NCBI RefSeq assembly: GCF_008728835.1 | Contig: NZ_CP042582.1 | Location: forward strand, 5,315,001-5,379,000 | Origin: Hypericibacter adhaerens | GTDB lineage: Bacteria > Pseudomonadota > Alphaproteobacteria > Dongiales > Dongiaceae | Direction of reading: 5' to 3' | DNA length: 64,000 bases | In this document: positions 1 to 64,000 of the stretch, piece by piece | Position numbering within the stretch: position 1 is the first letter of the stretch | Layout of the letters: the number at the start of each line of letters is the position of its first letter | The notes under the pieces: model-generated | Database searches by the model: none | What the model saw: the letters and a program-made list of their open reading frames with translations, nothing else | What the model was told of the DNA's origin: nothing | Program-made: the position numbers and the translations under genes

Positions 1-1054
1 GCATGATGGCAGCCAGGGTCACGAGCGCATAGATCAGGCTGGTGACGCGGTCGGCTGACAGCTCGCGCCCGGTATGTCCGCGCGTGGCGCGCGTCATCAC
101 GGCCAGGATCATCGTCCCGATCGCGCCGGCCGTCAGGGCATGGATCGCGGCGCTCTGCGGCACGCCGAGGTCGAACTGGGCCAGGCCGAGGAGCGCTGCC
201 CCCAGCACCAGCCAGCCATAACCGATATGGAGGATCAGCAGCAGCGGTTCCGCCGCTGTCGCTTCGCCATGCCAGCGCAGGAGGCGCCAGAGATTGAGCG
301 CCGCACCGGCCAGCAGGACCGCACCCACGGCCTTCATCTCCGGAAAGAACGCCCAGGCGAGCAGGCCGGCATGAAGGATGCCGAGCGCCACCCGGTCGAC
401 TTTGCCATGAGGGGCCGGCAGGGCCGAGCCCGGGTGCCGTGCCAGCCAGTTCCGCGTGAAGCTCGGCACGATCCGGCCGGCAACCACCGAGACCAGCACG
501 GTCACGGCAGCGAGCCCCAGCCGCCAACCCAGGCCAAACGGCAGGTTCACGCCAGCGGCTTCGAGATGCATCAGCAGATTGGCGACGCCGAGAAGGGCTA
601 CGGGCGCCACCATCGGAAGATTGCGCCAGTTCCGCCCGGCGACAATCTCACGCGCGACGACGAGGACCAGGCTTGCGGGGAAGAGAAGGTCCGCAACGAT
701 CGCCAGCCATGGCGGCAGGCCTGCCGAAACCAGGCAGGCGATCCGGCCCAGCAGCCACGAGCCGGCGAGCCAGGCCAGCGGGACGCCCCGGACCGGCAGC
801 CGGCGGGTCCAGTTGGGGATCGCGGTCAGCAGGAAGCCGGCGATGGCCGCCATGACGAAGCCGAACAGCATCTCATGGATATGCCAGGCGAGCGGGTCGA
901 AGCGGCTGGGCAGCGCGAGGCCGTTCGTCAGGACGAGGATCCAGAGGGCGAGCGCCGCCGCTGCCCAAAGGCCCGCCGCCAGGAAGAACGGCCTGAAGCC
1001 CTGGGTCAGCAGCACCGGCAAGGACGCTCTCCTCTCCGTCGCCGCGATGCTCAT
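1..1054 (-). CDS. nnrS: NnrS family membrane protein (partial, runs off left edge)
   Basis: NnrS proteins are multi-pass haem- and copper-containing membrane proteins linked to nitric oxide stress relief and denitrification. Translating the minus strand from the ATG at 1054 gives an open frame to the window edge, about 351 residues, so the C-terminus is missing. It shows the family hallmark near residues 45-70, HIHEMLFGF followed by AIAGFLLTAIPNWT, and a regular series of hydrophobic helices. The start codon overlaps the norB stop (ATGA, 1051-1054), so it is translationally coupled to norB and must be the next gene of the same operon. Family assignment is from these motifs, which I recognise without a search. 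Confidence 0.9.
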   Translation of the reverse strand, partial: MSIAATERRASLPVLLTQGFRPFFLAAGLWAAAALALWILVLTNGLALPSRFDPLAWHIHEMLFGFVMAAIAGFLLTAIPNWTRRLPVRGVPLAWLAGSWLLGRIACLVSAGLPPWLAIVADLLFPASLVLVVAREIVAGRNWRNLPMVAPVALLGVANLLMHLEAAGVNLPFGLGWRLGLAAVTVLVSVVAGRIVPSFTRNWLARHPGSALPAPHGKVDRVALGILHAGLLAWAFFPEMKAVGAVLLAGAALNLWRLLRWHGEATAAEPLLLILHIGYGWLVLGAALLGLAQFDLGVPQSAAIHALTAGAIGTMILAVMTRATRGHTGRELSADRVTSLIYALVTLAAIM

Positions 1055-3381
1055 TCGGCCGCCGCCGGCTGCCGCGCGCGGCCCCCCGGCAGCAGCCGCA
1101 GGGCGAAGCGCGGCAGCAACGGGCGCGACTTCACGATGAAATCCCACGCCATCAGCAACGCGCCCAGCGCGAAGACCACGTCGCCGGGGAAGCGCATCCA
1201 CTGCCAGAAGGCGGTACCGTCATAGAAGGCCTGGCTGCGCGCGTAGGCGAGACCATGCTCGTAGACGGCATCGAGCTGCGGCCAGCCGATCGGGAAGAAG
1301 TTGAAGAGGATCCAGAGAACCAGCCCGCCGTTATAGAGCCAGAAGGCCCACCGCCCCACCGTCTCGCCGAAGGCGTGGATCTCGCCCGCGGCATAGCGCA
1401 GGCAGAAATAGACCAGCCCGATGCCGAGCAGCCCGAAGGCGCCGAACAGCGCCGTGTGGGCGTGGTTGAGCGTCAGGAAGGTGCCGTGCTCGTAATAGTT
1501 CACGAGCGGCGCATTGAGCGTGCCGCCGCCGAACACGCCGGCGCCGACGAAGTTCCAGAAGGCCGCCCCGATGATGTAGATGTAGGCGAGCCCATATTTG
1601 AAATCGCCATGCGTCTTGATCAGCCGGTGGTGCTGGATCGCCTCGATGACCAGCAGGACCAGCGGCAGCACCTCGATGAAGGAGAACATGGTGCCGAGCG
1701 GAACCCACAGGCCCGGCGCGCCCGCCCAATAGAGATGATGGCCGGTGCCCAGCACGCCGCCGAGGAAGATCAGGATCAGCTCGAAATAGACCGAGCGCTC
1801 GGCGAGCTGGCGCGACACCAGCCCGACGGCCATCAGCAGATAGGCGCTGATCGCGGCGGCGAAGAACTCGAAGGACTGCTCGACCCAGAGATGGACCACC
1901 CACCAGCGCCAGAAATCGGTGATGGTGAATGATTTCTCGATGCCGGTGAGCGGGATCATGCCGCAGGCATAGAGCAGCGCGATATTGACGGTCGAAGCCC
2001 AGATCAGATGCTCGAGCTTGATGCGGCCGGTCCAGAACTGGCGGGTGGCGGCCGCCAGCCTCGCGCCACTCGGCCAGAGCGCGCGGAGCACGAGCAGGCT
2101 CCAGATCGCGAGACCGGCGAAGAAGCCGATCTGCCAGGCACGGCCGAGCTGGATGTAGGACAGGCCCTGGTTGCCGAACCAGAACCACCCTTCGCGGATA
2201 TAGCCCATGATGCCGAGATAATTGCCGGCGAGCGCACCGACCACGATCAGCAGCGTCACCCAGAACAGCAGGTCGACGAGGAAGCCCTGGCCCTTGGGCT
2301 CGCCGCCGCTGATCGCGGGCGCCAGGAACAGGCCCGCGCCGATCCAGGAAAGCCCGATCCAGACGATCGGCGACTGGATATGGACATCGCGCAGGAAATT
2401 GAAGGGCAGGAAGCGGTCGACCTCGATTCCGTAGAAGCTCGTCCGGTCCGAGTAGTAGTGGGCCATGATCGATCCGACCAGGATCTGCAGCAGCAGCACG
2501 GCGGCGACGACCAGGAAATATTTCCAGATCCGACGCTGGCTCGGGGTGAGCGGCGCGAACTTCGCCAGCACCGGGTCCATGGGCGCCCGGTCGGGCCCGT
2601 TCAGGTAGCGCTCGTAGATGAAGAGCACCGCGCCGAACGCGAAAAAAGTGAAGCAGAAGCTGATCCAGGTCCACCGGAAGGTGCTGGTGGTGGGCGCATT
2701 GCCGACCAGCGGCTCGAAGGGCCAGTTCTGTGTCCACGACACCGTGGTCCCCGGTCGCCGGGCGACGGTCGTGAGCGAGGAATAGATCAGGAAATCCGCG
2801 GTGCGGGCGGCACTCTCCTCGTCGAGGCTGTAGGCCTGGGTCCATCCCTTGTCGAAATCGTGACGCAGCAGCGCGGCCGCGATCTCGTCGCGCAGCGTCG
2901 CGATCGCGGACGCGACGGCATCGGGAAGCACGGCGACCGACTGGCTCAGATCGATACCCTGAAGCTCGACCTGCATCGCCGCCCGGACCGAGGCCTGCTC
3001 TTCCGCCGTCAGCTCGGCCACGGCCTTGCCGGTCCTGGCTTTCGCGATGTTGGCCTCGGTCAGCGTCGCGAGCCGGACCAGGTTGGAGGCCGTATAATCC
3101 TCGCCGAAATAGGAGCCCATGCCGTAGAGGCTGCCGTAATCCATGAGGTCGGCCTTCTGGAAACCGGCCTTGCCGGCCTGGATGTCGGCGGCGGACATGA
3201 CGAGCGTCCCGTCGGTTCCGACGAAACGGTCCGGAAAGGGCGGCGAGGCCTTGTAGGTGAGATCCGTCGTCCAGCCGAGAAGGGCGAAGGTCACGATGCC
3301 GACCGCGAGCAGAATCCATTTCAGGACATTGCTGACGGGATCTTTCCCCGACCGATCATTCACCGATGTTGCCGCGATCAT
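1051..3381 (-). CDS. norB: Quinol-type nitric oxide reductase NorB
   Basis: Single-subunit qNOR, reducing 2 NO to N2O with quinol electrons in the cytoplasmic membrane. At 776 residues it has the length of the qNOR form, in which a NorC-like N-terminal extension (about residues 40-250, no CxxCH haem site) is fused to the catalytic 12-helix NorB domain. Metal-ligand motifs are visible: WVVHLWVE, GTGHHLYW (paired histidines) and LNHAHTALFG (haem histidines), with the acidic IEVLPLVLL helix between. It is followed by nnrS with a 4-nt overlap and preceded, 68 nt upstream, by a CopD-like gene that probably shares its promoter. Expression under NO or low oxygen is inferred from the NnrR-like box at 4052-4065. 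Confidence 0.95.
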   Translation of the reverse strand: MIAATSVNDRSGKDPVSNVLKWILLAVGIVTFALLGWTTDLTYKASPPFPDRFVGTDGTLVMSAADIQAGKAGFQKADLMDYGSLYGMGSYFGEDYTASNLVRLATLTEANIAKARTGKAVAELTAEEQASVRAAMQVELQGIDLSQSVAVLPDAVASAIATLRDEIAAALLRHDFDKGWTQAYSLDEESAARTADFLIYSSLTTVARRPGTTVSWTQNWPFEPLVGNAPTTSTFRWTWISFCFTFFAFGAVLFIYERYLNGPDRAPMDPVLAKFAPLTPSQRRIWKYFLVVAAVLLLQILVGSIMAHYYSDRTSFYGIEVDRFLPFNFLRDVHIQSPIVWIGLSWIGAGLFLAPAISGGEPKGQGFLVDLLFWVTLLIVVGALAGNYLGIMGYIREGWFWFGNQGLSYIQLGRAWQIGFFAGLAIWSLLVLRALWPSGARLAAATRQFWTGRIKLEHLIWASTVNIALLYACGMIPLTGIEKSFTITDFWRWWVVHLWVEQSFEFFAAAISAYLLMAVGLVSRQLAERSVYFELILIFLGGVLGTGHHLYWAGAPGLWVPLGTMFSFIEVLPLVLLVIEAIQHHRLIKTHGDFKYGLAYIYIIGAAFWNFVGAGVFGGGTLNAPLVNYYEHGTFLTLNHAHTALFGAFGLLGIGLVYFCLRYAAGEIHAFGETVGRWAFWLYNGGLVLWILFNFFPIGWPQLDAVYEHGLAYARSQAFYDGTAFWQWMRFPGDVVFALGALLMAWDFIVKSRPLLPRFALRLLPGGRARQPAAAE

Positions 3382-3449
3382 CTCTTTCTCTCCCCACTTT
3401 GAACCGTCTCATGAAGACGCCGCCTCGGCCGCAACGCGCAGCCCGGCTT

Positions 3450-3926
3450 TCAGAACATCGACCATCCGTGACTGCCGGCGGTCGCGCCGAAAACGGTGAC
3501 GAGACCCAGTGCCCACAGCAGCCAATGAGCCCGGTGCAGCCATGCGAAGGCCGCGTCTGGCCGTGCCGCGGCCCATCGATGGAAATGCCGATGCAGGACG
3601 AGAGGCTCGGCCACGAACAGGATGAGCGCGAAGAGCAGCCAGAGCCCGACCATGGCGTGCATCCACCAGAACTGCGTCGAGCGGAACCGCTCCCAGAGCC
3701 CGAGCCGTTCCACCATGTAGAGGCCGGTCAGCCCGACCAGAAGAACCGCCATCCTTGCCTGCCAGACGAAGCGGCTCTGGATCGCCTGAAAGGCCTGCAG
3801 CCGATCGCCGCCCGGCTTTCCGTCGCGGACGGCCGGCAAGGCAACCGTGGTCGCCATCGACAGGCCGCCGATCCAGACGACCACCGACAGGACATGAAGG
3901 GCCCGTGCGACGACGACACCATCCAT
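3450..3926 (-). CDS. CopD-like four-helix membrane protein in the nor operon
   Basis: A 158-residue integral membrane protein with about four hydrophobic helices, beginning MDGVVVARALHVLSVVVWIGG, a pattern typical of the CopD/copper-resistance-D membrane domain (histidine in helix 1, W-x-G-G). Later conserved-looking positions include FWWMHAMVG and LHRAHWLLW, with several membrane histidines that could bind haem or copper. A longer open frame continues upstream to 4913 but crosses the divergent regulator, so I take the ATG at 3926. It lies 68 nt upstream of norB on the same strand and is the first gene after the NnrR-like box. A role in assembling or protecting NorB metal centres is inference from position. 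Confidence 0.75.
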   Translation of the reverse strand: MDGVVVARALHVLSVVVWIGGLSMATTVALPAVRDGKPGGDRLQAFQAIQSRFVWQARMAVLLVGLTGLYMVERLGLWERFRSTQFWWMHAMVGLWLLFALILFVAEPLVLHRHFHRWAAARPDAAFAWLHRAHWLLWALGLVTVFGATAGSHGWSMF

Positions 3927-4051
3927 GGTTTTCCGTGCCTCGCGCTGCCTCGGGGGCCAAGGCCCCGTCTCGCGGATCGCCGGCGCGAAGACGGCGATGC
4001 CGCGTCGATATTGCCGATCCGAATCCTCGCCCGGCGGGCCTGCGGCCGTCG

Positions 4052-4065
4052 TTGCGCCAGCGCAA
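4052..4065. promoter_or_regulatory. NnrR/Dnr-type operator TTGCGC-CA-GCGCAA
   Basis: A near-perfect 14-bp dyad (six-base arms TTGCGC and GCGCAA around CA) lies between the divergent nor operon and the Crp/Fnr regulator gene. The size and TTG...CAA ends match Crp/Fnr-superfamily sites, and TTGCG half-sites are what NnrR-type NO regulators use in some alphaproteobacteria. A centre at -41.5 would place the minus-strand transcript start near 4017, about 90 nt before the CopD-like start codon. The regulator's own ATG is only 41 nt to the right, so the site may also serve autoregulation. Confidence 0.6.
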
Positions 4066-4106
4066 ATCGCTCCCACCCGGTTCCGGCCGCCGCTAGACTG
4101 AGGGGC

Positions 4107-4814
4107 ATGAATCGCGCCCCAATGCCCGCTCCGGGACTCCTGCCGGGAATGGAGTTGTTTCTCGGCCTGTCTGAGCCGGCATTGGCTGACGTCATGAATT
4201 GCGCGCGCCTGCGCCATCTCCCGAAAAATGTGACGGTTTTCGCGCAGGGCCAAGCGGCCGATCGCTGTCACGCCCTGATCGAAGGGAGTATCCGGATCGC
4301 CCAATCGGATGAGGACGGCGCCCAGCTGGTGGTCCGCTTCATCGGTCCCGGCGAGATGTTCGGAACGGTGGCCCTCTTCACCGATCGCCAATATCCGGCC
4401 GAGGCGGTGACCATGGTCGATTCGACGGAGATCAGCTGGACGGAGGCGGCCCTGCTCGATCTGATCGAGCGGCACCCCCGGATCGCCCTGAACATCGTCA
4501 GGATCATCGGCACGCGGCTGCGCGAGGCCCAGGAGCGGCTTCGCGAGCTGGCCACCCAACGGGTCGAATCCCGCATCGCGCATATGCTCCTTCGATTGGC
4601 CGCGCAGGCCGGACAGGCGGACGGCACCGGCACGACGATCGGCTTCCCTCTGACCCGCAAGGACGTAGCGGCCATGTGCGGCGCCACGCTGCACACCGCC
4701 AGCCGCATCCTGACCGCCTGGGAAAAGACGGGGATGATCACGACCAGCCGCCAGCGCGTGACGATCAGGAAGCTCGCGGCGATCAAGCGGATTGCCGAAG
4801 ACCCCGGCGCCTGA
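4107..4814 (+). CDS. Crp/Fnr-family regulator, Dnr/NnrR type
   Basis: A 235-residue transcription factor with an N-terminal cyclic-nucleotide-like beta-roll (about 15-135), a dimerisation helix and a C-terminal winged helix (about 150-225) with recognition segment CGATLHTASRILTAWE. The N-terminal cysteine cluster that holds the 4Fe-4S centre of FNR is absent, which favours the NO-sensing Dnr/NnrR branch. A longer frame exists upstream, but the ATG at 4107 has GAGGGG just before it and starts exactly at the family N-terminus. It is divergent from the CopD-like/norB/nnrS operon, its probable target through the box at 4052-4065. Haem-based NO sensing is known for relatives, not shown here. Confidence 0.85.
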   Translation: MNRAPMPAPGLLPGMELFLGLSEPALADVMNCARLRHLPKNVTVFAQGQAADRCHALIEGSIRIAQSDEDGAQLVVRFIGPGEMFGTVALFTDRQYPAEAVTMVDSTEISWTEAALLDLIERHPRIALNIVRIIGTRLREAQERLRELATQRVESRIAHMLLRLAAQAGQADGTGTTIGFPLTRKDVAAMCGATLHTASRILTAWEKTGMITTSRQRVTIRKLAAIKRIAEDPGA

Positions 4815-4852
4815 CCGGTGGTTCCGGCGGACGGCAATCCCGCACAACAAAA

Positions 4853-4888
4853 CCCCGCCGGGGAGTGACCCCGGTCGGGGCTTGTCTT
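4853..4888 (+). terminator. Hairpin terminator after the Crp/Fnr gene
   Basis: Two GC-rich arms, CCCCGCCGGGG (4853-4863) and CCCCGGTCGGGG (4869-4880), pair with one bulged base and are followed by CTTGTCTT. It sits 38 nt after the regulator's stop. The T-tract is weak, so termination is likely but not certain. Confidence 0.55.
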
Positions 4889-5479
4889 CGGCCAGCCTCT
4901 TCGGCTCGCCCAAGGTTCTTGCGAACCCATGTCTCGCGCGTACCGTTGCGGTCGCGCGTTTCCAGTCTCCAGATTTTCAGCGATCCCGCCGGTGCGAGCC
5001 GGCAGGGTCCGGCATTAGCGGGATCGTGGCCCCGCGTCGCGGCGGGGCCGGGATTTTATGCCCGGTGGAGTCATGCGGGCTGGCACCCTCCTGCGTTGTT
5101 GCTCGCGATGTCCAACGCCGCCTGGCTTGGCCATCGGGTCGTCCCGCAGGGACGTTCCGCTGGTCGTCGCCATCGGGCGATCGACAGGATCAAGCGTTGC
5201 GCCATCGCTCCCGCGAGTCAACCCGTCTGTTTCGCGTTGCGGGAATTTCCGGTGCACAATCGGATAATCGCACACACCGCCATCGGTTGCCGGAACATGG
5301 TGCAAAGGATCGATGGTTGGGCCGAAGATCGGATGAAGATTCGCGCGCAAAACACGAGGGTGCTTGGCCTATCCCGATCTTTGCATCGCGCCCCAAGGAC
5401 CGGCTCCCGTCACCCGCACCCCGGCTTCTCTCCGGACGAAGAGCGGCTGCCGCGATGGTGACATTGCTGTGCGCCGCTC
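4889..5479. other. Non-coding stretch, nothing recognised
   Basis: About 590 bp between the terminator and the stop of the next minus-strand gene. Open frames exist here but their translations are low-complexity, arginine/serine/proline-rich shadows with no family resemblance and no convincing ribosome-binding site. Base composition is less GC-skewed than the flanking genes. I see no tRNA, repeat array or clear promoter. Confidence 0.5.
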
Positions 5480-6991
5480 CTAGAGCGCCTCGCGCTCGGC
5501 GAAGAAGGCGTCCGTGTAGGGATACCACCAGCCCTGCAGCTCGGGCTTGGGATCGAGCATCACCATCTTGGCGCGCCGGAAGCTGTTGAGGCCGATGCGG
5601 CTCAGCGACCGGCCGAGCCCCGAGGCCTTCCAGCCGCCGAAGGGCAAGGCCTCGTTGTCGCCCAGCACATTGTTGACCCAGACCATGCCGGCCTCGAGCC
5701 GCTCGGTCGCCGCCATCGCCTCCTCGAGCCTGGTCGTGTAGATCGAGGCGCCCAGCCCGTAGCGCGTGCGGTTGGCGAGCGCGATGGCCTCCTCGAGGCT
5801 CGTCACCTTGCAGATCGGTGCCACGGGGCCGAAGGTCTCCTGCTGCAGGATCGCCATCTCGGGGCGGCAGCCGGTGAGGATCGTCGGCTCGTAGAACCAG
5901 CCCTTGTTGAATTGCGGCGGCACGCGGCCGCCGCAGACGATCGTCGCCCCCTTGGCCACGGCGTCGTCGACCAGCGCCATCACCTTGTCGCGGGCGGCCT
6001 CGCTCACCAGCGGGCCGATCTCGACGCGGCCCATGCCCGGCCCCACCCGGAGCGCGCGCGTGCGGGTTGCCATCGCGGCGACGAACTCGTCATGGACCGC
6101 CTCGTGCACATAGAGGCGCTCGGCCGCGGTGCAGATCTGGCCCGAGAGATGGAAAGCGGCGGTGACCGCTGCGGCCGCGGCGACATCGACCGGGGCCGAG
6201 TCCATCACGATCATCGGATCGCTGCCGCCGCCCTCGATCACGCAGGGCTTCATCAGCTCGCCGCAGAGGCCGGCGACCTTGCGCCCCACCTCGGCGCTGC
6301 CGGTGAAGGCGACGGCGCCCACCGCGGGCGCCTTGATCAGACCCTGCGCCGTCTCGGGGCCGCCCGTCACGCAGGCGACCAGACCTGCGGGAAGCAGGCG
6401 GAAATGGCGCATGAAATGCAGCGTGCAGAGCGACGTCGCTTCGGCCGGCTTGACGATCACCGCGTTGCCGGCGGCGAGCGAGGCCGCGACGGTGAAGGCC
6501 ATCAGCACGATCGGGAAATTGAAAGGCAGGATATGGGCGCTGACGCCCACCGGATGCCAGCGCATCCATTGCAGGCCGCCGGGCGAGGTCGGCCCCGCCA
6601 CCTGCCCGCCCTCGTCGCGCGCGAGCTCGGCGAAATAGCGGAAGATCGGCGCCACGTTCATGAGCTCGCCCACCGCCTCGGCATAGGGCTTGCCCATCTC
6701 GCGCACCATCAGGGTCGCGGTCTCGCGATGGCCCTGGCTCTCGATCGAATCCGCCAGGCGATGCAGCAGGCCGGCGCGGCTCTTGGCATCGAGCGAAGCC
6801 CAGTCGCGCTGCGCCGCGACGGCCTTCGCCAGCACCGGGGCCAGGGTTTCCTCGTCGGTCTGGGCGATCTCGCCGACGTGCTCGAGGTTCGCGGGATCGA
6901 TCACGGGCTTGCGCCGCAGCGCCGGCGGGACCCGCCATTCGTGATCGACGAAGATCGCGCCCGCAAACGGATCGAACCTGGCCTCGGCCAT
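5480..6991 (-). CDS. NAD(P)-dependent aldehyde dehydrogenase
   Basis: A 503-residue ALDH-superfamily enzyme oxidising an unknown aldehyde to the acid. The catalytic set is visible: Asn158 in LPFNFP, Glu253 in VIEGGGSDP and the nucleophile Cys287 in SGQICTAAE; the cofactor loop FTGSAEVGRKVA is at about 229-240 and the oligomerisation tail FGGWKASGLGRSL near 460. The usual LGGKSP motif is EGGGSDP here, a modest departure. The start has a strong GAGGAGGGG ribosome-binding site. It stands alone, convergent with the nor regulator and 80 nt from the next gene, so context gives no substrate. Confidence 0.85.
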   Translation of the reverse strand: MAEARFDPFAGAIFVDHEWRVPPALRRKPVIDPANLEHVGEIAQTDEETLAPVLAKAVAAQRDWASLDAKSRAGLLHRLADSIESQGHRETATLMVREMGKPYAEAVGELMNVAPIFRYFAELARDEGGQVAGPTSPGGLQWMRWHPVGVSAHILPFNFPIVLMAFTVAASLAAGNAVIVKPAEATSLCTLHFMRHFRLLPAGLVACVTGGPETAQGLIKAPAVGAVAFTGSAEVGRKVAGLCGELMKPCVIEGGGSDPMIVMDSAPVDVAAAAAVTAAFHLSGQICTAAERLYVHEAVHDEFVAAMATRTRALRVGPGMGRVEIGPLVSEAARDKVMALVDDAVAKGATIVCGGRVPPQFNKGWFYEPTILTGCRPEMAILQQETFGPVAPICKVTSLEEAIALANRTRYGLGASIYTTRLEEAMAATERLEAGMVWVNNVLGDNEALPFGGWKASGLGRSLSRIGLNSFRRAKMVMLDPKPELQGWWYPYTDAFFAEREAL

Positions 6992-7071
6992 GCCACCCCT
7001 CCTCGATGAAGACCCCGGCGGGGCCGCAAGGAGGCGAGGTTAGACCAGGACGTGGGTTCGCGGGAGGCCGA

Positions 7072-7551
7072 TCAGTTCAGCGCCTTCTTCGCCATGGCGG
7101 CGGCCGCGCGCTTCGCGATCTCCTCGAGCGGCACATCCTCGACATGGGTCGCGATATGCCAGACATGGCCGAAGGGATCCTGGAAGCTGCCGCTCCGGTC
7201 GCCATAGAACTGATTCTGCACCGGCCGCACTTCCTTGGCGCCGGCGGCGAGCGCCGATTTCGCCACCGCATCGACATCGGGCACATAGAGATGGAGATGC
7301 ACCGGCGAGCCGCCATAGGCAGGCGGCGCCTTGGCATTCATCTCGGGATACTCGTCGGCCAGCATGATCCGCGAATCGCCAACCGTGATCTCGGCATGGC
7401 CGATGCGCCCGTCCGGCATGGGCAGGCGCAGCGCCTCCTTGGCACCGAAGGCCTTCTCGTAGAACGCGATCGCCTGGGCCGCGCCCGCGACCATCAGATA
7501 GGGCGTGACGCTGTGGTGGCCTTCCGGAACGGGCTTGGGCTTGCCGGCCAT
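7072..7551 (-). CDS. VOC/glyoxalase-fold protein, PhnB-like
   Basis: A 159-residue protein with two beta-alpha-beta-beta-beta units of the vicinal oxygen chelate fold: the first begins TPYLMVAGAAQAIAFYEKAFG, the second HLHLYVPDVDAVAKSALAAG and ends in DPFGHVWHIATH. This is the PhnB/YdcJ-like arrangement, metal-binding in some members and of unknown substrate. A start 15 codons upstream (7596) is possible, but GAGGAG lies eight bases before the ATG at 7551, which decides the start. Neighbours do not reveal its role. Confidence 0.8.
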   Translation of the reverse strand: MAGKPKPVPEGHHSVTPYLMVAGAAQAIAFYEKAFGAKEALRLPMPDGRIGHAEITVGDSRIMLADEYPEMNAKAPPAYGGSPVHLHLYVPDVDAVAKSALAAGAKEVRPVQNQFYGDRSGSFQDPFGHVWHIATHVEDVPLEEIAKRAAAAMAKKALN

Positions 7552-7683
7552 GAGATGTCTCCTCGCGATGGGCCGCATGTCAGGTGCTGCGAGCATGACG
7601 CCGTTGGACGGCTCGGCGCTAGCGCGGCGGGGGCGTCATTCTTGTGGCGTGGAATGTGTGTTGCGATTTCGCGATCTCATGTC

Positions 7684-7779
7684 CCTTCCCCCCTTGAGGG
7701 GGAAGGTTAGGAAGAGGGATGACGCGATGTCGATACCGAGCCGCCCCCTCCCTGACCCTCCCCCTGAACGGGGGAGGGG
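7684..7779. repeat. Pair of GC-rich intergenic palindromes
   Basis: Two short perfect hairpins lie between the VOC and cupin genes: CCTTCCCCC/GGGGGAAGG (7684-7706) and CCCTCCCCC/GGGGGAGGG (7756-7779, loop TGAAC). Similar CTCCCCC...GGGGGAG palindromes occur at 44473-44490 and 48249-48270, suggesting a small dispersed family. They may also act as transcript ends. Confidence 0.6.
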
Positions 7780-7792
7780 ATCAAGCGAAGCG

Positions 7793-8527
7793 TCACCGGA
7801 TCATATAGACCTTGCGCATGGTCTCTTCGATGCGGCAGGTGCCCTTCCAGTCCTTGGGGAAGAAGGCGACCGTGTCGGGGCGGATCTCGATGGTCTCGCC
7901 CGATTCATGCGTGTAGGTGCAGCGCCCGGCGATGAAATGGCAGTATTCGTCGCTGGTGACGTGGCAGTTCCAATAGCCCGGTGTGCAGATCCAGATGCCG
8001 GTCTCGCTGCGCCCGCCCGGCCCCTTGTGGAGCAGCTTGCCCGAGGTCAGGGACTGGCCCTCGATCATGGTGGGCACGGGGCCCCAATCGACCAGCGCGC
8101 CCTGCGTCAGGGGGTTGCGCATCACGGGCGAGGCGCCGCGGTCGAGCGCGGTCGGCGTGCGCGCCAGCATGTAAGTGTTGCGCAGCGTCTCATGCACGTC
8201 GCAGCGCCCGGTCCAGCCCGAGGGGAAATGCACCACCGTCTCGGGCCCGACCTCGATGGTCTCGCCGTTATGCTCGGTATAGGTGGCGCGGCCCGAGAGG
8301 AAATAGCAGATCTCGTCGCCCGGAATGGAGAGGCGCCAGGAGCCCGGCGTCACCACCCAGAGCCCGCTCTCGACCGTGCGCTCGCCGTTCTCGTCGCGCT
8401 TCCACAGGAGCCGTCCGCTGGAATGGGAACGGCCTTCGATCGCATCGGGCTGGTCGCCCCAATCGACGAGGTCGCTGTAGCTCTTCGCCGGATGGATATG
8501 CGGCGCCGAGGAACCTTCGATCCTCAA
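7793..8527 (-). CDS. Tandem cupin protein (cupin_3-like, two copies)
   Basis: A 244-residue protein made of two similar cupin halves. Each has WGxxP, a short beta strand ending in TPG(S/Y)W, an (I/T)x(G/S)DE(I/Y)C(Y/H)F core and a GETIE(V/I)xPxTVxxFPxxWxG closing motif, as in the cupin domain of (S)-ureidoglycine aminohydrolase and EutQ-like proteins. No ATG begins the conserved region; a TTG at 8527 overlaps the stop of the upstream glycosyltransferase (TTGA) and is preceded by GGAGG at seven bases, so I take that start. A coupled cupin could isomerise or bind the sugar moiety used by the glycosyltransferase; that is inference. Confidence 0.8.
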   Translation of the reverse strand: MRIEGSSAPHIHPAKSYSDLVDWGDQPDAIEGRSHSSGRLLWKRDENGERTVESGLWVVTPGSWRLSIPGDEICYFLSGRATYTEHNGETIEVGPETVVHFPSGWTGRCDVHETLRNTYMLARTPTALDRGASPVMRNPLTQGALVDWGPVPTMIEGQSLTSGKLLHKGPGGRSETGIWICTPGYWNCHVTSDEYCHFIAGRCTYTHESGETIEIRPDTVAFFPKDWKGTCRIEETMRKVYMIR

Positions 8528-10155
8528 GACACGCCCTCCGCCAGGCGCGGCTCCTCGGCCACCCGGGCGATCAGGCGCGCGGCCTTCTCGGGTCCGTTCT
8601 GCGACTGCATGTAGCGGGCGCAGGTCCCGAGCTTGAGCTTCATCGCCCCGTCGCCGATGAGCCGCGCGATCGTGCCGGCGAGCTCGTCGTCGCTCCAGGC
8701 ATAGCGCGGCAGCTTGGCGCCATAGCCCGTATCCTGGATGCGGGTCGCGTTGTCGAGCCCGTCCCAGCAATAGGGCATAATGATCGCGGGCTTCCCGAAA
8801 TAGAGCGCCTCGTTGAAGCTGTTGTTGCCGCCATGATGGATGAAGAGATCCACATGCGGGATCACGGCCGGCTGCGGATACCATTTCTCCAGATGGACGT
8901 TGCCGGGAACGTCGTGGTACTGGTCGATATAGTCGCCGACATTCATCAGGAAGCGATAGGGCAGCCTGCCGAAGAGGGCGATCATGCGCTTGTAGAGCTC
9001 GACATCGGCCGAGCCCAGGCTGCCGAAGCTCACATAGATGAGCGGCTTGCCCTCGTTGGCGGCGAACTTCGGCACCTTGTATTCGCCCTCGTCGCGCACG
9101 CAGCCGTCGAGATACTGGAAGCGCTTGGGATCGAGCGCGTGCCGCCGCTTGAAGCGCAGATGCTTCGGATAGAGCAGCAGGTTCAGATAGGGCGAGGTCT
9201 CGAAGAACTCGCCCAGCTCGTAGGAAGGATGGCCGACCTTGGCGAGGAAGGCGTTGAAGCGGTCATGGGCCGGCTTCACCTGCTTCAGGAATTCCGCCTC
9301 GAAGGCCTGGAAGCAGGCCTTGTCGTTCTCGCCGCAGCCCGAGAGATGGGGCGGAATGTCCGGGTCCGCCACCTCGTTCTCCGAGCAGGAGATGATCCGG
9401 ATCCAGGGCTTGCCGATCATCTTGATGGCCGGGAACAGGATCACGTTGTCGACGCAGACCACGTCGGGCTTGAGGCTCTGCAGATGCGCCAGCAGCATCT
9501 CGTGCGAGTTGACCGCGGTGTCGACGATCATCTCCCAGACCGGCACGACATAGGTCGGGATCTGCTCGATCGGCGACAGCTTGAAGTGCGGCAGATGCTG
9601 GGCGATGAAATCCGACCAGAAGCGGGCGGCCTCCTCGTCGGGCATGCCGCCCGACATGTCGACCAGCTTCTCCTCGAAGCCATAGCCCTCGAACACGCCC
9701 TTGAAGCCCTTGTCGCAGACGAAGATGGGCTCATGGCCCATCTCGCGCAGCCGCTGGGCGATGCCGACGCAATTGAGCGCCGGCCCGAAGGCGGCCTCGG
9801 GATAGAGCACGACGCGCTTGCCCTTCTTCTTGAGGGCGGGGCGCGGCGCGGAGGGTGTCGCCGGGCCGGCCTTGGCCGGCGCAAGGGGCGCCGAAGCCGC
9901 GGGTTTCTTCGGCTTCGGCGCGACCTTTTTCTTCGGCGTCGCTTTGGGCTTGGCCGCGGCCTTCCTGGCCTTGGATGCCGATGATCGCTTGGATGTGGCG
10001 CCGGCGGCGGATTTGCGGGCGGAGTTCGTCTTGGCGGCCTTGCGCTTGGCGGCGGTCTTGGGCCCTGCCGCTCGCTTCGCTGATGTCTTTTTCGCCGCCC
10101 CTGTCTTCTTCTTGGCCTTGGTCTTCGCCTTCTTTCTCGCCGCCTTCGCCATCAT
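8524..10155 (-). CDS. GT1 glycosyltransferase with histone-H1-like N-terminal tail
   Basis: The C-terminal 430 residues are a UDP-glycosyltransferase of the GT1/MGT type: acceptor domain beginning KRVVLYPEAAFGPAL, an interdomain YVSFGSLGS, and a donor-binding segment HVDLFIHHGGNNSFNEAL then MPYCWDGLDNATR. The first 115 residues are instead almost purely Lys, Ala, Pro and Ser, with KKAKTKAKKKTG-like repeats as in bacterial H1-like and AlgP proteins. The frame is unbroken from the ATG pair at 10155, which has a GAGGATGA site, so the tail seems genuine. The tail could bind nucleic acid or anionic envelope polymers. The next gene upstream is also H1-like. Cytoplasmic location is presumed; the acceptor is unknown. 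Confidence 0.85.
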   Translation of the reverse strand: MMAKAARKKAKTKAKKKTGAAKKTSAKRAAGPKTAAKRKAAKTNSARKSAAGATSKRSSASKARKAAAKPKATPKKKVAPKPKKPAASAPLAPAKAGPATPSAPRPALKKKGKRVVLYPEAAFGPALNCVGIAQRLREMGHEPIFVCDKGFKGVFEGYGFEEKLVDMSGGMPDEEAARFWSDFIAQHLPHFKLSPIEQIPTYVVPVWEMIVDTAVNSHEMLLAHLQSLKPDVVCVDNVILFPAIKMIGKPWIRIISCSENEVADPDIPPHLSGCGENDKACFQAFEAEFLKQVKPAHDRFNAFLAKVGHPSYELGEFFETSPYLNLLLYPKHLRFKRRHALDPKRFQYLDGCVRDEGEYKVPKFAANEGKPLIYVSFGSLGSADVELYKRMIALFGRLPYRFLMNVGDYIDQYHDVPGNVHLEKWYPQPAVIPHVDLFIHHGGNNSFNEALYFGKPAIIMPYCWDGLDNATRIQDTGYGAKLPRYAWSDDELAGTIARLIGDGAMKLKLGTCARYMQSQNGPEKAARLIARVAEEPRLAEGVS

Positions 10156-10198
10156 TCATCCTCGTCGATCATGCCACTCGCCTGTCGTTCCCGGTCCC

Positions 10199-10555
10199 TT
10201 ACTGAGGCTTGTCGGACTCCGGCCCGGGGGCCCAGGTCGAAGCGGCCGGGGCCGGCTTTGGCTCGGCCGGGCTGTGGCTGATCGGCGCCGGCGCGGGTGC
10301 CGGCTTCGGCGCAACCGCAGCGGGCTTCGGTGCCGGAGCGGGCGCCGGCTTGGGAGCCGGAGCGGGCTTGGGCGCCGCCGCCTTCTTCACCGCCACTTTC
10401 TTGGCAGCGGCCTTCTTTTTCGCGACCTTCTTGGCGACCTTCTTCTTCGCGCTGCGCTTGGGCGCAACCTTCCGCTTCGCAGTCTTCTTCTTGGCGGCCG
10501 ACTTCTTCTTGGCGACCTTCTTCTTCGCGGTCTTCCTTCTCGGCTTTCTAGACAT
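10199..10555 (-). CDS. Histone-H1-like Lys/Ala/Pro-rich protein
   Basis: A 118-residue protein with an N-terminal block of KKxAKK and KRKVAPKR repeats (residues 1-70) and a C-terminal PAPAPKPAPA stretch (75-105). Such sequences resemble bacterial H1-like DNA-binding proteins and AlgP, and are expected to be disordered and strongly basic. The ATG at 10555 follows GGGGAGG closely; a TTG five codons upstream is a weaker alternative. It precedes the H1-tailed glycosyltransferase by 43 nt on the same strand, so both are probably co-transcribed. Nucleoid binding is inferred from composition only. Confidence 0.75.
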   Translation of the reverse strand: MSRKPRRKTAKKKVAKKKSAAKKKTAKRKVAPKRSAKKKVAKKVAKKKAAAKKVAVKKAAAPKPAPAPKPAPAPAPKPAAVAPKPAPAPAPISHSPAEPKPAPAASTWAPGPESDKPQ

Positions 10556-10579
10556 AATCCTCCCCCTCAAGGTGGATAT

Positions 10580-10601
10580 CGAACGCGCCGGTGCGCGTTC
10601 G
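10580..10601. repeat. Short perfect hairpin between operons
   Basis: CGAACGCG and CGCGTTCG form an eight-base stem with a six-base loop, lying between the end of the polyamine-type transporter operon and the start of the H1-like gene. There is no T-run on the minus strand, so it is a weak terminator at best. Confidence 0.4.
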
Positions 10602-10676
10602 CCGGACTCTACGATCCGAGACGATGAGTGTTCCGTTTCGCCGCGTTCTTGTCCAGCGCGCCTATCGTCGTATCGA

Positions 10677-11747
10677 TCAGTTCGTGAGCAGCCGCGCCCG
10701 CTCCGCGGTCCAGTCGCATGTCACCGAAGCCCCCTCTGTCATGTCGGGTAGCGACTCCAGCCCCGTGCCGAGGCGCGCCACCAGAGGCCGTACAAGGCCG
10801 GCCACTCGGACATGAAGAATGAGGTCCTGGCCCAGGTAGGCGATGCTTTCGATGCGGCCCTCCAGGCCCTGTCCTGAGGCCGTGGCAGCGGCGGGCCGCA
10901 CGCGAATCCGCTCCGGCCGGATCGCCAGGGCAGCCGGCGTGCCCGCCGCCAGGACCCCCGGCGGGGCCGGCAGGAGCCGGGAGAGGCCGTCGGCCGCGAA
11001 GCCCTGCGCCGCGACCCGGCCCTCGATCAGGTTCGTGACCCCGATGAAATCGGCGACGAAGCGGCTGGCGGGCTCCTCATAGAGCGCCCGCGGCGAGCCG
11101 AGCTGGGCGATTCGTCCCTGATCCATCAGGGCGATGCGGTCCGCCATGACCAGGGCTTCCTCCTGGTCGTGGGTGACAATCAGGAAGGTGATGCCGGTAC
11201 CGTGCTGCAGCCGCTTGAGCTCCAGCCGCATCTGGTCGCGCAGCTTCTTGTCGAGGGCGGCCAGGGGCTCGTCCAGCAGCAGCAGGCGCGGCCGCTTGAC
11301 CAGGGCGCGGGCGAGCGCCACCCGCTGGCGCTGGCCGCCCGAGAGCAGATGCGGCTTGCGCCCCGCCACCCCTTCGAGCTGCACCAGGGCCAGCGCCTCG
11401 GCGGCGCGCCGCTTCAATTCGGCCCCCCGCACCCCCTCCATCTCCAGCCCATAGGCCACGTTGCCCTCGACCGTCATATGCGGGAACAGGGCATAGGACT
11501 GGAACATCATGTTGATCGGCCGGCGGTTGGGCGGGATCGCAATTAAGTCCTTGCCGTCCAGCGTGATCCGGCCGCGGTCGGGCGTCTCGAACCCCGCCAG
11601 GATGCGCAGGAGCGTGGTCTTGCCGCAGCCCGAGGGCCCCAGCAGGGCGAAGAACTCGTTCTCGCGGATCTCGAGCTCGATCCCGGCCAGGGCCGTGACC
11701 GGTCCGAACGCCTTTTCCACGCCGCCGATGCCGATGAGGGCGGTCAT
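10677..11747 (-). CDS. ABC importer ATP-binding subunit, polyamine type (PotA/PotG-like)
   Basis: A 356-residue ATPase that would drive the adjacent permeases. Walker A GPSGCGKTT at about 37-45, Q-loop MFQSYALFPHMTV, signature LSGGQRQRVALARAL, Walker B LLLLDEPLAALD and the switch histidine in VTHDQEEA are all intact. The C-terminal 110 residues form the TOBE/regulatory domain common to spermidine/putrescine and iron ATPases (AIRPERIRV). The ATG at 11747 overlaps the stop of the upstream permease (ATGA). Four genes in the order binding protein, permease, permease, ATPase make a complete importer. Confidence 0.9.
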   Translation of the reverse strand: MTALIGIGGVEKAFGPVTALAGIELEIRENEFFALLGPSGCGKTTLLRILAGFETPDRGRITLDGKDLIAIPPNRRPINMMFQSYALFPHMTVEGNVAYGLEMEGVRGAELKRRAAEALALVQLEGVAGRKPHLLSGGQRQRVALARALVKRPRLLLLDEPLAALDKKLRDQMRLELKRLQHGTGITFLIVTHDQEEALVMADRIALMDQGRIAQLGSPRALYEEPASRFVADFIGVTNLIEGRVAAQGFAADGLSRLLPAPPGVLAAGTPAALAIRPERIRVRPAAATASGQGLEGRIESIAYLGQDLILHVRVAGLVRPLVARLGTGLESLPDMTEGASVTCDWTAERARLLTN

Positions 11748-12565
11748 GCGCCGGAGCCCCGCCCGGTATCGCGACTGAAGCGCTGGGCCAGCAGCATGAG
11801 GGTGAAGCTCACCAGCAGCAGCAGGGTGGCGATGGCATTGATCTCGGGCGTCACGCCGAAGCGGATCATGGCGTAGATCTTCATGGGGAAGGTGGTGGAG
11901 CCGCTGCCGGCACCGGCGGAGAAATAGGCGATCACGAAATCGTCGACCGAGAGGGTGAAGGAGAGCATGGCCGCCGCGATCACGCCGGGCAGGATGATCG
12001 GCAGGGTCACGCGCCGGAAGGTGGTCCAGGCGCCGGCGCCGAGGTCGATCGAGGCCTCGATCACGGAGCGGTCGAAATTGCGCAGCCGGGTGCGGACCAC
12101 CGCGGCGGCGAAGGCGATCACAAACACGCTCTGCGACAGGACGATGGTGTAGAGCCCCAGCGTGAACTGGAGCAGCGTGTAGAAGGAGAGCAATGCGATC
12201 GCCAGCACGATGTCGGGGATGATCATCGGCACCATGACGAAGCTGTCGAGCAGCGTCGAGGGCCGGCCGCGCTCGAGCCCCAAGGCCAGGAGCGTGCCGC
12301 CGGCGGTCGAGATCGCGGTCACGGCGAAGGCCACCAGGAGGCTGTTGGCGACCGACTTGAGGATCTCGGGGTTCTGGACCAGGACTCCGTACCATTTGAA
12401 GGAGAAGCCGGTCCAGGCGGTCGGCATGCCGCCGGCGTTGAAGGACAGCACGATCAGCGTGACGATCGGGCCATAGAGGAAGAGATAGATCAGCGCCGCA
12501 TGCGCCCGCAAAAGCCGGCGCGTGAAGCGGCCCTGGAGCCGGGCCAGGGGGCTGGCGTCAGTCAT
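11744..12565 (-). CDS. ABC permease, PotC/PotI-like
   Basis: A 273-residue inner-membrane permease with six predicted helices. The cytoplasmic EAA loop that docks the ATPase is visible as EASIDLGAGAWTTFRRVTLPIILPG, and the region VDDFVIAYFSAG matches the PotC/PotI branch. It overlaps the first permease by eight nucleotides and the ATPase by four, so all three are translationally linked. The pair with the PotB-like subunit would form the membrane channel for a polyamine or related organic cation; the precise substrate cannot be read from the sequence. Confidence 0.9.
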   Translation of the reverse strand: MTDASPLARLQGRFTRRLLRAHAALIYLFLYGPIVTLIVLSFNAGGMPTAWTGFSFKWYGVLVQNPEILKSVANSLLVAFAVTAISTAGGTLLALGLERGRPSTLLDSFVMVPMIIPDIVLAIALLSFYTLLQFTLGLYTIVLSQSVFVIAFAAAVVRTRLRNFDRSVIEASIDLGAGAWTTFRRVTLPIILPGVIAAAMLSFTLSVDDFVIAYFSAGAGSGSTTFPMKIYAMIRFGVTPEINAIATLLLLVSFTLMLLAQRFSRDTGRGSGA

Positions 12566-13448
12566 AGGTGCCGATCCGCCGGGCGCGGTTCACGAGGAAG
12601 GCCTGGAAGCTCAGGAGCGCCATCATCACCCCCATCAGGATGAAGGAGAGCGCGGCGCCGAAGGGCCAGTCGCGGGCCGTGAGGAACTGGTCGTAGATCA
12701 GGTTGCCGACCATCACCGTGCGCCCGCCGCCCAGGAGATCGGGGGTGATGAAATTCCCCATGCTGTAGACGAAGACGAAGATGGCGCCGGCCGCGGCCCC
12801 CGGCACGGTCAGCGGCAGGGTGACCCGGCGGAAGCTGGTGAAGCCGGTGGCGCCCAGGTCGGTCGAGGCCTCGATCAGGTCGGGCGGCAGCCGGTTGATC
12901 GCGGCATAGAGCGGCAGGATCATGAAGGGCAGGTAGGCATAGACGAGCCCGACTAGGATCGCGAACTCGTTATAGAGCAGGTCCACTGGCTCGCTGGCGA
13001 TACCGAGCCAGGCGAGGAACCCGTTGATCAGCCCCTGCCGGTTCAGGATCACGATCCAGGCATAGGTGCGGATCAGGTAGTTGGTCCAGAAGGGCAGCAC
13101 CGCCAGCAGCAGCAGGACCTTCTGCCAGTGGGCCGGGGCGGTCGCGATCAGGTAGGCCGCGGGATAGCCCAGGAGGAAGGCGATCAACGTGGCGGACCCT
13201 GCGATCTTGAGTGAGGTCAGCAGGATCCCGAGATAGAGCGGGTCGGCGGCACGCTGGTAATTCTCCAGCGTGAAGATGTAGTCGATGCCGCCATAGGTGC
13301 CGCGCTCGAAGAAGCTCAGCACCACGATCAGCGCGCAGGGCAGCACCAGGAACAGCGCGATCCAGCCCAGCGGCAGCGCCAGGAGGCCGGCGCGCGCGCG
13401 GGCGGCCGACGAAGGGCGCGGGGAAGCGGGAACGGTGAGGGTGCTCAA
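12558..13448 (-). CDS. ABC permease, PotB/PotH-like
   Basis: About 296 residues, six helices, with the EAA loop EASTDLGATGFTSFRRVTLPLTVPG and the family segment FWTNYLIRTYAWI. The frame stays open far upstream, but the binding-protein gene ends at 13511 and a strong hairpin intervenes. No ATG is available; I use the TTG at 13448, giving an N-terminal MSTLTVPASPRP before the first helix. The ribosome-binding site is weak, so the start is uncertain by some codons. It follows the binding protein by about 60 nt and overlaps the next permease by eight. Confidence 0.8.
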   Translation of the reverse strand: MSTLTVPASPRPSSAARARAGLLALPLGWIALFLVLPCALIVVLSFFERGTYGGIDYIFTLENYQRAADPLYLGILLTSLKIAGSATLIAFLLGYPAAYLIATAPAHWQKVLLLLAVLPFWTNYLIRTYAWIVILNRQGLINGFLAWLGIASEPVDLLYNEFAILVGLVYAYLPFMILPLYAAINRLPPDLIEASTDLGATGFTSFRRVTLPLTVPGAAAGAIFVFVYSMGNFITPDLLGGGRTVMVGNLIYDQFLTARDWPFGAALSFILMGVMMALLSFQAFLVNRARRIGTYD

Positions 13449-13460
13449 GGGACGGGAAGC

Positions 13461-13494
13461 CGGAGCCGCCGCGGTTGCCTCCGCGGCGGCTCCG
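13461..13494 (-). terminator. Intercistronic hairpin after the binding-protein gene
   Basis: A perfect 14-base stem (CGGAGCCGCCGCGG with its complement, six-base loop TTGCCT) sits between the binding protein and first permease. There is no T-run, so it is better read as an mRNA-stabilising or attenuating structure giving more binding protein than permease. Confidence 0.6.
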
Positions 13495-13510
13495 TTTCTC
13501 GGGCTCGAGG

Positions 13511-14569
13511 TTACTGCGCCGAGGTGATCTCGGTCACGGCGCGGGTATAGTCCTTCTGCGCCTTGCCGAGGTCGCGCAGCTGCTCTTCCTTCATCAGGTC
13601 GGCGGGCGCGATGCCGATATTGGGATATTGCTCGATCAGCTTGGGATCGAGCCCTTCCATCGCCTTCTGGTTCGGCACCTTGTAGAGGATGTTCTCCGCC
13701 ACCCAGCGATGAACCTCCGGCCGCAGCACATAGTTGATGAAGGCCATGGCAGCGTCCTTGTGCTCGGAGGCGGCGGTCACGACCATGGTATCGACCCACA
13801 TGTCGCTGCCTTCCTTCGGGATCACGAACTTGATCGCCGGGTTCTCGGCGATGCCGTAATTGCACCAGCCGTCCCAGGCATGGACCAGCACCGCCTCGCT
13901 CGAGACCAGCTTCGAGTAGAAGGTGGTGTCGTCATAGGCGAGCAGGTTCTTCTTGGCCTCGATCAGGAGCGCCTTGGTCTTGGCGATCTCGTCCGCGTCG
14001 GTGGTGTTGACCGAATAGCCCAGCGCCTTCTCGCCCGCCGCCATCAGCCAGCGGTCGGTCGCGAGCATGGTGATCCGGCCCTTGAGGTCGGCCGAGGGCT
14101 TCAGCAGGTCCATCCAGCTCGTGGGCGCCGCCTTCACCAGGTCCGAACGGTAGCAGAGCCCGGTCGTGCCCCAGGCATAGGGCACCGAATGGGCGTTGCC
14201 CGGGTCGTAGGCAAGGGTGCGCGCCTCAGGATAGAGGTTGGCGAGATTGGGGATCTTGCCGGCGTCGAGCGGCGCGATCAGCTTCAGGTTCTGCAGCGCC
14301 TCGACGAAGGGGCTGGAGACGAAGAGCACGTCATAGCCCTTGCCGCCGCCGGCCACGACCTTGCCCATGATCTCTTCGTTGGTGGCATGGACCGACATCT
14401 CGGCCTCGATGCCGGTCTCCTTGGTGAAATTGGCCAGGAGATCGGCCGGCATGTAGCCGTCCCAGTTGGAGATGACGATCTTCTCGGCCGAAGCGTGGCC
14501 GCTGCCCAGCAGCAGGCCACAGGCGAAAGCAAGGCCGATCGCGGCCCTGCGGGTCAGGCGCAGTGTCAT
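13511..14569 (-). CDS. Periplasmic polyamine-type substrate-binding protein (PotD/PotF-like)
   Basis: A 352-residue secreted binding protein. Residues 1-28 are a signal peptide (RRAAIGLAFACGLLLGSGHASA, cleavage after ASA). The mature start KIVISNWDGYMPADLLANF is characteristic of the PotD/PotF family, as are SVPYAWGTTGLCYRSD and MAFINYVLRPEV. Aromatic and acidic residues (W-D-G-Y, AWDGWCNYG) could form the cationic ligand pocket. First gene of a four-gene importer; the downstream hairpin at 13461-13494 probably boosts its level. Substrate (putrescine, spermidine or another amine) is not resolved. Confidence 0.9.
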   Translation of the reverse strand: MTLRLTRRAAIGLAFACGLLLGSGHASAEKIVISNWDGYMPADLLANFTKETGIEAEMSVHATNEEIMGKVVAGGGKGYDVLFVSSPFVEALQNLKLIAPLDAGKIPNLANLYPEARTLAYDPGNAHSVPYAWGTTGLCYRSDLVKAAPTSWMDLLKPSADLKGRITMLATDRWLMAAGEKALGYSVNTTDADEIAKTKALLIEAKKNLLAYDDTTFYSKLVSSEAVLVHAWDGWCNYGIAENPAIKFVIPKEGSDMWVDTMVVTAASEHKDAAMAFINYVLRPEVHRWVAENILYKVPNQKAMEGLDPKLIEQYPNIGIAPADLMKEEQLRDLGKAQKDYTRAVTEITSAQ

Positions 14570-14689
14570 GAAAACGCTCCCCGTTATGCATCCGAACGAG
14601 GCCAGGTTGCGGAGATTTCCGGTCCCGGCCGTGGATTGGCAGTCCTTGCGAGGCCGCCATCATCCAAGGCGGATCGCCCCGGGGTCAAT

Positions 14690-14723
14690 CCACCTTGGGA
14701 GATAGGCCACCTTGGGAGATAGG
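14690..14723. repeat. Two exact tandem 17-bp repeats
   Basis: The unit CCACCTTGGGAGATAGG occurs twice back to back, about 120-155 bp upstream of the binding-protein start, in the 215-bp gap before gamma-glutamyltransferase. It could be a regulator site or a chance duplication; nothing else in the gap is recognisable. Confidence 0.6.
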
Positions 14724-14784
14724 ACAGCCTTACGACGGGGAATCGGTGCGGCTTGGCCGGACGGTCAGCCTGCCTGCCTCGCCC

Positions 14785-16377
14785 TCACGCTTCGGACGCC
14801 GCCCCCGACCAGGGCGAGGCGATATCGGCCATGCCGCGATTGCGGCCCTTGGCCGGATCCCGCATGACCGCGTTGGGCGAGGCGAACAGCACCGGGTGCA
14901 GGTCGAGCGCCCCGCGCCGGACGGTGAGGCTGCGGTCGATCGCGGCCGCGACCTCAGCCGGCAGGCGCTCGTCCAGCGTGACGCCGGCGCCGCTGGCATC
15001 GAGGCGCGGGCAATGGAACGCCGCCTCCAGATCCATGCCGAAATCGACCAGGAAGGACAGGACCTGGGTCACGGCGGGCAGGATGCGCCGGCCGCCCGAG
15101 GCGCCCAGCGCCGCCCAGGGCTGTCCGGCCTTGCGCAGGATCGTCGGCACCATGTTGGAGAGCGGCCGCTTGCCCGGTGCGATCGAGTTCGGCCGGCCCG
15201 GGGTCGGGTCGAACCACATGATGCCGTTGTTGAGCAGGACGCCCGTCTCCTCGAGCAGGACCTTCGAGCCGAAGCGCGACAGCAGGGTCTGGGTCAGCGC
15301 CACCATATTGCCGTGGCGGTCCACCACCGAGAGATGGGTGGTGCAGGAGGCGTTGCCGGGATCGCGACGGGCGGCGCCGTCGCCCGCATCGCCCATGGTC
15401 TGGAACCGCTCGCGATAGGCGCGGTCGAGGGCCGAGGCATAGGCGCGGTAGGTCTCGGGCCCCGGCGCCGAGGGCGCGAACCCTTCGATATCCTCGCTCA
15501 GCAGCGCCAGGCTGCGGGCGAGCGTGGGGCCCGCGGTCAGGCCCGGCGGCGCGAACACCTCGATGTCGCGATAGGCGATGGGGAGCGCCGGCAGGATGCG
15601 CGCGCGGTAGCCGGCGAGATCGGCCAGCGAGAGCTTGCCGCCGAGCTTCTGCAGCTCGGCCACGAGGGCCCGCGCCGTCTCGCCCTCGTAGAACTCGCGC
15701 GCCCCCGCCTTGGCGATGCGGCGCAGCGTGACGTCGAGCTGGCCCAGCCCCAGGCGCGGCGGCGGTCCTTCGGCCGCGGCGGGCGCCGGCGGCAGGCCGC
15801 CCGGCAGATAGACCCGGCGCGCGCCCGCATTCTCCGCGAGCTCGCGCGCCGCCACGCCGATCGAGAGCATCGCATACCAGTCGATCGGCAGGCCGGTCTG
15901 GGCGAGGCCGATGGCGGGCTCGAGCAGCCGCGCCCAGGGCCGCGTCGCGAAGGCCTCATGGGCGGCCCGCATCCCTTCCACATAGCCCGGCACGGCGACC
16001 GAGAGCGGTCCCTTGACGTTGCGGTCGCCCTTGACCGCGGGCCAATCGAACAGTGCCTGGGTGGTGCCGCCGGTCAGCGGATAATCGGCCGGATCGAGCG
16101 CCTGGGGCGCCACCATGCCGAACTCGACGCACTGCACCTCTTTGGCGCCCGCCATCGCCACCAGCATGTAGCCGCCACCGCCGATGCCGCTCATCCAGGG
16201 TTCGAGCACGCCGACCGCGAAGCCGGCCGCGATCGCGGCATCGACCGCATTGCCGCCCTCGGCCAGCACCGCGGCACCGGCCCGCGCCGCGGTCAGGCTC
16301 TGCGACACGACGATGCCGCCGTCGCTCGTCACCGCCTTCTTCACAAAGCTGCCGGCGGGGCGAAAGGAATCGGTCAT
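14785..16377 (-). CDS. ggt: Gamma-glutamyltransferase-family protein (no signal peptide)
   Basis: A 530-residue Ntn-hydrolase of the gamma-glutamyltranspeptidase family, which transfers or hydrolyses gamma-glutamyl groups of glutathione and gamma-glutamyl amines. The self-cleavage site and catalytic threonine are in CTTHLSVVD (Thr346), giving the large and small chains, and PLSNMVP replaces the common PLSSMxP. The start at 16377 (AAGGA site) yields an N-terminus MTDSFRPAG with no signal peptide, unlike secreted GGTs, so a cytoplasmic enzyme is likely. It lies 84 nt downstream of the coenzyme M operon on the same strand and upstream of an amine importer; either link is possible. Confidence 0.85.
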   Translation of the reverse strand: MTDSFRPAGSFVKKAVTSDGGIVVSQSLTAARAGAAVLAEGGNAVDAAIAAGFAVGVLEPWMSGIGGGGYMLVAMAGAKEVQCVEFGMVAPQALDPADYPLTGGTTQALFDWPAVKGDRNVKGPLSVAVPGYVEGMRAAHEAFATRPWARLLEPAIGLAQTGLPIDWYAMLSIGVAARELAENAGARRVYLPGGLPPAPAAAEGPPPRLGLGQLDVTLRRIAKAGAREFYEGETARALVAELQKLGGKLSLADLAGYRARILPALPIAYRDIEVFAPPGLTAGPTLARSLALLSEDIEGFAPSAPGPETYRAYASALDRAYRERFQTMGDAGDGAARRDPGNASCTTHLSVVDRHGNMVALTQTLLSRFGSKVLLEETGVLLNNGIMWFDPTPGRPNSIAPGKRPLSNMVPTILRKAGQPWAALGASGGRRILPAVTQVLSFLVDFGMDLEAAFHCPRLDASGAGVTLDERLPAEVAAAIDRSLTVRRGALDLHPVLFASPNAVMRDPAKGRNRGMADIASPWSGAASEA

Positions 16378-16461
16378 GGGACATCCTTGGGGCTCTGGGG
16401 AAATGCGGGCGACAGGGTAGCGCCCCACGCCGCGAAAACCAGCCCGAGGATCTGAAGTCTG

Positions 16462-17793
16462 CTACAGCTTTCGCGCCAGCTCGCCGACGACCTGGACCGG
16501 CGCGAAGACCGGCGAATAGGGTGGCGCGTAGGCGAGATCGAGCTCCGCCAGATCGTCCGCCGTGAGCTTCGCCCAGATGGCGGTGGCGGCGATGTCGATA
16601 TATTTATCGACGCCGTCCGGCCCCACGGCCTCCGCCCCCAGGAGACGCCCGTCCCGCCGGTCCACCAGCAGCCAGCCGTCGAGCATCCGGGAATTGGGCA
16701 TGTAGCGGGCCCGGCTCGGCATCTGGGCATGGACCGGGACCGGATCGAATCCGCTCCGCCGCGCCTGCTCGGCCGAGAGCCCGGTGCGCGCCACCGCCAG
16801 GTCGAAGACCTTGAAGATCGCGGTGCCGAGAACGCCGGGAAAGCGCGCCTGACCGCCGGCGAGGTTGGTGCCGGCGACCCGGCCCTGGCGATTGGCGATA
16901 TCGCCCAGCGGATACCAGACGGGCTTGCCGGAGACGACGTGACGCGCCTCCGCGCAATCCCCGGCGGCATAGGCACCCGCGATGCCGGTGCGCATCGCGG
17001 CGTCGACCGCGATGGCACCCGTTTCCCCGAGCTTCACGCCCGCGGCGGCGGCCAGATCGGTCCGCGGCCGGACGCCGACTGCCATCAGCACGTGATCGGC
17101 GGGGAGAACGATCCCGTCCGAGAGCCTGACACCCTCCTTGCCGACCTGCGCCACCGACGCGCCGAGCACCACCTCGACGCCATGCTTGGCGAGATGCTCG
17201 CCCACGATACCGGCGACAGCGGGATCGAAGGCGGGCAGCAGCCGGGGCATCGCCTCGACGAGCGTCACCCTGAACCCGCGATGGCGCAGGGTTTCGGCCA
17301 TTTCCAGGCCGATATAACCGCCGCCGACGATGACGGCGCGTCCGGGCGGCGAGAGCAAGGGCTGCAGCCGGTCCGCATCATGGAGGCTGCGCAGCGGCAG
17401 CACCGGCGGCGCGTCCGTCGTCACCGTGATCGGCGGCATGAAGGCCTGGGCGCCGGTCGCGAACAGGATCAGGTCGAAGGGCTCGGCCGACCGGCTGCCG
17501 GTGTCGAGCGCGGTCAGATGCGCGCGCCGCGCGTCGAGATTCACCTCGTCGACGCGATGGCGGACCCGGAGATCGATCCCGTCGGCGCGGAAACGCTCGA
17601 CGCTGCGCGCGATCAGCTTATCGCGCGGGATCGCCGCCGGATCGCCCAACCAGTAGGGAAGGCCGCAGGCGGAATAGGAAACCTCGGGCTCGTCCTGCAG
17701 GACCAGGATGTCGAGCTCCGGCCGCCGCCGCCGGGCTGTGGCGGCGGCCTTCATCCCGGCGGCGACCCCGCCGACGATCAGGACCCGCGTCAC
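16462..17793 (-). CDS. CoA-disulfide-reductase-like flavoprotein, last gene of the CoM operon
   Basis: A 443-residue FAD/NAD(P)H flavoprotein: FAD-binding VLIVGGVAAGMKAA, single redox cysteine Cys43 in YSACGLPYWLGD, NAD-binding VIVGGGYIGLEMAE (about 158-171), YAAGDCAE near 290, and the family tail LAYAPPYSPVFAPV. The single cysteine and tail place it with CoA-disulfide reductases and NADH oxidases rather than two-cysteine reductases. The start is GTG at 17793, 14 nt after the upstream stop. In this operon it could reduce CoM disulfides, catalyse the reductive last step of CoM synthesis, or cleave a CoM thioether; these roles are inference. Confidence 0.85.
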   Translation of the reverse strand: MTRVLIVGGVAAGMKAAATARRRRPELDILVLQDEPEVSYSACGLPYWLGDPAAIPRDKLIARSVERFRADGIDLRVRHRVDEVNLDARRAHLTALDTGSRSAEPFDLILFATGAQAFMPPITVTTDAPPVLPLRSLHDADRLQPLLSPPGRAVIVGGGYIGLEMAETLRHRGFRVTLVEAMPRLLPAFDPAVAGIVGEHLAKHGVEVVLGASVAQVGKEGVRLSDGIVLPADHVLMAVGVRPRTDLAAAAGVKLGETGAIAVDAAMRTGIAGAYAAGDCAEARHVVSGKPVWYPLGDIANRQGRVAGTNLAGGQARFPGVLGTAIFKVFDLAVARTGLSAEQARRSGFDPVPVHAQMPSRARYMPNSRMLDGWLLVDRRDGRLLGAEAVGPDGVDKYIDIAATAIWAKLTADDLAELDLAYAPPYSPVFAPVQVVGELARKL

Positions 17794-17807
17794 GATCGGC
17801 CGGCCCC

Positions 17808-19244
17808 TTACTGGCCGTGCTTCGCCCAATGGGCCCCGAAGATCGTCTCGGGCGTGATGGCCCGGGGCTTCAGCGGCCGCGAGACCCAGGTCAGGTTCAT
17901 AAAATGCCGGGCGCTGACATTCTCGGTCGTGATGTTGCCGCCCCAGCTGCCGCAGGCGAGCGATAGCGTGTAGGGCATGCCGTTGCGCAGGCTGCCGGCG
18001 CCCTCGTTCAGGTTCTGGTTGACCATGACCCGCGCCGTCTTGGTGCGCGTGGCGAGCGCCTCGATATGGGCCTCGTTCGTGGTGTGGATGCCGCAGGTAT
18101 GGCCCAGCCCCTGATAGCCGATGATGCGGTTGACCCAGTCGATGGCGCCGCCGATCCCGCCCTGATAGCGATAGAGCGCCAGCACCACCGACAGCTTCTC
18201 GCCGGAGAACGGGTGATCCGGCCCCGCGCCGTCCTCCTCGACGATGAGGAAGCTGCGGTCCTCGGGCAGCGCGAAGCCCGCCAGCTCGGCGATCCGTCCC
18301 GCCGGCTTCGCCACCACGTCGATGGTGGGGATATGGCCGCCATCCGGCCACATCGCCCGCGCCAGGCGCGCCTTCTGCTCCGGCGTGCAGAGATGGCCGC
18401 CGGCGGCGATCAGCTTGTCGCGCAAGCTGTCATAGATCCGGGCCTCGGCCACCACCGCATTGTCGGCGAGGCAGCTCGTGGCATAGTCGAAGGTCTTGGC
18501 CCGCGCGATCATCAGGGCCGCGTCGTCGAGATCGGCCGTCTCGTCGACGACATGGACGGAATTGCCCACGCCGACGCCATAGGCCGGCGTGCCCGAGCTG
18601 TAGGCGGCCTTGACCATGGCGGCACCGCCGGTGGCGACGACGAGATCCGAGAGCCGCATCAGCGCCTCCGTCTTGGCGATCGAGGGCTGCTCGATGACCT
18701 GGATCAGGTCCTCCGGCGCGCCCACGCTGCGGCAACCCTGGCGCATCGCCTCGACCACCGCGATCGAGGTCCGCTTGGTGCGGGGATGCGGCGAGACGAC
18801 GATGGCGTTGCGGGCCTTGAGCGCGCCCAGCGCCTTCACCGGCGGGGTCGCATCGGGGCCGGTGGTGGGAATGAGCGCCGCGATCACGCCGACCGGCTTG
18901 GCGATCTTGACCAGGCCTTTCTCCGGGATCTCCTCCACCACCCCGCAGGTCTTGATGCTGGCCATATCCGCCAGCGTTCCCATGACGCGGTTCTCGAACT
19001 TGGCGATCTTGTCCTGATAGCGGCCGAAGCCGCCCTCATCGACGGCCAGACGCGCGAGCGCCTCCCGGTTCTTGAACACCTGCCAGCCCACGGCGGTCAC
19101 GAGCGCATCGGCCTCTGCCTGGCCATAGTTCTGGATCGCCTGCTGGGCACGGCGCGCGCGGGCGACCATGGCGGCGATCTCGGCTTGCGCTTCCTCCGGC
19201 GTCTGCTTGGCCGGCTTGTCGAGCTTGGCGGTGACGGCGCTCAT
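17808..19244 (-). CDS. CoA-acylating aldehyde dehydrogenase, sulfoacetaldehyde dehydrogenase (SauS)-like
   Basis: A 478-residue member of the CoA-acylating ALDH branch (EutE/AdhE/SauS), which converts an aldehyde plus CoA and NAD(P)+ to an acyl-CoA. The catalytic thiol is Cys258 in YATSCLADN; VGVIAALIPTTGPDATP and GVGVGNSVHVVDE are typical of the branch. The overall sequence looks closest to acylating sulfoacetaldehyde dehydrogenases. In a CoM operon, plausible substrates are sulfoacetaldehyde or 2-oxoethyl-CoM formed from a C2 epoxide. The gene follows an ADP-forming acyl-CoA synthetase by 36 nt, a pairing also seen for sulfoacetate use. Substrate choice is inference. Confidence 0.8.
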   Translation of the reverse strand: MSAVTAKLDKPAKQTPEEAQAEIAAMVARARRAQQAIQNYGQAEADALVTAVGWQVFKNREALARLAVDEGGFGRYQDKIAKFENRVMGTLADMASIKTCGVVEEIPEKGLVKIAKPVGVIAALIPTTGPDATPPVKALGALKARNAIVVSPHPRTKRTSIAVVEAMRQGCRSVGAPEDLIQVIEQPSIAKTEALMRLSDLVVATGGAAMVKAAYSSGTPAYGVGVGNSVHVVDETADLDDAALMIARAKTFDYATSCLADNAVVAEARIYDSLRDKLIAAGGHLCTPEQKARLARAMWPDGGHIPTIDVVAKPAGRIAELAGFALPEDRSFLIVEEDGAGPDHPFSGEKLSVVLALYRYQGGIGGAIDWVNRIIGYQGLGHTCGIHTTNEAHIEALATRTKTARVMVNQNLNEGAGSLRNGMPYTLSLACGSWGGNITTENVSARHFMNLTWVSRPLKPRAITPETIFGAHWAKHGQ

Positions 19245-19280
19245 GGGGTGTTTCCTTTCAGGGTCCGTGGTGAGCCAGGG

Positions 19281-21383
19281 TCAGGGATGGGAGGCAATCG
19301 CGGCGGCTGCCGGCGTCGTGGCGGACGCCCGCATGCGCAGATCGACGATGGCGAGACCGTCGGGCGTGGCGATGACCGGATTGGCATCCAGCTCTTCGAG
19401 CCAGGCGGCGCCGGCGACCCAGCGCGACAGCGCGGCGATGAGGCGGGCCAGCGCTTGGCGATCGATGGCCGGCCGGCCGCGCCCGCCCTCCAGCAGGGAT
19501 CGGCCCTTCAGCCCGTCCAGCATGGCGAGCGCCTCGGCCTCGTCGACGGGCGCCAGGCGCAGGGCGACATCGTTCAGGGCCTCGACCCAGATGCCGCCGA
19601 GGCCGGCCATGATCACGGGCCCGAAATTGGCGTCGCGCCGAGCACCCAGAACGAGCTCGATCCCCGGACGTGCCTGGCGCTGCAGCAGCACCGTGGACGT
19701 TCCCAGCCGTGCGGCGACCTGGTCATAGGCCGCACCCACGGAATCGGGCGTGGCGAGGCCGAGATGCACGCCGCCGCTGTCGGACTTGTGGATCAGGCCG
19801 GCCCGCTCCGCCTTCAGCACGACCGGCAGGCCCAGCGCCTCGGCGCCCGCGATCGCGTCGCGGCGCGAACGCGCCAGTTTCCAAGGAACGACCGGAAGGC
19901 CGGCCTCGGCGAAAAGCCCGAAGGCCTGATCGGAAGACAGCCAACCGCCCTCGCCCACCGTCCGGGGACGGGCGACCGGGCGGTCGACCGCCGGCCGCGC
20001 CGGCGCCCTGGCGACAGGCCGGGTCAGCGCGAGAAGCTGGGCGGTTCGCGCCGGCCAGCCATGGCAGGGAATGCCGGCCGCGAGCAGCCGCTGCCGGTTC
20101 TCCGCGGCGGTGGCCGGCGCCACCCAGCAGACATGGACCGGTTTCTTCGAGCCGCGCGCGCGGGCTGCGGCGACGGCGGCGATGACGCGGTCCGTCACCT
20201 CCGGCATCAGCGCCGAGCGCTGCAGCAGCACCGGCACGACGCCGTCCACCTCGTCGCTCTCCAGCAGGGCCTCCAGGCTGATGCCGTACATCTCGGGGAA
20301 GCGGCGCCATTCGGTGGTCACGTCGACGGGATTGGCCGCCGAGCCATAGGCGGGCAGCGCGGGACGGATCGCCGATTGCAGCGCTTCCGACAGGCCCGGC
20401 ACCCGCAGGCCCTGCGCTTCCATGAGATCGGCGAGCTCGACGCCGGTGCCGCCGGAATTGGTGATGACGGCGATCCGCCGGCCGGTCAGCGGCGGCTGGC
20501 GGTCGAGCGTCGCAGCGAGATCGAGCAGCGTCAGCCCGTCTTCCACCAGATGGATGCCGGCCTGGCGCAAGGCCGTCAGCGTCACGGCGGTATCGGTGGC
20601 GAGGGCCGCGGTGTGGCTCGCGGCCGCGCGCCGGCCTGCCTCCCCGCGCCCCGTCTTCAGGACGACGATCGGCTTGCGCGGGGCGATCTCCGCGGCCGCC
20701 TCGAAGAAGCGGCGGCCATCGCCGATCGATTCGAGCAGCATGGCGATGACCCGCGTCTCCGGATCGCGGCCGAAGGCGCGGAGCATGTCGGTCTCGTCGA
20801 TGTCGGCCTTGTTGCCGCAGGCGACCACGCGGGAGAAGCCGATGAGATCCTCCTGGGAGCGCGTGAAGGCCGCCATGCCGTAGGCGCCGCTCTGGGTATA
20901 GAGCGCGATGCCGCCCCGCGCCGGCATGCCCAGCCCGAGCGAGGCGTTGAGGCCTGCGGACGCGCTGATGACGCCGAAGCAGTTGGGGCCGACGATGCGC
21001 ACGCCCCCGGCCCGCGCCGCCTCGAGCGTGCGCCGCTCGAGCGCCTGGCCCCCGGCCCCGGTCTCGGCGAAGCCGCCGCTGATGATGACGGCGAGAGGCA
21101 CCGCCGCCTTGGCGCAATCGGCGAGGATCGCCGGCGCCTCGGCTGGCGGCGCCACGATCACGGCGAGATCGGCGCCGCCGGGAATGGCGGCGAGGCTCGG
21201 ATAGCCGGGCCGGCCCAGGATCTCCGTCAGCTTCGGATGCACCGCGACGACCTCGCCGCGAAAGCCGGAATCGGCTGCGGTGAGGTTCTGCATGAAGAGA
21301 TGGCCGAGCTTGCCCGGGGTCGCCGAGGCGCCGACCAGGGCGACGCGGCGCGGCGCGAACAGCGCTCGCTCCCAATCGCTCAC
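19281..21383 (-). CDS. ADP-forming acyl-CoA synthetase (fused alpha-beta form)
   Basis: A 700-residue NDP-forming acyl-CoA synthetase. Order of domains: CoA-binding Rossmann domain (1-130, VALVGASATPGKLG), succinyl-CoA-synthetase-like domains with the phospho-histidine in AAASHTAAL (about 240), and a C-terminal ATP-grasp domain (480-690, LPVVLKAERAGLIHKSD and ELDANPVI). It makes or uses acyl-CoA reversibly with ADP/ATP. The ATG overlaps the upstream stop (ATGA). Neighbouring acylating dehydrogenase suggests they work on the same acid/aldehyde pair, for example sulfoacetate, or a carboxylate derived from CoM-bound C2 units; acetate or acetoacetate activation is also possible. Confidence 0.85.
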   Translation of the reverse strand: MSDWERALFAPRRVALVGASATPGKLGHLFMQNLTAADSGFRGEVVAVHPKLTEILGRPGYPSLAAIPGGADLAVIVAPPAEAPAILADCAKAAVPLAVIISGGFAETGAGGQALERRTLEAARAGGVRIVGPNCFGVISASAGLNASLGLGMPARGGIALYTQSGAYGMAAFTRSQEDLIGFSRVVACGNKADIDETDMLRAFGRDPETRVIAMLLESIGDGRRFFEAAAEIAPRKPIVVLKTGRGEAGRRAAASHTAALATDTAVTLTALRQAGIHLVEDGLTLLDLAATLDRQPPLTGRRIAVITNSGGTGVELADLMEAQGLRVPGLSEALQSAIRPALPAYGSAANPVDVTTEWRRFPEMYGISLEALLESDEVDGVVPVLLQRSALMPEVTDRVIAAVAAARARGSKKPVHVCWVAPATAAENRQRLLAAGIPCHGWPARTAQLLALTRPVARAPARPAVDRPVARPRTVGEGGWLSSDQAFGLFAEAGLPVVPWKLARSRRDAIAGAEALGLPVVLKAERAGLIHKSDSGGVHLGLATPDSVGAAYDQVAARLGTSTVLLQRQARPGIELVLGARRDANFGPVIMAGLGGIWVEALNDVALRLAPVDEAEALAMLDGLKGRSLLEGGRGRPAIDRQALARLIAALSRWVAGAAWLEELDANPVIATPDGLAIVDLRMRASATTPAAAAIASHP

Positions 21384-22396
21384 GGTGCCCCGTCCCGGCC
21401 CACGAACAGGCTCGGCGCCCCGCCGCTATGGAGGAACAGCAGCGTCTCGTCCTCGCGGTAGCGCCCGCCCGCCGCCAGGGCGCGATAACCGGCAAGCGCC
21501 TTCGCCGTATAGGTCGGATCGAGCAGGACCCCCTCGTGGCGGGCGGCCAGCGCCAGGACGCTCTCGCCCTCGGGCGAGGGGATGCCGTAGCCGGCGCCGA
21601 TGAAGCCGTCATGGATCGTCACGTCACCCGGCGCGAGGGACCATCGCTGTCCGAGCCGTTCCGCGGCTTCGGTGGCCAGGGCCGCGACGCGCTGGCGGGC
21701 TTCCACGGCCGGCCGGCTGACGGTCACGCCCTCGACGCGCCATCGCACGCCGCAGAGATGCGAGCCCAGAAGCCAGCCGGCCATGGTACCGCCCGAACCC
21801 ACCGCCATCAGGACGCAATCGGGGTCGATCCCGGTCTCGGCGCATTGCGCCATGACCTCCGCCACGGCCAGCACATGGCCGATCGCGCCCAGCGCGCAGG
21901 CCCCGCCGCGCGGAACGACATAAGGACGGCCGCCTTCCGCCTGAATCCGCCGGGCTTCCGCGTCGAGGGCACGATCGACGGAGCTGCGGTCGCTCTCGCC
22001 GGTGAAGCGGGTCTCCGCACCCCACAGCACACTCAGCCGGTGATTGCCTTCGAGCCGCGCCGGCGCCGTGCCCCAATAGACGGCGACCATCCGCAGGCCG
22101 GCGAAGCTCGCCGCCGCCGCCGTCGCCCGCACATGGTTCGACAGCGGCCCGGCGCCGGTCACCACCGTGTCGGCGCCGGTCTCGAGGGCGTCGGCGATGA
22201 TGAGCTCGAGGCCGCGAACCTTGTTGCCGCCGAAGCCGAAAGGGATGAGATCGTCGCGCTTCATCCAGAGCGAAGGCCCGCCCAGCGCATGGCCCAGCGC
22301 CGGCACCGGCAAGAGCGGCGTCGGCGCGGGGATCAGCGCCAGCCGCGGCAGCTCGCGCGGGTCGGCGACCTGCTCGAGCGGCTTCGATGCCCTCAC
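21380..22396 (-). CDS. xcbE: PLP-dependent enzyme of the D-cysteine desulfhydrase family, XcbE1-like (CoM biosynthesis)
   Basis: A 338-residue fold-type II PLP enzyme. The Schiff-base lysine is Lys59 in FGFGGNKVRGLE, the phosphate loop is GSGGTMAGWLLG (about 195), and the overall pattern (PTPLLPVPALGHALGGPSLWMKRDDL) matches D-cysteine desulfhydrase/ACC deaminase and L-cysteate sulfo-lyase. In Xanthobacter the equivalent protein XcbE1 belongs to the bacterial CoM pathway and is linked to its thiolation step. The start is GTG at 22396 overlapping the previous stop (GTGA), with GGGGAG before it. Alone it would be annotated as D-cysteine desulfhydrase; context with ComA and two aspartase/fumarase enzymes makes the CoM role much more likely. 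Confidence 0.85.
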   Translation of the reverse strand: MRASKPLEQVADPRELPRLALIPAPTPLLPVPALGHALGGPSLWMKRDDLIPFGFGGNKVRGLELIIADALETGADTVVTGAGPLSNHVRATAAAASFAGLRMVAVYWGTAPARLEGNHRLSVLWGAETRFTGESDRSSVDRALDAEARRIQAEGGRPYVVPRGGACALGAIGHVLAVAEVMAQCAETGIDPDCVLMAVGSGGTMAGWLLGSHLCGVRWRVEGVTVSRPAVEARQRVAALATEAAERLGQRWSLAPGDVTIHDGFIGAGYGIPSPEGESVLALAARHEGVLLDPTYTAKALAGYRALAAGGRYREDETLLFLHSGGAPSLFVGRDGAP

Positions 22397-23748
22397 CGCT
22401 CGCTCCCCAGCACCTGATCCACCAAGGCCCCGCATTGAGCCGTCCGCGAGGTGGCGTCGAACAGGCGGTCGATCTCCCCCCGCGACAGATGCGCGGAGAT
22501 CTCGGGATCGGCTTCGACCGCCTGACGGAGCGGGCGCCCGGCGCGCGCCGCTTCGGTGGCGGCGCGATGCATGAGCCGGTGCGCCGTCTGCTTGCCCAGC
22601 TTGGCGGCCAGCGTCAGCATGACGGCTTCCGAATAGATATGGCCGTTGGAGGCTTCGAGGTTGCGGCGCATGCGCTCGCCGCGCACCTCGAGATGCTCGA
22701 GCAGCGTGGCGGTCAGGCTCAGCGCTTTGGCCGCCGCGAGCGTCAGCTCCGGCACCGCATGCCACTCGATCTTCCAGGAACGCCCGTCGCGCTCATGGGC
22801 ATGGGGCAGGCTTTCCAGCAGCGCGCCGGCATTGGCGCGGACCACGCGGGAGAGCGTGCCGATATGTTCCGAGAGCTCGGGGTTGCGCTTGTGCGGCATG
22901 GTGATGGAGCCGATCTGCTCGGTCGTGGCGCCCTCGCCCAGCTCGCCGATCTCGTCGCGCTGCAGCGAATAGACCTCGTGGCCGATACGGTCGGCGGTGC
23001 CCGACGCCAGCGCCAGAACCTGAGCCCATTCGACCAGCACGTCCCGGCTCGCGGTCCAGGAGGTCGCGGGCGGACGCAGCCCGAGCCGGGTACAGAAGGC
23101 GCGCTGGACCTCGAGCGCCCGAGGCCCCAGGGCCGACAGGCTGCCCACCCCGCCGCAAAGCTGGCCGATATCCATGCGCTGCGCGGTCTCGTCGAAGCGC
23201 TGGCGGTGGCGGCGCAGCTCCGCGAGCCAGCCGGCCGCCTTGAAGCCGAAGGTGATGGGCAACCCCTGCTGGCCATGGGTGCGCCCGGCCATCACGGTAT
23301 CGCGATGCTCGCGGGCGAGCCGGGTGGCGGCGGCGATGGCGCGATCGAGATCGGTGAGGATGAGGCCGCGCGCCTCGCGCAGCGCCAGCATCAGCCAGGT
23401 ATCAGTGATGTCCTGGACCGTGGCGCCGAAATAGAACCATTCGCCGGCGGCCGCCGGGCAGCGCCGCCGCATCGCCTCGATCAGGCCGGCCGTCGAATGG
23501 CCGCTCGCCTCGTAGCCGGCGCGGTATTCGGCGAAGAACGCGTCGTCGAGCTCGACCGTCCGGCAGGTGGCGGCGACCTGCCGGGCGCTTTCGGCCGGGA
23601 TCAGGCCGAACTCGCCCTGAACCTCCGCCAGCACGGCGAGGATCTCGAGCCAGCGCCGCGTGCGCGGGACGTCGTCGAAGATCTGGCGCAGCGCCGGCGT
23701 CGACCAGGCGCCGCCATAGACGCGCGAGCCGAAGGACCAGCCCGTCAT
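22393..23748 (-). CDS. Aspartase/fumarase-superfamily enzyme, XcbD1-like (CoM biosynthesis)
   Basis: A 451-residue member of the aspartase/fumarase superfamily, resembling adenylosuccinate lyase: FGATVQDITDTW (about 100), GRTHGQQGLPITFG, and the signature SITMPHKRNPELSE carrying the mobile catalytic loop. A purine role is unlikely because it sits in an operon between another superfamily member and a D-cysteine-desulfhydrase-like enzyme, the same company kept by XcbC1/XcbD1/XcbE1 in Xanthobacter. By gene order I match it to XcbD1, associated with the decarboxylation step after sulfoacrylate forms; the C/D assignment is inference. ATGA overlap with the upstream gene. Confidence 0.8.
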   Translation of the reverse strand: MTGWSFGSRVYGGAWSTPALRQIFDDVPRTRRWLEILAVLAEVQGEFGLIPAESARQVAATCRTVELDDAFFAEYRAGYEASGHSTAGLIEAMRRRCPAAAGEWFYFGATVQDITDTWLMLALREARGLILTDLDRAIAAATRLAREHRDTVMAGRTHGQQGLPITFGFKAAGWLAELRRHRQRFDETAQRMDIGQLCGGVGSLSALGPRALEVQRAFCTRLGLRPPATSWTASRDVLVEWAQVLALASGTADRIGHEVYSLQRDEIGELGEGATTEQIGSITMPHKRNPELSEHIGTLSRVVRANAGALLESLPHAHERDGRSWKIEWHAVPELTLAAAKALSLTATLLEHLEVRGERMRRNLEASNGHIYSEAVMLTLAAKLGKQTAHRLMHRAATEAARAGRPLRQAVEADPEISAHLSRGEIDRLFDATSRTAQCGALVDQVLGSER

Positions 23749-25262
23749 CGGCCGCCCGCTCCCATCGCTTCGGCTTCGGTCAGCAGGCGCCGCCGGGCGG
23801 CCTCCTGGGCCGACCGCGCCTCTTCCAGCCAGCGCCGACAGGGCGTGAGCGCGTCGCCCAGCTCGCGCAGCGCCGCCGCCAGCTCTTCCGGCGCGGCACC
23901 GCCGACGTCCTGGCGCGCCGTCACGCCGGCCCAGGGATCGAGAGCCGCCTCGAGAAAGCCGTCCGGCAGCCGCGAGGCTTCGAGCCCCGCTTCCGCGCAG
24001 GCCGCCCGCAGCTTGTCGAGGGTCAGGCTCGACAGGCTGCGGCCTTCCGCTTCCAGCCGGCGGACCAGCCCGCCCACCAGGCGATGCGCCGCCCGGTAGT
24101 CGAGCCGAAGCGCGAGGCAGAGGCGCTCGGCCAGATCGGTGGCGCAGGCCGTGCCGTCGCTCAGCGCCAGCTCGGCCTGGTCGCTCTCGAAGGTGAGCTC
24201 CTCGACGATCTCGGCCATCAAGCTTGCCGCCTGCGCCACGCTGCGCAGCGCCGCCGGCACCGCCTCGTAGGGCAGCATCCGGTTGTCCATCTGGCCCGAG
24301 GGCGTGCGGCCGCTGGCGGCGACACCGGCCTGCTCGCCGATCAGCCGGTTGGCGAGGCCGCGCAGATAGGACAGCGCGAAGGGGTTGCGCTTCTGCGGCA
24401 TGATCTTGCTGGCGCGCGCGTGCCGGTCCGCGACTCTCACGAGACCGAACTCGGCGGTGGCGAAGATCATCAGATCCTCGGCCAGGCGGTCGAGCCCGAC
24501 GGCGGCGGCCACGGCGAGCCCCATGGCCTCGATCGCGAGGTCGGGCTGCCACATCGCGTCGCGCGCATGGCGCACCGGCGCCGCGAAGCCGAGACGGCGG
24601 GCCTGCGCCGCGCGATCCTGGAGCGCGACCGAGCCGTTGCTGCTGCCGCAACCCGCGGGACAGCGATCGATGCGCTCGTAAAGCGCCTTCACCCGCTCCA
24701 GGTCGCGCAGCGCCGGCCAGGCGAAGGCGGAGAGATAATGGCCCAAGGTGGTCGGCTGGGCGATCTGCAGATAGGTATAGTCGGGCATCAGGCTGTGGCT
24801 GTGGCGCGACGCGACTGTCGCGACCGACTGGCCGAAATCGAGCAGGGCCGCGCCGAGCTCGAGCAGCCGGTCGCGCAGCAGAAGATGAAAGGCCGTGGTC
24901 AGTGCTTCGCGGCGCGCCCGCGCGGTGCCGAGCCATCCCGCCGCCGCCGTCCGCCGGGCCAGCCAGGCTTCCCGGTTCGTGTAGAGATCGCCCAGCGCCG
25001 CCTCGGGCGTGAAGGCCGTGCCGGAGCGGTGCAGCTCCAGCAGGGCCTGGACGAGCGCGCGCGCGGCCCCGGGGGGAATGACGCCCTGCTCGCTCAAGGT
25101 CAGGCAATGGGCGAGATCGACCAGGCCGAGAGGATCGAAGAATTCGGCTTGTCCGGCGAGCTCGGCGGCAAAGATGGCGGTGAGACCCGCCGACGGCGGC
25201 TCGGCGAGGCGCCCGCCGATCTCGAGCACCGATTCCATCGAGCCCGCCCGCGGCTCAGCCAT
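23745..25262 (-). CDS. Aspartase/fumarase-superfamily enzyme, XcbC1-like (CoM biosynthesis)
   Basis: A 505-residue aspartase/fumarase-superfamily protein with argininosuccinate-lyase-like features: [39 protein letters not shown] and the signature [17 protein letters not shown] long C-terminal extension (about 400-505) rich in Ala and Glu is unusual for argininosuccinate lyase. It directly follows phosphosulfolactate synthase with an eight-nucleotide overlap, the position expected of XcbC1, which eliminates phosphate from phosphosulfolactate to give sulfoacrylate. Start ATG at 25262; an internal ATG at 25238 is possible. Specific reaction is inferred from context. Confidence 0.8.
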
Positions 25263-26163
25263 GGCCCGGCGGCTCCCGGATGACAATTCCATCGACGGGA
25301 GGAGGCTCGGCGGGCTCGGTCTGGGCGGGATTCCAATGGCCGCTCCTCTGTTCCCGCGTCGCGATCTGCGTCAGCGTCTCGTAGCGCAGGCCCGATCGCA
25401 GCGCCTCCAGCGCCAGGGTCTCGCGGGCTGCGATATTGCCGAGATTGACGTTGGCGCCGAAGCGCCCCACCAGCGCCGCCTGCTGGTCCTTGCGCGGCGC
25501 CTCCCAGACCAGGCGATCGATGGCGGGACCGACGCGCCGTGTCACGTCCTCCAGGAAATCGCCGCGCAGCGCGCCGCTGTCGTCATAGATCCCGATGCCG
25601 CGGCCCGATTCGCGCGCCTCGACGATCACCCAGGCGGCACCCCATTCGATATCCTTGAGCGCCTGCTCCGCGAGCGTGCCGGCATCCGGCTGCTGCGCGG
25701 GGTCCTTCTTGCCCACCTCCGTGATGGCGACCAGCCCGGCATCGCAGGCGCAGGCGATCACCCGTTTCCGGCGGTCGGGCGGCAGGCTGATGGTGCCGTC
25801 CGAGATCTCGACCGCGCGGAAGCCCAGCTCGCGCGCCCGGCGCATATAGACCCGGCAATGCTGCTGGACGATCGCCGCCTCCAGCAGCGTGCCGCCCGGA
25901 TAGGTCAGGACATCGTGCTCCGCCAGCAGCTCGAGCTTCTGCCGGAGCAGCGGCAGCGACATCAGCGCCGAGGTGCCGAAGGCGAACTTCCAATGATCGA
26001 TATGCGGGGCCGCGAGCTCCAGCATGTCGGCCGTCTCCATGCGGCCGAGGCCCGTATCGATCACCATGGTGATGCCGTGCGCGCGCGGGCGCTGCAGCCG
26101 CCGGTCGACGGCGGCATCCAATCCCCACACGCCCTGCCAGGGACGTTCCGGTCTAGACAACAC
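25255..26163 (-). CDS. xcbB: Phosphosulfolactate synthase, ComA/XcbB1 type (first step of CoM biosynthesis)
   Basis: About 302 residues, adding sulfite to phosphoenolpyruvate to give phosphosulfolactate. The ComA hallmarks run in order: [51 protein letters not shown] and [13 protein letters not shown], a TIM barrel with phosphate-binding glycines and the EISDG and EVGKK acidic/lysine pairs. No ATG is near; GTG at 26163 (AGGAG ten bases upstream) is my choice, TTG at 26160 the alternative. It overlaps the preceding unknown gene by 11 nt. In bacteria such genes mark sulfolactate or CoM synthesis; here the xec genes in the same operon point to CoM. Confidence 0.92.
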
Positions 26164-27112
26164 GACGCACCAGCTCCTGGAGGGCTTTCTCGACCATGGC
26201 GAAATCCGATCCCCAGGGCACCGTGACGACATTGCCCTGGCATTCGGTGTTGAACTCGAGCAGGCAGCATTTGAGGATGGTGAGCTCGTTGCGCGCGCCG
26301 GCGATGGCGCGAGGGCACATCTCGATGCGCGGCGGCTCGTCGCCGTAATAGTGGCGATGGAACTGCAGGCTGCGCTCGCAGCCGATCAGCACCCAGTCCT
26401 CCCGCTGCGCCGGCCGCTCGTCGAGAAAATGCAGCGGCGCCCCCAGATCGTCCAAGCCGCCGGAGCGGCAGGGAACGAGGAAGGCCTTCGGATGGGTCGT
26501 CGCGGCCAGGTCGCGCAGCTCGATGCGCTCGAGCTCGAGCCGGATCGGCGGCAGGTCCGCATAGGTGAGGACATGCTCGATCAGATGGAACAGCTTGGGC
26601 GGTTCCGGCGGCGCTACCTCGACCACCCGGATCACCAGGGGATCGGGATGATGGATGAAATTCACATGGTCGTATTTGCCCTGGCAGATGAGCGTGCCGT
26701 CAGGTCCGACCCCGCTGCGGGCGGCAAGAGCCGCCAGCGCCGAGCGGTTGGCGCAGTCGGTCTCCGGATCGGTGACGAAGCGGCAGCTCTCGGGCAGGGC
26801 CAGCACCTCGACATGCTCGATCGGCGCGAACAGCGCCTCCCGGTTCGTGGCGCCGATGGCGACCAGCGCGTAAGCGTCGTTCGCCCCGCGCAGCACGATC
26901 ACGTTGGTCCGCCGGTAGGCCTCGCGGCCCAGCAGATGCGCCGTGATGGCCGCCTGCGTCATCGCGCCCTCATAGGGCTGCACGCTGACGCCGCGATAGG
27001 GCAGCTCCACGACATTGCGGCGATCGCGGAGCGAGGGCCATTTCGGTCCGTCGGCGGCGTCCGCCGCCGGGCGGGAAGGCATCCGCAATGTGGGCCGGCG
27101 CGCGGACATCAC
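26153..27112 (-). CDS. Conserved protein of unknown function in the CoM operon
   Basis: A 319-residue soluble-looking protein that I do not recognise. Visible points: a central segment [17 protein letters not shown] with paired histidines, a [20 protein letters not shown] stretch suggesting a linker and helix, and several scattered cysteines ([29 protein letters not shown]). No signal peptide or membrane helix. The start is GTG at 27112, overlapping the CoA-transferase stop (GTGA), or the adjacent ATG at 27109. Being locked between CoA-transferase and phosphosulfolactate synthase by overlaps, it is a good candidate for a missing or accessory CoM function such as sulfite or sulfur delivery; this is speculation from position. 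Confidence 0.75.
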
Positions 27113-27948
27113 GCCACCGCGAAGCGCCGGCCGCGATCGTCGGGCCGGATTTCATGCTCGTGAACCCGCAGCGGATCGAGACGGCGAATGAGCGCCACGG
27201 TCTCGCGGTCCGGCGCCGGCAGGACCGCCACGGGCCCGGCGGTCCGGACCTCGAAGCCGGTGTTCTCCCGGACCTCCTCGACCGTGATGTCCGGGTAGAG
27301 GGCCTGAAGCCGGGCATGACCTTCGGGGTCGAAATCGAACAGGCCGAGATCGGTCACCAGCCATTCGGGTCCCTGGCCGCGATGGCCCAGCTCGCGCCGG
27401 TCGCGGCCATCGGCGGTGCGATGACCGAGATTGGTGACGAAGTCGCAGACCTCGACCAGGCGGAAGCGCCGCTTCCCTGCGGAATCCGGCGGCGAACGGT
27501 GCCCCGTCGTCCAGAGCGTCAGATGCTGCACGTCGCAGGAGAGGTTGCAGCCCCCGCCGCCGCCCGGCAGCTTGAGCGCGAGCTTGCTCTTCCCCAGCCG
27601 CGTGACGTTGCAATTGCCCCATTTGTCGATCTGCAGGCCGGAGAGGAACATGCGTCCCATGCGTCCGGCGGCGGCCAGGTCGAACAGCTCCTCGATGTCG
27701 AGGGAGGACGAGGCGCCGCGATCCATGACCCAGTCGTTCGAGGTGGGGGCCAGAAAGGGAGGATCGGGATCCACGCCATAGGTGGCGCCGGCGATCAGCA
27801 CCATGTTCGGCGCGTGGGTCCGCTTGGCGACATGCATGGCGAGCTGGACGAGCGGCGATCCGAAGCCATGGAAGGCGAGCTTCCCGTCCTCGATGGTGCG
27901 CGCGATGGCGGCGATCATGAATTCGCCCAGGCTGCAATCGTGGATCAC
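27109..27948 (-). CDS. CoA-transferase subunit B (GctB/IpdB-like)
   Basis: A 279-residue beta subunit of a family I CoA-transferase, the type that includes glutaconate and 3-oxoacid CoA-transferases. Landmarks: GFGSPLVQLAMHVAKRTHAPNM, FLSGLQIDKWGNCNVTRLG, the glycine-rich PGGGGGCNLSC segment and the tail EEVRENTGFEV. The start is GTG at 27948 (GTGA overlap with subunit A, GAGGTG upstream), giving [10 protein letters not shown]. With subunit A it should move CoA from an acyl-CoA donor to a carboxylate; acetoacetate, the product of the xec pathway, is the natural candidate, giving acetoacetyl-CoA for thiolysis. Substrate is inference. Confidence 0.85.
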   Translation of the reverse strand: MIHDCSLGEFMIAAIARTIEDGKLAFHGFGSPLVQLAMHVAKRTHAPNMVLIAGATYGVDPDPPFLAPTSNDWVMDRGASSSLDIEELFDLAAAGRMGRMFLSGLQIDKWGNCNVTRLGKSKLALKLPGGGGGCNLSCDVQHLTLWTTGHRSPPDSAGKRRFRLVEVCDFVTNLGHRTADGRDRRELGHRGQGPEWLVTDLGLFDFDPEGHARLQALYPDITVEEVRENTGFEVRTAGPVAVLPAPDRETVALIRRLDPLRVHEHEIRPDDRGRRFAVA

Positions 27949-28931
27949 GCCGTCACCTCTTCGCGATAGAGGGACATCCAGGCCGCTTCGCCCGCGGACC
28001 ACGAGGCCAGGCGCCGGCGCGTGGCCTCGCCGATGCGCGCCAGATAGGCGGCATGATCGGGACAGCCATGGACGAAGGGCTGGAGATAGTCGGCCGAGAA
28101 ACGCTCGGGGCCCCCGCGGGCCGCCTCGTAATAGAGCGCCGTGTGCGGCCGGTCATAGGCATAGAACGGGTAGCAGGCCGTGGGATGGGCGCCCAGGGGC
28201 AGCTCCGCCAGGGCGGTGACGTAGAAATAGGGGATCGTGATGCCGCCCAGCTCGATCAGCCGCTCGGTGGACACGATCGTCTCCACCGAGGCGATCACCG
28301 ATCGCGACGCCTTGGCGAAGAGCAGGTCCATCACCGGCGGACCCTCGATGCGCAGGTTCCCCTGGGCGTCCCCGTACTGGGCATGGAGGATGGCCACGTC
28401 CGGTGCCAGCGCCGGCACCAGCAGCAACTCCTGGCCGGTGTAGGGACAAGTGATCGTCTTGTATTCCGGGTGAAGCTCGGGAAAGGAGGTGCCGCGCACG
28501 GAGCGGACCGGCATGAAAGGCAGCCCGAGCACGGCCGCGCGGAGCTGCTGGACCAGCGTGTAGCAGCAGCTGTCGTCGACCTTGACCTCGCCGCTCTCGC
28601 AGGCGCGCCGATAGTTGGGCGCGATCCCGAAATCCTGCTCGAACCCGACATAGCTTTCGGAGGAGCAGGAGACGGCACCGCCGCCGCACAGCAGGTCGAT
28701 ATCGATGCCATGGGCCGAGCCGACCGCGCGCAGGCCGCGGATGCGCCGGCGCAGGAGGGCGCGCAGGATCGCCATCGGCTCGCGCGAGGAGAGCCCGCCG
28801 CCCACGGCGATCATGTCGCCGTCCTTGACCAGCGCCGCGAGGTCTTCCAGCCGCGTCCGCTTGTCGGGGCGCGTATGGATCCCGTCGTCCCGGCGCGGCC
28901 CCTCCCGATGCGGCGTGCGAGGGTCGTTCAT
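27945..28931 (-). CDS. CoA-transferase subunit A (GctA/IpdA-like)
   Basis: A 328-residue alpha subunit. After a polar N-terminus of about 25 residues it shows the family start KTRLEDL-type helix, [23 protein letters not shown], the [14 protein letters not shown] segment and [22 protein letters not shown], all typical of glutaconate-type CoA-transferase alpha chains. It overlaps both xecE (ATGA) and subunit B (GTGA), ensuring equal amounts. Together with the ADP-forming synthetase further down it gives the operon two independent means of making CoA thioesters from pathway acids. Confidence 0.85.
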
Positions 28932-29695
28932 ATCGCGGTCATGCCCCCATCCACGGCGAAGGCGGCACCGGAGACGAAGGCGGCCTGGTCGCTCAGGAGG
29001 AAGACGACCGCTTCGGCGATGTCCTCGGGGTTGCCGAAACGCCCGATCGGGTATTTCGCCAGGCGCCGTGCCTGGGTTTCCGGGCTGGTATCGCTGCCCA
29101 GGAGCTGCTGGCCCATGCCGGTGGAAGCGACGGTGCCGGGGCAGACGGCATTGACCCGCACGCCCTTGCCCGAATAGTCCGCCGCCATCTGGCGCGTGAG
29201 GTTCACGATGGCGCCCTTGGCCGCGCAGTAGGCGGCCATGGTCGGGATGCCGACGACACCGGCGACCGATCCGAAATTGACGATCGAGCCCTTGCGCCGC
29301 GCCAGCATGCCGGGCAGCACCGCCTTCGAGGCGAGGAAGGTGCCGGTCACGTTCACCGCCATGATCCGGTCCCAGGCCTTGGGATCGGCCTCGTGGACGG
29401 AGCCGAAGCCCGCGATGCCGGCATTGTTGACGAGGCCCGAGAGCGGGCCGACGGCCTGCCCCGCCGAGTCGAGCGCGGCGGCGATGCCGGCGGCGTTGGT
29501 CACGTCGGCGCCGAAGCCGGCCGCCTCGTGTCCCTGCTTGCGCAAGGCGCCGGCCGAGCGACCCGCCAGATCGCCGTCGAGATCGATCAGCGCGACCTTG
29601 GCGCCTTCCCGCACGGCCGCGTTGGCCACGGCCAATCCGATTCCCGCGGCACCGCCGGTGATGGCGATGACCTGTCCTTTCAACCGATCCGACAT
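28928..29695 (-). CDS. xecE: S-2-hydroxypropyl-CoM dehydrogenase (XecE-like SDR)
   Basis: A 255-residue classical SDR oxidising S-2-hydroxypropyl-CoM to 2-oxopropyl-CoM. NAD-binding [14 protein letters not shown] at about 90-93 and the Ser-Tyr-Lys set (Ser143, Tyr156, Lys160) are present. It is strikingly like the Xanthobacter S-specific enzyme ([34 protein letters not shown]) and retains Arg211 and Lys214, the residues known to hold the CoM sulfonate in that enzyme, at the same numbers. 48 nt after the R-specific partner. A generic FabG annotation would miss the CoM clamp. Confidence 0.95.
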
Positions 29696-29743
29696 GGGCG
29701 TCCTTTCATGGTGCCGAGCTTTTCCGAAACCTGTTCCCTGCCG

Positions 29744-32067
<2,324 letters not shown>

Positions 32068-32142
32068 CTATTCTCCTTGCGGCCCGATCGGGCGGGCCTT
32101 TCGTGATGATTCGAAATCAGGGGGATCATGGGAGGCTCCGCC

Positions 32143-32340
32143 TCAGCCGCTGCAGCAGGGGCAGCCCTTGACGGTTCCCTGCTCCCAGGGGTGAGGCTCG
32201 GGCTTCGTTCCCGACGCGGGTTGGGCGCGCCGGCTGCCGCAATTCGAGCAGGCCCATTCGCGCGGCGGCTCGGTATGAGCCATCACCATTCCCTTGAAGC
32301 GATGGCCGCAATCCGGGCATTGCAGGGTGTAGACGGGCAT
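32143..32340 (-). CDS. Small zinc-ribbon protein between xecA and xecC
   Basis: A 65-residue FmdB-type zinc ribbon: MPVYTLQCPDCGHRF with CxxC, then WACSNCGSRRAQ with a second CxxC, and a C-terminal GCPCCSG that adds further cysteines. A longer frame starts at 32394, but AAGGAGAGG lies just before the ATG at 32340. It sits between xecA (66 nt) and xecC (78 nt) on the same strand. A role as zinc donor or chaperone for the zinc-dependent XecA, or as a small regulator, is possible; neither can be shown from the sequence. Confidence 0.85.
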   Translation of the reverse strand: MPVYTLQCPDCGHRFKGMVMAHTEPPREWACSNCGSRRAQPASGTKPEPHPWEQGTVKGCPCCSG

Positions 32341-32406
32341 GACCTCTCCTTCGCCGCCCCGGGGCGCTGGCCCCGGAGCGGCGCGGTATGCCAATCGGCC
32401 TGACGA

Positions 32407-33534
32407 TCAGGCGGCTTTGCGGTTGCGGATCTCGTCGCGGACGAGCTTCGCGCCTTCGACCATGGCGTGGAGCTTGTCCTTGGCGATGTAGCGCTGCAGC
32501 AGGATCAGCCCGCAATCCGTCGTGACGCCGAGCCGTTCGGCCGGGATGACGCGCAGGAGCTTGCGGATCCGGTCGGCGACCTGCTCGGCCGTCTCCGTGA
32601 TGGTGCTCTTGACGTCGATCACGCCGGCCCAGAAGTCGACGCCATCGGGCAGCGGGAATTCCTTGAAGGTGTCGAGGCCGGAAAGATCGTCCGACCGACG
32701 CCCGCAGGTCTCGAGATTCAGCACGTTGATATGGGCGCCATAGGCCTTCGGCACGATCGAGCGGGTCGCCGAGGGCGCGGCCGCGTCGAGCTTGCGCTTG
32801 GTGAGATCGAACACCTCGCCGGCCTTGGCCGTCTCGTCCGGGTAATAGGCCGGCGTGCCGCCCCAATTGCCCCAGCAGACATGGACGATGACCTTGGCGT
32901 TCTTCACGCCCTCGACCATCGTGTTGAAGGCCTCGATCGCCCAGTCCTCGTAGAAGTAGGGCCAGGTGAACTCGTCGAACTGGATGAAGTCGATGCCGAG
33001 CGCATCGACCTCGAGCACGTCCTGGTTGATCGCCTTGGCGATGGCGAGCGCGCGGTCGCGGCTGTTGCTGTAATGCAGGTCGTTGGTGCATTGCGCCAGC
33101 ACCTGCACGCCCGTGTACTGGATCTTGGTGGGCTTCTTCGTGGCACGGCGGAGCGCCTTGGCCTGCTCGACCATGATCGCGCCGTGGCGACGGACCGCCT
33201 GCTCGAGGGTGCCGGCATGGAGGCGGCTATAGATCGGGAAGCCGAGATGGCCGCCCTTCAGGTCGTAGCCGAGGCGGCGCAGGTAGTAGTAGACGGCCGC
33301 ATCGGCGTAGTTGTCGCCGTGGACGCGACCGTCGGCGATGATGTCGAGCCCCGCGATCTCCTGGTCGAGCGCGACAGCCCCGATGGCGTCCTCGAGAGCC
33401 TCGCGGTTCATCGAGTCCGGCGGCTCCTGATTGCCGGTGAAATGGCGTCCCCAGGACGCATCCCACCAACGCGGATTCGGATAATTCCCGACCATGGAAG
33501 TCGGGATAAGAATCTCTTGACCCCTGATTTTCAT
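32407..33534 (-). CDS. xecA: Epoxyalkane:coenzyme M transferase, XecA (2-hydroxypropyl-CoM lyase)
   Basis: A 375-residue zinc enzyme of the MetE-like barrel family that opens short epoxides with the thiol of CoM. The zinc ligands of the Xanthobacter enzyme, His218, Cys220 and Cys341, are present at identical numbers (VHVCWGNWGG and TTDCGL). The N-terminus IPTSMVGNYPNPRWWD and the DEFTWPYF segment are typical. First gene of the operon, 40 nt after the inferred transcript start, with GGGAGG five bases before the ATG. It lacks the folate domain of methionine synthase, so a MetE annotation would be wrong. Confidence 0.96.
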   Translation of the reverse strand: MKIRGQEILIPTSMVGNYPNPRWWDASWGRHFTGNQEPPDSMNREALEDAIGAVALDQEIAGLDIIADGRVHGDNYADAAVYYYLRRLGYDLKGGHLGFPIYSRLHAGTLEQAVRRHGAIMVEQAKALRRATKKPTKIQYTGVQVLAQCTNDLHYSNSRDRALAIAKAINQDVLEVDALGIDFIQFDEFTWPYFYEDWAIEAFNTMVEGVKNAKVIVHVCWGNWGGTPAYYPDETAKAGEVFDLTKRKLDAAAPSATRSIVPKAYGAHINVLNLETCGRRSDDLSGLDTFKEFPLPDGVDFWAGVIDVKSTITETAEQVADRIRKLLRVIPAERLGVTTDCGLILLQRYIAKDKLHAMVEGAKLVRDEIRNRKAA

Positions 33535-33572
33535 GTCATCCTCCCGAGTTATTAATGGCTTATGCCCTTTTA

Positions 33573-33609
33573 TTGGTCAGACTGTATCTTAATTGATCAT
33601 AGTTGGTCA
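33573..33609. promoter_or_regulatory. Three phased TTGRTCA direct repeats
   Basis: TTGGTCA (33573-33579), TTGATCA (33593-33599) and TTGGTCA (33603-33609) are spaced by exactly 20 and 10 bp, placing all on one face of the helix. They overlap the inferred xecA promoter in an AT-rich island between the two divergent genes, so they are the best candidate sites for the DcmR-like regulator. Confidence 0.65.
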
Positions 33610-33610
33610 A
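33581..33610 (-). promoter_or_regulatory. Candidate sigma-70 promoter for the xec/xcb operon
   Basis: On the minus strand TTGACC (33610-33605) and TACAGT (33586-33581) are separated by 18 bp, matching -35 and -10 elements at five and four of six positions. Transcription would start near 33574, giving a 40-nt leader to xecA. The repeats at 33593 and 33603 overlap the spacer and -35. Confidence 0.5.
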
Positions 33611-33633
33611 ACATATTCTTTCTTGCCTCCGAC

Positions 33634-33654
33634 TTGCCTAGAATGGCAATTGCC
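33634..33654. promoter_or_regulatory. TTGCC-N6-GGCAA dyad with an extra TTGCC
   Basis: An inverted repeat TTGCC (33634-33638) and GGCAA (33645-33649), followed directly by TTGCC (33650-33654), lies just upstream of the regulator gene. It could be an autoregulatory site. Confidence 0.45.
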
Positions 33655-33711
33655 TCGGGCAGCGAATTTGCGTAGGGAGTGGCCGGCGTTGCGTGCAGCC
33701 AAGCGGGACTA

Positions 33712-34515
33712 ATGATCGATAAAAACAGAGGAATGCTGACTCTGGAGGAGGCGGCGGAGTATCTCGGCGTGAGCAAGACCTCCTTGCGCCGCTGGACCCG
33801 GGACGGGCTGCTCTCCTGCCATCGCATCGGCGTCCGCGCCGAACGGCGCTTCGACCAGAAGATGCTCGACGAGTTCTTGCTGCGTCGCAGCACGGGCCTG
33901 CCGATCACGATGCCGGGGCGGCCCCCTTCCTTCGCCGATGCGCTGCATCAGGCGGCCCAGGACGGGCGGCACAAGCATGTCTGCCTTTATTTCCGCAACC
34001 CGATCGAGCAGTGGGAGGCGTTCCGCCACTATTTCCTCGATCATTACCGAGCGGGCCTGCCGACCACCTATCTCCATCAGGCCTCGAGCCGCGACCAGCT
34101 TCTCGAGCGGGTCAGCGCCGAAGGCATCGACGCGCAGGACGCCATCAATCGCGGCCTGCTGCGCATCTTCCCCGCGCAGGATTCCTATCTGCGGCAGGGC
34201 GCCTTCTCGGCCGACTTCATGATCTCCTTCATGCGGCTGATCATGGTGCGCATGCGCGACGACGGCTTTCGCAAGCATCTCGTGACGGGCGAGATGGACT
34301 GGTTCTTCTCCAACACGCCCGGCGTCGACGAGATCCACGCCTATGAGCGCCGGCTGAACAAGCTGCTCGACGAGTATCCCGACGTGACCATCGTCTGCCA
34401 GTACGACATCACGCGCTTCGACGGCGAGAACGTGCTGGAAGCCTGCTGCACGCATCCGATCGTCCATCTCGACGAGCAGCTGCGGCAGGGCTTCTTCCTT
34501 CCCCCGCAGGGCTAG
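33712..34515 (+). CDS. DcmR-like regulator: MerR-type helix-turn-helix plus MEDS sensory domain
   Basis: A 267-residue regulator. Residues about 8-60 form an excisionase/MerR-type helix-turn-helix (LTLEEAAEYLGVSKTSLRRWTRDGLL). Residues about 80-260 match the MEDS domain, shared with DcmR, the repressor of dichloromethane dehalogenase, and thought to sense hydrocarbon derivatives: HKHVCLYFRNPIEQWEAFRHYF, RGLLRIFPAQDSYLRQGAF, and CQYDITRFDGENVLEACCTHP. The start may be ATG 33712, GTG 33679 or ATG 33733; none has an ideal ribosome-binding site. It is divergent from xecA and very probably controls the operon through sites in the shared 177-bp gap. Repressor or activator is not decidable. Confidence 0.87.
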   Translation: MIDKNRGMLTLEEAAEYLGVSKTSLRRWTRDGLLSCHRIGVRAERRFDQKMLDEFLLRRSTGLPITMPGRPPSFADALHQAAQDGRHKHVCLYFRNPIEQWEAFRHYFLDHYRAGLPTTYLHQASSRDQLLERVSAEGIDAQDAINRGLLRIFPAQDSYLRQGAFSADFMISFMRLIMVRMRDDGFRKHLVTGEMDWFFSNTPGVDEIHAYERRLNKLLDEYPDVTIVCQYDITRFDGENVLEACCTHPIVHLDEQLRQGFFLPPQG

Positions 34516-34518
34516 AAC

Positions 34519-34556
34519 CGCCGCGAAGGCCGGCGGCGCGCGGCCTCGCCGCGGAA
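34519..34556 (+). terminator. Imperfect GC-rich hairpin after the regulator gene
   Basis: CCGCCGCGAAGGCC pairs with GGCCTCGCCGCGG with one irregularity, immediately after the stop codon. Only GAAAA follows, no T-run, so it is at best a weak terminator. Confidence 0.35.
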
Positions 34557-34651
34557 AATGCGGCCGGACCGGGACTCCCGGGCGCTTCCCGATTCAATTT
34601 CAGGAAGCGGCGCTTTAGACTCCGGGCCATCGTCAACCGCGGCCCCCGGGC

Positions 34652-36922
34652 ATGAAGCGCTGGCTCGACCTTCTCATCCCCTTCGCGCTTCTGCTGGCAA
34701 CCCTGGTGGTGCGGGCCGAGGAAGGCCCGGGCATCGCGCGGCTGCGCAATCTGGTCTTCGACAGCTATCAGCGCTTCCACCCGCGGCCCTATGCCGATGC
34801 CGGGGTCACCGTCGTCGATATCGACGAGGAGAGCCTGGCCCGGATCGGCCAATGGCCCTGGCCGCGCTCGAAGCTGGCGGAGCTGGTGACGAAGCTGGGC
34901 CAAGAGGGCGCCGCGGCCGTGGCGCTCGACATCATCCTGGCCGAGCCCGACCGCATGGGACCGCAGAACCTGCTGCGGCTTTGGCCGGACAATGCAGACC
35001 AGGCAAGCCTGAAGGCGGTGCTGCAGAACCTGCCCGACCCCGACCTGGCGCTGGCCCAGGCGCTCGCCAGCGGACCGACGGTTGTGGCCGTCGCGCTGGT
35101 GAACGAGCCCGTGCCCTCCGGCAGCCTGTTGCCGATGCCACGGAAGGCCGGCATCAGCAATGCCGGTGACAATGCCATTCCTTTCCTGCCGGCCTTCTCG
35201 GAGGCGGTCCGCGCGCTCCCGATCTTCGAGGAAGCCGCCAGCGGCTACGGAGCGGTCAATGCGGTCCCCGATTCCGACGGCGTCATCCGGCGCCTGCCGT
35301 TGCTCTCGGCCTATGGCGAGATCATCGTGCCGGGCTTCGCCTCGGAGGCTCTGCGTGTCGCGCTGAACAGCTCGACCTATCAAATCAAGGCCTCAGGCGC
35401 CAACAACGTCCTCGAATTCGTCGATCGCGGCGTCTCGCTCGTCCGGATCGCCGGCCATCGCGGCACCGCCGTGATTCCCACGGCGGGAGACAGCTCGGTT
35501 CTCCTCTATGACACCGGCACGCAGCCCAGCCGCTTCGTCCCGGCCTGGCAGATTCTGGATCAATCGGCCGACCCGAGCCGCATCGCCGGCCATATCATCC
35601 TGGTCGGTTCCACCAGCGAGGGACTGAAGGATCTCAAGCCATCGCCCTTGAGCCCGACCATGTCGGGGGTCGAGGTCAATGCCCAGATCCTCGAGCAGAT
35701 CGTCACCGGCACCTATCTCAAGCGGCCCTTCTGGGCATCCGATCTCGAGATCGCGTTCCTGCTCCTCTTCGGCAGCGCGCTGATCCTGATCGCGCGGCGA
35801 TTCTCGGCGATCGGCGGCGCCACCGTCGGCGTCATCGGCAGCGTCGCCGCCATCGCCGCCTCCTGGTTCGCCTTCACGCGCCAGGGCTGGCTGGTCGATC
35901 CGATCTTCCCGGTCGCGGTGGCGCTGCTGCTCTACATGGTCACGGCCTTCCTGGGATATCTGCGCACCGAAGGCGAGAAGCGCTTCATCCGCGATGTCTT
36001 CAGCCAGATGCTGTCGCCGGTCCTGGTCGAGAAGCTGGCGAGCCAGCCCGAGCCGCCCAAGCTCGGCGGCGAGCTGCGCGAGCTCACGGTGATGTTCACC
36101 GACCTGCAGGGCTTCACCAGCATCGCCGAGGGGCTCGAGCCGCAGGATCTCACCCGGCTCATCAACCGCTTCATGACACCGATGGCGCGCGTGATCCAGG
36201 ACGACCATGCCGGCACGATCGACAAGTACATGGGCGACGCCATCATGGCCTTCTGGAACGCGCCGCTCGACCTGCCCGATCACGCGCGCCAGGCGGTCGA
36301 GGCGGCGCTGGCGATGCGCGCCGCGCTGGCCGCGCTCAATGCCGAGCTCGCGAAGGAGGCCGCCGAGAAGGGCGAGGGCCCGATGGGCCTCGCCTTCGGC
36401 ATCGGCGTCAATACCGGTCCCTGCAGCGTCGGCTATATGGGCTCGGAGCAGCGCAAGGCCTATACCGCCATCGGCGACGCGGTGAACCTCGCCTCGCGGC
36501 TCGAAGGCCTGACCCGGATGTACGGGGTCGATTGCGTGATCGGCGACGGCACCGCCCGCGCGGTGGCACCCGCCGCCGGGAACGGCCCGAGCTTCGCCCT
36601 GATCGAGATCGACCTGGTCCGGGTCAAGGGCAAGCAGCGCCCGGAGCCGGTCCATGCCTTGATCGGCGACGCGGCCCTGGCCGCCGGCGCCCCCTTCCAG
36701 GAATTGCTGGATTCTCACAAATCCCTGATCGGCGCCTACCGGGCCCAGGATTGGGCGGGTGCCACCGAAGCCCTTGCCCGGCTGCATGACCAGACCGAGC
36801 GTCATTTCCCGGGCCTGATGCCGCTTTACACGCTCTATCGGCGCCGGATCGAGGGCTATCGCGGCGCCCCGCCCCCGCCGGCCTGGGACGGGGTCTTCGA
36901 GGCCTTGGGCAAGACCGGCTGA
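34652..36922 (+). CDS. CHASE2-domain adenylate/guanylate cyclase
   Basis: A 756-residue class III nucleotide cyclase. A membrane anchor at about 5-24 leads into an extracytoplasmic CHASE2 sensory domain (40-330, VTVVDIDEESLARIGQWPWPR is its typical opening). Three membrane helices follow (365-440), then the catalytic domain (470-650) with metal-binding aspartates in VMFTDLQGFTS and DKYMGDAIMAFW and the LAFGIGVNTGPCSVG motif. A C-terminal tail of about 100 residues is helical. It should make cAMP in response to an external signal. The next gene encodes an antiporter with a cyclic-nucleotide-binding tail, an obvious partner. Confidence 0.93.
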   Translation: MKRWLDLLIPFALLLATLVVRAEEGPGIARLRNLVFDSYQRFHPRPYADAGVTVVDIDEESLARIGQWPWPRSKLAELVTKLGQEGAAAVALDIILAEPDRMGPQNLLRLWPDNADQASLKAVLQNLPDPDLALAQALASGPTVVAVALVNEPVPSGSLLPMPRKAGISNAGDNAIPFLPAFSEAVRALPIFEEAASGYGAVNAVPDSDGVIRRLPLLSAYGEIIVPGFASEALRVALNSSTYQIKASGANNVLEFVDRGVSLVRIAGHRGTAVIPTAGDSSVLLYDTGTQPSRFVPAWQILDQSADPSRIAGHIILVGSTSEGLKDLKPSPLSPTMSGVEVNAQILEQIVTGTYLKRPFWASDLEIAFLLLFGSALILIARRFSAIGGATVGVIGSVAAIAASWFAFTRQGWLVDPIFPVAVALLLYMVTAFLGYLRTEGEKRFIRDVFSQMLSPVLVEKLASQPEPPKLGGELRELTVMFTDLQGFTSIAEGLEPQDLTRLINRFMTPMARVIQDDHAGTIDKYMGDAIMAFWNAPLDLPDHARQAVEAALAMRAALAALNAELAKEAAEKGEGPMGLAFGIGVNTGPCSVGYMGSEQRKAYTAIGDAVNLASRLEGLTRMYGVDCVIGDGTARAVAPAAGNGPSFALIEIDLVRVKGKQRPEPVHALIGDAALAAGAPFQELLDSHKSLIGAYRAQDWAGATEALARLHDQTERHFPGLMPLYTLYRRRIEGYRGAPPPPAWDGVFEALGKTG

Positions 36923-37070
36923 ATCTCGGCGGCGGCCCCTCTCGCCGCGTGACCTTGCCGAGTTTTCCGGGCTAGGCTGGCCGTCCGGGCAGGTCCGGGG
37001 CCACCCGTTCCCGAGCCGAATCCGAGATTCATTTCCCGAAACGGGCCAGAGCGCCGGCAAGACAGACATC

Positions 37071-39599
37071 ATGCAGGGGGTCGTCTCCACCGTCTTCGGA
37101 CTGGCCGGGCTGTTCGTGTTGGTCAGCCTCCTGCCCTCTCTCGCCCGACGCCTGATGCTGCCGGAGACCGTGCTGCTCGCCATGCTGGGCGTCGGGCTCG
37201 GCGTGGTGATCGAGATCGGCCAGCCGCCGAAAGGCGACGTCGCCAACGATTTCCTGACCGCGCTGGGCCATCTCGAGATCCCGGGCGATGCGTTCCTTTA
37301 CATCTTCCTGCCTCCGCTCCTGTTCGAGATGGCATTGAAGCTCGATGTGCGCCGTCTCATGGACGAGATCGTGCCGATCCTGCTGATGGCGGTGGTCGCC
37401 GTGATCGTCACGGCGCTCGTGGTGGGGGCGGCGCTCTGGCAGATCACCGGGGCGGGCCTGCTGGCGGCGCTGCTGCTGGGGGCCGTCATCGCCACCACCG
37501 ATCCGGCGGCCGTGGTCGGCATCTTCCGCGATATCGGCGCGCCGCGGCGTCTCACCCTGCTGGTGCAGGGAGAAAGCCTCTTCAACGACGCGGCCGCGAT
37601 CGCGCTGGCGAGCCTCATCGCCGGCCTCATCACCGGCAATGGCGAAGGCAGCCTTCTCCATACCGTGACCGACTTCCTGCTGGAGTTCCTGGGCGGCGCC
37701 GTCTTCGGCTATCTCCTGGCCCGGGTCGCGGCCCTGCTGTTGCCGGCCCTGCGCGGCTTCAAATATGCCGAGATGACCTTCACCGTGGCGCTCGCCTATC
37801 TGAGCTTCATCATCGGCAGCCAGTATCTCCATGTCTCGGGCGTGGTGGCCTGCGTCGTCGCCGGCCTGACGCTCGGAACCAACGGCCGCACGCGCGTCAC
37901 GCCCACCTCCTGGGAGAGCCTGGTCGAGACCTGGGAGCAGCTGGGCTTCTGGTCGAACTCGCTCATTTTCGTGCTGGCGGCCATGCTGGTCCCCCAGCTC
38001 CTGGCCGGCCTGGCGGCGGTGGATCTCCTGCGCCTGGCCGTGCTGGTGGCAGCCGCCCTGGTGGCGCGCGGCATCGTCGTCTATGGGCTGCTGCCGCCGC
38101 TGGCGGCGATGGGGCTCACGGGCCGCGTCAACGGCGCCTACAGCGCCGTCATCGTCTGGGGCGGCTTGCGCGGCGCCGTGTCGCTGGCGTTGGCGCTCGG
38201 CGTCGCGGCGGCGCCCGAGCTGCCCGCGGAGACCCGCCATCTGGTGGGGGCGCTGACCACGGGCTTCGTGCTCTTCACCCTGTTCATCAACGCGCCCACC
38301 CTGCGGCCGCTGTTGCGCCTGCTGGGGCTCGACAAGCTGGGGGCCACCGAGCGCGCGCTGCGCGCCGGCGCGCTCGACCTCGCCCATGCCGAGGCCAAGG
38401 GAAAGGTCGAGGCCACGGTCACGGCCGAAGGGCTCGATCCCGCGCTCACGAAGCGCGTCTTCGACCAGATCGAGGCGCCGACCGCCAAGACACCGGCACC
38501 GGTCGCGTCGCCGGCACCGCCGGCCGAAGGCGGCGGGGCCGGCCCCGCCCCGGACGGGCAGGAGCTCGACATGGCGGCGGTGGCCCTGTCGATCCTCACC
38601 CAGTACGAGGTCGAGCTGGTGCATCAGCGCCTGCGCGAGGGCACCCTCAGCCGGCGGACGGCCGAGATCAAGCTGGCCGATGCCAGCCGCCTGATGGACG
38701 GGCTCAAGCAGGGCGGCGTCACGGGCTATGTCGAGGCTGTCGACGACATCATCAAGTTTCCGCGCACGATGCGCTGGGTCATGCTGCTGCAGCAATCGTT
38801 CGCGATCGACCGGCCGCTCGAGGAGATGCTGAGCGATCGCTTCAACAAGCTGTTCGTGAGCTCGCTGCTGCTGGTGGATCTGGGCGAGTTCCTGCGCCGG
38901 CGCGTGCGGCCGGTGGTGGGCGAAGGGGCGGCGGCGGCGGCCGGCGCCGTGCTGCAGCGCCGCCGCGACGGCGTGGCGAAGGGCCTGGGCGCCCTGCGGC
39001 TGCAATATCCCGACTATGCCCACCAGCTCGAGGAGCTCTATGTCAGCCGCCTCGCCTTCCGTTCGATCGAGGACGGCTACCGCTCGATGCACAAGGAGGC
39101 CGTTCTCAGCGAAGAGGTGTTCGACAGCCTGCTGCGCGGCCTCGAGCAGCGCCGCAAGCACGCGATGCGGCAGCTGCGGCTCGATATCGCGATGGCGCCC
39201 GAGACCTTGCTGCAGCGCGTGCGGCTGTTCCAGGGGCTTTCCAACGATGCCCGCCGGCGCGTCTCCAAGCTGATGCGCCCGCGCCTGGCGCTGCCGGACG
39301 AGCGGATCGTCACGGCCGGCGAGCATGGCGACACCATGTTCTTCATCACCTCCGGCGCCGTCGAGGTGATCCTGCCCCACACCCCCGTTCGCCTGGGCAC
39401 CGGCGAGTTCTTCGGCGAGGTGGCGCTGGTGACCAACCGCCCGCGCACGGCCAGCGTGATGGCGCTCTCCTATACCAACCTCCTGGTGCTGAGCGCCCGC
39501 GACCTCGCGCGCCTCAGCGAGGCCGATCCCGAGCTCGCCGGCGAGATCGCGGCGGTCGCCAAGGCCCGCGTCGCGGCGCTCGATTCCGCCGTCGGCTGA
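37071..39599 (+). CDS. CPA1-type Na+/H+ antiporter with C-terminal cyclic-nucleotide-binding domain
   Basis: An 842-residue protein. The N-terminal 420 residues are a 12-helix CPA1/NhaP antiporter with the ion-site motifs TTDPAAVVGIF and GESLFNDAAAIAL. A proline/alanine linker at about 478-500 leads to a 200-residue helical cytoplasmic region, then a cNMP-binding fold (about 715-830: GEHGDTMFFITSGAVEVIL, GTGEFFGEVALVTNRPRTASV, with the phosphate-binding cassette GEVAL...RTASV). It follows the CHASE2 cyclase by 148 nt on the same strand, so cAMP made next door probably gates this transporter. Cation specificity is not clear from the sequence. Confidence 0.92.
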   Translation: MQGVVSTVFGLAGLFVLVSLLPSLARRLMLPETVLLAMLGVGLGVVIEIGQPPKGDVANDFLTALGHLEIPGDAFLYIFLPPLLFEMALKLDVRRLMDEIVPILLMAVVAVIVTALVVGAALWQITGAGLLAALLLGAVIATTDPAAVVGIFRDIGAPRRLTLLVQGESLFNDAAAIALASLIAGLITGNGEGSLLHTVTDFLLEFLGGAVFGYLLARVAALLLPALRGFKYAEMTFTVALAYLSFIIGSQYLHVSGVVACVVAGLTLGTNGRTRVTPTSWESLVETWEQLGFWSNSLIFVLAAMLVPQLLAGLAAVDLLRLAVLVAAALVARGIVVYGLLPPLAAMGLTGRVNGAYSAVIVWGGLRGAVSLALALGVAAAPELPAETRHLVGALTTGFVLFTLFINAPTLRPLLRLLGLDKLGATERALRAGALDLAHAEAKGKVEATVTAEGLDPALTKRVFDQIEAPTAKTPAPVASPAPPAEGGGAGPAPDGQELDMAAVALSILTQYEVELVHQRLREGTLSRRTAEIKLADASRLMDGLKQGGVTGYVEAVDDIIKFPRTMRWVMLLQQSFAIDRPLEEMLSDRFNKLFVSSLLLVDLGEFLRRRVRPVVGEGAAAAAGAVLQRRRDGVAKGLGALRLQYPDYAHQLEELYVSRLAFRSIEDGYRSMHKEAVLSEEVFDSLLRGLEQRRKHAMRQLRLDIAMAPETLLQRVRLFQGLSNDARRRVSKLMRPRLALPDERIVTAGEHGDTMFFITSGAVEVILPHTPVRLGTGEFFGEVALVTNRPRTASVMALSYTNLLVLSARDLARLSEADPELAGEIAAVAKARVAALDSAVG

Positions 39600-39624
39600 A
39601 AAGCCCTTCCCCCATCCTCCTCTC

Positions 39625-40518
39625 ATGAGCCAGACCAGTCCCGCCCTGTCCCCGCTGCGCTCGGTCATGGCGGGCATTCCCTGGCAGCTGGCCGCGGGCC
39701 TGGGCTTCGTGATGATGGATTCGACCGCGAAATATCTGAGCGCCGATTACCCGACGGTGCAGATCACCTGGTCGCGCTATCTGTTCCATATGCTGACGGC
39801 GCTGCCGATCCTGCTGGCCTGGCGCGGCGGGGCGGTGTTCCGCACGCGCCGGCTCGACCTGCAGCTGATCCGCTCGGTGCTGCTGCTGGGCTCGACCGTC
39901 TTCTACTTCATCGCGCTGCGCTACATCCCGCTCGCCACCGCCGCCTCGATCGGCTTCGTGGCGCCGATGTTCCTCACGGCGCTGTCCGTGCCGCTGCTCA
40001 AGGAGCGCGTGGGGCCGCGACGCTGGATCGCCGTGGCGGTGGGATTCTTCGCCGTCCTCCTGATCATCCGGCCCGGATTCGGCGTGATGCACTGGGCGAT
40101 GACCATGCCGGTCCTGGTGGCCGCCTGCTTCGCCCTCTATCAGATCGTCACGCGGCTCCTGGGGCCGATCGACCACTGGTCGGTGACGCTGTTCTATTCC
40201 GGCGTGGTCGGGCTTCTGGTCATGACCGCGATGCTGCCCGGCGCCTGGCGCTGGCCCGATCTCGAGGGCTGGGCGCTGATGGTGTTCCTGGGGTTCGCCG
40301 GCGCCCTCTCGCATCTCTGCATGATCCGCGCCTTCACGCTGGCGCCCGCCTCCCTGCTGGCGCCCTTCAGCTATCTGCAGCTCGCCTGGGCCGTGACCAT
40401 CGGCTATCTGGTGTTCGGCAACCTGCCCGACGGCTGGACCGCGATCGGCGCCGCCCTCATCGTCTCTTCCGGTCTCTACATCTGGTATCGCGAACGCCTG
40501 CAGCCCACAGCGCGCTGA
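39625..40518 (+). CDS. DMT-family transporter (EamA type)
   Basis: A 297-residue membrane protein with ten predicted helices in two EamA repeats; the first repeat ends in YIPLATAASIGFVAPMFLTALSVPLLKERVG and the second in APASLLAPFSYLQLAWAVTIGYLVFGNLPDGWTAIGAALI, both textbook EamA endings. Such proteins usually export metabolites or amino acids. The gene starts 25 nt after the antiporter stop and is likely co-transcribed. Nothing indicates the substrate. Confidence 0.9.
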   Translation: MSQTSPALSPLRSVMAGIPWQLAAGLGFVMMDSTAKYLSADYPTVQITWSRYLFHMLTALPILLAWRGGAVFRTRRLDLQLIRSVLLLGSTVFYFIALRYIPLATAASIGFVAPMFLTALSVPLLKERVGPRRWIAVAVGFFAVLLIIRPGFGVMHWAMTMPVLVAACFALYQIVTRLLGPIDHWSVTLFYSGVVGLLVMTAMLPGAWRWPDLEGWALMVFLGFAGALSHLCMIRAFTLAPASLLAPFSYLQLAWAVTIGYLVFGNLPDGWTAIGAALIVSSGLYIWYRERLQPTAR

Positions 40519-40526
40519 GGGGATCG

Positions 40527-40549
40527 GGGAATAATTCCCGATATGGGAA
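40527..40549. promoter_or_regulatory. GGGAATAATTCCC palindrome followed by GGGAA, upstream of aldehyde dehydrogenase
   Basis: In the 266-bp gap before the PuuC-like gene, GGGAATAATTCCC (40527-40539) is followed by GATAT and GGGAA (40545-40549), making overlapping dyads. Related TTCCC/GGAA elements occur at 44428-44445 and 48155-48179, also upstream of transport genes of this region. I infer a shared operator. The rest of the gap holds nothing recognisable. Confidence 0.5.
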
Positions 40550-40784
40550 TACGGCTATAGCGCACTATCCCTTGAGCGGTAGTGGCCGGCCCCGGGCGCC
40601 GATGGTATAAGCTCCTGCCAACAGGATCCGGCGCCAAGAGGCAAAGCCCCGACGAGCGGCATCGCGGCCGTTCACGCCCGGAATCCGGCTCAGACAGCGG
40701 CAGTTCCCGCGCTGCGAGGAGGCGTTCATCGGGCCCCGATTCCCGAGGGCCCCGCCTGTTCCCGGCGCCGGCAAAGGAGGACGC

Positions 40785-42296
40785 ATGGATCTCGAACAGG
40801 CCAAGAAGCTCGGCAAGAAGGACTGGCACAAGCTCGCGGGCAAGATCAAGCCCGAGACCCGCAATTTCATCGACGGCAAGTTCGTGCCCGCCAGGAAGGG
40901 CAAGACCTTCGAATCGATCAACCCGACCAACGGCGATGTGATCGCCGAGGTCGCCCGCTCCGACGCGTCGGACGTGGATGCGGCGGTGAAATCCGGCCGC
41001 AAGGCCTTCAAGAGCGGCGTGTGGAGCCGCATGGCGCCGCGCGACCGCATGGACGTGCTCTATCGCTACGCCAACCTGATCCGCGAGCATGCGGTCGATT
41101 TCGCGCTGCTGGACGTGCTCAACATGGGCAAGCCGGTCAGCGACATGCTCAACAGCGACGTGCCGGGCTCGGCCCTCACCTTCCAGTTCATGGCCGAATG
41201 CATCGACAAGATCTTCGGCCAGGTGACCGCGACCGCGGCCTCGGAGTTCCATTTCATCGTGCGCGAGCCCCTGGGCGTCGTGGGCTGCATCGTGCCCTGG
41301 AACTATCCGCTGATGATGGCGGCCTGGAAGATCGCGCCGGCGCTCGCCACCGGCAACTCGGTCATCCTCAAGCCGGCCGAGCAATCGCCGCTCTCCGCCA
41401 ACCTGATGGCGAAGCTGTTCATGGAGGCGGGCGGCCCCGCCGGCGTGCTCAACGTCGTCCAGGGTTATGGCGAGGAGGTCGGCAAGCCGCTGGCGCTCCA
41501 TCTCGACGTCGACAAGATCGCCTTCACCGGCTCGACCGAGATCGGCAAGCAGCTCATGATCTATGCCGGTCAGTCGAACATGAAGCGCGTCACCACGGAA
41601 TGCGGCGGCAAGACCCCGCAGATCATCATGGGCGACGCCAACCTGGACACCGCGGTCAACTACGCGATCGCCGGCATCTATGGCAACCAGGGCGAGGTCT
41701 GCAATGCGGGCTCGCGGCTCCTGGTCGAGAAGAAGGTCCATGACGAGTTCCTCGACCTCTTCACCAAGCGCGCCAAGAACGTGTTCCAGCCGGGCGATCC
41801 GTTCGATCCGGCGACCCAGATGGGGCCGCTGGTGACGAAGGACCAGCAGAAGCGCGTGCTGGGCTATATCGACATCGGCAAGAAGGAAGGCGCCAAGCTC
41901 TGCTTCGGCGGCGGCGTGCCCAAGGGGCTCGAGAAGGGCGCCTATGTGCAGCCGACCCTGTTCGCGGGCGTGAAGAACGACATGCGCATCGCCCAGGAGG
42001 AGATCTTCGGGCCGGTCGCCTCGGTCCTCACCTTCAAGAACATCGACGAGGCCATCGAGATCGCCAACGATTCGCTCTACGGCCTGGCGGCCTCGGTCTG
42101 GACCAAGAATGTCGATGCCGCCCACAAGGCCGCGCGCGACCTGCAGGCGGGCGTGGTGTGGGTGAACTGCTTCGACCACGGCGACATGACGATGCAGTGG
42201 GGCGGCTACAAGCAGTCCGGCCAGGGCCGCGACAAATGCTTCGAATCGATGCTGCTCCATACCCAGACCAAGTCGGTCTGGATGCATCTCGAATAG
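40785..42296 (+). CDS. Aldehyde dehydrogenase, PuuC/gamma-aminobutyraldehyde type
   Basis: A 503-residue ALDH with all catalytic residues: Asn173 in VPWNYPL, Glu272 in TTECGGKTP and Cys306 in GNQGEVCNAGSR. FTGSTEIGKQL binds the cofactor and GGYKQSGQGRDK lies near the C-terminus. The overall pattern is that of gamma-glutamyl-gamma-aminobutyraldehyde and related amine-derived aldehyde dehydrogenases. It has GGAGG before its ATG, a palindromic site upstream and a strong terminator downstream, so it is a single-gene unit. Two amine/amino-acid permeases are convergent with it, suggesting amine-derived aldehydes as substrate. Confidence 0.88.
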   Translation: MDLEQAKKLGKKDWHKLAGKIKPETRNFIDGKFVPARKGKTFESINPTNGDVIAEVARSDASDVDAAVKSGRKAFKSGVWSRMAPRDRMDVLYRYANLIREHAVDFALLDVLNMGKPVSDMLNSDVPGSALTFQFMAECIDKIFGQVTATAASEFHFIVREPLGVVGCIVPWNYPLMMAAWKIAPALATGNSVILKPAEQSPLSANLMAKLFMEAGGPAGVLNVVQGYGEEVGKPLALHLDVDKIAFTGSTEIGKQLMIYAGQSNMKRVTTECGGKTPQIIMGDANLDTAVNYAIAGIYGNQGEVCNAGSRLLVEKKVHDEFLDLFTKRAKNVFQPGDPFDPATQMGPLVTKDQQKRVLGYIDIGKKEGAKLCFGGGVPKGLEKGAYVQPTLFAGVKNDMRIAQEEIFGPVASVLTFKNIDEAIEIANDSLYGLAASVWTKNVDAAHKAARDLQAGVVWVNCFDHGDMTMQWGGYKQSGQGRDKCFESMLLHTQTKSVWMHLE

Positions 42297-42350
42297 GAAG
42301 GAACCCGAGGACCGGCGGCGTAGCCGCCGGCTTCATGGACTTGAAGCGAA

Positions 42351-42386
42351 ACCGGCGGGATCCACGGGATCCCGCCGGTTTTTTTT
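42351..42386 (+). terminator. Strong rho-independent terminator
   Basis: A perfect 13-bp stem (ACCGGCGGGATCC with its complement) with a three-base loop, followed by eight Ts, 54 nt after the aldehyde dehydrogenase stop. The convergent permease ends at 42417, so it may serve both. A smaller hairpin CCGGCGGC/GCCGCCGG precedes it at 42312-42330. Confidence 0.92.
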
Positions 42387-42416
42387 ACGCCGATCCGGCG
42401 CGGGCGGGAGCCCGCG

Positions 42417-44018
42417 TCACCAGAAGATGAAGTAGCCGAGCGCGCAGCTGACCACGCCGCCGAGCAGGGCCAGATAAGGCAGCATGCCCGCCCGTTTGGG
42501 CCCGAGCTCCTTCTGCCCGTCCAGCAGCAGGTCCGAATACATGTGCTCGGGGAACTTGCCCTGGTCGGTAACGTAGTGCCGGTAGAGGAAGAAAGGCACC
42601 ACCAGCGCCGCCGAGATGAAGCCCGCCCACAGGGTCCCCGCGCCCCAGACATTGGCGCCCGCCCCCAGGAAGAAGGCGTTCACATAGCCGAAGACGGCGC
42701 CGATCGCGAGCAGCCAGTTCGGGCAGCGCCAGGGCCGCTTGACGCCGGGATTGTCGAGGCGATGGATCCAGCCGGCATTGAGGTTGAGGAAATTGAAGAT
42801 CAGGTAGTTGCAGTTGGAGACCGCCAGCACGAACAGGTAGTCCGACATCATGAGCAGGATCAGGTTGAAGCAGAGGTCGGTCCACATGGCGCGGGTCGGC
42901 GCGCCGTGGCTGTTCACATAGCTCAGATATTTCGGGAACCAGCCGTCCTGTCCGCCCTGGTTGAGCGTGCGCGACGAGCCGGCCATCGCCGTCATGATGG
43001 CGAGCATCAGGGTGAAGAACAGCAGGATCACCAGCACCGTGGTGATGAAGGGCCCGCCCTGCACCATCTCCGCCAGGGCGAGACCCATGCCGGCGCCCGA
43101 ATAGATGCCGGGATCGAGCATCTTCTGGGTGCCGAAGAAGCCCTGGAACACCACCGGCACCAGCACATAGGCCGCGATGCAGATGAGGCCCGAGACGATG
43201 ATGGCCCGCGGCATGTCGCGGCCCGGATTCTTGAACTCGCTCATGTAGCAGACCGAGGTCTCGAAGGCGTAGGCCGACCAGGCGGCGATGAAGAGACCGC
43301 CGAGGAAGAACTTGATGCCTTCACGGTCCCAGACGCCGGGGATGACCTGGCCGTTGGCGTCGGTCGCCAGCGGCGTGAAGGGCGAGAAGTTGGCGCTGTG
43401 CACGTTGCCCGACAGCAGCGGGATGATGCAGACCACGAAGAGCGGCAGGAGCGAGGCGATCGTCAGCAAGGTCTGGATCTGGGCGGTGCGCAGGATGCCG
43501 CGATGCTGGATCGCGAAGACGACCAGCATGATCGCCGCGCCGATGAGGAAGGTCGAATCGATGCGCAGCCGCAAGCCGTCGGAGACAAAGCCCAGATCGA
43601 CCAGGTTGATGTTGAAGCTCATCACCGAGGAATCGGCGGCGAAGAAGATCGAGAGCAGATAGCCCGCGCCCAGCCCCGAGCCGATCGCCAGCACCGGTGT
43701 CCAGGCCAGCCAGTTCGACCAGAGCGAGAGCGGCGCCAGGATCTGGCTGTAGCGGATCCAGGCGGTGGCGCCATGGACGGCTGTGCCGCCGGTCTTGGAA
43801 GGATGGAGGCCGGCGATCTCGGCATAGGTGAAGGCCTGGGCGAAGCCCATCAGCACCGAGATGGTCCAGACCAGCCAGGCCGGCGCGCCGATGGTGGCGG
43901 AGATGCCGCCCATCGAGAACAGGACCAGGGCCGGCACGCCGGCGGCGACGAAGACGACCTGTTTCCAATCGACGTCGCGCACCATCGTCGATCGGGCATG
44001 CGTGGTAGCGGTTGCCAT
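42417..44018 (-). CDS. APC-superfamily amino acid/amine permease
   Basis: A 533-residue permease with about 12 hydrophobic helices and the APC opening VFVAAGVPALVLFSMGGISATIGAPAW. The substrate-region helix FIAAWSAYAFETSVCYMSEFKNPGRDMPRAI is typical of APC carriers. The 500-bp upstream gap carries a TTCCC/GGGA motif. It faces the PuuC-like aldehyde dehydrogenase across a shared terminator. The second APC permease at 45643-47040 is only distantly similar, so they probably carry different compounds. Substrate unknown; amino acids or amines are the family norm. Confidence 0.88.
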   Translation of the reverse strand: MATATTHARSTMVRDVDWKQVVFVAAGVPALVLFSMGGISATIGAPAWLVWTISVLMGFAQAFTYAEIAGLHPSKTGGTAVHGATAWIRYSQILAPLSLWSNWLAWTPVLAIGSGLGAGYLLSIFFAADSSVMSFNINLVDLGFVSDGLRLRIDSTFLIGAAIMLVVFAIQHRGILRTAQIQTLLTIASLLPLFVVCIIPLLSGNVHSANFSPFTPLATDANGQVIPGVWDREGIKFFLGGLFIAAWSAYAFETSVCYMSEFKNPGRDMPRAIIVSGLICIAAYVLVPVVFQGFFGTQKMLDPGIYSGAGMGLALAEMVQGGPFITTVLVILLFFTLMLAIMTAMAGSSRTLNQGGQDGWFPKYLSYVNSHGAPTRAMWTDLCFNLILLMMSDYLFVLAVSNCNYLIFNFLNLNAGWIHRLDNPGVKRPWRCPNWLLAIGAVFGYVNAFFLGAGANVWGAGTLWAGFISAALVVPFFLYRHYVTDQGKFPEHMYSDLLLDGQKELGPKRAGMLPYLALLGGVVSCALGYFIFW

Positions 44019-44521
44019 TGAGGTTCCCCCTTAAAGTGGCCGTCGGGCCCGCAGGCCCGGTTTCGCGTGGAGCGGCGATGCCGGTTTCCGGTCTTGCGCC
44101 GCGGATCGATGAAGGATGGGCCGGCGGTGCGACGCCGCCGTCACTTCGGGGACGGACGCGAAGGCCATGGCGTCGCCAGACCCGCCGGCAACCGGCAGGC
44201 TCCCACCCGCGACGCTGTTCACGCTCCCCCTCGACATGGATTCCTGCTCCGAAACCCAATGCCCAAAACAAAACCGCCACGTCCGTTTCCACGGAACGCG
44301 GCGGGCAAGAGGGTCATCCCGGTGCGGTCGGCACCGTTCCGTCCCTCGACTCCCAGGGCGTCAGGATCTTGATGTCCACATTCGCCATGGAATCTGGATA
44401 ACAGAGTGGCCTCGCGGACGCAATGAAAGGGACCGGAATTTTCCCTTATGAACCAATTCGATACCGCTTATCCTCCCCCGTTCGGGGGAGACCGGTATAA
44501 AACGGCCCCATCAGTCAGGTT
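44019..44521. other. 500-bp gap upstream of the APC permease
   Basis: Short frames here translate to arginine/serine/proline-rich shadows with no family resemblance. What I do see: GGGA(N8)TTCCC at 44429-44445 (part of the shared motif set) and a perfect palindrome CTCCCCC/GGGGGAG at 44473-44490 flanked by TACCG and CGGTA. No RNA gene recognised. Confidence 0.5.
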
Positions 44522-44869
44522 TCAGCTCTTGTCGGCCCCCTCCTCCCGGCGGCGGCGGTGATGCCAAAGCGCCCAGCGCAGGCGGGCCTGCTTGTAGGCG
44601 TCCAGGATCGACATCGCATAGACGAAGACCCCGCCGGCATAGCGCCCGAGAAAGGAATGGTCGGGCGTTGTCAGGTGATAGCTGATCCAGCCCAGGCTCA
44701 GCATCGAGAAGGCGAACATGAAGGCCCGCTTGGAATCGCCGTTGAAGATCTGGCCGATGCCGGGGAAGACCGACATCGCCAGCACCAGATAGGGATGGAA
44801 GGGCGGCTTGGCCTCGGCAGTCGGCGCGCCGGATGCCGGCTTTGCCATCGTGCCTTGCGGTTTCGCCAT
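44522..44869 (-). CDS. Small membrane protein, unknown function
   Basis: A 115-residue protein. After a 24-residue polar N-terminus come two or three hydrophobic helices: YLVLAMSVFPGIGQIFNG, RAFMFAFSMLSLGWISYH and YAGGVFVYAMSILDAY, ending in a basic tail (RRRREEGADKS). The FPGIGQIFNGD segment recalls TM2-type small membrane proteins (GxGxxYxG-like). It is the last gene of the run that starts at 48000, 11 nt after its neighbour. I do not know its function. Confidence 0.75.
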   Translation of the reverse strand: MAKPQGTMAKPASGAPTAEAKPPFHPYLVLAMSVFPGIGQIFNGDSKRAFMFAFSMLSLGWISYHLTTPDHSFLGRYAGGVFVYAMSILDAYKQARLRWALWHHRRRREEGADKS

Positions 44870-44880
44870 GAACGGCTTCC

Positions 44881-45570
44881 TCAGGATGGACGGGCTTCGC
44901 CGGCCGGCAGCAGATCGCGGCGCAGATCGGCGATGATGGCGATGGCACGATCAAGCAACCGGCGCAGCAAGGCGGGATCGAGGCGCGGAGGCTCGCCGAA
45001 CTCGGCCTGGCGCAGCACGAGATAATGCGGGCGCTCGGCCTCGGCCAACTGATAGACCAGCCGCACGCCCCGGGGCGACATCACGAGCTCCTTCATCTTG
45101 CTGTCCTGGAAGAGCGGGACTTGGCGGGACACGACCCCATCGCTGGGGAGACCCTCCAGCCGATCGGCGCTGACGCGCAGATCGGTGGCGCAGTCCGGCG
45201 GCGCCTTGAGGCGGTGCTCCATGAGGCCGCTCGGCGAATAGAACTCGGTGTTGAGCGGCCGCGCCAGGAGGTCAAGCGTGGCCGTCTGCGGCAGTTCGGC
45301 CTTGACCGTCGCCAGGAGCCAGAGCGAGGGCAGCTTGCGCACCGCGACATGGTCGACCACGGGCTCGAGCCTGATCTCGAAGCCGCGATAGCGGCCGCGC
45401 AAGACCGGGAAATCCACGTCGTCCTGCTCGATGCGGTAGCTGTCGAGAACCTGCAAAGCCTCCGCGAAGAGAGCGCCGCGCTCGGCCTTCACCCGCGCGC
45501 GATGACGGCGATGCATGGCGATCAGGATCGCCAGGAACAGGGCCGCAAGAAGCGCGGCAAACCATGACAT
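44881..45570 (-). CDS. Membrane-anchored protein of unknown function
   Basis: A 229-residue protein with one N-terminal helix (SWFAALLAALFLAILIAM) followed by a basic patch and a soluble cytoplasmic-facing domain of about 195 residues with many beta-type stretches (FPVLRGRYRGFEIRLEPVVDHVAVRKLP). I do not recognise the domain. The frame extends 19 codons upstream, but the ATG at 45570 starts directly at the anchor. It lies between an APC permease (72 nt) and the small membrane protein (11 nt) on the same strand, so probably belongs to that operon. Confidence 0.75.
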   Translation of the reverse strand: MSWFAALLAALFLAILIAMHRRHRARVKAERGALFAEALQVLDSYRIEQDDVDFPVLRGRYRGFEIRLEPVVDHVAVRKLPSLWLLATVKAELPQTATLDLLARPLNTEFYSPSGLMEHRLKAPPDCATDLRVSADRLEGLPSDGVVSRQVPLFQDSKMKELVMSPRGVRLVYQLAEAERPHYLVLRQAEFGEPPRLDPALLRRLLDRAIAIIADLRRDLLPAGEARPS

Positions 45571-45642
45571 CGTCGCGGCAACCTCTCCCGCAGGAGGAAA
45601 GGCGGCGCGAGCGCCGGCCGGCGGCACCCGCGTCGCGAGGGT

Positions 45643-47040
45643 TCAGTAACCCAGCGGCTTCGGCCAGGCCATGGTGAACTGGTCGCCGCGGCGGACGTAG
45701 CGATAGCGGCGGAAATGGAACCAGAGCGAGGCGATGATGTAGAAGGCCATCATGGCCAGGAGCTGACGGCCATAGCCAAGATAGACGGCGAAGAAGGTGA
45801 CGATGCAGAGCGACAGCAGCACCGCCGCCGGCAGGGGATGGAACGGGTGCTCGAACCCGCGCCGGATCGAGCCGATCGGCCACTTGTTGCGGAAGTTCCA
45901 CATGTTGATCGGCATGAAGGTGTAGTTGAGCAGGCCCGACAGGATCGAGAAGGTGATGATCTGCGCCAGCGGCACCCAGAGCGCGAAGATCGCCGCGATC
46001 GGGATCAGGAAGACGATGGAGCGGTAGGGCGTGCGGTAGCGCGGATGCACGGCGCCGAACCATTGCGGCAGGTAGCGGTCGCGGCCCATCGAGAACCAGG
46101 CCCTGGCGGCATCGTTGATGCAGCCGTTGGCGGAGGCGATCGCCGAGAACAGCGTGCCGACGAAGAGCGCCACATGCAGGAACTTGCTGCCGGAGACGCG
46201 CGCCGTATCGAACAAGGGCGCCAAGGTCAGGTCCCAGCCCAGATACTCCCAAGGCAGCATGCCGACGGAGACGTACCAGGTGAGGCCAGCGGCGATCAGG
46301 AGCGTGATGATGCCTGTCATCGTGCCCAGCGGCAGCGCGCGGCCCGGCGAACGGACCTCCTCCGCCGCCTGGCAGGTGCCCTCGATGCCGAGATAGAACC
46401 AGATGCCGAAATGGAAGGCGGCGATCACGCCGAGCCAGCCATAGGGCAGGTCCGTCAGCAGATCCGCGTGATGCATGATTGCCCGCGGATTCCAGGGCTG
46501 CAGCCCGACGAAGAGGATGATGATGGTGAGGAAGGCCGCGGCGGTGATGACGAAATTCACCGTCAGCGTCATGAAGACGCCGCGATAATTGAGCCAAGCG
46601 AGAATCGCCAGGCAGAGGATGGTGAAGGGCTCCCAGTTCACGTTGCTGCCGAGCTCGCCGATGCCGATCTGGATCAGCTGCCCGGCCACCTGGATGTCGC
46701 CGGCCTCGAGCATGGTATAGGCCAGCACCAGATAGAGGCCGACATTGAAGGCCATCAGCGGCCCGATCGTGTGCTTGGCCTGGGCATATTGCCCGCCAGC
46801 GGCGGCCACGGTCGAGGTGATCTCGGAATCGATCATCGCGACGCAGGTATAGAGCAGCCCGATCACCCAGCAGGCGATCAGCGCGCCATAGGCGCCACCC
46901 TTGCCGACCGCGTAGTTCCAACCCATGAACTCGCCGACCAGCACGATGCCGACGCCGAGTGCCCAGACATGCGCCGGTCCCAGCACCTTGAGGAGCTGGA
47001 TGCGCTGCGCCTGGGGCTTGCCCATCGTTTGCTCGGCCAT
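45643..47040 (-). CDS. APC permease, ethanolamine-permease-like
   Basis: A 465-residue 12-helix permease. The start VLGPAHVWALGVGIVLVGEFMGWNYAVGKGGAYGAL and the segment HFGIWFYLGIEGTCQAAEEVRSPGRALPLG are characteristic of the ethanolamine permease branch of the APC superfamily. It is preceded, with only three nucleotides between, by a 56-residue membrane protein and by two more small membrane proteins, a grouping I do not know from standard ethanolamine permeases. A histidine kinase is divergent from this operon. Ethanolamine as substrate is a family-level guess. Confidence 0.85.
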   Translation of the reverse strand: MAEQTMGKPQAQRIQLLKVLGPAHVWALGVGIVLVGEFMGWNYAVGKGGAYGALIACWVIGLLYTCVAMIDSEITSTVAAAGGQYAQAKHTIGPLMAFNVGLYLVLAYTMLEAGDIQVAGQLIQIGIGELGSNVNWEPFTILCLAILAWLNYRGVFMTLTVNFVITAAAFLTIIILFVGLQPWNPRAIMHHADLLTDLPYGWLGVIAAFHFGIWFYLGIEGTCQAAEEVRSPGRALPLGTMTGIITLLIAAGLTWYVSVGMLPWEYLGWDLTLAPLFDTARVSGSKFLHVALFVGTLFSAIASANGCINDAARAWFSMGRDRYLPQWFGAVHPRYRTPYRSIVFLIPIAAIFALWVPLAQIITFSILSGLLNYTFMPINMWNFRNKWPIGSIRRGFEHPFHPLPAAVLLSLCIVTFFAVYLGYGRQLLAMMAFYIIASLWFHFRRYRYVRRGDQFTMAWPKPLGY

Positions 47041-47043
47041 GGC

Positions 47044-47214
47044 TCAGCTCCCCTTTCTCGCGTCGCCGAAGAGATCGTCGACGCCCTCGCGCGAGCTCAG
47101 CAGTTGCTCTTCGCTGTAACTGCGATCCGTCTTCACGAAATCGAGCAGCATCCAGCCGCACAGAGCCGCGGACAGGATCCAGGCGGCCCATTCCACGATT
47201 TGCCAGACGTCCAT
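47044..47214 (-). CDS. 56-residue single-helix membrane protein
   Basis: A very small gene: MDVWQIVEWAAWILSAALCG opens a single membrane helix, followed by a short charged tail LLDFVKTDRSYSEEQLLSS and ending DARKGS. It stops three nucleotides before the ATG of the APC permease and starts 21 nt after the previous gene, so it is locked into the operon. Hydrophobic then acidic composition, good spacing and conserved-looking layout support a real protein, probably a permease accessory subunit. Function unknown. Confidence 0.75.
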   Translation of the reverse strand: MDVWQIVEWAAWILSAALCGWMLLDFVKTDRSYSEEQLLSSREGVDDLFGDARKGS

Positions 47215-47235
47215 GATGGTTCCCCGCTTCCTTCG

Positions 47236-47667
47236 CTACTCGAACTTCTCGGCGATCACGTCCTTGTATTCGCGCTTGGACAGCACCAGCACGAACACGA
47301 AGTAGCCGAAGATCACGACGCCGGTGGCGACGATGCCGCCGACATCGAGCGTGTAGTCGAAGGGCTGGGTGACGATGTCGGCCGCGCCCTCGAGGCTGTA
47401 GCCCAGCGCCTGCCACTGCGCCTGCATCGTCTCGTTCTGCTTGATCGCTTCCCAGGTCAGGCCGGTCCAGGTCTGCGTGACGTTGCCGTCGGCGTCGGTC
47501 GCCTCCTGCATCTGCACGCCTTCGGGCAGGACGCGGACTCGCGATGGCACCGCGATCTTGGCCCAGACGGGCACGAACAGAACGGCGAACACCATCACCA
47601 GGAGGCAGAGGACGTCGAAGATCTGGCCGGCCTTCCCCTGCCGCGGCGGATTGTATTTCTGCGCCAT
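47236..47667 (-). CDS. Small two-helix membrane protein with extracytoplasmic loop
   Basis: A 143-residue protein: helix 1 at about 16-38 (FDVLCLLVMVFAVLFVPVW), a roughly 65-residue polar loop with aromatic residues (TQTWTGLTWEAIKQNE), and helix 2 at about 108-130 (VGGIVATGVVIFGYFVFVLVLS), ending in a charged REYKDVIAEKFE. Second gene of the permease operon, 27 nt after the first. The layout suggests a permease partner with an external domain. I recognise no family. Confidence 0.75.
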   Translation of the reverse strand: MAQKYNPPRQGKAGQIFDVLCLLVMVFAVLFVPVWAKIAVPSRVRVLPEGVQMQEATDADGNVTQTWTGLTWEAIKQNETMQAQWQALGYSLEGAADIVTQPFDYTLDVGGIVATGVVIFGYFVFVLVLSKREYKDVIAEKFE

Positions 47668-47694
47668 GGATGTCTCTTCCGCTAGGACCCGGTG

Positions 47695-48000
47695 TCAGCG
47701 ACCGGCGTCGAGATGCTTGATGTCGATCCCGTAGATGTGAGGCTTGTCGTGGCTGTAGTGCCGGACCATCGCGCCGATCGACGTGGTGTTGAAGACCAGC
47801 AGCACGAGCGCGGCGATCCAGGAAGCGATCCGGATGCCGTTGGACGGAATCAGCGAGTTGACCGAAAGCAGGACGAAGGCGACCGTGGCCCAGAGCGCCA
47901 CGACGAAGCCCCAGGCGAAGATCTTGTCGCGCCCGAACATGCTCTCGATGCGCGCAGCCAAATTCGGAGCGGATTGCAGATCCTGGACGGATTGCGCCAT
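47695..48000 (-). CDS. Small two-helix membrane protein, first gene of permease operon
   Basis: A 101-residue protein with a polar N-terminus, helix 1 KIFAWGFVVALWATVAFVLLSV and helix 2 IASWIAALVLLVFNTTSIGAM, then HYSHDKPHIYGIDIKHLDAGR with four histidines that could bind a metal. A longer frame extends to 48300 across the promoter region, but the ATG at 48000 has AGGGGG upstream and starts at the natural N-terminus. It leads the operon of small membrane proteins and APC permease. Function unknown. Confidence 0.75.
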   Translation of the reverse strand: MAQSVQDLQSAPNLAARIESMFGRDKIFAWGFVVALWATVAFVLLSVNSLIPSNGIRIASWIAALVLLVFNTTSIGAMVRHYSHDKPHIYGIDIKHLDAGR

Positions 48001-48335
48001 GCGGTTTCCCCCTTCGAAGCGCCGGCCGCCCCATTCGGGGTCGTCCCGGGCTTTTGCTCGGCTCCTTCGGCGGAACTCGCCACCCTGCCCGTCCCCGATC
48101 GGGTCTGGACCCAGGGACCGGAAGGCGGAGGTTGCCGTCGGCGCCATTTGTTTTGGGAATCTTCTGTTCCCTATAGGAAACGTTGCGCCTCGATTCCCCC
48201 GGTTGTCCAAGCAGCATTTGGTTGAAAGGAGTCGCTCCTTCGGGGCCCTCCTCCCCCAAATTGGGGAGGAAGCGGGCTCGTCTGGACAAGGGCTGCCCAA
48301 ACGGTTCCACTATCCGGCCGAGGGAAGAGAGACCC
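48001..48335. promoter_or_regulatory. Divergent promoter region with GGGAA/TTCCC motif and palindrome
   Basis: The 335-bp gap between the permease operon and the histidine kinase gene carries GGGAA(N7)TTCCC at 48155-48171 running into TATAGGAA (to 48179), resembling the element at 40527-40549. A perfect palindrome TCCTCCCC/GGGGAGGA lies at 48249-48270. The response regulator encoded at 49980-50636 is a candidate binder of the first element. Confidence 0.5.
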
Positions 48336-49961
48336 ATGCCCGCGCCTCACTCCAACGGCGAACCCGCACCCGACAAGCGGACAACCAGCGCTCCGGCGAG
48401 GATCAAGGTGGATCCGGCCGTGCCGCCGCGCCCGGTTCCTCTGTCCGAGGCCGATCGCCTGTTCGAGGCGATCGCCAACTACACCTACGACTGGGAAAGC
48501 TGGCTGGGGCGCGACGGCCGGGCACTCTGGATCAACCCCGCGGTCGAGCGCATGACCGGCTACCGCGTCGAGGAATGCCTGGCGATGCGGGACTATCCCC
48601 TGCCGCTGGTGCATGAAGAGGATCGCGCGCTGATCGCGGAGGTGATCGATCGCGGCGAGCGCGGGCAGAGCGGCAACGACGTGGCCTTCCGCATCCGGCG
48701 CAAGGACGGGAAGGTCGTGTGGGCGGCCGTGAGCTGGCAGACGCTGTTCGATCGCAGCGGTCAGTCCCTGGGGTTCCGCACCAGCGTGCGCGACATCACG
48801 GAACGCAAGATGGCGGAAGACGCCCTGCGCGGCGCCCATGCGGAGGCGGAGCGCGCCAACCGCGCGAAATCGCGATTCCTGGCGGCGGCGAGCCACGATC
48901 TGCGCCAGCCCCTGCAGGCGGCGCATCTGTTCGTGGCGGCGCTGCGCCTGGGCTTGCGCGAGCCGGGCGATCTCAACCTGATGGATTCGGTCGAGGATGC
49001 GCTGAAATCGGCCAACGAGCTGCTGGATGCGCTGCTGGACGTGTCGCGGCTCGATGCCGGCGTGCTGGCGCCGCAGTTCCGAAAATTCGCTATCGCCGAC
49101 CTGCTCGACCAGATCGAGACGGAGTTCTCGGAAGCCGCCCGGGAGAGGAAGCTCACCCTGCGCGTGATGCCTTCGAGCGCAACCATCCGCACCGATCCGA
49201 TGCTGCTGGGCAGGATCCTGCGGAACCTGGTGTCGAACGCGCTGCGCTACACGGAGCGCGGCCGCGTGCTGGTCGGCTGCCGGCATGCCGGCGATCGGCT
49301 GGCGATCGAGGTGCTGGATACCGGCATCGGCATCGCCGCCGACAAGATCGGCCGCATCTTCGAGGAGTTCTATCAGATCGGGAATCCCGAGCGTGACCGT
49401 ACCCGCGGGCTGGGGCTGGGGCTCGCGATCGTGGCCGGCGTGGCGAAGCTGCTCGATCATCCGATCGAGGTCCGCTCGACACCGGGCCGAGGGTCCGTCT
49501 TCCGCGTGCTGGTGCCCCTGACCGAGCCGCAATTCGAGCCGGCGCCGCCTTGCCCGTCCAGCCGTCCAGCCGCCACCGCGCATGTCAACGACGCGCTGCT
49601 GCTGGCGATCGACGACGATCCCAAGCAGCTCGAGGCGATGAAGGCGCTGTTCGGGCGCTGGGGCTATCGGACGCTGCTCGCGGAATCGGCGCCGGCCGCG
49701 CTGGCCAAGCTCGGCGCCGGCGAGACGCTGCCCCATGCCATCATCGCCGACTATCGCCTGCGCGACGGCTATACCGGCGCCGGCGCGATCGGCTATATCC
49801 GCAAGCGCCTGGGCCGCCAGATCCCGGGCCTGATCCTCACCGGCGATACCGAGCCCGCGCGGCTGGCCGAGGCCAGCGCTTCAGGCTTCGAGCTGCTGCA
49901 CAAGCCGGTCGAGCCGAACCGGCTGCAGCAGGCGATCGAGCGGCTGCTGAGGACGCGCTGA
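48336..49961 (+). CDS. Hybrid sensor histidine kinase: PAS, kinase and receiver domains
   Basis: A 541-residue cytoplasmic kinase without membrane helices. A PAS/PAC domain (about 40-160, TYDWESWLGRDGRALWINPAVERMTGY) is followed by the dimerisation helix with phospho-acceptor His187 in AASHDLRQPLQA, the ATPase domain (N-box LVSNALRYTE, GIGIA, RGLGLGLAIV) and a C-terminal receiver (about 415-535, AIDDDPKQLEAM and IIADYRLRDG). The HDLRQPL form of the H-box is common in kinases linked to alcohol and amine oxidation. ATG at 48336 after AGGGAAGAG. It is convergent with a LuxR-type response regulator, its likely partner. Confidence 0.92.
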   Translation: MPAPHSNGEPAPDKRTTSAPARIKVDPAVPPRPVPLSEADRLFEAIANYTYDWESWLGRDGRALWINPAVERMTGYRVEECLAMRDYPLPLVHEEDRALIAEVIDRGERGQSGNDVAFRIRRKDGKVVWAAVSWQTLFDRSGQSLGFRTSVRDITERKMAEDALRGAHAEAERANRAKSRFLAAASHDLRQPLQAAHLFVAALRLGLREPGDLNLMDSVEDALKSANELLDALLDVSRLDAGVLAPQFRKFAIADLLDQIETEFSEAARERKLTLRVMPSSATIRTDPMLLGRILRNLVSNALRYTERGRVLVGCRHAGDRLAIEVLDTGIGIAADKIGRIFEEFYQIGNPERDRTRGLGLGLAIVAGVAKLLDHPIEVRSTPGRGSVFRVLVPLTEPQFEPAPPCPSSRPAATAHVNDALLLAIDDDPKQLEAMKALFGRWGYRTLLAESAPAALAKLGAGETLPHAIIADYRLRDGYTGAGAIGYIRKRLGRQIPGLILTGDTEPARLAEASASGFELLHKPVEPNRLQQAIERLLRTR

Positions 49962-49979
49962 CCGGCCGCCGCCTCCGGA

Positions 49980-50636
49980 TCAGGAGCCTTGAACGGGGCG
50001 CGCGGGCTGCAGGCCCAGCGTGGTCGCGACCATCGCCGCCTGGGTCCGGTTGGCGACGCTGAGCTTGTTCAGGATGACCTTGATGTGCGCCTTGACCGTA
50101 CTCTCGAGCAGGCCCAGGTCGCGGGCGATCTCCTTGTTGGACTGGCCCGTCATCAGCAGGCCCAGAACGTCGCGCTGGCGATCGGTCAGGTGGGCCAGCG
50201 GATTGTCGGCCCCCTCCCGCGCGGCGAAGCCTTTGAGCGGGCGCTCCTGCAGCAGCTCCGCCGGCACATAGGTCTCGCCCGAGAGCACCAGCGACAGCGC
50301 ATGCTTCAGCGCGGCGTCATTGATGGTCTTGATGACATAGCCGCGGGCACCGCGCTCCAGCGCCTCGCGGATCCGGTCGGCATCGTTGATGGCCGAAACG
50401 ATCACGATCGCGGCGCCCGGCTGCAGATCGCGCAGCTGCTCGAGCCCGGCGAATCCCTCCGTGCCCGGCATCGCCAGATCGAGCAGGATGAGGTCGACCG
50501 GCACCCGCCCCACCACGGCGAGGGCGTCGGCGAGGTCGCTCGCTTCTTCGATCTCGGTTTCGGGATAGAGGCGCTGCAGCAGCAGGGAAAAGCCGCGCCG
50601 GAACAAGGTATGGTCGTCGACGATGAGGATTCGCAT
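49980..50636 (-). CDS. LuxR/NarL-family response regulator
   Basis: A 218-residue two-domain regulator: receiver (1-120) with acidic pocket VDDHT, phospho-acceptor Asp53 in LILLDLAMPG and the lysine in GYVIKTIND; C-terminal LuxR helix-turn-helix (about 148-205: LTDRQRDVLGLLMTGQSNKEIARDLGLLESTVKAHIKVILNKL). The frame runs 20 codons upstream, but MRILIVDDHT is the natural start. It overlaps nothing, ending 18 nt from the histidine kinase stop in convergent orientation. Targets may be the permease and aldehyde dehydrogenase genes that share the GGGAA motif. Confidence 0.92.
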   Translation of the reverse strand: MRILIVDDHTLFRRGFSLLLQRLYPETEIEEASDLADALAVVGRVPVDLILLDLAMPGTEGFAGLEQLRDLQPGAAIVIVSAINDADRIREALERGARGYVIKTINDAALKHALSLVLSGETYVPAELLQERPLKGFAAREGADNPLAHLTDRQRDVLGLLMTGQSNKEIARDLGLLESTVKAHIKVILNKLSVANRTQAAMVATTLGLQPARPVQGS

Positions 50637-50795
50637 GATGATGGCCGTCCGGAAAGCGTCAATGCACCGGTCCGGCGAATTATTGCACCCGTTCAAGTCC
50701 GCAGCAATCCGACGGGATCGCCCGCGGTATCAAATTGGTAGGGTGCGGCCGATCGTGAATGCAGGTCGTCGCCGGGGGGAACGGGACGAGAAAGG

Positions 50796-52109
50796 TCAGC
50801 CTGCTTCCTCTATCGCGAAACCCTCGAGCAGCCCCGCATCGCCCGCGAGATCGAGCGCGGTGTAGCGGTTGCGGGTCTGGCGCGCGCGGATGAGCGCCGT
50901 GCGGTAGAGCGCCCCCGGCCAGCCCAGCTCGGAAGCCCTTCGCGGCGCGCCGGTGGCCTCGAGCGCGCGCTCCAGCAGCGCGACCGGCCGCATCACGGCG
51001 GCGAGCCGGGTCCGGAGGCGACCCCAATCCTGCGCCAGCCGGGCGGTGAGCAGCTCGGCCCGGGGCGCGTCGAGCGCCTTGCCCGCCCATTCCTTGCGGC
51101 AGGCCTCGCCGCGCCCGGCGCCGAAATGCCGCTTGAGATCGCCGGGTGCGATCGCCGTCGCCCGCAGAAGCGGCGGCGGGCCTTCGATCAGGCGCTGCTG
51201 CAACCGCGCGAGGCTCAGGGTGGTGACGCCGATCTGCTCGCCATGGAAGCTCTCCGGCAGGCGGCCGCCTTCCATCATCTCGACATAATGCGAGACGAGA
51301 TGCTCGCCCTGGCTCGCCGGATAGCTGCCATCGCAGATCACCATGCCGAGGCCGGACAGCACGAGCGTACGCGCCAGCCGTGCCATCGCCGCCGCGTCGC
51401 CCGCCACGAGCGCGCCCGCCTCCTCGAGCAGGGCGCCTTCATCGGCCGCGAGCAGCGCGAAGGGCGCCAGGCGGTAGGGCGTGCCCAGGAGCAGATGCGA
51501 GAGCAGCCAGTCGAACTGCGCGGTGGGCCGGCAGAGCGAATCGCCGAGGCCGCTGCGGATCATGCGCGGGGGTGCCGCCGCGAGAATCCCGAGATCGAGA
51601 AACACGCCCGCGGGCACGCGCGCCGGCAGCGATTTCTTGAGGCCGCCGACGGTGATGGCGGCGTTGGCCGAGCAATAGCCGTTCATCGACGGCGCCGTGC
51701 CGAACACGGCATAGGGCTTGCCGTCGAGGAAGGCCGCGTATTTGCAGAGATCGTTGATGGTGCCGGAGCCGACCGCGATGAGCGCGTCCGCGCCGGCCGT
51801 CGCCTGGCGGACCCGCTCGACCGTGGCGTCGTCGGCATGCGGACGGTCGGGCAGCGCCACGCGCTCGACGGCAGCGATGCTCGCGAGCGCGCGTTCGACC
51901 CGCGTGCCCAGACGCTCCTGCGTGATCGGATCGCTGACGAGAGAAAGGCGCCGGCCGAGGCCCAGCGGCTTGACCAGCTCGGCCTCGCTGCCCGCGAGGC
52001 TGGGCGCGATGGCGATTTGCCGGATCGGGACGGAGACCGCCGTTCCGGTCTCGGGATCGCGCCAACGCCCCGCCAGAAGCTCGGCGATGATGGAATCGGC
52101 GCCCGTCAT
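50796..52109 (-). CDS. Glycerol-1-phosphate dehydrogenase-like enzyme (iron-type alcohol dehydrogenase fold)
   Basis: A 437-residue NAD(P)-dependent dehydrogenase of the AraM/EgsA/glycerol dehydrogenase group. The nucleotide loop is in LIAVGSGTINDLCKYAAF, with FGTAPSMNGYCSANAAI and the metal-ligand segments SGLGDSLCRPTAQFDWLLS and SQGEHLVSHYVEMM then FHGEQIGV. The C-terminal 150 residues are helical. The ATG overlaps the stop of the FGGY kinase (ATGA), so the pair handle one polyol or its phosphate. The substrate is not determined by sequence. Confidence 0.87.
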   Translation of the reverse strand: MTGADSIIAELLAGRWRDPETGTAVSVPIRQIAIAPSLAGSEAELVKPLGLGRRLSLVSDPITQERLGTRVERALASIAAVERVALPDRPHADDATVERVRQATAGADALIAVGSGTINDLCKYAAFLDGKPYAVFGTAPSMNGYCSANAAITVGGLKKSLPARVPAGVFLDLGILAAAPPRMIRSGLGDSLCRPTAQFDWLLSHLLLGTPYRLAPFALLAADEGALLEEAGALVAGDAAAMARLARTLVLSGLGMVICDGSYPASQGEHLVSHYVEMMEGGRLPESFHGEQIGVTTLSLARLQQRLIEGPPPLLRATAIAPGDLKRHFGAGRGEACRKEWAGKALDAPRAELLTARLAQDWGRLRTRLAAVMRPVALLERALEATGAPRRASELGWPGALYRTALIRARQTRNRYTALDLAGDAGLLEGFAIEEAG

Positions 52110-53590
52110 GGCGTGCCGTCGCCGTACATCGGCTTGAGCGACTGGAAGAGCTGGCGGTAGCGGCCATGCAGCTCGCCATAGAGGCGATGGCGCGCGGGAT
52201 CGGGCTCGATGACGGGGCCGTCGGCGTTCATCAGCGCCGCGGCACCGGCGAGATCGGGCAGGATGCCGGCGGCCACGCCGCCCAGGATCGCGGCACCGAC
52301 GGCGCTCGCATCGGCGAGCCGCGCGCGCTCCGCCGGCAGGCCCGTCGCATCGGCGCGGATCTGCGCCCAGAGATCGCTGCGCGCCCCGCCGCCCAGGAGC
52401 CGCAGCCGGTCGGCCGCGACGCCCATGGCCCGCAGGGCCATCACCACATCCTTGAGCCCGAAGGCGTTGCCCTCGAGCACCGCGCGGGCCAGATGGCCGG
52501 GCCCGTGGGCCGGTGTCAGGCCGTAGAAGCAGCCGCGCGCGCCGGCGATCCATTCGGGCGTCATGGCGCCGTTCAAGGCCGGCAGGAACAGCAGCCCCTC
52601 GGCACCGGCAGGCACCGCGGCCGCCAGGCGGTCGAAGCTCGCGAAGTCGGCGATGCCCAGGGTCGCGCGCAACCATTCGAGGGCGCCGCCCGAGACCCAG
52701 CCGGGGTTCTCGATATAGTGGAAGCGATCGCCGACATAGCGATGCGTCTCGGTCAGCGCCGAGGGATCGATGCGCGGTTCGCGATCGAGGGCACCCACCA
52801 CCTCGGCGGTGCCCAGCACGTCGGCGACGATGCCGGGCTGCATCACGCCGCCGCCGAGCGGCGTCGAGAAATCGTCGCCGGTGCCCACCGCCACCGGAAT
52901 GCCGGCGGGAAGCCCCGTCAACCGCGCGCCTTCGCCATGAAGCCTACCGGCCCGGTCCTCGCTGCGCCGCAGCGGCGGCAGCAGCTTCGGCTGCAGGTCG
53001 AAGGCCGCCATCAGCTCAGGGACCCAGCCGCCCTCGATCAGCCCGTAGACGAGCGAGGTCGAGGCCAGCCCGTGATCGATGGCGCGGACACCGGTGAGCC
53101 GCTCCACCATGTAGGTGACCGGCTGGTGGAACAGGGCGGCGCGCCGGCCCGCCTCGGTCTCGTCGATCAGCCAGCGCATCTTCGGCGCCATGTGGGTGCC
53201 GTCGAGATTGGCGCCCGTCAGCGTGCGAACGCGCCGCGTGCCCAGCCGGTGACGCACCCGGTTGAGCGAGGCATCGGCGCGCCGATCCATCCAGATCAGC
53301 GCGGGATGCGAAAAGTGACCCTTGGCATCGACCGGAATGCAGCCATCGAGCTGACCGGCGATGCCAAGGGCCGCGACGTCGCCGGGGCTGCACCCCACTG
53401 CAGCCAGCGCGTCGGCAATGGCGGGCCCGAGCGCGTTCTCCCAGGCCCGTGGATCCTGTTCGGCCCAGCCGGGCCGGGGAAAGTCAATCGCGTAGCTTCG
53501 CCGGCCGCTGCCTTTGAGCGCGAGGCGCTCGTCGAGCAGCACGGCCTTGAGGCTCTGGCTGCCGAGATCGATGCCGAGCAGAAGGCCCAT
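52106..53590 (-). CDS. FGGY-family carbohydrate kinase, xylulokinase-like
   Basis: A 494-residue sugar kinase. N-terminal phosphate loop GIDLGSQSLKAVLLD, the substrate aspartate in VAVGTGDDFSTPLGGG, the FGGY-type segment ARAVLEGNAFGLKDV and the ATP-site LLGGGARSDLWAQIRADATGLP are all in place. It phosphorylates a pentulose or polyol. Third gene of a DeoR-regulated run: TIM-barrel protein 57 nt upstream, dehydrogenase coupled downstream. Confidence 0.9.
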   Translation of the reverse strand: MGLLLGIDLGSQSLKAVLLDERLALKGSGRRSYAIDFPRPGWAEQDPRAWENALGPAIADALAAVGCSPGDVAALGIAGQLDGCIPVDAKGHFSHPALIWMDRRADASLNRVRHRLGTRRVRTLTGANLDGTHMAPKMRWLIDETEAGRRAALFHQPVTYMVERLTGVRAIDHGLASTSLVYGLIEGGWVPELMAAFDLQPKLLPPLRRSEDRAGRLHGEGARLTGLPAGIPVAVGTGDDFSTPLGGGVMQPGIVADVLGTAEVVGALDREPRIDPSALTETHRYVGDRFHYIENPGWVSGGALEWLRATLGIADFASFDRLAAAVPAGAEGLLFLPALNGAMTPEWIAGARGCFYGLTPAHGPGHLARAVLEGNAFGLKDVVMALRAMGVAADRLRLLGGGARSDLWAQIRADATGLPAERARLADASAVGAAILGGVAAGILPDLAGAAALMNADGPVIEPDPARHRLYGELHGRYRQLFQSLKPMYGDGTP

Positions 53591-53647
53591 GACAGGTCCG
53601 GATCGTCAGCTCCGAAAGTTTCGCCGCCGCAAACCTTCCGCCATCCC

Positions 53648-54316
53648 TCAGGCGGCGCAGGCTTCGAGGATGCGTTTCAGCTGGTTGGTCAAGAGCCCCT
53701 GGCGCGGATGGAAGCTGCCATCGAGCGCCGCGGTGCCGATGGTGAAGAGATCGGCGCCGGCGGCCGCGATGTCGCGGATGCGCTGGGGCGAGTTGATCGA
53801 GCCGGCCACGATGACGGGACGCTCGGTGGCGCCGCGCGCCGCGCGGATCAGGTCCAGGGGATCGGCCTCGGTCGCGCGATAGGCGAGCAGATCGACGCCG
53901 GCGCAGCCCTTCGCCACCGCGTTCTTCGTGTCGGCGGCGACGCGCTGAGGGCTGCCGCCGAGCTTGGTCGGATGGCCCACAGGGATTCCCGGGAAGGGGT
54001 AATAGCCGGTGCGGCTGCCCTTGAGCAGCGGCAGGATCAGGTCGATCTGCGTGCCGCCGAGCAGGCAATCGACCCCGAGCTCGGCCCCGATGCGCACCGA
54101 GCGCAGGCAGCTTTCCTCGCTGGTGCTGACCACCTCCATGTAGGTGGTCCTTCCGTCCTGCTTCAGCTTGCCATGCAGCCGCTTCAGCACCTCCGGCGCG
54201 ACGCCCACATCCTTGAACCCCACATGCTTGAGCGGCAGCGCCCGGATCGTGTCATAGAGCTCGACACAGTCCTCGATGGTCTGGTCGTCGCGCGTCAGCA
54301 TGAAAATGAAGTCCAT
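53648..54316 (-). CDS. TIM-barrel protein, phosphate-binding type, function unknown
   Basis: A 222-residue beta/alpha-barrel protein. Barrel elements are visible as FIFMLTRDDQTIEDC, HVGFKDVGV, TTYMEVVST, VDCLLGGTQI, GVDLLAYRATEADPLDLI, RPVIVAGSINSPQRI and GADLFTIGTAALDG; the last two form a standard phosphate-binding site as in HisA, ThiG and related isomerases. The ATG at 54316 with AGAGGG upstream is the start; the longer frame is upstream non-coding. With a kinase and a dehydrogenase it probably acts on a phosphorylated sugar as aldolase or isomerase; exact reaction unknown. Confidence 0.78.
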   Translation of the reverse strand: MDFIFMLTRDDQTIEDCVELYDTIRALPLKHVGFKDVGVAPEVLKRLHGKLKQDGRTTYMEVVSTSEESCLRSVRIGAELGVDCLLGGTQIDLILPLLKGSRTGYYPFPGIPVGHPTKLGGSPQRVAADTKNAVAKGCAGVDLLAYRATEADPLDLIRAARGATERPVIVAGSINSPQRIRDIAAAGADLFTIGTAALDGSFHPRQGLLTNQLKRILEACAA

Positions 54317-54413
54317 GAAAACCCTCTTCCTTACGCCCCCGAGGCCGGCCGGCCATCCTCCCGGAAACGGCCCGCGACCGGACAAGCTCCGGGAGACTAG
54401 TCGCCCGCGGCTG

Positions 54414-54435
54414 TTTTCACAAACGAAAATATTTC
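54414..54435. promoter_or_regulatory. Candidate DeoR-family operator
   Basis: TTTTC-N6-GAAAA (54414-54429) overlaps GAAAATATTTC (54425-54435), an AT-rich compound dyad in otherwise GC-rich DNA, about 100 bp upstream of the TIM-barrel start and 75 bp below the DeoR gene. GAAA/TTTC arms are usual for DeoR-family sites, so autonomous control of the polyol operon by its neighbour is likely. Confidence 0.65.
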
Positions 54436-54489
54436 AGGAGAGGATGATCGAAATCGAACATCGCCCGCGCCCGGCCGGCGCCGGCCGGA

Positions 54490-55251
54490 TCAGCGGGCCA
54501 GAAGCAGCTTGATCTTGCTGCGCTTGATCAGGCCCTTCAGCGCGGCCGGCGGGGGCCGGTCGGTGACCAGGAACTGCGCCTCCTCGAGCCGGCCCAGCCG
54601 CGCCATGGCGTTGCGCCCGAACTTGCTGTGGTCGGCCGCCAGGATGGTCTGGCGGGCATGCTGCATCATGGCCTGCGAGACCCGGACCTCGCGCACGTCG
54701 AAATCGAGCAGCGTGCCCTCGGCATCGATGCCGCCCACGCCCACCACGCAGAAATCGGTCTTGAACTGGCCGACGAACTCCACCGTGGCCTCGCCCACCA
54801 GGCCGCGCTCGCGGCTGCTCATCACGCCGCCCGCCACCAGCACCTCGAAATCGGCGTTCTCGGCGAGGATGTTCGCCGCATGCAGGTTGTTGGTGATGAC
54901 CTTGAGCGCGCGGTGATCGAGGAGGGCACGGGCCACCTGCTCCGTGGTGGTGCCGATGGTGAGGAAGATCGAGCTGCCGTCGGGGATCTGCTCGGCCACG
55001 ACATGGGCGATGCGCTTCTTCTCGTCGAGCTGCATCACCTGGCGCGCCTGGTAGGCGGCGTTCTCGATGCCCGACGGCAGGCCGGCGCCGCCGTGATAGC
55101 GGCGCAGCAGCGACTTGGCGCAGAGCCGGTTGACGTCGCGCCGGACCGTCTGCGGGGTGACCGAGAAATGCTCCGCCAGGGCTTCGATCGAGACGAAACC
55201 GCGTTGATGCACGAGGGCGAGGATCTGCTCCTGGCGGTCGGCTTCGGTCAT
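54490..55251 (-). CDS. DeoR/GlpR-family transcriptional regulator
   Basis: A 253-residue regulator: DeoR-type winged helix at residues 5-60 (RQEQILALVHQRGFVSIEALAEHFSVTPQTVRRDVNRL) and a sugar-phosphate-sensing ISOCOT-like C-terminal domain (75-235; FLTIGTTTEQVARAL, ITNNLHAANILA, VGEATVEFV, DHSKFGR). Such proteins usually repress sugar or polyol operons until a phosphorylated intermediate binds. It lies directly upstream of the TIM-barrel/kinase/dehydrogenase genes, with a matching operator in between. Confidence 0.92.
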   Translation of the reverse strand: MTEADRQEQILALVHQRGFVSIEALAEHFSVTPQTVRRDVNRLCAKSLLRRYHGGAGLPSGIENAAYQARQVMQLDEKKRIAHVVAEQIPDGSSIFLTIGTTTEQVARALLDHRALKVITNNLHAANILAENADFEVLVAGGVMSSRERGLVGEATVEFVGQFKTDFCVVGVGGIDAEGTLLDFDVREVRVSQAMMQHARQTILAADHSKFGRNAMARLGRLEEAQFLVTDRPPPAALKGLIKRSKIKLLLAR

Positions 55252-55330
55252 GGAAGAGGTTTTACCCGTGTTGCCTGGCGCTCACGATACAACGCGATGC
55301 GCGCGCGCCGGAAGCCGGGACAGAAACCGG

Positions 55331-56329
55331 TCAGCCGAGCAGGAAGCCCCGGCCGATCTCGTCGCCGGGCTCGAGGCTGAACCGCGCGGTTCCGCTGAAA
55401 TGGGCCCGGCCGCCCACCTCGACCCGCACCGCCGGGAACGCGCCGGCTTGGGCCCGCCCCAGCGCCCGGCCGGTGAAAACGGCCCCGGTCAGGCTCTGAA
55501 AGCGGCGAAGCTCGCCCGGCCCCGCGGTCTTCCGCGCGGCCTGGAGGGCCATGCGGGCGGTGACGCCGCTGCCCGTCGGGCTGCGATCGACCTCGCGCTC
55601 GGCGAAGACGCAGACATTGAGCGAGGGCTTTTCGGCGCCGTCGCCGCCATCGGTGAAGATGGTGCCGTAGAGGAAGGCGAGGTCGGGGTCGTCGGGATGG
55701 CTGAGCGCGATCTGCTGCTTCACCGCCGCCGTGACGCGGGCCGCCGCATCGACGAGATCGCGCAAGGACGAACCCGGCAGCGAGAGCCCCACACGCTCGG
55801 CCGGCAACACCGCATAGAAGGCGCCGCCATAGCCGATATCGAGCGCGATCCTGCCCGATCCCGGCAGCTCCACGTGCGCATCGAGCGCGAAGGCGAAGGC
55901 GGGCACGCTCTCGAACCGCACCGCGCCGTCCGCCGCCACCCAGGCCCGCACCAGCCCGCAAGGGCATTGGATATTGACCGGCGTCTCGCCCGTGGCCGCG
56001 CGCTTGACGCGCCCGCTCTCGACCGCCCAGCGGCCGAGCGCGATCACCGCATGGCCGCACATGGTCGAGTAGCCTTCGTTATGCATAAAGAGCACGGCGA
56101 GGTCGGCCTCCGGCAGGTCGGGCTCGACCGGGATCACGCCATACATGTCGAAATGGCCGCGCGGCTCGAAGATCAGCATCTTGCGCAGATGATCCAGCCG
56201 CTCGCGCGCATAGCGCCGCTTGGCGAGGATCGTGTCGCCCGGGATCGGCGGATAGCCCTTGAGCACGAGGCGCACGGGCTCGCCGCCGGTATGCATCTCG
56301 ACAGTCTCAATCGCCAGCGGATCAGCCAT
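55331..56329 (-). CDS. Proline racemase family enzyme, trans-3-hydroxy-L-proline dehydratase type
   Basis: A 332-residue proline racemase superfamily protein. The first catalytic position is Cys91 in TMCGHAVIALGR; the second, cysteine in racemases and epimerases, is Thr252 in DRSPTGSGVTARM. The Cys/Thr pair is the known mark of trans-3-hydroxy-L-proline dehydratases, which give pyrroline-2-carboxylate. N-terminus IETVEMHTGGEPVRL is typical. It follows the RutR-like regulator by 41 nt on the same strand and is divergent from a peptide-type importer, which could supply hydroxyproline-containing compounds (inference). Confidence 0.87.
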   Translation of the reverse strand: MADPLAIETVEMHTGGEPVRLVLKGYPPIPGDTILAKRRYARERLDHLRKMLIFEPRGHFDMYGVIPVEPDLPEADLAVLFMHNEGYSTMCGHAVIALGRWAVESGRVKRAATGETPVNIQCPCGLVRAWVAADGAVRFESVPAFAFALDAHVELPGSGRIALDIGYGGAFYAVLPAERVGLSLPGSSLRDLVDAAARVTAAVKQQIALSHPDDPDLAFLYGTIFTDGGDGAEKPSLNVCVFAEREVDRSPTGSGVTARMALQAARKTAGPGELRRFQSLTGAVFTGRALGRAQAGAFPAVRVEVGGRAHFSGTARFSLEPGDEIGRGFLLG

Positions 56330-56370
56330 GGCAGGACTTCCGGAAAATCAGGTCGGAGTCTGGCGGAAGA

Positions 56371-57045
56371 TCAGGTCCGGGCGGGACTGACGGTGACAAG
56401 ACCGAGCGTGGCCAGCACCATGCGCGTGATCAGTTCCGTCGCGGTGCGGTAATCCTCGGGCCCGATGCTCGCCTTGCCCAGGAGCGCGGGAATCTGGGTG
56501 TCGAAATCGGCATAGTGCTGCGTCGAGGCCCAGATCACGAAGAAGAGGTGATGCGGCTCGACCGGCGCGATCTTGCCCTGGCGGATCCAGCCATCGATGA
56601 CTTCGCAATGGCGCTGGAAGCGCTCGGAGATGCGTCCCTCGATGACCGACAGGAAATGCGGCGCGCCGTGCAGGATCTCGTTGGCGAAGATCTTCGAGGC
56701 GCGCGGCCGGCGGCGCGAGAACTCGATCTTGTCGGCGATATAGAGCCGGAACGCCTCGGCCGGATCGCTGTCGGCGGTGAAGAGATCCATCGTCTCCTGC
56801 CAGCCATCGACGATGGTGTCGAGCAGGCGGCGATAGAGCTGCTCCTTGGTGCCGAAATAGTAGTGCAGGTTGGCCTTGGGCAATCCGGCCCGTTCGGCGA
56901 TCGCCGCCATCGAGGCCGCGGCATAGCCGGCCTCGGCGAAAACCTCTTCGGCGGCAGCCAGGATACGCGCTTCGTTGACCACCCGCTTGGCGCCCGGACG
57001 CCGGCCGGGCTGTGCCGTCTGGATGGTTGCGTCGTTGAGTTCCAT
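56371..57045 (-). CDS. TetR-family regulator, RutR-like
   Basis: A 224-residue regulator. TetR helix-turn-helix at about 25-70 (ILAAAEEVFAEAGYAAASMAAIAERAGLPKANLHYYFGTKEQLY) and a ligand-binding domain whose segments ASKIFANEILHGAPH and HHLFFVIWASTQHYADF are close to RutR, the pyrimidine/pH regulator. The ATG at 57045 is preferred to one seven codons upstream. It is divergent from the importer operon at 57333 and leads the dehydratase gene; clustered ATTG/CAAT half-sites at 57056-57103 are possible targets. Confidence 0.88.
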   Translation of the reverse strand: MELNDATIQTAQPGRRPGAKRVVNEARILAAAEEVFAEAGYAAASMAAIAERAGLPKANLHYYFGTKEQLYRRLLDTIVDGWQETMDLFTADSDPAEAFRLYIADKIEFSRRRPRASKIFANEILHGAPHFLSVIEGRISERFQRHCEVIDGWIRQGKIAPVEPHHLFFVIWASTQHYADFDTQIPALLGKASIGPEDYRTATELITRMVLATLGLVTVSPART

Positions 57046-57055
57046 GGACCTTACA

Positions 57056-57103
57056 ATTGCCGTCAATCAGGTCGGGGCGGTCTTCAATGATTGCCCACTC
57101 AAT
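57056..57103. promoter_or_regulatory. Cluster of ATTG/CAAT half-sites in the divergent promoter gap
   Basis: ATTG-N4-CAAT (57056-57067), CAATGATTG (57085-57093) and ATTG-N6-CAAT (57090-57103) crowd next to the TetR start codon. They are plausible operators for the RutR-like protein. The remaining gap to 57333 holds no other recognised element. Confidence 0.4.
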
Positions 57104-57332
57104 CCACAAACCTAACCCTATTGTCAGAAGGGTTACAAGGGCCGGCGGAGCCAGGAGATTGATGGCACAGGAATCGTCATGCCCTTCATGACTTCGCTGA
57201 ATAACACCGCCGCCGAGCGGCCAGCCGATTGACCTGGGACGTGTCGGCATTAGCATCGGGCACCGCCCCGCTTCGATCGACAAGCCGGTTTGTGCAAGGG
57301 CGGATCTCAAGGACGGTCCCGGGTCGGGCATC

Positions 57333-58184
57333 ATGAACGAGGCTTGGCGGCGCTTCCGGCAGGACAAGCTCGCCCTGGCTGGGTTGGTCATCATTGCTGC
57401 CACAGTATTGCTGGCCACGCTGGCCCCCTGGATCGCGCCCTTCGATCCGGCGGAACAGTTCTTCGACGGGCTGACCCTCGAGGGCTCGCCGCTGCCGCCC
57501 AATGCCCATTTCTGGCTCGGCACCGATCTGCTCGGCCGGGACCTGCTGTCGCGCCTGATCTATGGCGCCCGGACCTCGCTCGTCATCGGCGTGGCGGCGA
57601 ACGGCGTCGCGGTCGTCGTCGGCGCGCTGCTGGGCTCCGTCGCCGGCTTCGTCGGGGGCTGGCTCTCCTCCGCCATCATGCGCCTCACCGACCTGATGAT
57701 GGCGTTTCCCGCCTTGCTGCTCGCGATCGCGCTCGCCGCCATCTTCGCGCCCTCGCTCTGGATCGTGGCGATGGTGATCGCGATGGTGAACTGGGTGCAG
57801 ATCGCGCGCGTGGTCTATACCGAGACGCGGGCGCTGGCGCAGCGCGACTATATCGAGGCGACGCGCGCGCTGGGGGCCGGCCCTTTGCGCATCCTCTTCC
57901 GCCACATCCTGCCGCATCTGGTGCCGACCGTGCTGGTCTATGCCACGCTCGGCATCGCCACCACGGTGCTGCTCGAGGCGACCCTCTCCTTCCTGGGCGT
58001 GGGCGTGCGCCCGCCCACGCCGTCCTGGGGCGGCATCATCTTCGAGAGCCAGTCCTACTTCCTCTCGGCACCCTGGCTGGTGTTCTTCCCCGGCGCCGCG
58101 ATCCTGCTGGTGGCGCTCGCCTTCAACCTGGTGGGCGACGCCTTGCGCGACGCGCTCGACCCGACCCAGCGGGGGCGCGGCTGA
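57333..58184 (+). CDS. Dipeptide-type ABC permease, DppC-like
   Basis: A 283-residue permease with an N-terminal OppC-type helix and five further helices. Motifs: LGTDLLGRDLLSRLIYGARTSL, RLTDLMMAFPALLLAIAL and the EAA loop EATRALGAGPLRILFRHILPHL, all typical of DppC/OppC. First gene of the importer operon, its stop overlapping the next ATG (TGATG). Unusually for Dpp operons, the C-type permease precedes the B-type and both precede the binding protein. Confidence 0.92.
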   Translation: MNEAWRRFRQDKLALAGLVIIAATVLLATLAPWIAPFDPAEQFFDGLTLEGSPLPPNAHFWLGTDLLGRDLLSRLIYGARTSLVIGVAANGVAVVVGALLGSVAGFVGGWLSSAIMRLTDLMMAFPALLLAIALAAIFAPSLWIVAMVIAMVNWVQIARVVYTETRALAQRDYIEATRALGAGPLRILFRHILPHLVPTVLVYATLGIATTVLLEATLSFLGVGVRPPTPSWGGIIFESQSYFLSAPWLVFFPGAAILLVALAFNLVGDALRDALDPTQRGRG

Positions 58185-59104
58185 TGTGGGGCTATCTCTC
58201 GCGCCGGCTGCTGGCGAGCCTCGCGATCCTGATCGGGATCACGATCGTCACCTTCGGCCTCACCTTCATCATCCCGGCCGATCCGGTGCGCATGATCGCC
58301 GGCCGCAACGCGAGCGCGCAGACGGTCGAGAACATCCGCCAGCAGCTCGGCCTCGACCGGCCCCTCCCCGAGCAATATGCGCGCTATCTGATGCGCCTGG
58401 CGCAAGGCGATCTCGGCCGCTCCTATGTGCAGAAGACGCAGGTGTCCGAGCTGGTGCTGAGCCGCCTGCCGGCGACCCTGCTGCTGATGGCCGGCGCCAT
58501 CTTCTTCGAGCTCCTGATCGGCATCCCGGCCGGCATCCTGGCGGCGACCCGGCGCGGCAGCCCGCTCGACCGCTGGATCATGATGGCGAGCTTCGCCGGC
58601 GTCTCGGCGCCGCAGTTCGTGGTCGGGCTGCTGCTGCTCTACCTGTTCGCCAACCTCTTGGGCCTCTTCCCGATGGGGGGCTTCGGCACGCTGGGCCATC
58701 TGGTCCTGCCGGCCCTGACGCTGGGGATCGGCGGCGGCGGCTGGTATGCCCGCATGATGCGCTCCTCGATGGTGGATGTGCTGCGCCAGGATTATGTGCG
58801 CACCGCCAAGGCCAAGGGGCTGGGGCCGGCCAAGGTCGTGCTGGTCCATGCCCTGCGCAACGCCGTGCTGCCGATCGTCGCCATGGTCGGGCTCGATGTG
58901 GGCATCTTCATGAGCGGGGCCGTGGTGGTGGAATCGGTCTATGGCTGGCCCGGCATCGGCCAGCTCGCCTGGATGGGGATCCAGCGCATCGACATCCCGA
59001 TCATCATGGGCGTCACGCTGGTGGCGGCGCTGGGCATCCTGATCGGAAATCTTGTCGCGGATTTGATCACGCCGCTGATTGACCCCCGGATCAGGTTACG
59101 CTGA
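58184..59104 (+). CDS. Dipeptide-type ABC permease, DppB-like
   Basis: A 306-residue permease with six helices: YLSRRLLASLAILIGITIVTFGL at the N-terminus, the DPVRMIAG and GLDRPLPEQYARYL segments of the DppB family, EAA-type loop RTAKAKGLGPAKVVLVHALRNAVLP, and the ending IGNLVADLITPLIDPRIR. Forms the channel with the preceding DppC-like protein. Substrate class is peptides, opines or similar small solutes, not decidable from the permease. Confidence 0.92.
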   Translation: MWGYLSRRLLASLAILIGITIVTFGLTFIIPADPVRMIAGRNASAQTVENIRQQLGLDRPLPEQYARYLMRLAQGDLGRSYVQKTQVSELVLSRLPATLLLMAGAIFFELLIGIPAGILAATRRGSPLDRWIMMASFAGVSAPQFVVGLLLLYLFANLLGLFPMGGFGTLGHLVLPALTLGIGGGGWYARMMRSSMVDVLRQDYVRTAKAKGLGPAKVVLVHALRNAVLPIVAMVGLDVGIFMSGAVVVESVYGWPGIGQLAWMGIQRIDIPIIMGVTLVAALGILIGNLVADLITPLIDPRIRLR

Positions 59105-59229
59105 CAATGCCCGCGATTTCTGTGAGATGGAGTGAAGCCGGGGACCAGAATCGCCGCCACGACCGCCCAGGGCACCGTCAAGAGCGCCAGGGCTCCGAGG
59201 AACATCGCAAAGGGAGGAGAACGCAACTC

Positions 59230-60843
59230 ATGAAACGGGTTCTTATCGCCGCGGCCGCAGCCCTGCTGCTGTCGGGCCTGCCGGCCGATGCCGCGCCCAA
59301 GCAGGGCGGCTCGATCGTCATCACCTACAAGGACGACATCTCCACGCTCGATCCGGCCGTCGGCTATGACTGGCAGAACTGGTCGATCATCAAGAGCATC
59401 TTCGACGGGCTGATGGATTACGAGCCCGGCACGACCAAGCTCGTCCCCGACCTGGCGGAGAGCTTCGACATCTCGCCCGACGGCCTGACCTACAGCTTCA
59501 AGCTGCGCGACGGCGTGAAATTCCATAACGGCCGCGCCATGACCGCCGCCGACGTCAAATATTCGATCGAGCGCGCCGTGACGCCCGCGACCCAGAGCCC
59601 CGGCGCCGGCTATTTCAGCAATATCGCGGGCTATGACGACGTCGCCGGCGGCAAGGCCACCACGCTTTCGGGCATCACCACGCCCGACGACAAGACCGTC
59701 GTCATCAAGCTCACCTCGCCCAACGCCGCCTTCCTCCATATCGTCGCGATGAACTTCTCCTATGTCGTGCCCAAGGAGGAGGTCGAGAAATACGGCGCCG
59801 ATTTCGGTCACCATCCGGTCGGCACCGGCGCCTTCAAGTTCGTCGAATGGAATCCGGGCCAGAACCTGACGCTCGAGCGGTTCCAGGACTACAACAAGAA
59901 GGGCGTGCCCTATCTCGACAAGATCACTTTCGAGATCGGACAGGAGCCGACCGTCAACCTGCTGCGGCTGCAGAAGGGCGAGGTCGACATCCTCGGCGAC
60001 GGCATCCCGCCGGCACAGTTCGTCCAGGTGACGAACGATCCCGCCAACAAGGATCTCGTCGTTCCCGGCGAGCAGCTCCATACCGGCTATGTCGCCTTGA
60101 ACGTCAAGGTGAAGCCGCTCGACGATGTGCGCGTGCGCCAGGCCATCAACATGGCGATCAACAAGGAGCGCATCGTCCAGATCCTGAACGGCCGCGCCAA
60201 GGTTGCCAATCAGGTGCTGCCGCCGGCCATGCCGGGCTACGACCCCAACTACAAGGGCTATCCCTACGATCCGGCCCAGGCCAAGAAGCTCCTGGCCGAG
60301 GCCGGGCTCGCCGACGGCTTCTCGACCGAGCTCTACGTGATGAACACCGACCCGCAGCCGCGCATCGCCCAGGCGATCCAGCAGGATCTGGCCGCGGTCG
60401 GGATCAAGGCCGACATCAAGGCGATCGCCCAGGCCGAGGTGATCTCGGCCGGCGGCACCGAGGGCCAGGCGCCGATGGTCTGGTCGGGCGGTCTCGCCTG
60501 GATCGCCGATTTCCCGGATCCGTCGAACTTCTACAGCGTGATCCTGGGCTGCTCGGGCGCCATCGCCGGCGGCTGGAACTGGTCCTGGTACTGCAACCCC
60601 GAGCTCGACAAGCGGGCCAGTGCAGCGGACGCCATGACCGATCCCGCCAAGGCCGACGAGCGCAACAAGGCCTGGGCCTCGATCTATGCCGATGTGATGA
60701 AGGACGCGCCCTGGGTCCCGATCATGAACGAGACCCGCTACACCATGCACAGCCCGCATGTGGGCGGTGATCCGCAGCTCTTCGTCGAGCCCATCCACAT
60801 CCCGGTCAATTACGACTACATCTTCTCGACGGATGCGCAGTAG
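59230..60843 (+). CDS. Periplasmic solute-binding protein, family 5 (DppA/OppA-like)
   Basis: A 537-residue secreted binding protein. Signal peptide at 1-21 (VLIAAAAALLLSGLPADA). Family 5 features: GGSIVITYKDDISTLDPAVGYD, LVPDLAESFDISPDGLTYSFKLRDGVKFHNGR, PVGTGAFKFVEW and VRVRQAINMAINKERIV. Third gene of the operon, 125 nt after the permease, with GGGAGGAG upstream. The hairpin after it may raise its level over the other subunits. The adjacent formamidase suggests an amide or nitrogen compound as ligand (inference). Confidence 0.92.
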   Translation: MKRVLIAAAAALLLSGLPADAAPKQGGSIVITYKDDISTLDPAVGYDWQNWSIIKSIFDGLMDYEPGTTKLVPDLAESFDISPDGLTYSFKLRDGVKFHNGRAMTAADVKYSIERAVTPATQSPGAGYFSNIAGYDDVAGGKATTLSGITTPDDKTVVIKLTSPNAAFLHIVAMNFSYVVPKEEVEKYGADFGHHPVGTGAFKFVEWNPGQNLTLERFQDYNKKGVPYLDKITFEIGQEPTVNLLRLQKGEVDILGDGIPPAQFVQVTNDPANKDLVVPGEQLHTGYVALNVKVKPLDDVRVRQAINMAINKERIVQILNGRAKVANQVLPPAMPGYDPNYKGYPYDPAQAKKLLAEAGLADGFSTELYVMNTDPQPRIAQAIQQDLAAVGIKADIKAIAQAEVISAGGTEGQAPMVWSGGLAWIADFPDPSNFYSVILGCSGAIAGGWNWSWYCNPELDKRASAADAMTDPAKADERNKAWASIYADVMKDAPWVPIMNETRYTMHSPHVGGDPQLFVEPIHIPVNYDYIFSTDAQ

Positions 60844-60864
60844 ATTCAGCGCGCAGTAGGCTTG

Positions 60865-60913
60865 AAACGGGGCGGGCGGCGCGCCGACGAGGGCCGCCGC
60901 CCGCCTTCCGTTT
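60865..60913 (+). terminator. Long intercistronic hairpin after the binding-protein gene
   Basis: AAACGG and GGCGGGCGGC (60865-60880) pair with GCCGCCGCCCGCC and CCGTTT (60893-60913) around a GC-rich loop. No T-run follows, so attenuation or transcript protection is likelier than full termination; it parallels the hairpin after the other binding protein at 13461-13494. Confidence 0.6.
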
Positions 60914-60978
60914 CCAGCCTGATCCATCATAACCGCCGCGACCCATCCCGAACGGCGGATCACGAGGGAGGCATCGTC

Positions 60979-61923
60979 ATGACGCTCGGCTGCAACCACA
61001 CCATCCACAAGTCCCACCATCATTTCGGCTGGGACAACAGGAATACCCCGCGCCTCATGATCGCCTCGGGCGACACGGTCGAGTTCAAGACGATCGATTC
61101 CTCGGGCGCCCAGCTCTCGCCGAGCTCCACCATCGCCGATGTCGCCAAGCTCGATTTCGGCAAGGTGAACCCGGTCTCGGGGCCGATCTACATCGCCGAT
61201 GCCGAGCCCGGCGATGCGGTCAAGGTGACGATCCTGGGCTACAGCGCCTCGGGCTGGGGCTGGACCGCGAACATCCCGGGCTTCGGTCTCCTGGCCGACC
61301 AGTTCAAGGAGCCGGCGCTCCATATCTGGAAATACGAGAAGAGCCTCGGCAGCCCCGCCGCCTTCAGCGCCGGCGGCCGCGTGCCCTTGCGGCCCTTCTG
61401 CGGCACGATCGGCCTCGCTCCCGCCGAGGCCGGCCATCACAGCGTGGTGCCGCCGCGCCGCGTCGGCGGCAACATGGATATCCGCGACATGGCGGAGGGC
61501 ACGGAGCTCTGGCTGCCGGTGGAGGTGGCGGGCGGCCTGTTCTCGGTCGGCGACACCCATGCCGCCCAGGGCGACGGCGAGATCTGCGGCACCGCGATCG
61601 AGAGCCAGATGGATATCGGCCTCAAGTTCGAGCTGGTGAAGGACGCGAATCTCGCCTACCCGCGCTATTTCATCCCGAACCGCGGCGCCGATCCGCGCGC
61701 CAGGAACGGCTGGGACGCCACCACCGGCATCGGGCCCGACCTCTTCGCCGGCGCCCGCGATGCGGTCAAGGGCATGATCGACCTGCTCTGCCGGCGCCAC
61801 AATCTTTCGGCGGTCGAGGCCTATATGCTCTGCAGCGTCGCGGGCGACCTCAGGATCAGCGAGATCGTCGATCAACCGAACTGGGTGGTCTCCTTCGCCT
61901 TCCCGCGCGCCGTCTTCGAATGA
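60979..61923 (+). CDS. Acetamidase/formamidase family amidohydrolase
   Basis: A 314-residue zinc-type amidase releasing ammonia from formamide, acetamide or related amides. Family marks: N-terminal [39 protein letters not shown] and [21 protein letters not shown] (aspartate/histidine metal ligands). The ATG at 60979 follows GGGAGG at seven bases. It is inserted within the ABC operon and overlaps the first ATPase by four nucleotides (ATGA), so the imported compound or a product of it is likely an amide. Confidence 0.9.
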
Positions 61924-62905
61924 ACGAAGCGGCGCCGCCGCTGCTGTCGGTCGAAGGCCTCACCATCGCCTTCCGCAGCGAGGCGGGTCCGGCGCGCGTC
62001 GTCGACGGGATCTCGCTGTCGATCGGCGCGGGCGAGGCGGTGGGACTCGTGGGCGAATCCGGATGCGGCAAGAGCGTCACCGCCATGTCGGTGATGCGCC
62101 TCCTCCCGACGCCGCCGGCCGTGATCGAGGCCGGCCATGTCCGCTTCGAGGGACAGGATCTGCTGGCGCTGCCGGAAGCGCGGATGCGGGCGCTGCGCGG
62201 CGACCGGATCGGCATGATCTTCCAGGAGCCGATGACGAGCCTCAACCCGACCTTCACCGTCGGCTACCAGATCGCCGAGGTGCTGACGCAGCATCGCGGC
62301 CTGGACCGGGCCGCGGCGCTGGCCGAGGCGGCGCGGCTCCTGACCCAGGTCGGGGTCGGCGCCGCCGAGCGGCGCCTGGCGCAATATCCCCACCAGCTCT
62401 CGGGGGGCCTGCGCCAGCGCGTGATGATCGCGATGGCGATCGCCTGCGGGCCCAAGCTCCTCATCGCCGACGAGCCGACGACCGCGCTCGACGTCACCAT
62501 CCAGGCGCAGATCCTCGATCTGCTGCGCCACCTGCGGGAAAAATCGAGCATGGCGCTGCTGCTGATCACGCACGACCTGGGCGTGGTCTCGGAGCTCTGC
62601 GACCGCGTCATCGTCATGTATGCGGGCCGGATCGTGGAGGAGGCGCCCGCGCGCGCCCTTTTCGCGCACGCGCGCCATCCCTATACGGCCGGTCTCCTCG
62701 CCTCGCGCCCGAAGCTGGGCGAGACCGCGGCGCGGCTGCCGACCATTCCCGGCAGCGTGCCGCCGCCGCACAAGCGCGGGCTCGGCTGCAGCTTCGCCGA
62801 TCGCTGTGCCCGCGCGCAAAGCCGCTGCCGGGCCGAGACCCCGGCCCTCGCGGCGATGGCAAGCCGGCATCGCGCCGCCTGCTTCAATCCCGTGCCCGGC
62901 TCCCC

Positions 62906-62909
<4 letters not shown>
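61920..62909 (+). CDS. Peptide-type ABC importer ATPase, DppD/OppD-like
   Basis: A 329-residue ATPase. Walker [12 protein letters not shown]-loop [16 protein letters not shown], signature [15 protein letters not shown], Walker [14 protein letters not shown] and switch ITHDLG are all intact, and the C-terminus has the oligopeptide-ATPase cysteine pattern [15 protein letters not shown]. Coupled by four-nucleotide overlaps on both sides. One of two nonidentical ATPases of the importer. Confidence 0.93.
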
Positions 62910-63896
<987 letters not shown>

Positions 63897-63913
<17 letters not shown>

Positions 63914-64000
63914 CCTCGCCCTCTGGCTCCTGTTGCTGGGCGCCGTCGCGCCCGGCGAAGCGCGGGCGGGCGAGCCCGTCGATCTCGAACTGGTGCTGGC
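63897..64000 (+). CDS. DUF1194-type secreted protein (partial, runs off right edge)
   Basis: From the ATG at 63897 the frame gives a signal peptide ([18 protein letters not shown]) followed by [11 protein letters not shown], the characteristic beginning of DUF1194 proteins, which have a von Willebrand A-like fold. Only the first 34 residues are in the window. It overlaps the end of the DppF-like gene by 17 nt. Confidence 0.6.

Follow-up and report, generated by a model that had tools for sequence, protein, structure and literature searches.

A putatively acquired, Xanthobacter-type operon for coenzyme M synthesis and coenzyme M-dependent epoxide degradation in Hypericibacter adhaerens

Introduction

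Can a single bacterial operon supply coenzyme M (CoM) and also spend it on the breakdown of epoxides? This question is raised by fifteen genes in a 64,000-nt stretch of the Hypericibacter adhaerens chromosome (contig NZ_CP042582.1, positions 5,315,001 to 5,379,000; the whole stretch analyzed is referred to here as the window). Epoxides such as propene oxide are toxic, and the reading favored here, with a probability of roughly 0.88, is that these genes form a self-contained cassette, gained horizontally, through which short aliphatic epoxides would be degraded with CoM in the manner of the Xanthobacter propene-oxide system.

Organization of the operon

The fifteen genes all lie in the same direction on the minus strand (16462-33534) and are read from 33534 to 16462 in the order xecA, zinc-ribbon gene, xecC, xecD, xecE, CoA-transferase alpha and beta subunits, xcbA (DUF7714), xcbB (ComA), xcbC, xcbD, xcbE, NDP-forming acyl-CoA synthetase (ACoAS), acylating aldehyde dehydrogenase, and CoA-disulfide-reductase-like flavoprotein (CoADR). 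Genes overlap by 4-11 nt at nine of the 14 junctions, and gaps of 14-78 nt separate the remaining five. The initial annotation of this DNA, which described fifteen minus-strand genes with mostly 4-11 nt overlaps, was thus right in both coordinates and strand; the overlaps are consistent with translational coupling of CoM supply and use. Parts recognized beyond that annotation are the zinc-ribbon gene, DUF7714, the acyl-CoA synthetase, the acylating aldehyde dehydrogenase, the CoADR-like flavoprotein, and a divergent MEDS regulator.

The regulator gene (33679-34515, plus strand) encodes an HTH-MEDS protein (MEDS and HTH_17 domains) with 57% identity to Xaut_4864, which lies upstream of xecA1 in Xanthobacter autotrophicus Py2. 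Between it and xecA is an AT-rich divergent promoter region (33535-33678; 44% GC) in which the repeat TTGGTCARAC occurs twice, at 33573 and 33603 (33573-33612), 30 nt apart; the pair is a possible candidate site for the MEDS regulator. The sequences upstream of the Py2 copies do not keep this repeat, the search there returning a lone match with one mismatch, and the repeat is therefore a lead only.

Two neighboring regions were also considered. A gamma-glutamyl transpeptidase gene (14785-16428) was rejected as a sixteenth operon gene, being found in the same place in an operon-free genome of the same genus and not in related clusters. On the other side, the genes for a CHASE2 adenylate/guanylate cyclase and, after it, a Na+/H+ exchanger that has a cyclic-nucleotide-binding domain (34652-39599) likely constitute a cyclic-nucleotide-controlled ion exchange pair.

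Enzymes of epoxide metabolism

The product of xecA (32407-33534), epoxyalkane:CoM transferase, is 76% identical to both Py2 XecA copies and 44% identical to EtnE of strain NBB4, and contains the His-X-Cys...Cys zinc site of XecA/EtnE proteins (H218-C220-C341). Between xecA and xecC, a position conserved in proteobacterial clusters, a 65-aa FmdB-type zinc-ribbon protein is encoded (32143-32340; Zn_ribbon_8 above cut-off, with homologues in Py2 and in loci L022-L027), which possibly delivers zinc to XecA. XecC, the 2-ketopropyl-CoM oxidoreductase/carboxylase (30484-32064), aligns across its whole length with the solved enzyme (1mo9; 835 bits), is 69% identical to the Py2 protein, and keeps the redox disulfide C86/C91 and the F504/H509 pair (C82/C87 and F501/H506 in Py2 numbering). 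In the XecC proteins from Methylocystis and a betaproteobacterial MAG (L023, L024 and L025), Tyr replaces the Py2 catalytic H506, and carboxylation in these proteins may differ from that in Py2.

The two short-chain dehydrogenases (SDRs) are identified by their best solved matches and by the residues of their sulfonate clamps, the roles of which follow the structural literature. XecD (29744-30487) best matches R-hydroxypropyl-CoM dehydrogenase (2cfc; 265 bits), is 53% identical to its Py2 counterpart, and conserves S142/Y155/K159 together with sulfonate-binding R152/R196 (Py2 numbering). XecE (28928-29695) best matches S-hydroxypropyl-CoM dehydrogenase (4gh5; 426 bits), is 83% identical to the Py2 protein, and keeps sulfonate-binding R211/K214 within an RRLAKY motif that the three Py2 copies all share. 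R211 has been lost from the XecE-like SDRs of the ethene oxidizers JS614 and NBB4, being T in ethene-type actinobacterial homologues, and XecE in the window is therefore of the propene-oxide type. The zinc ligands of XecA, the disulfide and Phe/His pair of XecC, and both sulfonate clamps had been read from the translations in the initial annotation, and all of these residues are in place.

CoM biosynthesis enzymes

All five proteins of the bacterial CoM pathway, XcbA-E, score above their curated NCBIfam cut-offs within this single cluster: XcbA/DUF7714 (26153-27112; NF052538, 493 bits against 150), the phosphosulfolactate synthase XcbB/ComA (25255-26163; TIGR03849, 315 against 280), the two aspartase/fumarase enzymes XcbC (23745-25262; NF052535, 806 against 575) and XcbD (22393-23748; NF052536, 695 against 600), and the PLP enzyme XcbE (21380-22396; NF052537, 534 against 450). 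Their identities to Py2 proteins are 80% for XcbA (to Xaut_5070), 71% for XcbB, 61-65% for XcbC, 72% for XcbD and 71% for XcbE. The pathway was established and completed in Py2, according to PMC12068725; the individual steps assigned here, with XcbC taking phosphate off phosphosulfolactate and XcbD catalyzing addition to sulfoacrylate, follow NCBIfam names, PMC8727900 and general background. The ComA-type synthase, paired aspartase/fumarase enzymes and PLP enzyme recognized earlier from the translations are placed in specific families by these scores. Best matches to purine/arginine lyases and FabG, which the initial annotation had named as evidence against itself, were not found: XcbC scores 806 bits with its own model versus 257 with ArgH, XcbD 695 versus 288 with PurB, and both SDRs best match hydroxypropyl-CoM dehydrogenases.

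XcbA has seven invariant residues (Y66, H149, K173, C215, D231, C266 and C282) and a confident AlphaFold model (pLDDT 93). A search of the PDB found no sequence relative, and assigning a function from the fold was abandoned because neither Foldseek nor VIA-align gave a convincing match, the best Z being about 6 with many unrelated folds tied. A DUF7714 family match also occurs in Methanosarcina acetivorans, which makes CoM via another route.

Accessory genes and proposed pathway

The CoA-transferase predicted earlier is present as alpha (27945-28931; CoA_trans domain, 80% identity to Xaut_5072) and beta (27109-27948; 77% to Xaut_5071) subunits. Downstream of xcbE lie the NDP-forming acyl-CoA synthetase (19281-21383; Pfam ATP-grasp_5/Succ_CoA_lig, 78% to Xaut_5066), the acylating aldehyde dehydrogenase (17808-19244; 67-70% identity to the JS614/NBB4 cluster homologues, with 70% to JS614) and the CoADR-like flavoprotein (16462-17793; 57% to Xaut_5065), whose substrate may be a CoM disulfide. 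The aldehyde dehydrogenase scores 501 bits with the SauS equivalog model (NF047625, cut-off 600) and the flavoprotein 371 bits with the CoA-disulfide reductase model (TIGR03385, cut-off 579), and since both fall below these cut-offs the equivalog names are withheld. Malonate semialdehyde (from 2-oxoethyl-CoM and CO2) closely resembles sulfoacetaldehyde and is thus a plausible substrate for the SauS-like enzyme.

Based on homology to characterized enzymes, ComA, XcbC, XcbD and XcbE (with XcbA) would convert phosphoenolpyruvate, sulfite and cysteine sulfur to CoM; XecA would use CoM to open the epoxide; XecD and XecE would oxidize the R- and S-hydroxyalkyl-CoM, respectively, to the ketone; and XecC would cleave the thioether, carboxylate the product and free CoM. 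Epoxides would in this way end up as beta-keto acids, which in the case of propene oxide means acetoacetate. We thus infer from the gene content that the operon would produce CoM and acetoacetate. Activation of acetoacetate would then fall to the CoA-transferase; other products (e.g., malonate semialdehyde from epoxyethane) or CoM disulfides would be handled by the acylating aldehyde dehydrogenase, acyl-CoA synthetase and CoADR, and the divergent MEDS protein would sense substrate and turn the operon on. With the CoA-ligase, aldehyde dehydrogenase and CoADR genes present, more than one set of end products is conceivable, and the operon offers a clean test bed for which accessory genes are needed.

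Probable acquisition and distribution

In another genome of the same genus (G001), the gamma-glutamyl transpeptidase and CHASE2 cyclase genes that flank the operon adjoin each other. Window positions 8115-16444 and 34651-41035 align to this genome at 81-86% identity, and between them its empty site has 76 nt, versus 18.2 kb in the window (16445-34650) comprising the operon and regulator. The simplest reading of this alignment is that operon and regulator were inserted together as a unit, and no integrase or transposase was recognized within the 18.2-kb insert. DUF7714 was chosen as the marker for relatives because the XcbC family search matched ordinary ArgH below cut-off nearly everywhere; it was found in none of the 95 other related genomes searched, a distribution that points to gain in Hypericibacter adhaerens and not loss elsewhere. 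Here the Xanthobacter-type CoM pathway would be packed into a single transferable unit on the chromosome of a lineage whose sampled relatives lack it and whose genome has no recognized diiron or pMMO enzyme for forming epoxides.

Epoxide source and alternative explanations

Searches of the genome for the diiron monooxygenase hydroxylase (PF02332; positive control, the Py2 plasmid) and for pMMO (PF02461; its positive control also worked) returned no match, either beside the cluster or elsewhere in the genome. Three P450 matches are present in the genome, and the epoxide could possibly come from the surroundings, from a P450, or from a plasmid-borne enzyme. This situation lends some weight to a role in detoxification instead of growth, in which the operon removes epoxides arriving from outside or from oxygenase side activities, as proposed for methanotrophs; there is published precedent for such clusters without an alkene monooxygenase (PMC11507031). 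The odds of this explanation are judged slightly short of even, as a full carbon-recovery set (CoA-transferase, ligase and both dehydrogenases) would be costly for that purpose alone, and an alkene monooxygenase could be a P450 or plasmid-borne. A lower standing is given to the idea that the cassette serves mainly epoxyethane and ethene, with XecC forming malonate semialdehyde from 2-oxoethyl-CoM, the SauS-like dehydrogenase yielding malonyl-CoA, and the CoA-transferase and ligase completing the route. Accessory genes for an aldehyde dehydrogenase, acyl-CoA synthetase, CoA-transferase and CoADR do belong to the ethene/vinyl chloride (VC) clusters of JS614 and NBB4 and to the Methylohalobius ethylene-response cluster (PMC11507031), but the propene degrader Py2 likewise has CoADR, ACoAS and CoA-transferase genes, and the two stereospecific dehydrogenases carry Py2-type sulfonate clamps while the ethene-type homologue lacks R211, making this specialization rather unlikely.

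The lyases, SDRs and flavoproteins all belong to large superfamilies and might be ordinary purine/arginine, FabG and disulfide-reductase paralogues clustered by accident. This can be given almost no credence, as the specific models and solved structures lead by hundreds of bits and the homologous gene order is kept across classes and phyla; for an operon with these conserved residues and family scores, chance is out of the question. Beyond the preferred propene-oxide-type cassette, a more speculative and improbable extension is a dual-range, monooxygenase-free epoxide scavenger, in which C3 epoxides would yield acetoacetate and C2 epoxides malonate semialdehyde and then malonyl-CoA through the SauS-like dehydrogenase, the host living on epoxides made by its neighbors, or detoxifying them, while not itself oxidizing alkenes.

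CoM biosynthesis genes without epoxide genes

XcbC-like loci in GTDB genomes were picked by two sequence patterns, and their neighbors were classified by BLAST clustering. In 55 of the 80 loci (within L028-L099, e.g., L029, L062 and L090), at least three xcb genes occur, and xecA, xecC, the CoA-transferases, ACoAS and the aldehyde dehydrogenase are all missing from the roughly 10 kb inspected on each flank. Their neighbors include AllG/DUF1116 (33), OsmC (30), an FAD disulfide-reductase-like protein (28), a radical-SAM protein (27), and nitrile-hydratase beta (25) and alpha (18). Nearly all of these loci fall together in the XcbD tree, where a single clade of 51 rows lacking epoxide genes (support 100/100) stands apart from the 23 epoxide-linked rows. 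The survey indicates that xcb genes reach well beyond alkene and methane oxidizers, in a separate clade. The xcb neighbors in Methylocystis iwaonis include a Nit6803 nitrilase and MSMEG_0567/0568 genes, which presumably represent the Nit1C cyanide-assimilation cluster. Methylocystis sp. Sn-Cys has both types of xcb cluster (L023 and L050), epoxide genes accompanying only one of the two. As CoM biosynthesis genes had until then been reported from methanogens and aerobic alkene users only (PMC11507031), the survey would open, and suggests, a second use in bacteria of CoM or of a CoM-like thiol; what the epoxide-gene-free clusters make may be CoM or a different compound.

Comparison with known systems

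Gene clusters that unite the synthesis of CoM with its use have been published before (PMC11507031, PMC8727900), and the gene arrangement of the operon is itself known from Py2 (Xaut_5065-5075), from the betaproteobacterial MAG locus L026, and, in similar form, from the methanotroph cluster of Toppings et al. 2024. The XcbD tree groups the window with the three Py2 copies (support 100/99), and its neighbors there are Methylocapsa, Methylocystis and betaproteobacterial clusters, which have epoxide genes as well. The betaproteobacterial MAG locus L026 has the identical complete gene order from xecA to CoADR, with the MEDS gene at the opposite end.

Among the closest known counterparts is the third cluster on Py2 plasmid pXAUT01 (Xaut_5065-5075), with the order CoADR-ACoAS-xcbD-xcbC-xcbB-xcbA-CoATb-CoATa-xecE-xecD-xecC, beside which pXAUT01 carries two other xecACDE-xcb clusters (Xaut_4865-4875 and Xaut_5047-5055). 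Py2 and window proteins are mostly 52-83% identical, and the same MEDS-HTH regulator stands beside Py2 xecA1. However, xecC of the third Py2 cluster is only a 130-aa remnant (Xaut_5075; L003 40299-40691), and the window operon is therefore the intact form of that cluster, having also the xcbE, aldehyde dehydrogenase and linked xecA genes that the Py2 cluster lacks. The functions spread in Py2 over three plasmid clusters, one adjoining the alkene monooxygenase, are united in the window in a single chromosomal operon with no monooxygenase.

Methanotroph etnE/CoM clusters (e.g., Methylohalobius crimeensis; PMC11507031) resemble the window in joining CoM synthesis to epoxide metabolism, in lateral acquisition, and in lacking an alkene monooxygenase, and those of Methylocapsa aurea (L022) and Methylocystis (L023/L024) are of the same kind. 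A methanotroph cluster of 13 genes and similar make-up was reported by Toppings et al. 2024, who proposed detoxification, and in the homologous Methylohalobius cluster ethylene induces 11 of 13 proteins (PMC11507031). In those hosts methane monooxygenase can form the epoxide, whereas the window genome has no pMMO, and a single hydroxyalkyl-CoM dehydrogenase is found among the 13 published genes (PMC11507031), against two in the window. The ethene/VC clusters of Mycolicibacterium NBB4, JS60, M. vinylchloridicum and Nocardioides JS614 (PMC8727900) share xcb genes, EaCoMT, CoA-transferase, acyl-CoA synthetase, CoADR, an XecC-like protein and the MEDS regulator with the window, but differ in their divergent arrangement, in roughly 35-55% identity for most proteins, in the presence of the alkene monooxygenase etnABCD, and in an S-HPCDH clamp that is not conserved. 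Set against these systems, the window operon is an unusually complete copy of one already described in Xanthobacter and in a small number of further bacteria.

Follow-up and report, generated by a model that had tools for sequence, protein, structure and literature searches.

Of the lower ethene/vinyl chloride (VC) pathway, as drawn in published schemes, few steps have been confirmed (PMC11507031). Gene sets that join coenzyme M (CoM)-dependent epoxide catabolism to an aldehyde dehydrogenase (ALDH), an acyl-CoA synthetase (ACS) and a single-cysteine disulfide reductase (CDR) have been published for ethene/VC clusters (PMC11507031; part of PMC8727900) and, in largely the order found here, for Methylohalobius crimeensis (PMC11507031). 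Ethylene raised 11 of the 13 cluster proteins of M. crimeensis, among them the counterparts of ALDH, ACS and 2-oxopropyl-CoM reductase/carboxylase (KPCC); the CDR counterpart was not raised, and the ALDH counterpart was grouped with CoM biosynthesis as a substitute for XcbA (PMC11507031). For the C2 route, one published scheme passes through malonate semialdehyde (part of PMC8727900). The combination of this trio with a CoM operon, which the earlier note had called unfamiliar, is thus already known from ethene/VC degraders and some methanotrophs.

We describe such a trio in a window (the whole stretch of DNA analysed, 64,000 nucleotides) from Hypericibacter adhaerens. Judged from sequence, and with a probability of roughly 0.45, it would supply the C2 (ethene oxide) branch of an operon for CoM-dependent epoxide breakdown in which the C3 (propene oxide) enzymes are encoded too, with KPCC acting before ALDH.

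An intact operon on one strand

The three genes, which the earlier note had placed at positions 16462-21383, are real and intact, and domain and family searches bear out the families it had named (Table 1). They close a compact minus-strand operon that runs from EaCoMT through KPCC, the R- and S-type 2-hydroxypropyl-CoM dehydrogenases (HPCDH), CoA-transferase A/B and XcbA-E to synthetase, dehydrogenase and reductase; all five XcbA-E proteins exceed their curated cut-offs. XcbE and ACS overlap by 4 bases and ACS and ALDH are 36 bases apart, while the CDR start, a GTG with an AAGGGG-like site ahead of it, follows 14 bases past the ALDH stop; these short gaps suggest that the XcbE-ACS-ALDH-CDR end is likely one transcript. 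Despite the open reading frames listed on the opposite strand, chance or mis-called frames are ruled out by the full-length family matches of the minus-strand genes.

Table 1. Genes of the CoM operon and its divergent regulator, in window positions.
Feature	Position	Strand	Evidence
CDR, single-cysteine NAD(P)H/FAD disulfide reductase, CoA-disulfide-reductase family	16462..~17793	-	TIGR03385 369.2 bits (cut-off 578.8); active-site Cys 17/17
ALDH, putative CoA-acylating aldehyde dehydrogenase, CoM-cluster clade	17808..19244	-	478 aa; Pfam Aldedh; PDB, tree, alignment
ACS, putative ADP-forming acyl-CoA synthetase, fused alpha-beta type	19281..21383	-	700 aa; domains, PDB relatives; 78% to Py2 Xaut_5066
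XcbE, PLP enzyme of CoM biosynthesis	21380..22395 (start approximate)	-	NF052537 532.6 bits (cut-off 450)
XcbD	22393..23748	-	NF052536 695.1 bits (cut-off 600)
XcbC	23745..25292	-	NF052535 805.5 bits (cut-off 575)
ComA/XcbB phosphosulfolactate (PSL) synthase	25255..26232 (start probably further in)	-	TIGR03849 314.7 bits (cut-off 280)
XcbA family protein (Pfam DUF7714)	26153..27112	-	NF052538 493.1 bits (cut-off 150); PF24830
CoA-transferase subunit A	27109..27948 (start approximate)	-	PF01144
CoA-transferase subunit B	27945..28931	-	PF01144
SDR2, S-type HPCDH	28928..29695	-	PDB 4gh5/4itu E=5e-127; 83% to Xaut_5073
SDR1, R-type HPCDH	29744..30487	-	PDB 2cfc E=5e-78
KPCC	30484..32064	-	PDB 1mo9 E=2e-250; CPHNAC and LFLNPTH stretches kept
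Zinc-ribbon protein, 65 aa, between EaCoMT and KPCC	32143..32340	-	PF09723 39.2 bits (cut-off 34.4); counterpart Xaut_4866
EaCoMT, epoxyalkane:CoM transferase	32407..33534	-	PF01717; 76.8% to Py2 2-hydroxypropyl-CoM lyase
HTH + MEDS regulator, divergent from operon	33679..34515	+	PF14417, PF12728

ACS carries CoA_binding_2, Succ_CoA_lig, Ligase_CoA_2 and ATP-grasp_5 in a single chain, the domain set by which ACD-type ADP-forming acyl-CoA synthetases are predicted, and its PDB relatives are ADP-forming CoA ligases of the 4-hydroxybutyrate, 3-hydroxypropionate and acetate types. The true CDR has about 443 residues, the listed 629-residue frame being over-extended. It misses the CoA-disulfide reductase equivalog cut-off, and its one active-site cysteine (SYSACGLPY, in the SxxxCGLPY stretch), kept in 17 of 17 aligned cluster reductases, places it in that family in the wider sense. 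A second cysteine, in an AAGDC stretch, is invariant in the same alignment, which left out L013 (a fragment), L022 at 986 (an unrelated oxidoreductase, 30%) and L038 (the same stretch as L020). The window KPCC has the CxxxxC pair and, near the C-terminus, Phe/His replacing His/Glu, the residues that mark a KPCC.

The company kept by the dehydrogenase

ALDH matches PDB 8cei and 6tqh across residues 21-456, and the catalytic Cys258 singled out in the earlier note is indeed conserved in 25/25 CoM-cluster rows and 9/9 outgroup rows of our alignment. With this cysteine and its full-length match, it falls with the CoA-acylating group (AdhE/EutE/SauS/SucD), and a CoA-dependent activity is predicted. 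The CoM-cluster ALDHs form one clade of 25 rows (support 100/100) with a loop of their own, N-x-[NS]-LNEG-AGS-x-R (NQNLNEG-AGS-x-R), in a tree whose long outgroup branches are unsure and from which L021 (a fragment) and L038 were left out. The sample was collected with six exact peptide patterns taken from the window protein and would miss more distant members; nor are its rows independent, L008 being identical to L009, and L005/L007 and L010/L011 almost identical pairs.

Of 25 ALDH copies, 19 have a catabolic gene as their nearest recognised neighbour: KPCC, divergent and within 240 bases, in nine, ACS and/or CDR in six, EaCoMT in three and a CoA-transferase in one. Of the remaining copies, two (both in JS614) adjoin XcbC and four have no recognised gene within 6 kb. 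KPCC, the usual partner in actinobacteria, is present in 18 of the 22 genomes selected for carrying ALDH, the host's included. Its cysteine pair is kept in 21 of 22 rows (one a fragment, some duplicates), ethene degraders JS60 and JS614 among them, and all 20 rows that reach far enough have Phe at the Phe501 position. Thermocrispum (L019/G019) has ALDH, KPCC, an SDR, EaCoMT and XcbA-E together; there CDR was not found at E<=1e-60 nor a CoA-transferase at E<=1e-40, and the synthetase search returned only a 35% paralogue.

In the reading that we favour, EaCoMT would open the epoxide with CoM, a front end common to C2 and C3 substrates, and a short-chain dehydrogenase would oxidise 2-hydroxyethyl-CoM to 2-oxoethyl-CoM. 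KPCC would cleave the latter as it does 2-oxopropyl-CoM; CoM would be released, and the other product would be malonate semialdehyde with CO2 or acetaldehyde with a proton. ALDH would turn the free aldehyde into malonyl-CoA or acetyl-CoA by way of Cys258. The CoA-transferase and the ADP-forming synthetase would handle the acids (malonate, acetate and, from the C3 branch, acetoacetate), and the reductase may hold the thiols of CoM and CoA in their reduced form, with CoM-S-S-CoA as one possible substrate. The catabolic neighbours of ALDH, its single clade and loop, the co-occurrence of KPCC, its conserved residues in ethene degraders and the Thermocrispum gene set all point to KPCC followed by ALDH, as do the M. 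crimeensis ethylene response (PMC11507031) and the malonate semialdehyde scheme (part of PMC8727900).

The main rival is the C2 branch drawn in the earlier note, whose outline fits the company of these genes. Here ALDH would act on 2-oxoethyl-CoM itself to give the CoA thioester of carboxymethyl-CoM; CDR would attack the thioether sulfur, releasing acetyl-CoA and regenerating CoM with NAD(P)H, and KPCC would serve C3 substrates only. KPCC is a precedent for thioether cleavage of this kind by the same fold. CoA-disulfide-reductase-like stretches (PLGxxAN..GRV, R-[AK]-Y) are kept in 17/17 cluster reductases or nearly so, which suggests that CDR may see a CoA-bearing substrate. In the window and in L001-L003 the gene directly after ALDH is CDR, not KPCC, and in L012 and L013 CDR and ALDH form a divergent pair; CDR was detected at E<=1e-60 in 23 of 25 cases, a count that includes generic relatives and is steadier than expected of an accessory. 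KPCC was not found at E<=1e-60 in four ALDH genomes (G014, G016, G018 and G021), which could be true CDR-only routes; all four are draft or metagenome assemblies, and in G014 EaCoMT is split over two frames. The position and frequency of CDR and the four genomes without a detected KPCC also weigh against KPCC acting before ALDH, as does the replacement of KPCC His506 by Tyr in L031 and L033. Thermocrispum without a detected CDR, KPCC retained in ethene degraders and as the usual actinobacterial partner, and the M. crimeensis CDR counterpart unraised by ethylene (PMC11507031) speak against the thioester route, however; we consider it the less probable of the two, and the comparisons tilt towards a free aldehyde made by KPCC.

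Sulfoacetaldehyde and other substrates

The top NCBIfam model of ALDH is the acylating sulfoacetaldehyde dehydrogenase SauS (NF047625), a likeness that had been noticed earlier and that holds for family, catalytic cysteine and 40-45% identity. On this ground ALDH might act on sulfoacetaldehyde, either to make CoM in place of XcbA, the assignment given for M. crimeensis (PMC11507031), or in CoM salvage via sulfoacetyl-CoA, the second model of the earlier note; the JS614 copies beside XcbC would agree, and SqwD/SqwKL and HpfX/HpfYZ are precedents for pairs of a CoA-acylating sulfonate-aldehyde dehydrogenase and an ADP-forming ligase (part of PMC11489063). The SauS cut-off of 600 bits is missed by 4/4 CoM-clade ALDHs scored (500.6 for the window, then 542.3, 509.0 and 519.7), whereas three proteins of SauS type score above it, at 675.8, 810.7 and 804.6. 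The SauS-type loop before the C-terminal part, N-x-AH-x-F, is absent from the CoM clade, its defining status being read from four SauS-type rows. No sulfoacetate ligase of SauT or SucCD type adjoins ALDH, and HpfYZ is succinate-CoA-ligase-like (part of PMC11489063), unlike the fused ACS. Cut-off, loop and partner ligase lead us to reject sulfonate salvage as the main reading. XcbA itself is encoded in the operon, and searches found it in 23 of 25 genomes or records, including four ALDH-bearing methanotroph genomes; with nothing left to replace there, we reject the substitute role, and the presence of XcbA speaks against the salvage model as well. Furthermore, XcbA-E occur without ALDH on a Methylocystis iwaonis plasmid stretch and on the 316-kb Xanthobacter autotrophicus Py2 plasmid (no CoM-clade ALDH at E<=1e-30). 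A sulfoacetaldehyde role is thus improbable, and our findings argue for correcting the assignment of ALDH to CoM biosynthesis.

The next-best models of ALDH (AdhE- and EutE-type acetaldehyde dehydrogenases) might suggest an ordinary enzyme for acetaldehyde or propanal, unconnected with CoM chemistry, but this is very improbable given its rewritten loop, the CoM-pathway setting or genome of every sampled clade locus with enough flank, and its presence in only one of 192 relatives' genomes, the host's own.

As for the epoxide, neither monooxygenase class searched was found in the host genome: SDIMO gave no match by PF02332 (which matched no control genome either) or by a JS614 EtnC query (positive controls worked; 5/9 other genomes or records positive), and CuMMO none by PF02461 (4/7 other genomes positive). 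This counts against the C2 reading, and the host is not expected to grow on ethene itself. Tentatively, and with the odds somewhat against the whole, ALDH may represent an unrecognised family devoted to the catabolism of epoxides through CoM, with malonate semialdehyde or 2-oxoethyl-CoM as the substrate of a CoA-acylating dehydrogenase, and KPCC may take aldehyde as well as ketone, so that one carboxylase would serve C2 and C3 epoxides and malonyl-CoA would be fed straight to a cell unable to make the epoxide by either class.

Comparison with known systems

The main Py2 propene cluster has none of the trio and no ALDH was found on the Py2 plasmid at E<=1e-30, which upholds the view that the trio is dispensable between propene oxide and acetoacetate. 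A third Py2 cluster (Xaut_5062-5075) has SDR1, SDR2, CoA-transferases, XcbA-D, ACS (78%) and CDR (57%) in the window's order, but no XcbE or ALDH in the run and just fragments of KPCC and EaCoMT; an ABC importer comes after it. The synteny check suggested for ethene/VC degraders showed that Nocardioides JS614 and Mycolicibacterium NBB4/JS60 have all three families near EaCoMT, XcbA-E and KPCC, at 35-49% identity to the window for ACS and CDR and 67-70% for ALDH; these clusters differ in having several transcription units and an SDIMO. HGW-Betaproteobacteria-11 (L003 and L030) has EaCoMT, SDR2, CoA-transferases, XcbA-E, ACS, ALDH and CDR in the window's order, with KPCC and SDR1 divergent and outside the operon.

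The 13-gene epoxyethane/CoM cluster of M. crimeensis shares with the window EtnE, an HPCDH-like SDR, the CoA-transferase pair, PSL synthase, two lyases, an XcbE-type enzyme, synthetase, dehydrogenase, a CDR-type reductase and a MEDS regulator, and its "pyruvate/2-oxoglutarate dehydrogenase" gene encodes, by our reading, a KPCC-like protein (PMC11507031). Neither cluster holds an alkene monooxygenase (PMC11507031), and the window's host, unlike M. crimeensis, also lacks any CuMMO match. The window differs in having a second HPCDH and KPCC within the operon on the same strand. Together, the Thermocrispum, Py2 and methanotroph comparisons narrow the question to which aldehyde ALDH takes and whether KPCC or CDR frees CoM.

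Operon content and origin of the genes

Hypericibacter adhaerens has a single-contig genome of 5.87 Mb, of which the window is bases 5315001–5379000. The CoM epoxide operon reads, in order, epoxyalkane:CoM transferase (EaCoMT), a 65-residue zinc-ribbon protein, 2-oxopropyl-CoM reductase/carboxylase (KPCC), two SDRs, CoA-transferase B and A, XcbA (the Pfam DUF7714 protein), XcbB/ComA, XcbC, XcbD, XcbE, and then ADP-forming acyl-CoA synthetase (ACS), CoA-acylating aldehyde dehydrogenase (ALDH) and single-cysteine disulfide reductase (CDR). The earlier note had placed the last three genes in this operon; all are there and intact, and only the CDR start had to be moved, to a GTG.

Features of the operon and its surroundings (window positions)
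Feature	Position	Strand	Remark
CoM epoxide operon	33534 down to 16462	minus	
MEDS regulator			facing operon
Zinc-ribbon protein	32143-32340	minus	between EaCoMT and KPCC
ACS	19281-21383	minus	
ALDH	17808-19244	minus	
CDR	16462-17793	minus	GTG start at 17793
Gamma-glutamyltranspeptidase	14785-16428		after operon
Spermidine/putrescine-type importer	10677-14569		after operon

Both SDRs match solved structures of 2-hydroxypropyl-CoM dehydrogenases (R-type, 2cfc; S-type, 4gh5), and KPCC aligns along its entire sequence with 1mo9 and retains both the cysteine pair and the LFLNPTH motif, so the C3 route is complete except for the monooxygenase. The H. adhaerens genome contains no match to EtnC of Nocardioides JS614 (found in 5/9 other genomes or records) or to PF02461 (4/7 other genomes); the epoxide is either taken up after production by others or made by an oxygenase outside these two classes. 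ALDH was present in one of 192 relatives, namely H. adhaerens itself, which together with the plasmid location of its kin suggests horizontal gain. The zinc-ribbon protein has a counterpart in an equivalent position in Xanthobacter autotrophicus Py2 (Xaut_4866), with further matches in the other Py2 cluster and in locus L032. Thermocrispum also has a gamma-glutamyltranspeptidase (15767–17569 of its locus), about 4 kb from ALDH.

Family placement of ALDH and relation to CoM biosynthesis

ALDH belongs to the AdhE/EutE/SauS/SucD group. The 25 ALDH sequences from CoM clusters form a single clade (support 100/100) adjoining enzymes of the SauS type (acylating sulfoacetaldehyde dehydrogenase), in a small tree with long outgroup branches; the window ALDH is 61–79% identical to other clade members and 40–45% to SauS-type sequences. 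The earlier note's proposal of sulfonate or CoM salvage via sulfoacetaldehyde gains no support: CoM-clade ALDHs score below the SauS cut-off of 600 (500.6 for the window, 542.3, 509.0 and 519.7) versus 675.8, 810.7 and 804.6 for SauS-type proteins, and a loop differs. This loop (residues 409–420 of the window ALDH), which going by ALDH structures probably borders the aldehyde pocket, has the pattern N-x-[NS]-LNEG-AGS-x-R in clade members, whereas none of the nine outgroup sequences resembles it. A Shinella protein from a different setting scored 511.0 with the SauS model.

The part of PMC11507031 cited here places ALDH in CoM biosynthesis as an XcbA analogue. By NCBIfam, the DUF7714 protein itself is the XcbA family (493.1 bits in the window, 470.2 in Py2; cut-off 150), and this family was found in 23 of the 25 genomes or records searched, including the four ALDH-bearing methanotroph genomes (G014, G017, G018, G021), and was missing only from G001 and G016. 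XcbA–E occur without ALDH on the Py2 plasmid and on 28.9 kb of plasmid sequence from Methylocystis iwaonis, the comparison covering plasmid sequence in both. The Methylocystis stretch has no match to EaCoMT, KPCC, ALDH, ACS, CDR or CoA-transferase, and perhaps reflects a role for CoM outside this epoxide pathway in a methanotroph. XcbF1, described in the cited part of PMC8727900 as a hypothetical protein beside xcbB1, also appears to be of the XcbA family, since JS614 and Mycolicibacterium NBB4 genes adjoining phosphosulfolactate synthase match it.

A proposed C2 branch through KPCC and ALDH

The front end of the pathway is established for propene oxide and, as far as 2-hydroxyethyl-CoM, for ethene oxide. 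We favour a next step in which KPCC would cleave 2-oxoethyl-CoM, because KPCC stays with ALDH, because its cysteine pair and carboxylase Phe are retained in ethene degraders, and because malonate semialdehyde corresponds to sulfoacetaldehyde with a carboxylate in place of the sulfonate, a likeness that would account for recruitment of an acylating SauS-like enzyme. As a member of a CoA-acylating family, ALDH could then form malonyl- or acetyl-CoA directly. A further role of ACS in energy-saving acid release is possible by analogy with the dehydrogenase–ligase pairs (CoA-acylating and ADP-forming, respectively) SqwD/SqwKL and HpfX/HpfYZ, described for sulfonate metabolism in the cited part of PMC11489063.

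The earlier note's C2 branch is supported in outline; its detailed version, in which ALDH would act on 2-oxoethyl-CoM and CDR would reductively cleave the CoA thioester, is a serious rival to the KPCC step. Among 25 ALDH copies outside the window (21 loci, two from JS614 and two from NBB4; some near-duplicates or ending at contig ends), the nearest recognised neighbour is a divergent KPCC within 240 bases in nine, flanking ACS and CDR in three, EaCoMT in three, divergent CDR in two, XcbC in two, and ACS or CoA-transferase in one each; four have no recognised gene within 6 kb. Genome-wide, KPCC is present in 18/22, CDR in 23/25, CoA-transferase in 22/25 and ACS in 22/25, with only ~35% paralogues in G017 and in Thermocrispum. 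Thermocrispum agreste provides the most informative example: there ALDH and KPCC are divergent, 239 bases apart, alongside SDR, EaCoMT and XcbA–E, and no CDR, CoA-transferase or in-clade ACS was found at the thresholds applied. Three draft or metagenome assemblies (G014, G016, G018) have ALDH and CDR with KPCC not detected, and neither KPCC nor CDR was detected in G021. KPCC carries Tyr at the His506 position in a betaproteobacterial MAG and Methylomicrobium sp. RS1 (L031, L033).

Comparison with known clusters and schemes

The earlier note regarded the combination of the ACS, ALDH and CDR branch with the C3 carboxylation genes in one operon as unfamiliar, but the combination is already known. 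The cited part of PMC11507031 describes the same set in a 13-gene Methylohalobius crimeensis cluster, 11 of whose proteins rise with ethylene, the CDR counterpart and the MEDS protein being the other two; PMC8727900, as cited, reports these families from the vinyl chloride clusters of mycobacteria. Gene neighbourhoods agree: in tblastn against plasmids, ALDH matched JS614 (70.5%) and two NBB4 plasmids (68.5% and 67.2%), with no other match above ~45% among the matches listed, and the annotated flanks hold EaCoMT, CoA-transferases, an acetate–CoA ligase-like synthetase, SDR, FAD reductase and Xcb genes. The JS614 plasmid carries its CoM biosynthesis block in two copies, each with its own ALDH and a gene for PAPS reductase, which may serve to provide sulfite. 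HTH-MEDS type regulators adjoin ALDH in two Methylococcaceae (L017, 5157–5954, 34% to the window's; L018, 1982–2779, 33%), whereas clusters of other methanotrophs are said, in the cited part of PMC11507031, to be without the regulator.

The third Py2 cluster (Xaut_5062–5075) shares SDRs, CoA-transferases, XcbA–D, ACS and CDR with the window in the same order, but is without XcbE and ALDH; the main, monooxygenase-bearing propene cluster of Py2 has no ACS, ALDH, CDR or CoA-transferase. On the Py2 plasmid, KPCC and EaCoMT of the third cluster are fragments only, and the main-cluster XcbA is read in two frames. HGW-Betaproteobacteria-11 keeps the order from EaCoMT to CDR, but its KPCC and SDR1 (the R-type dehydrogenase) are divergent.

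JS614, which according to the cited part of PMC8784404 grows on ethene and normally just cometabolises propene, retains KPCC together with two ALDH copies. Published schemes, in the parts cited, run through malonate semialdehyde, malonate and malonyl-CoA (PMC8727900) or through a CoM reductase/carboxylase, a bifunctional dehydrogenase and a CoA-transferase (PMC6440738). The present analysis refines these schemes by the placement of ALDH, by sequence, in a CoA-acylating family, whereby the CoA ester could be formed directly.
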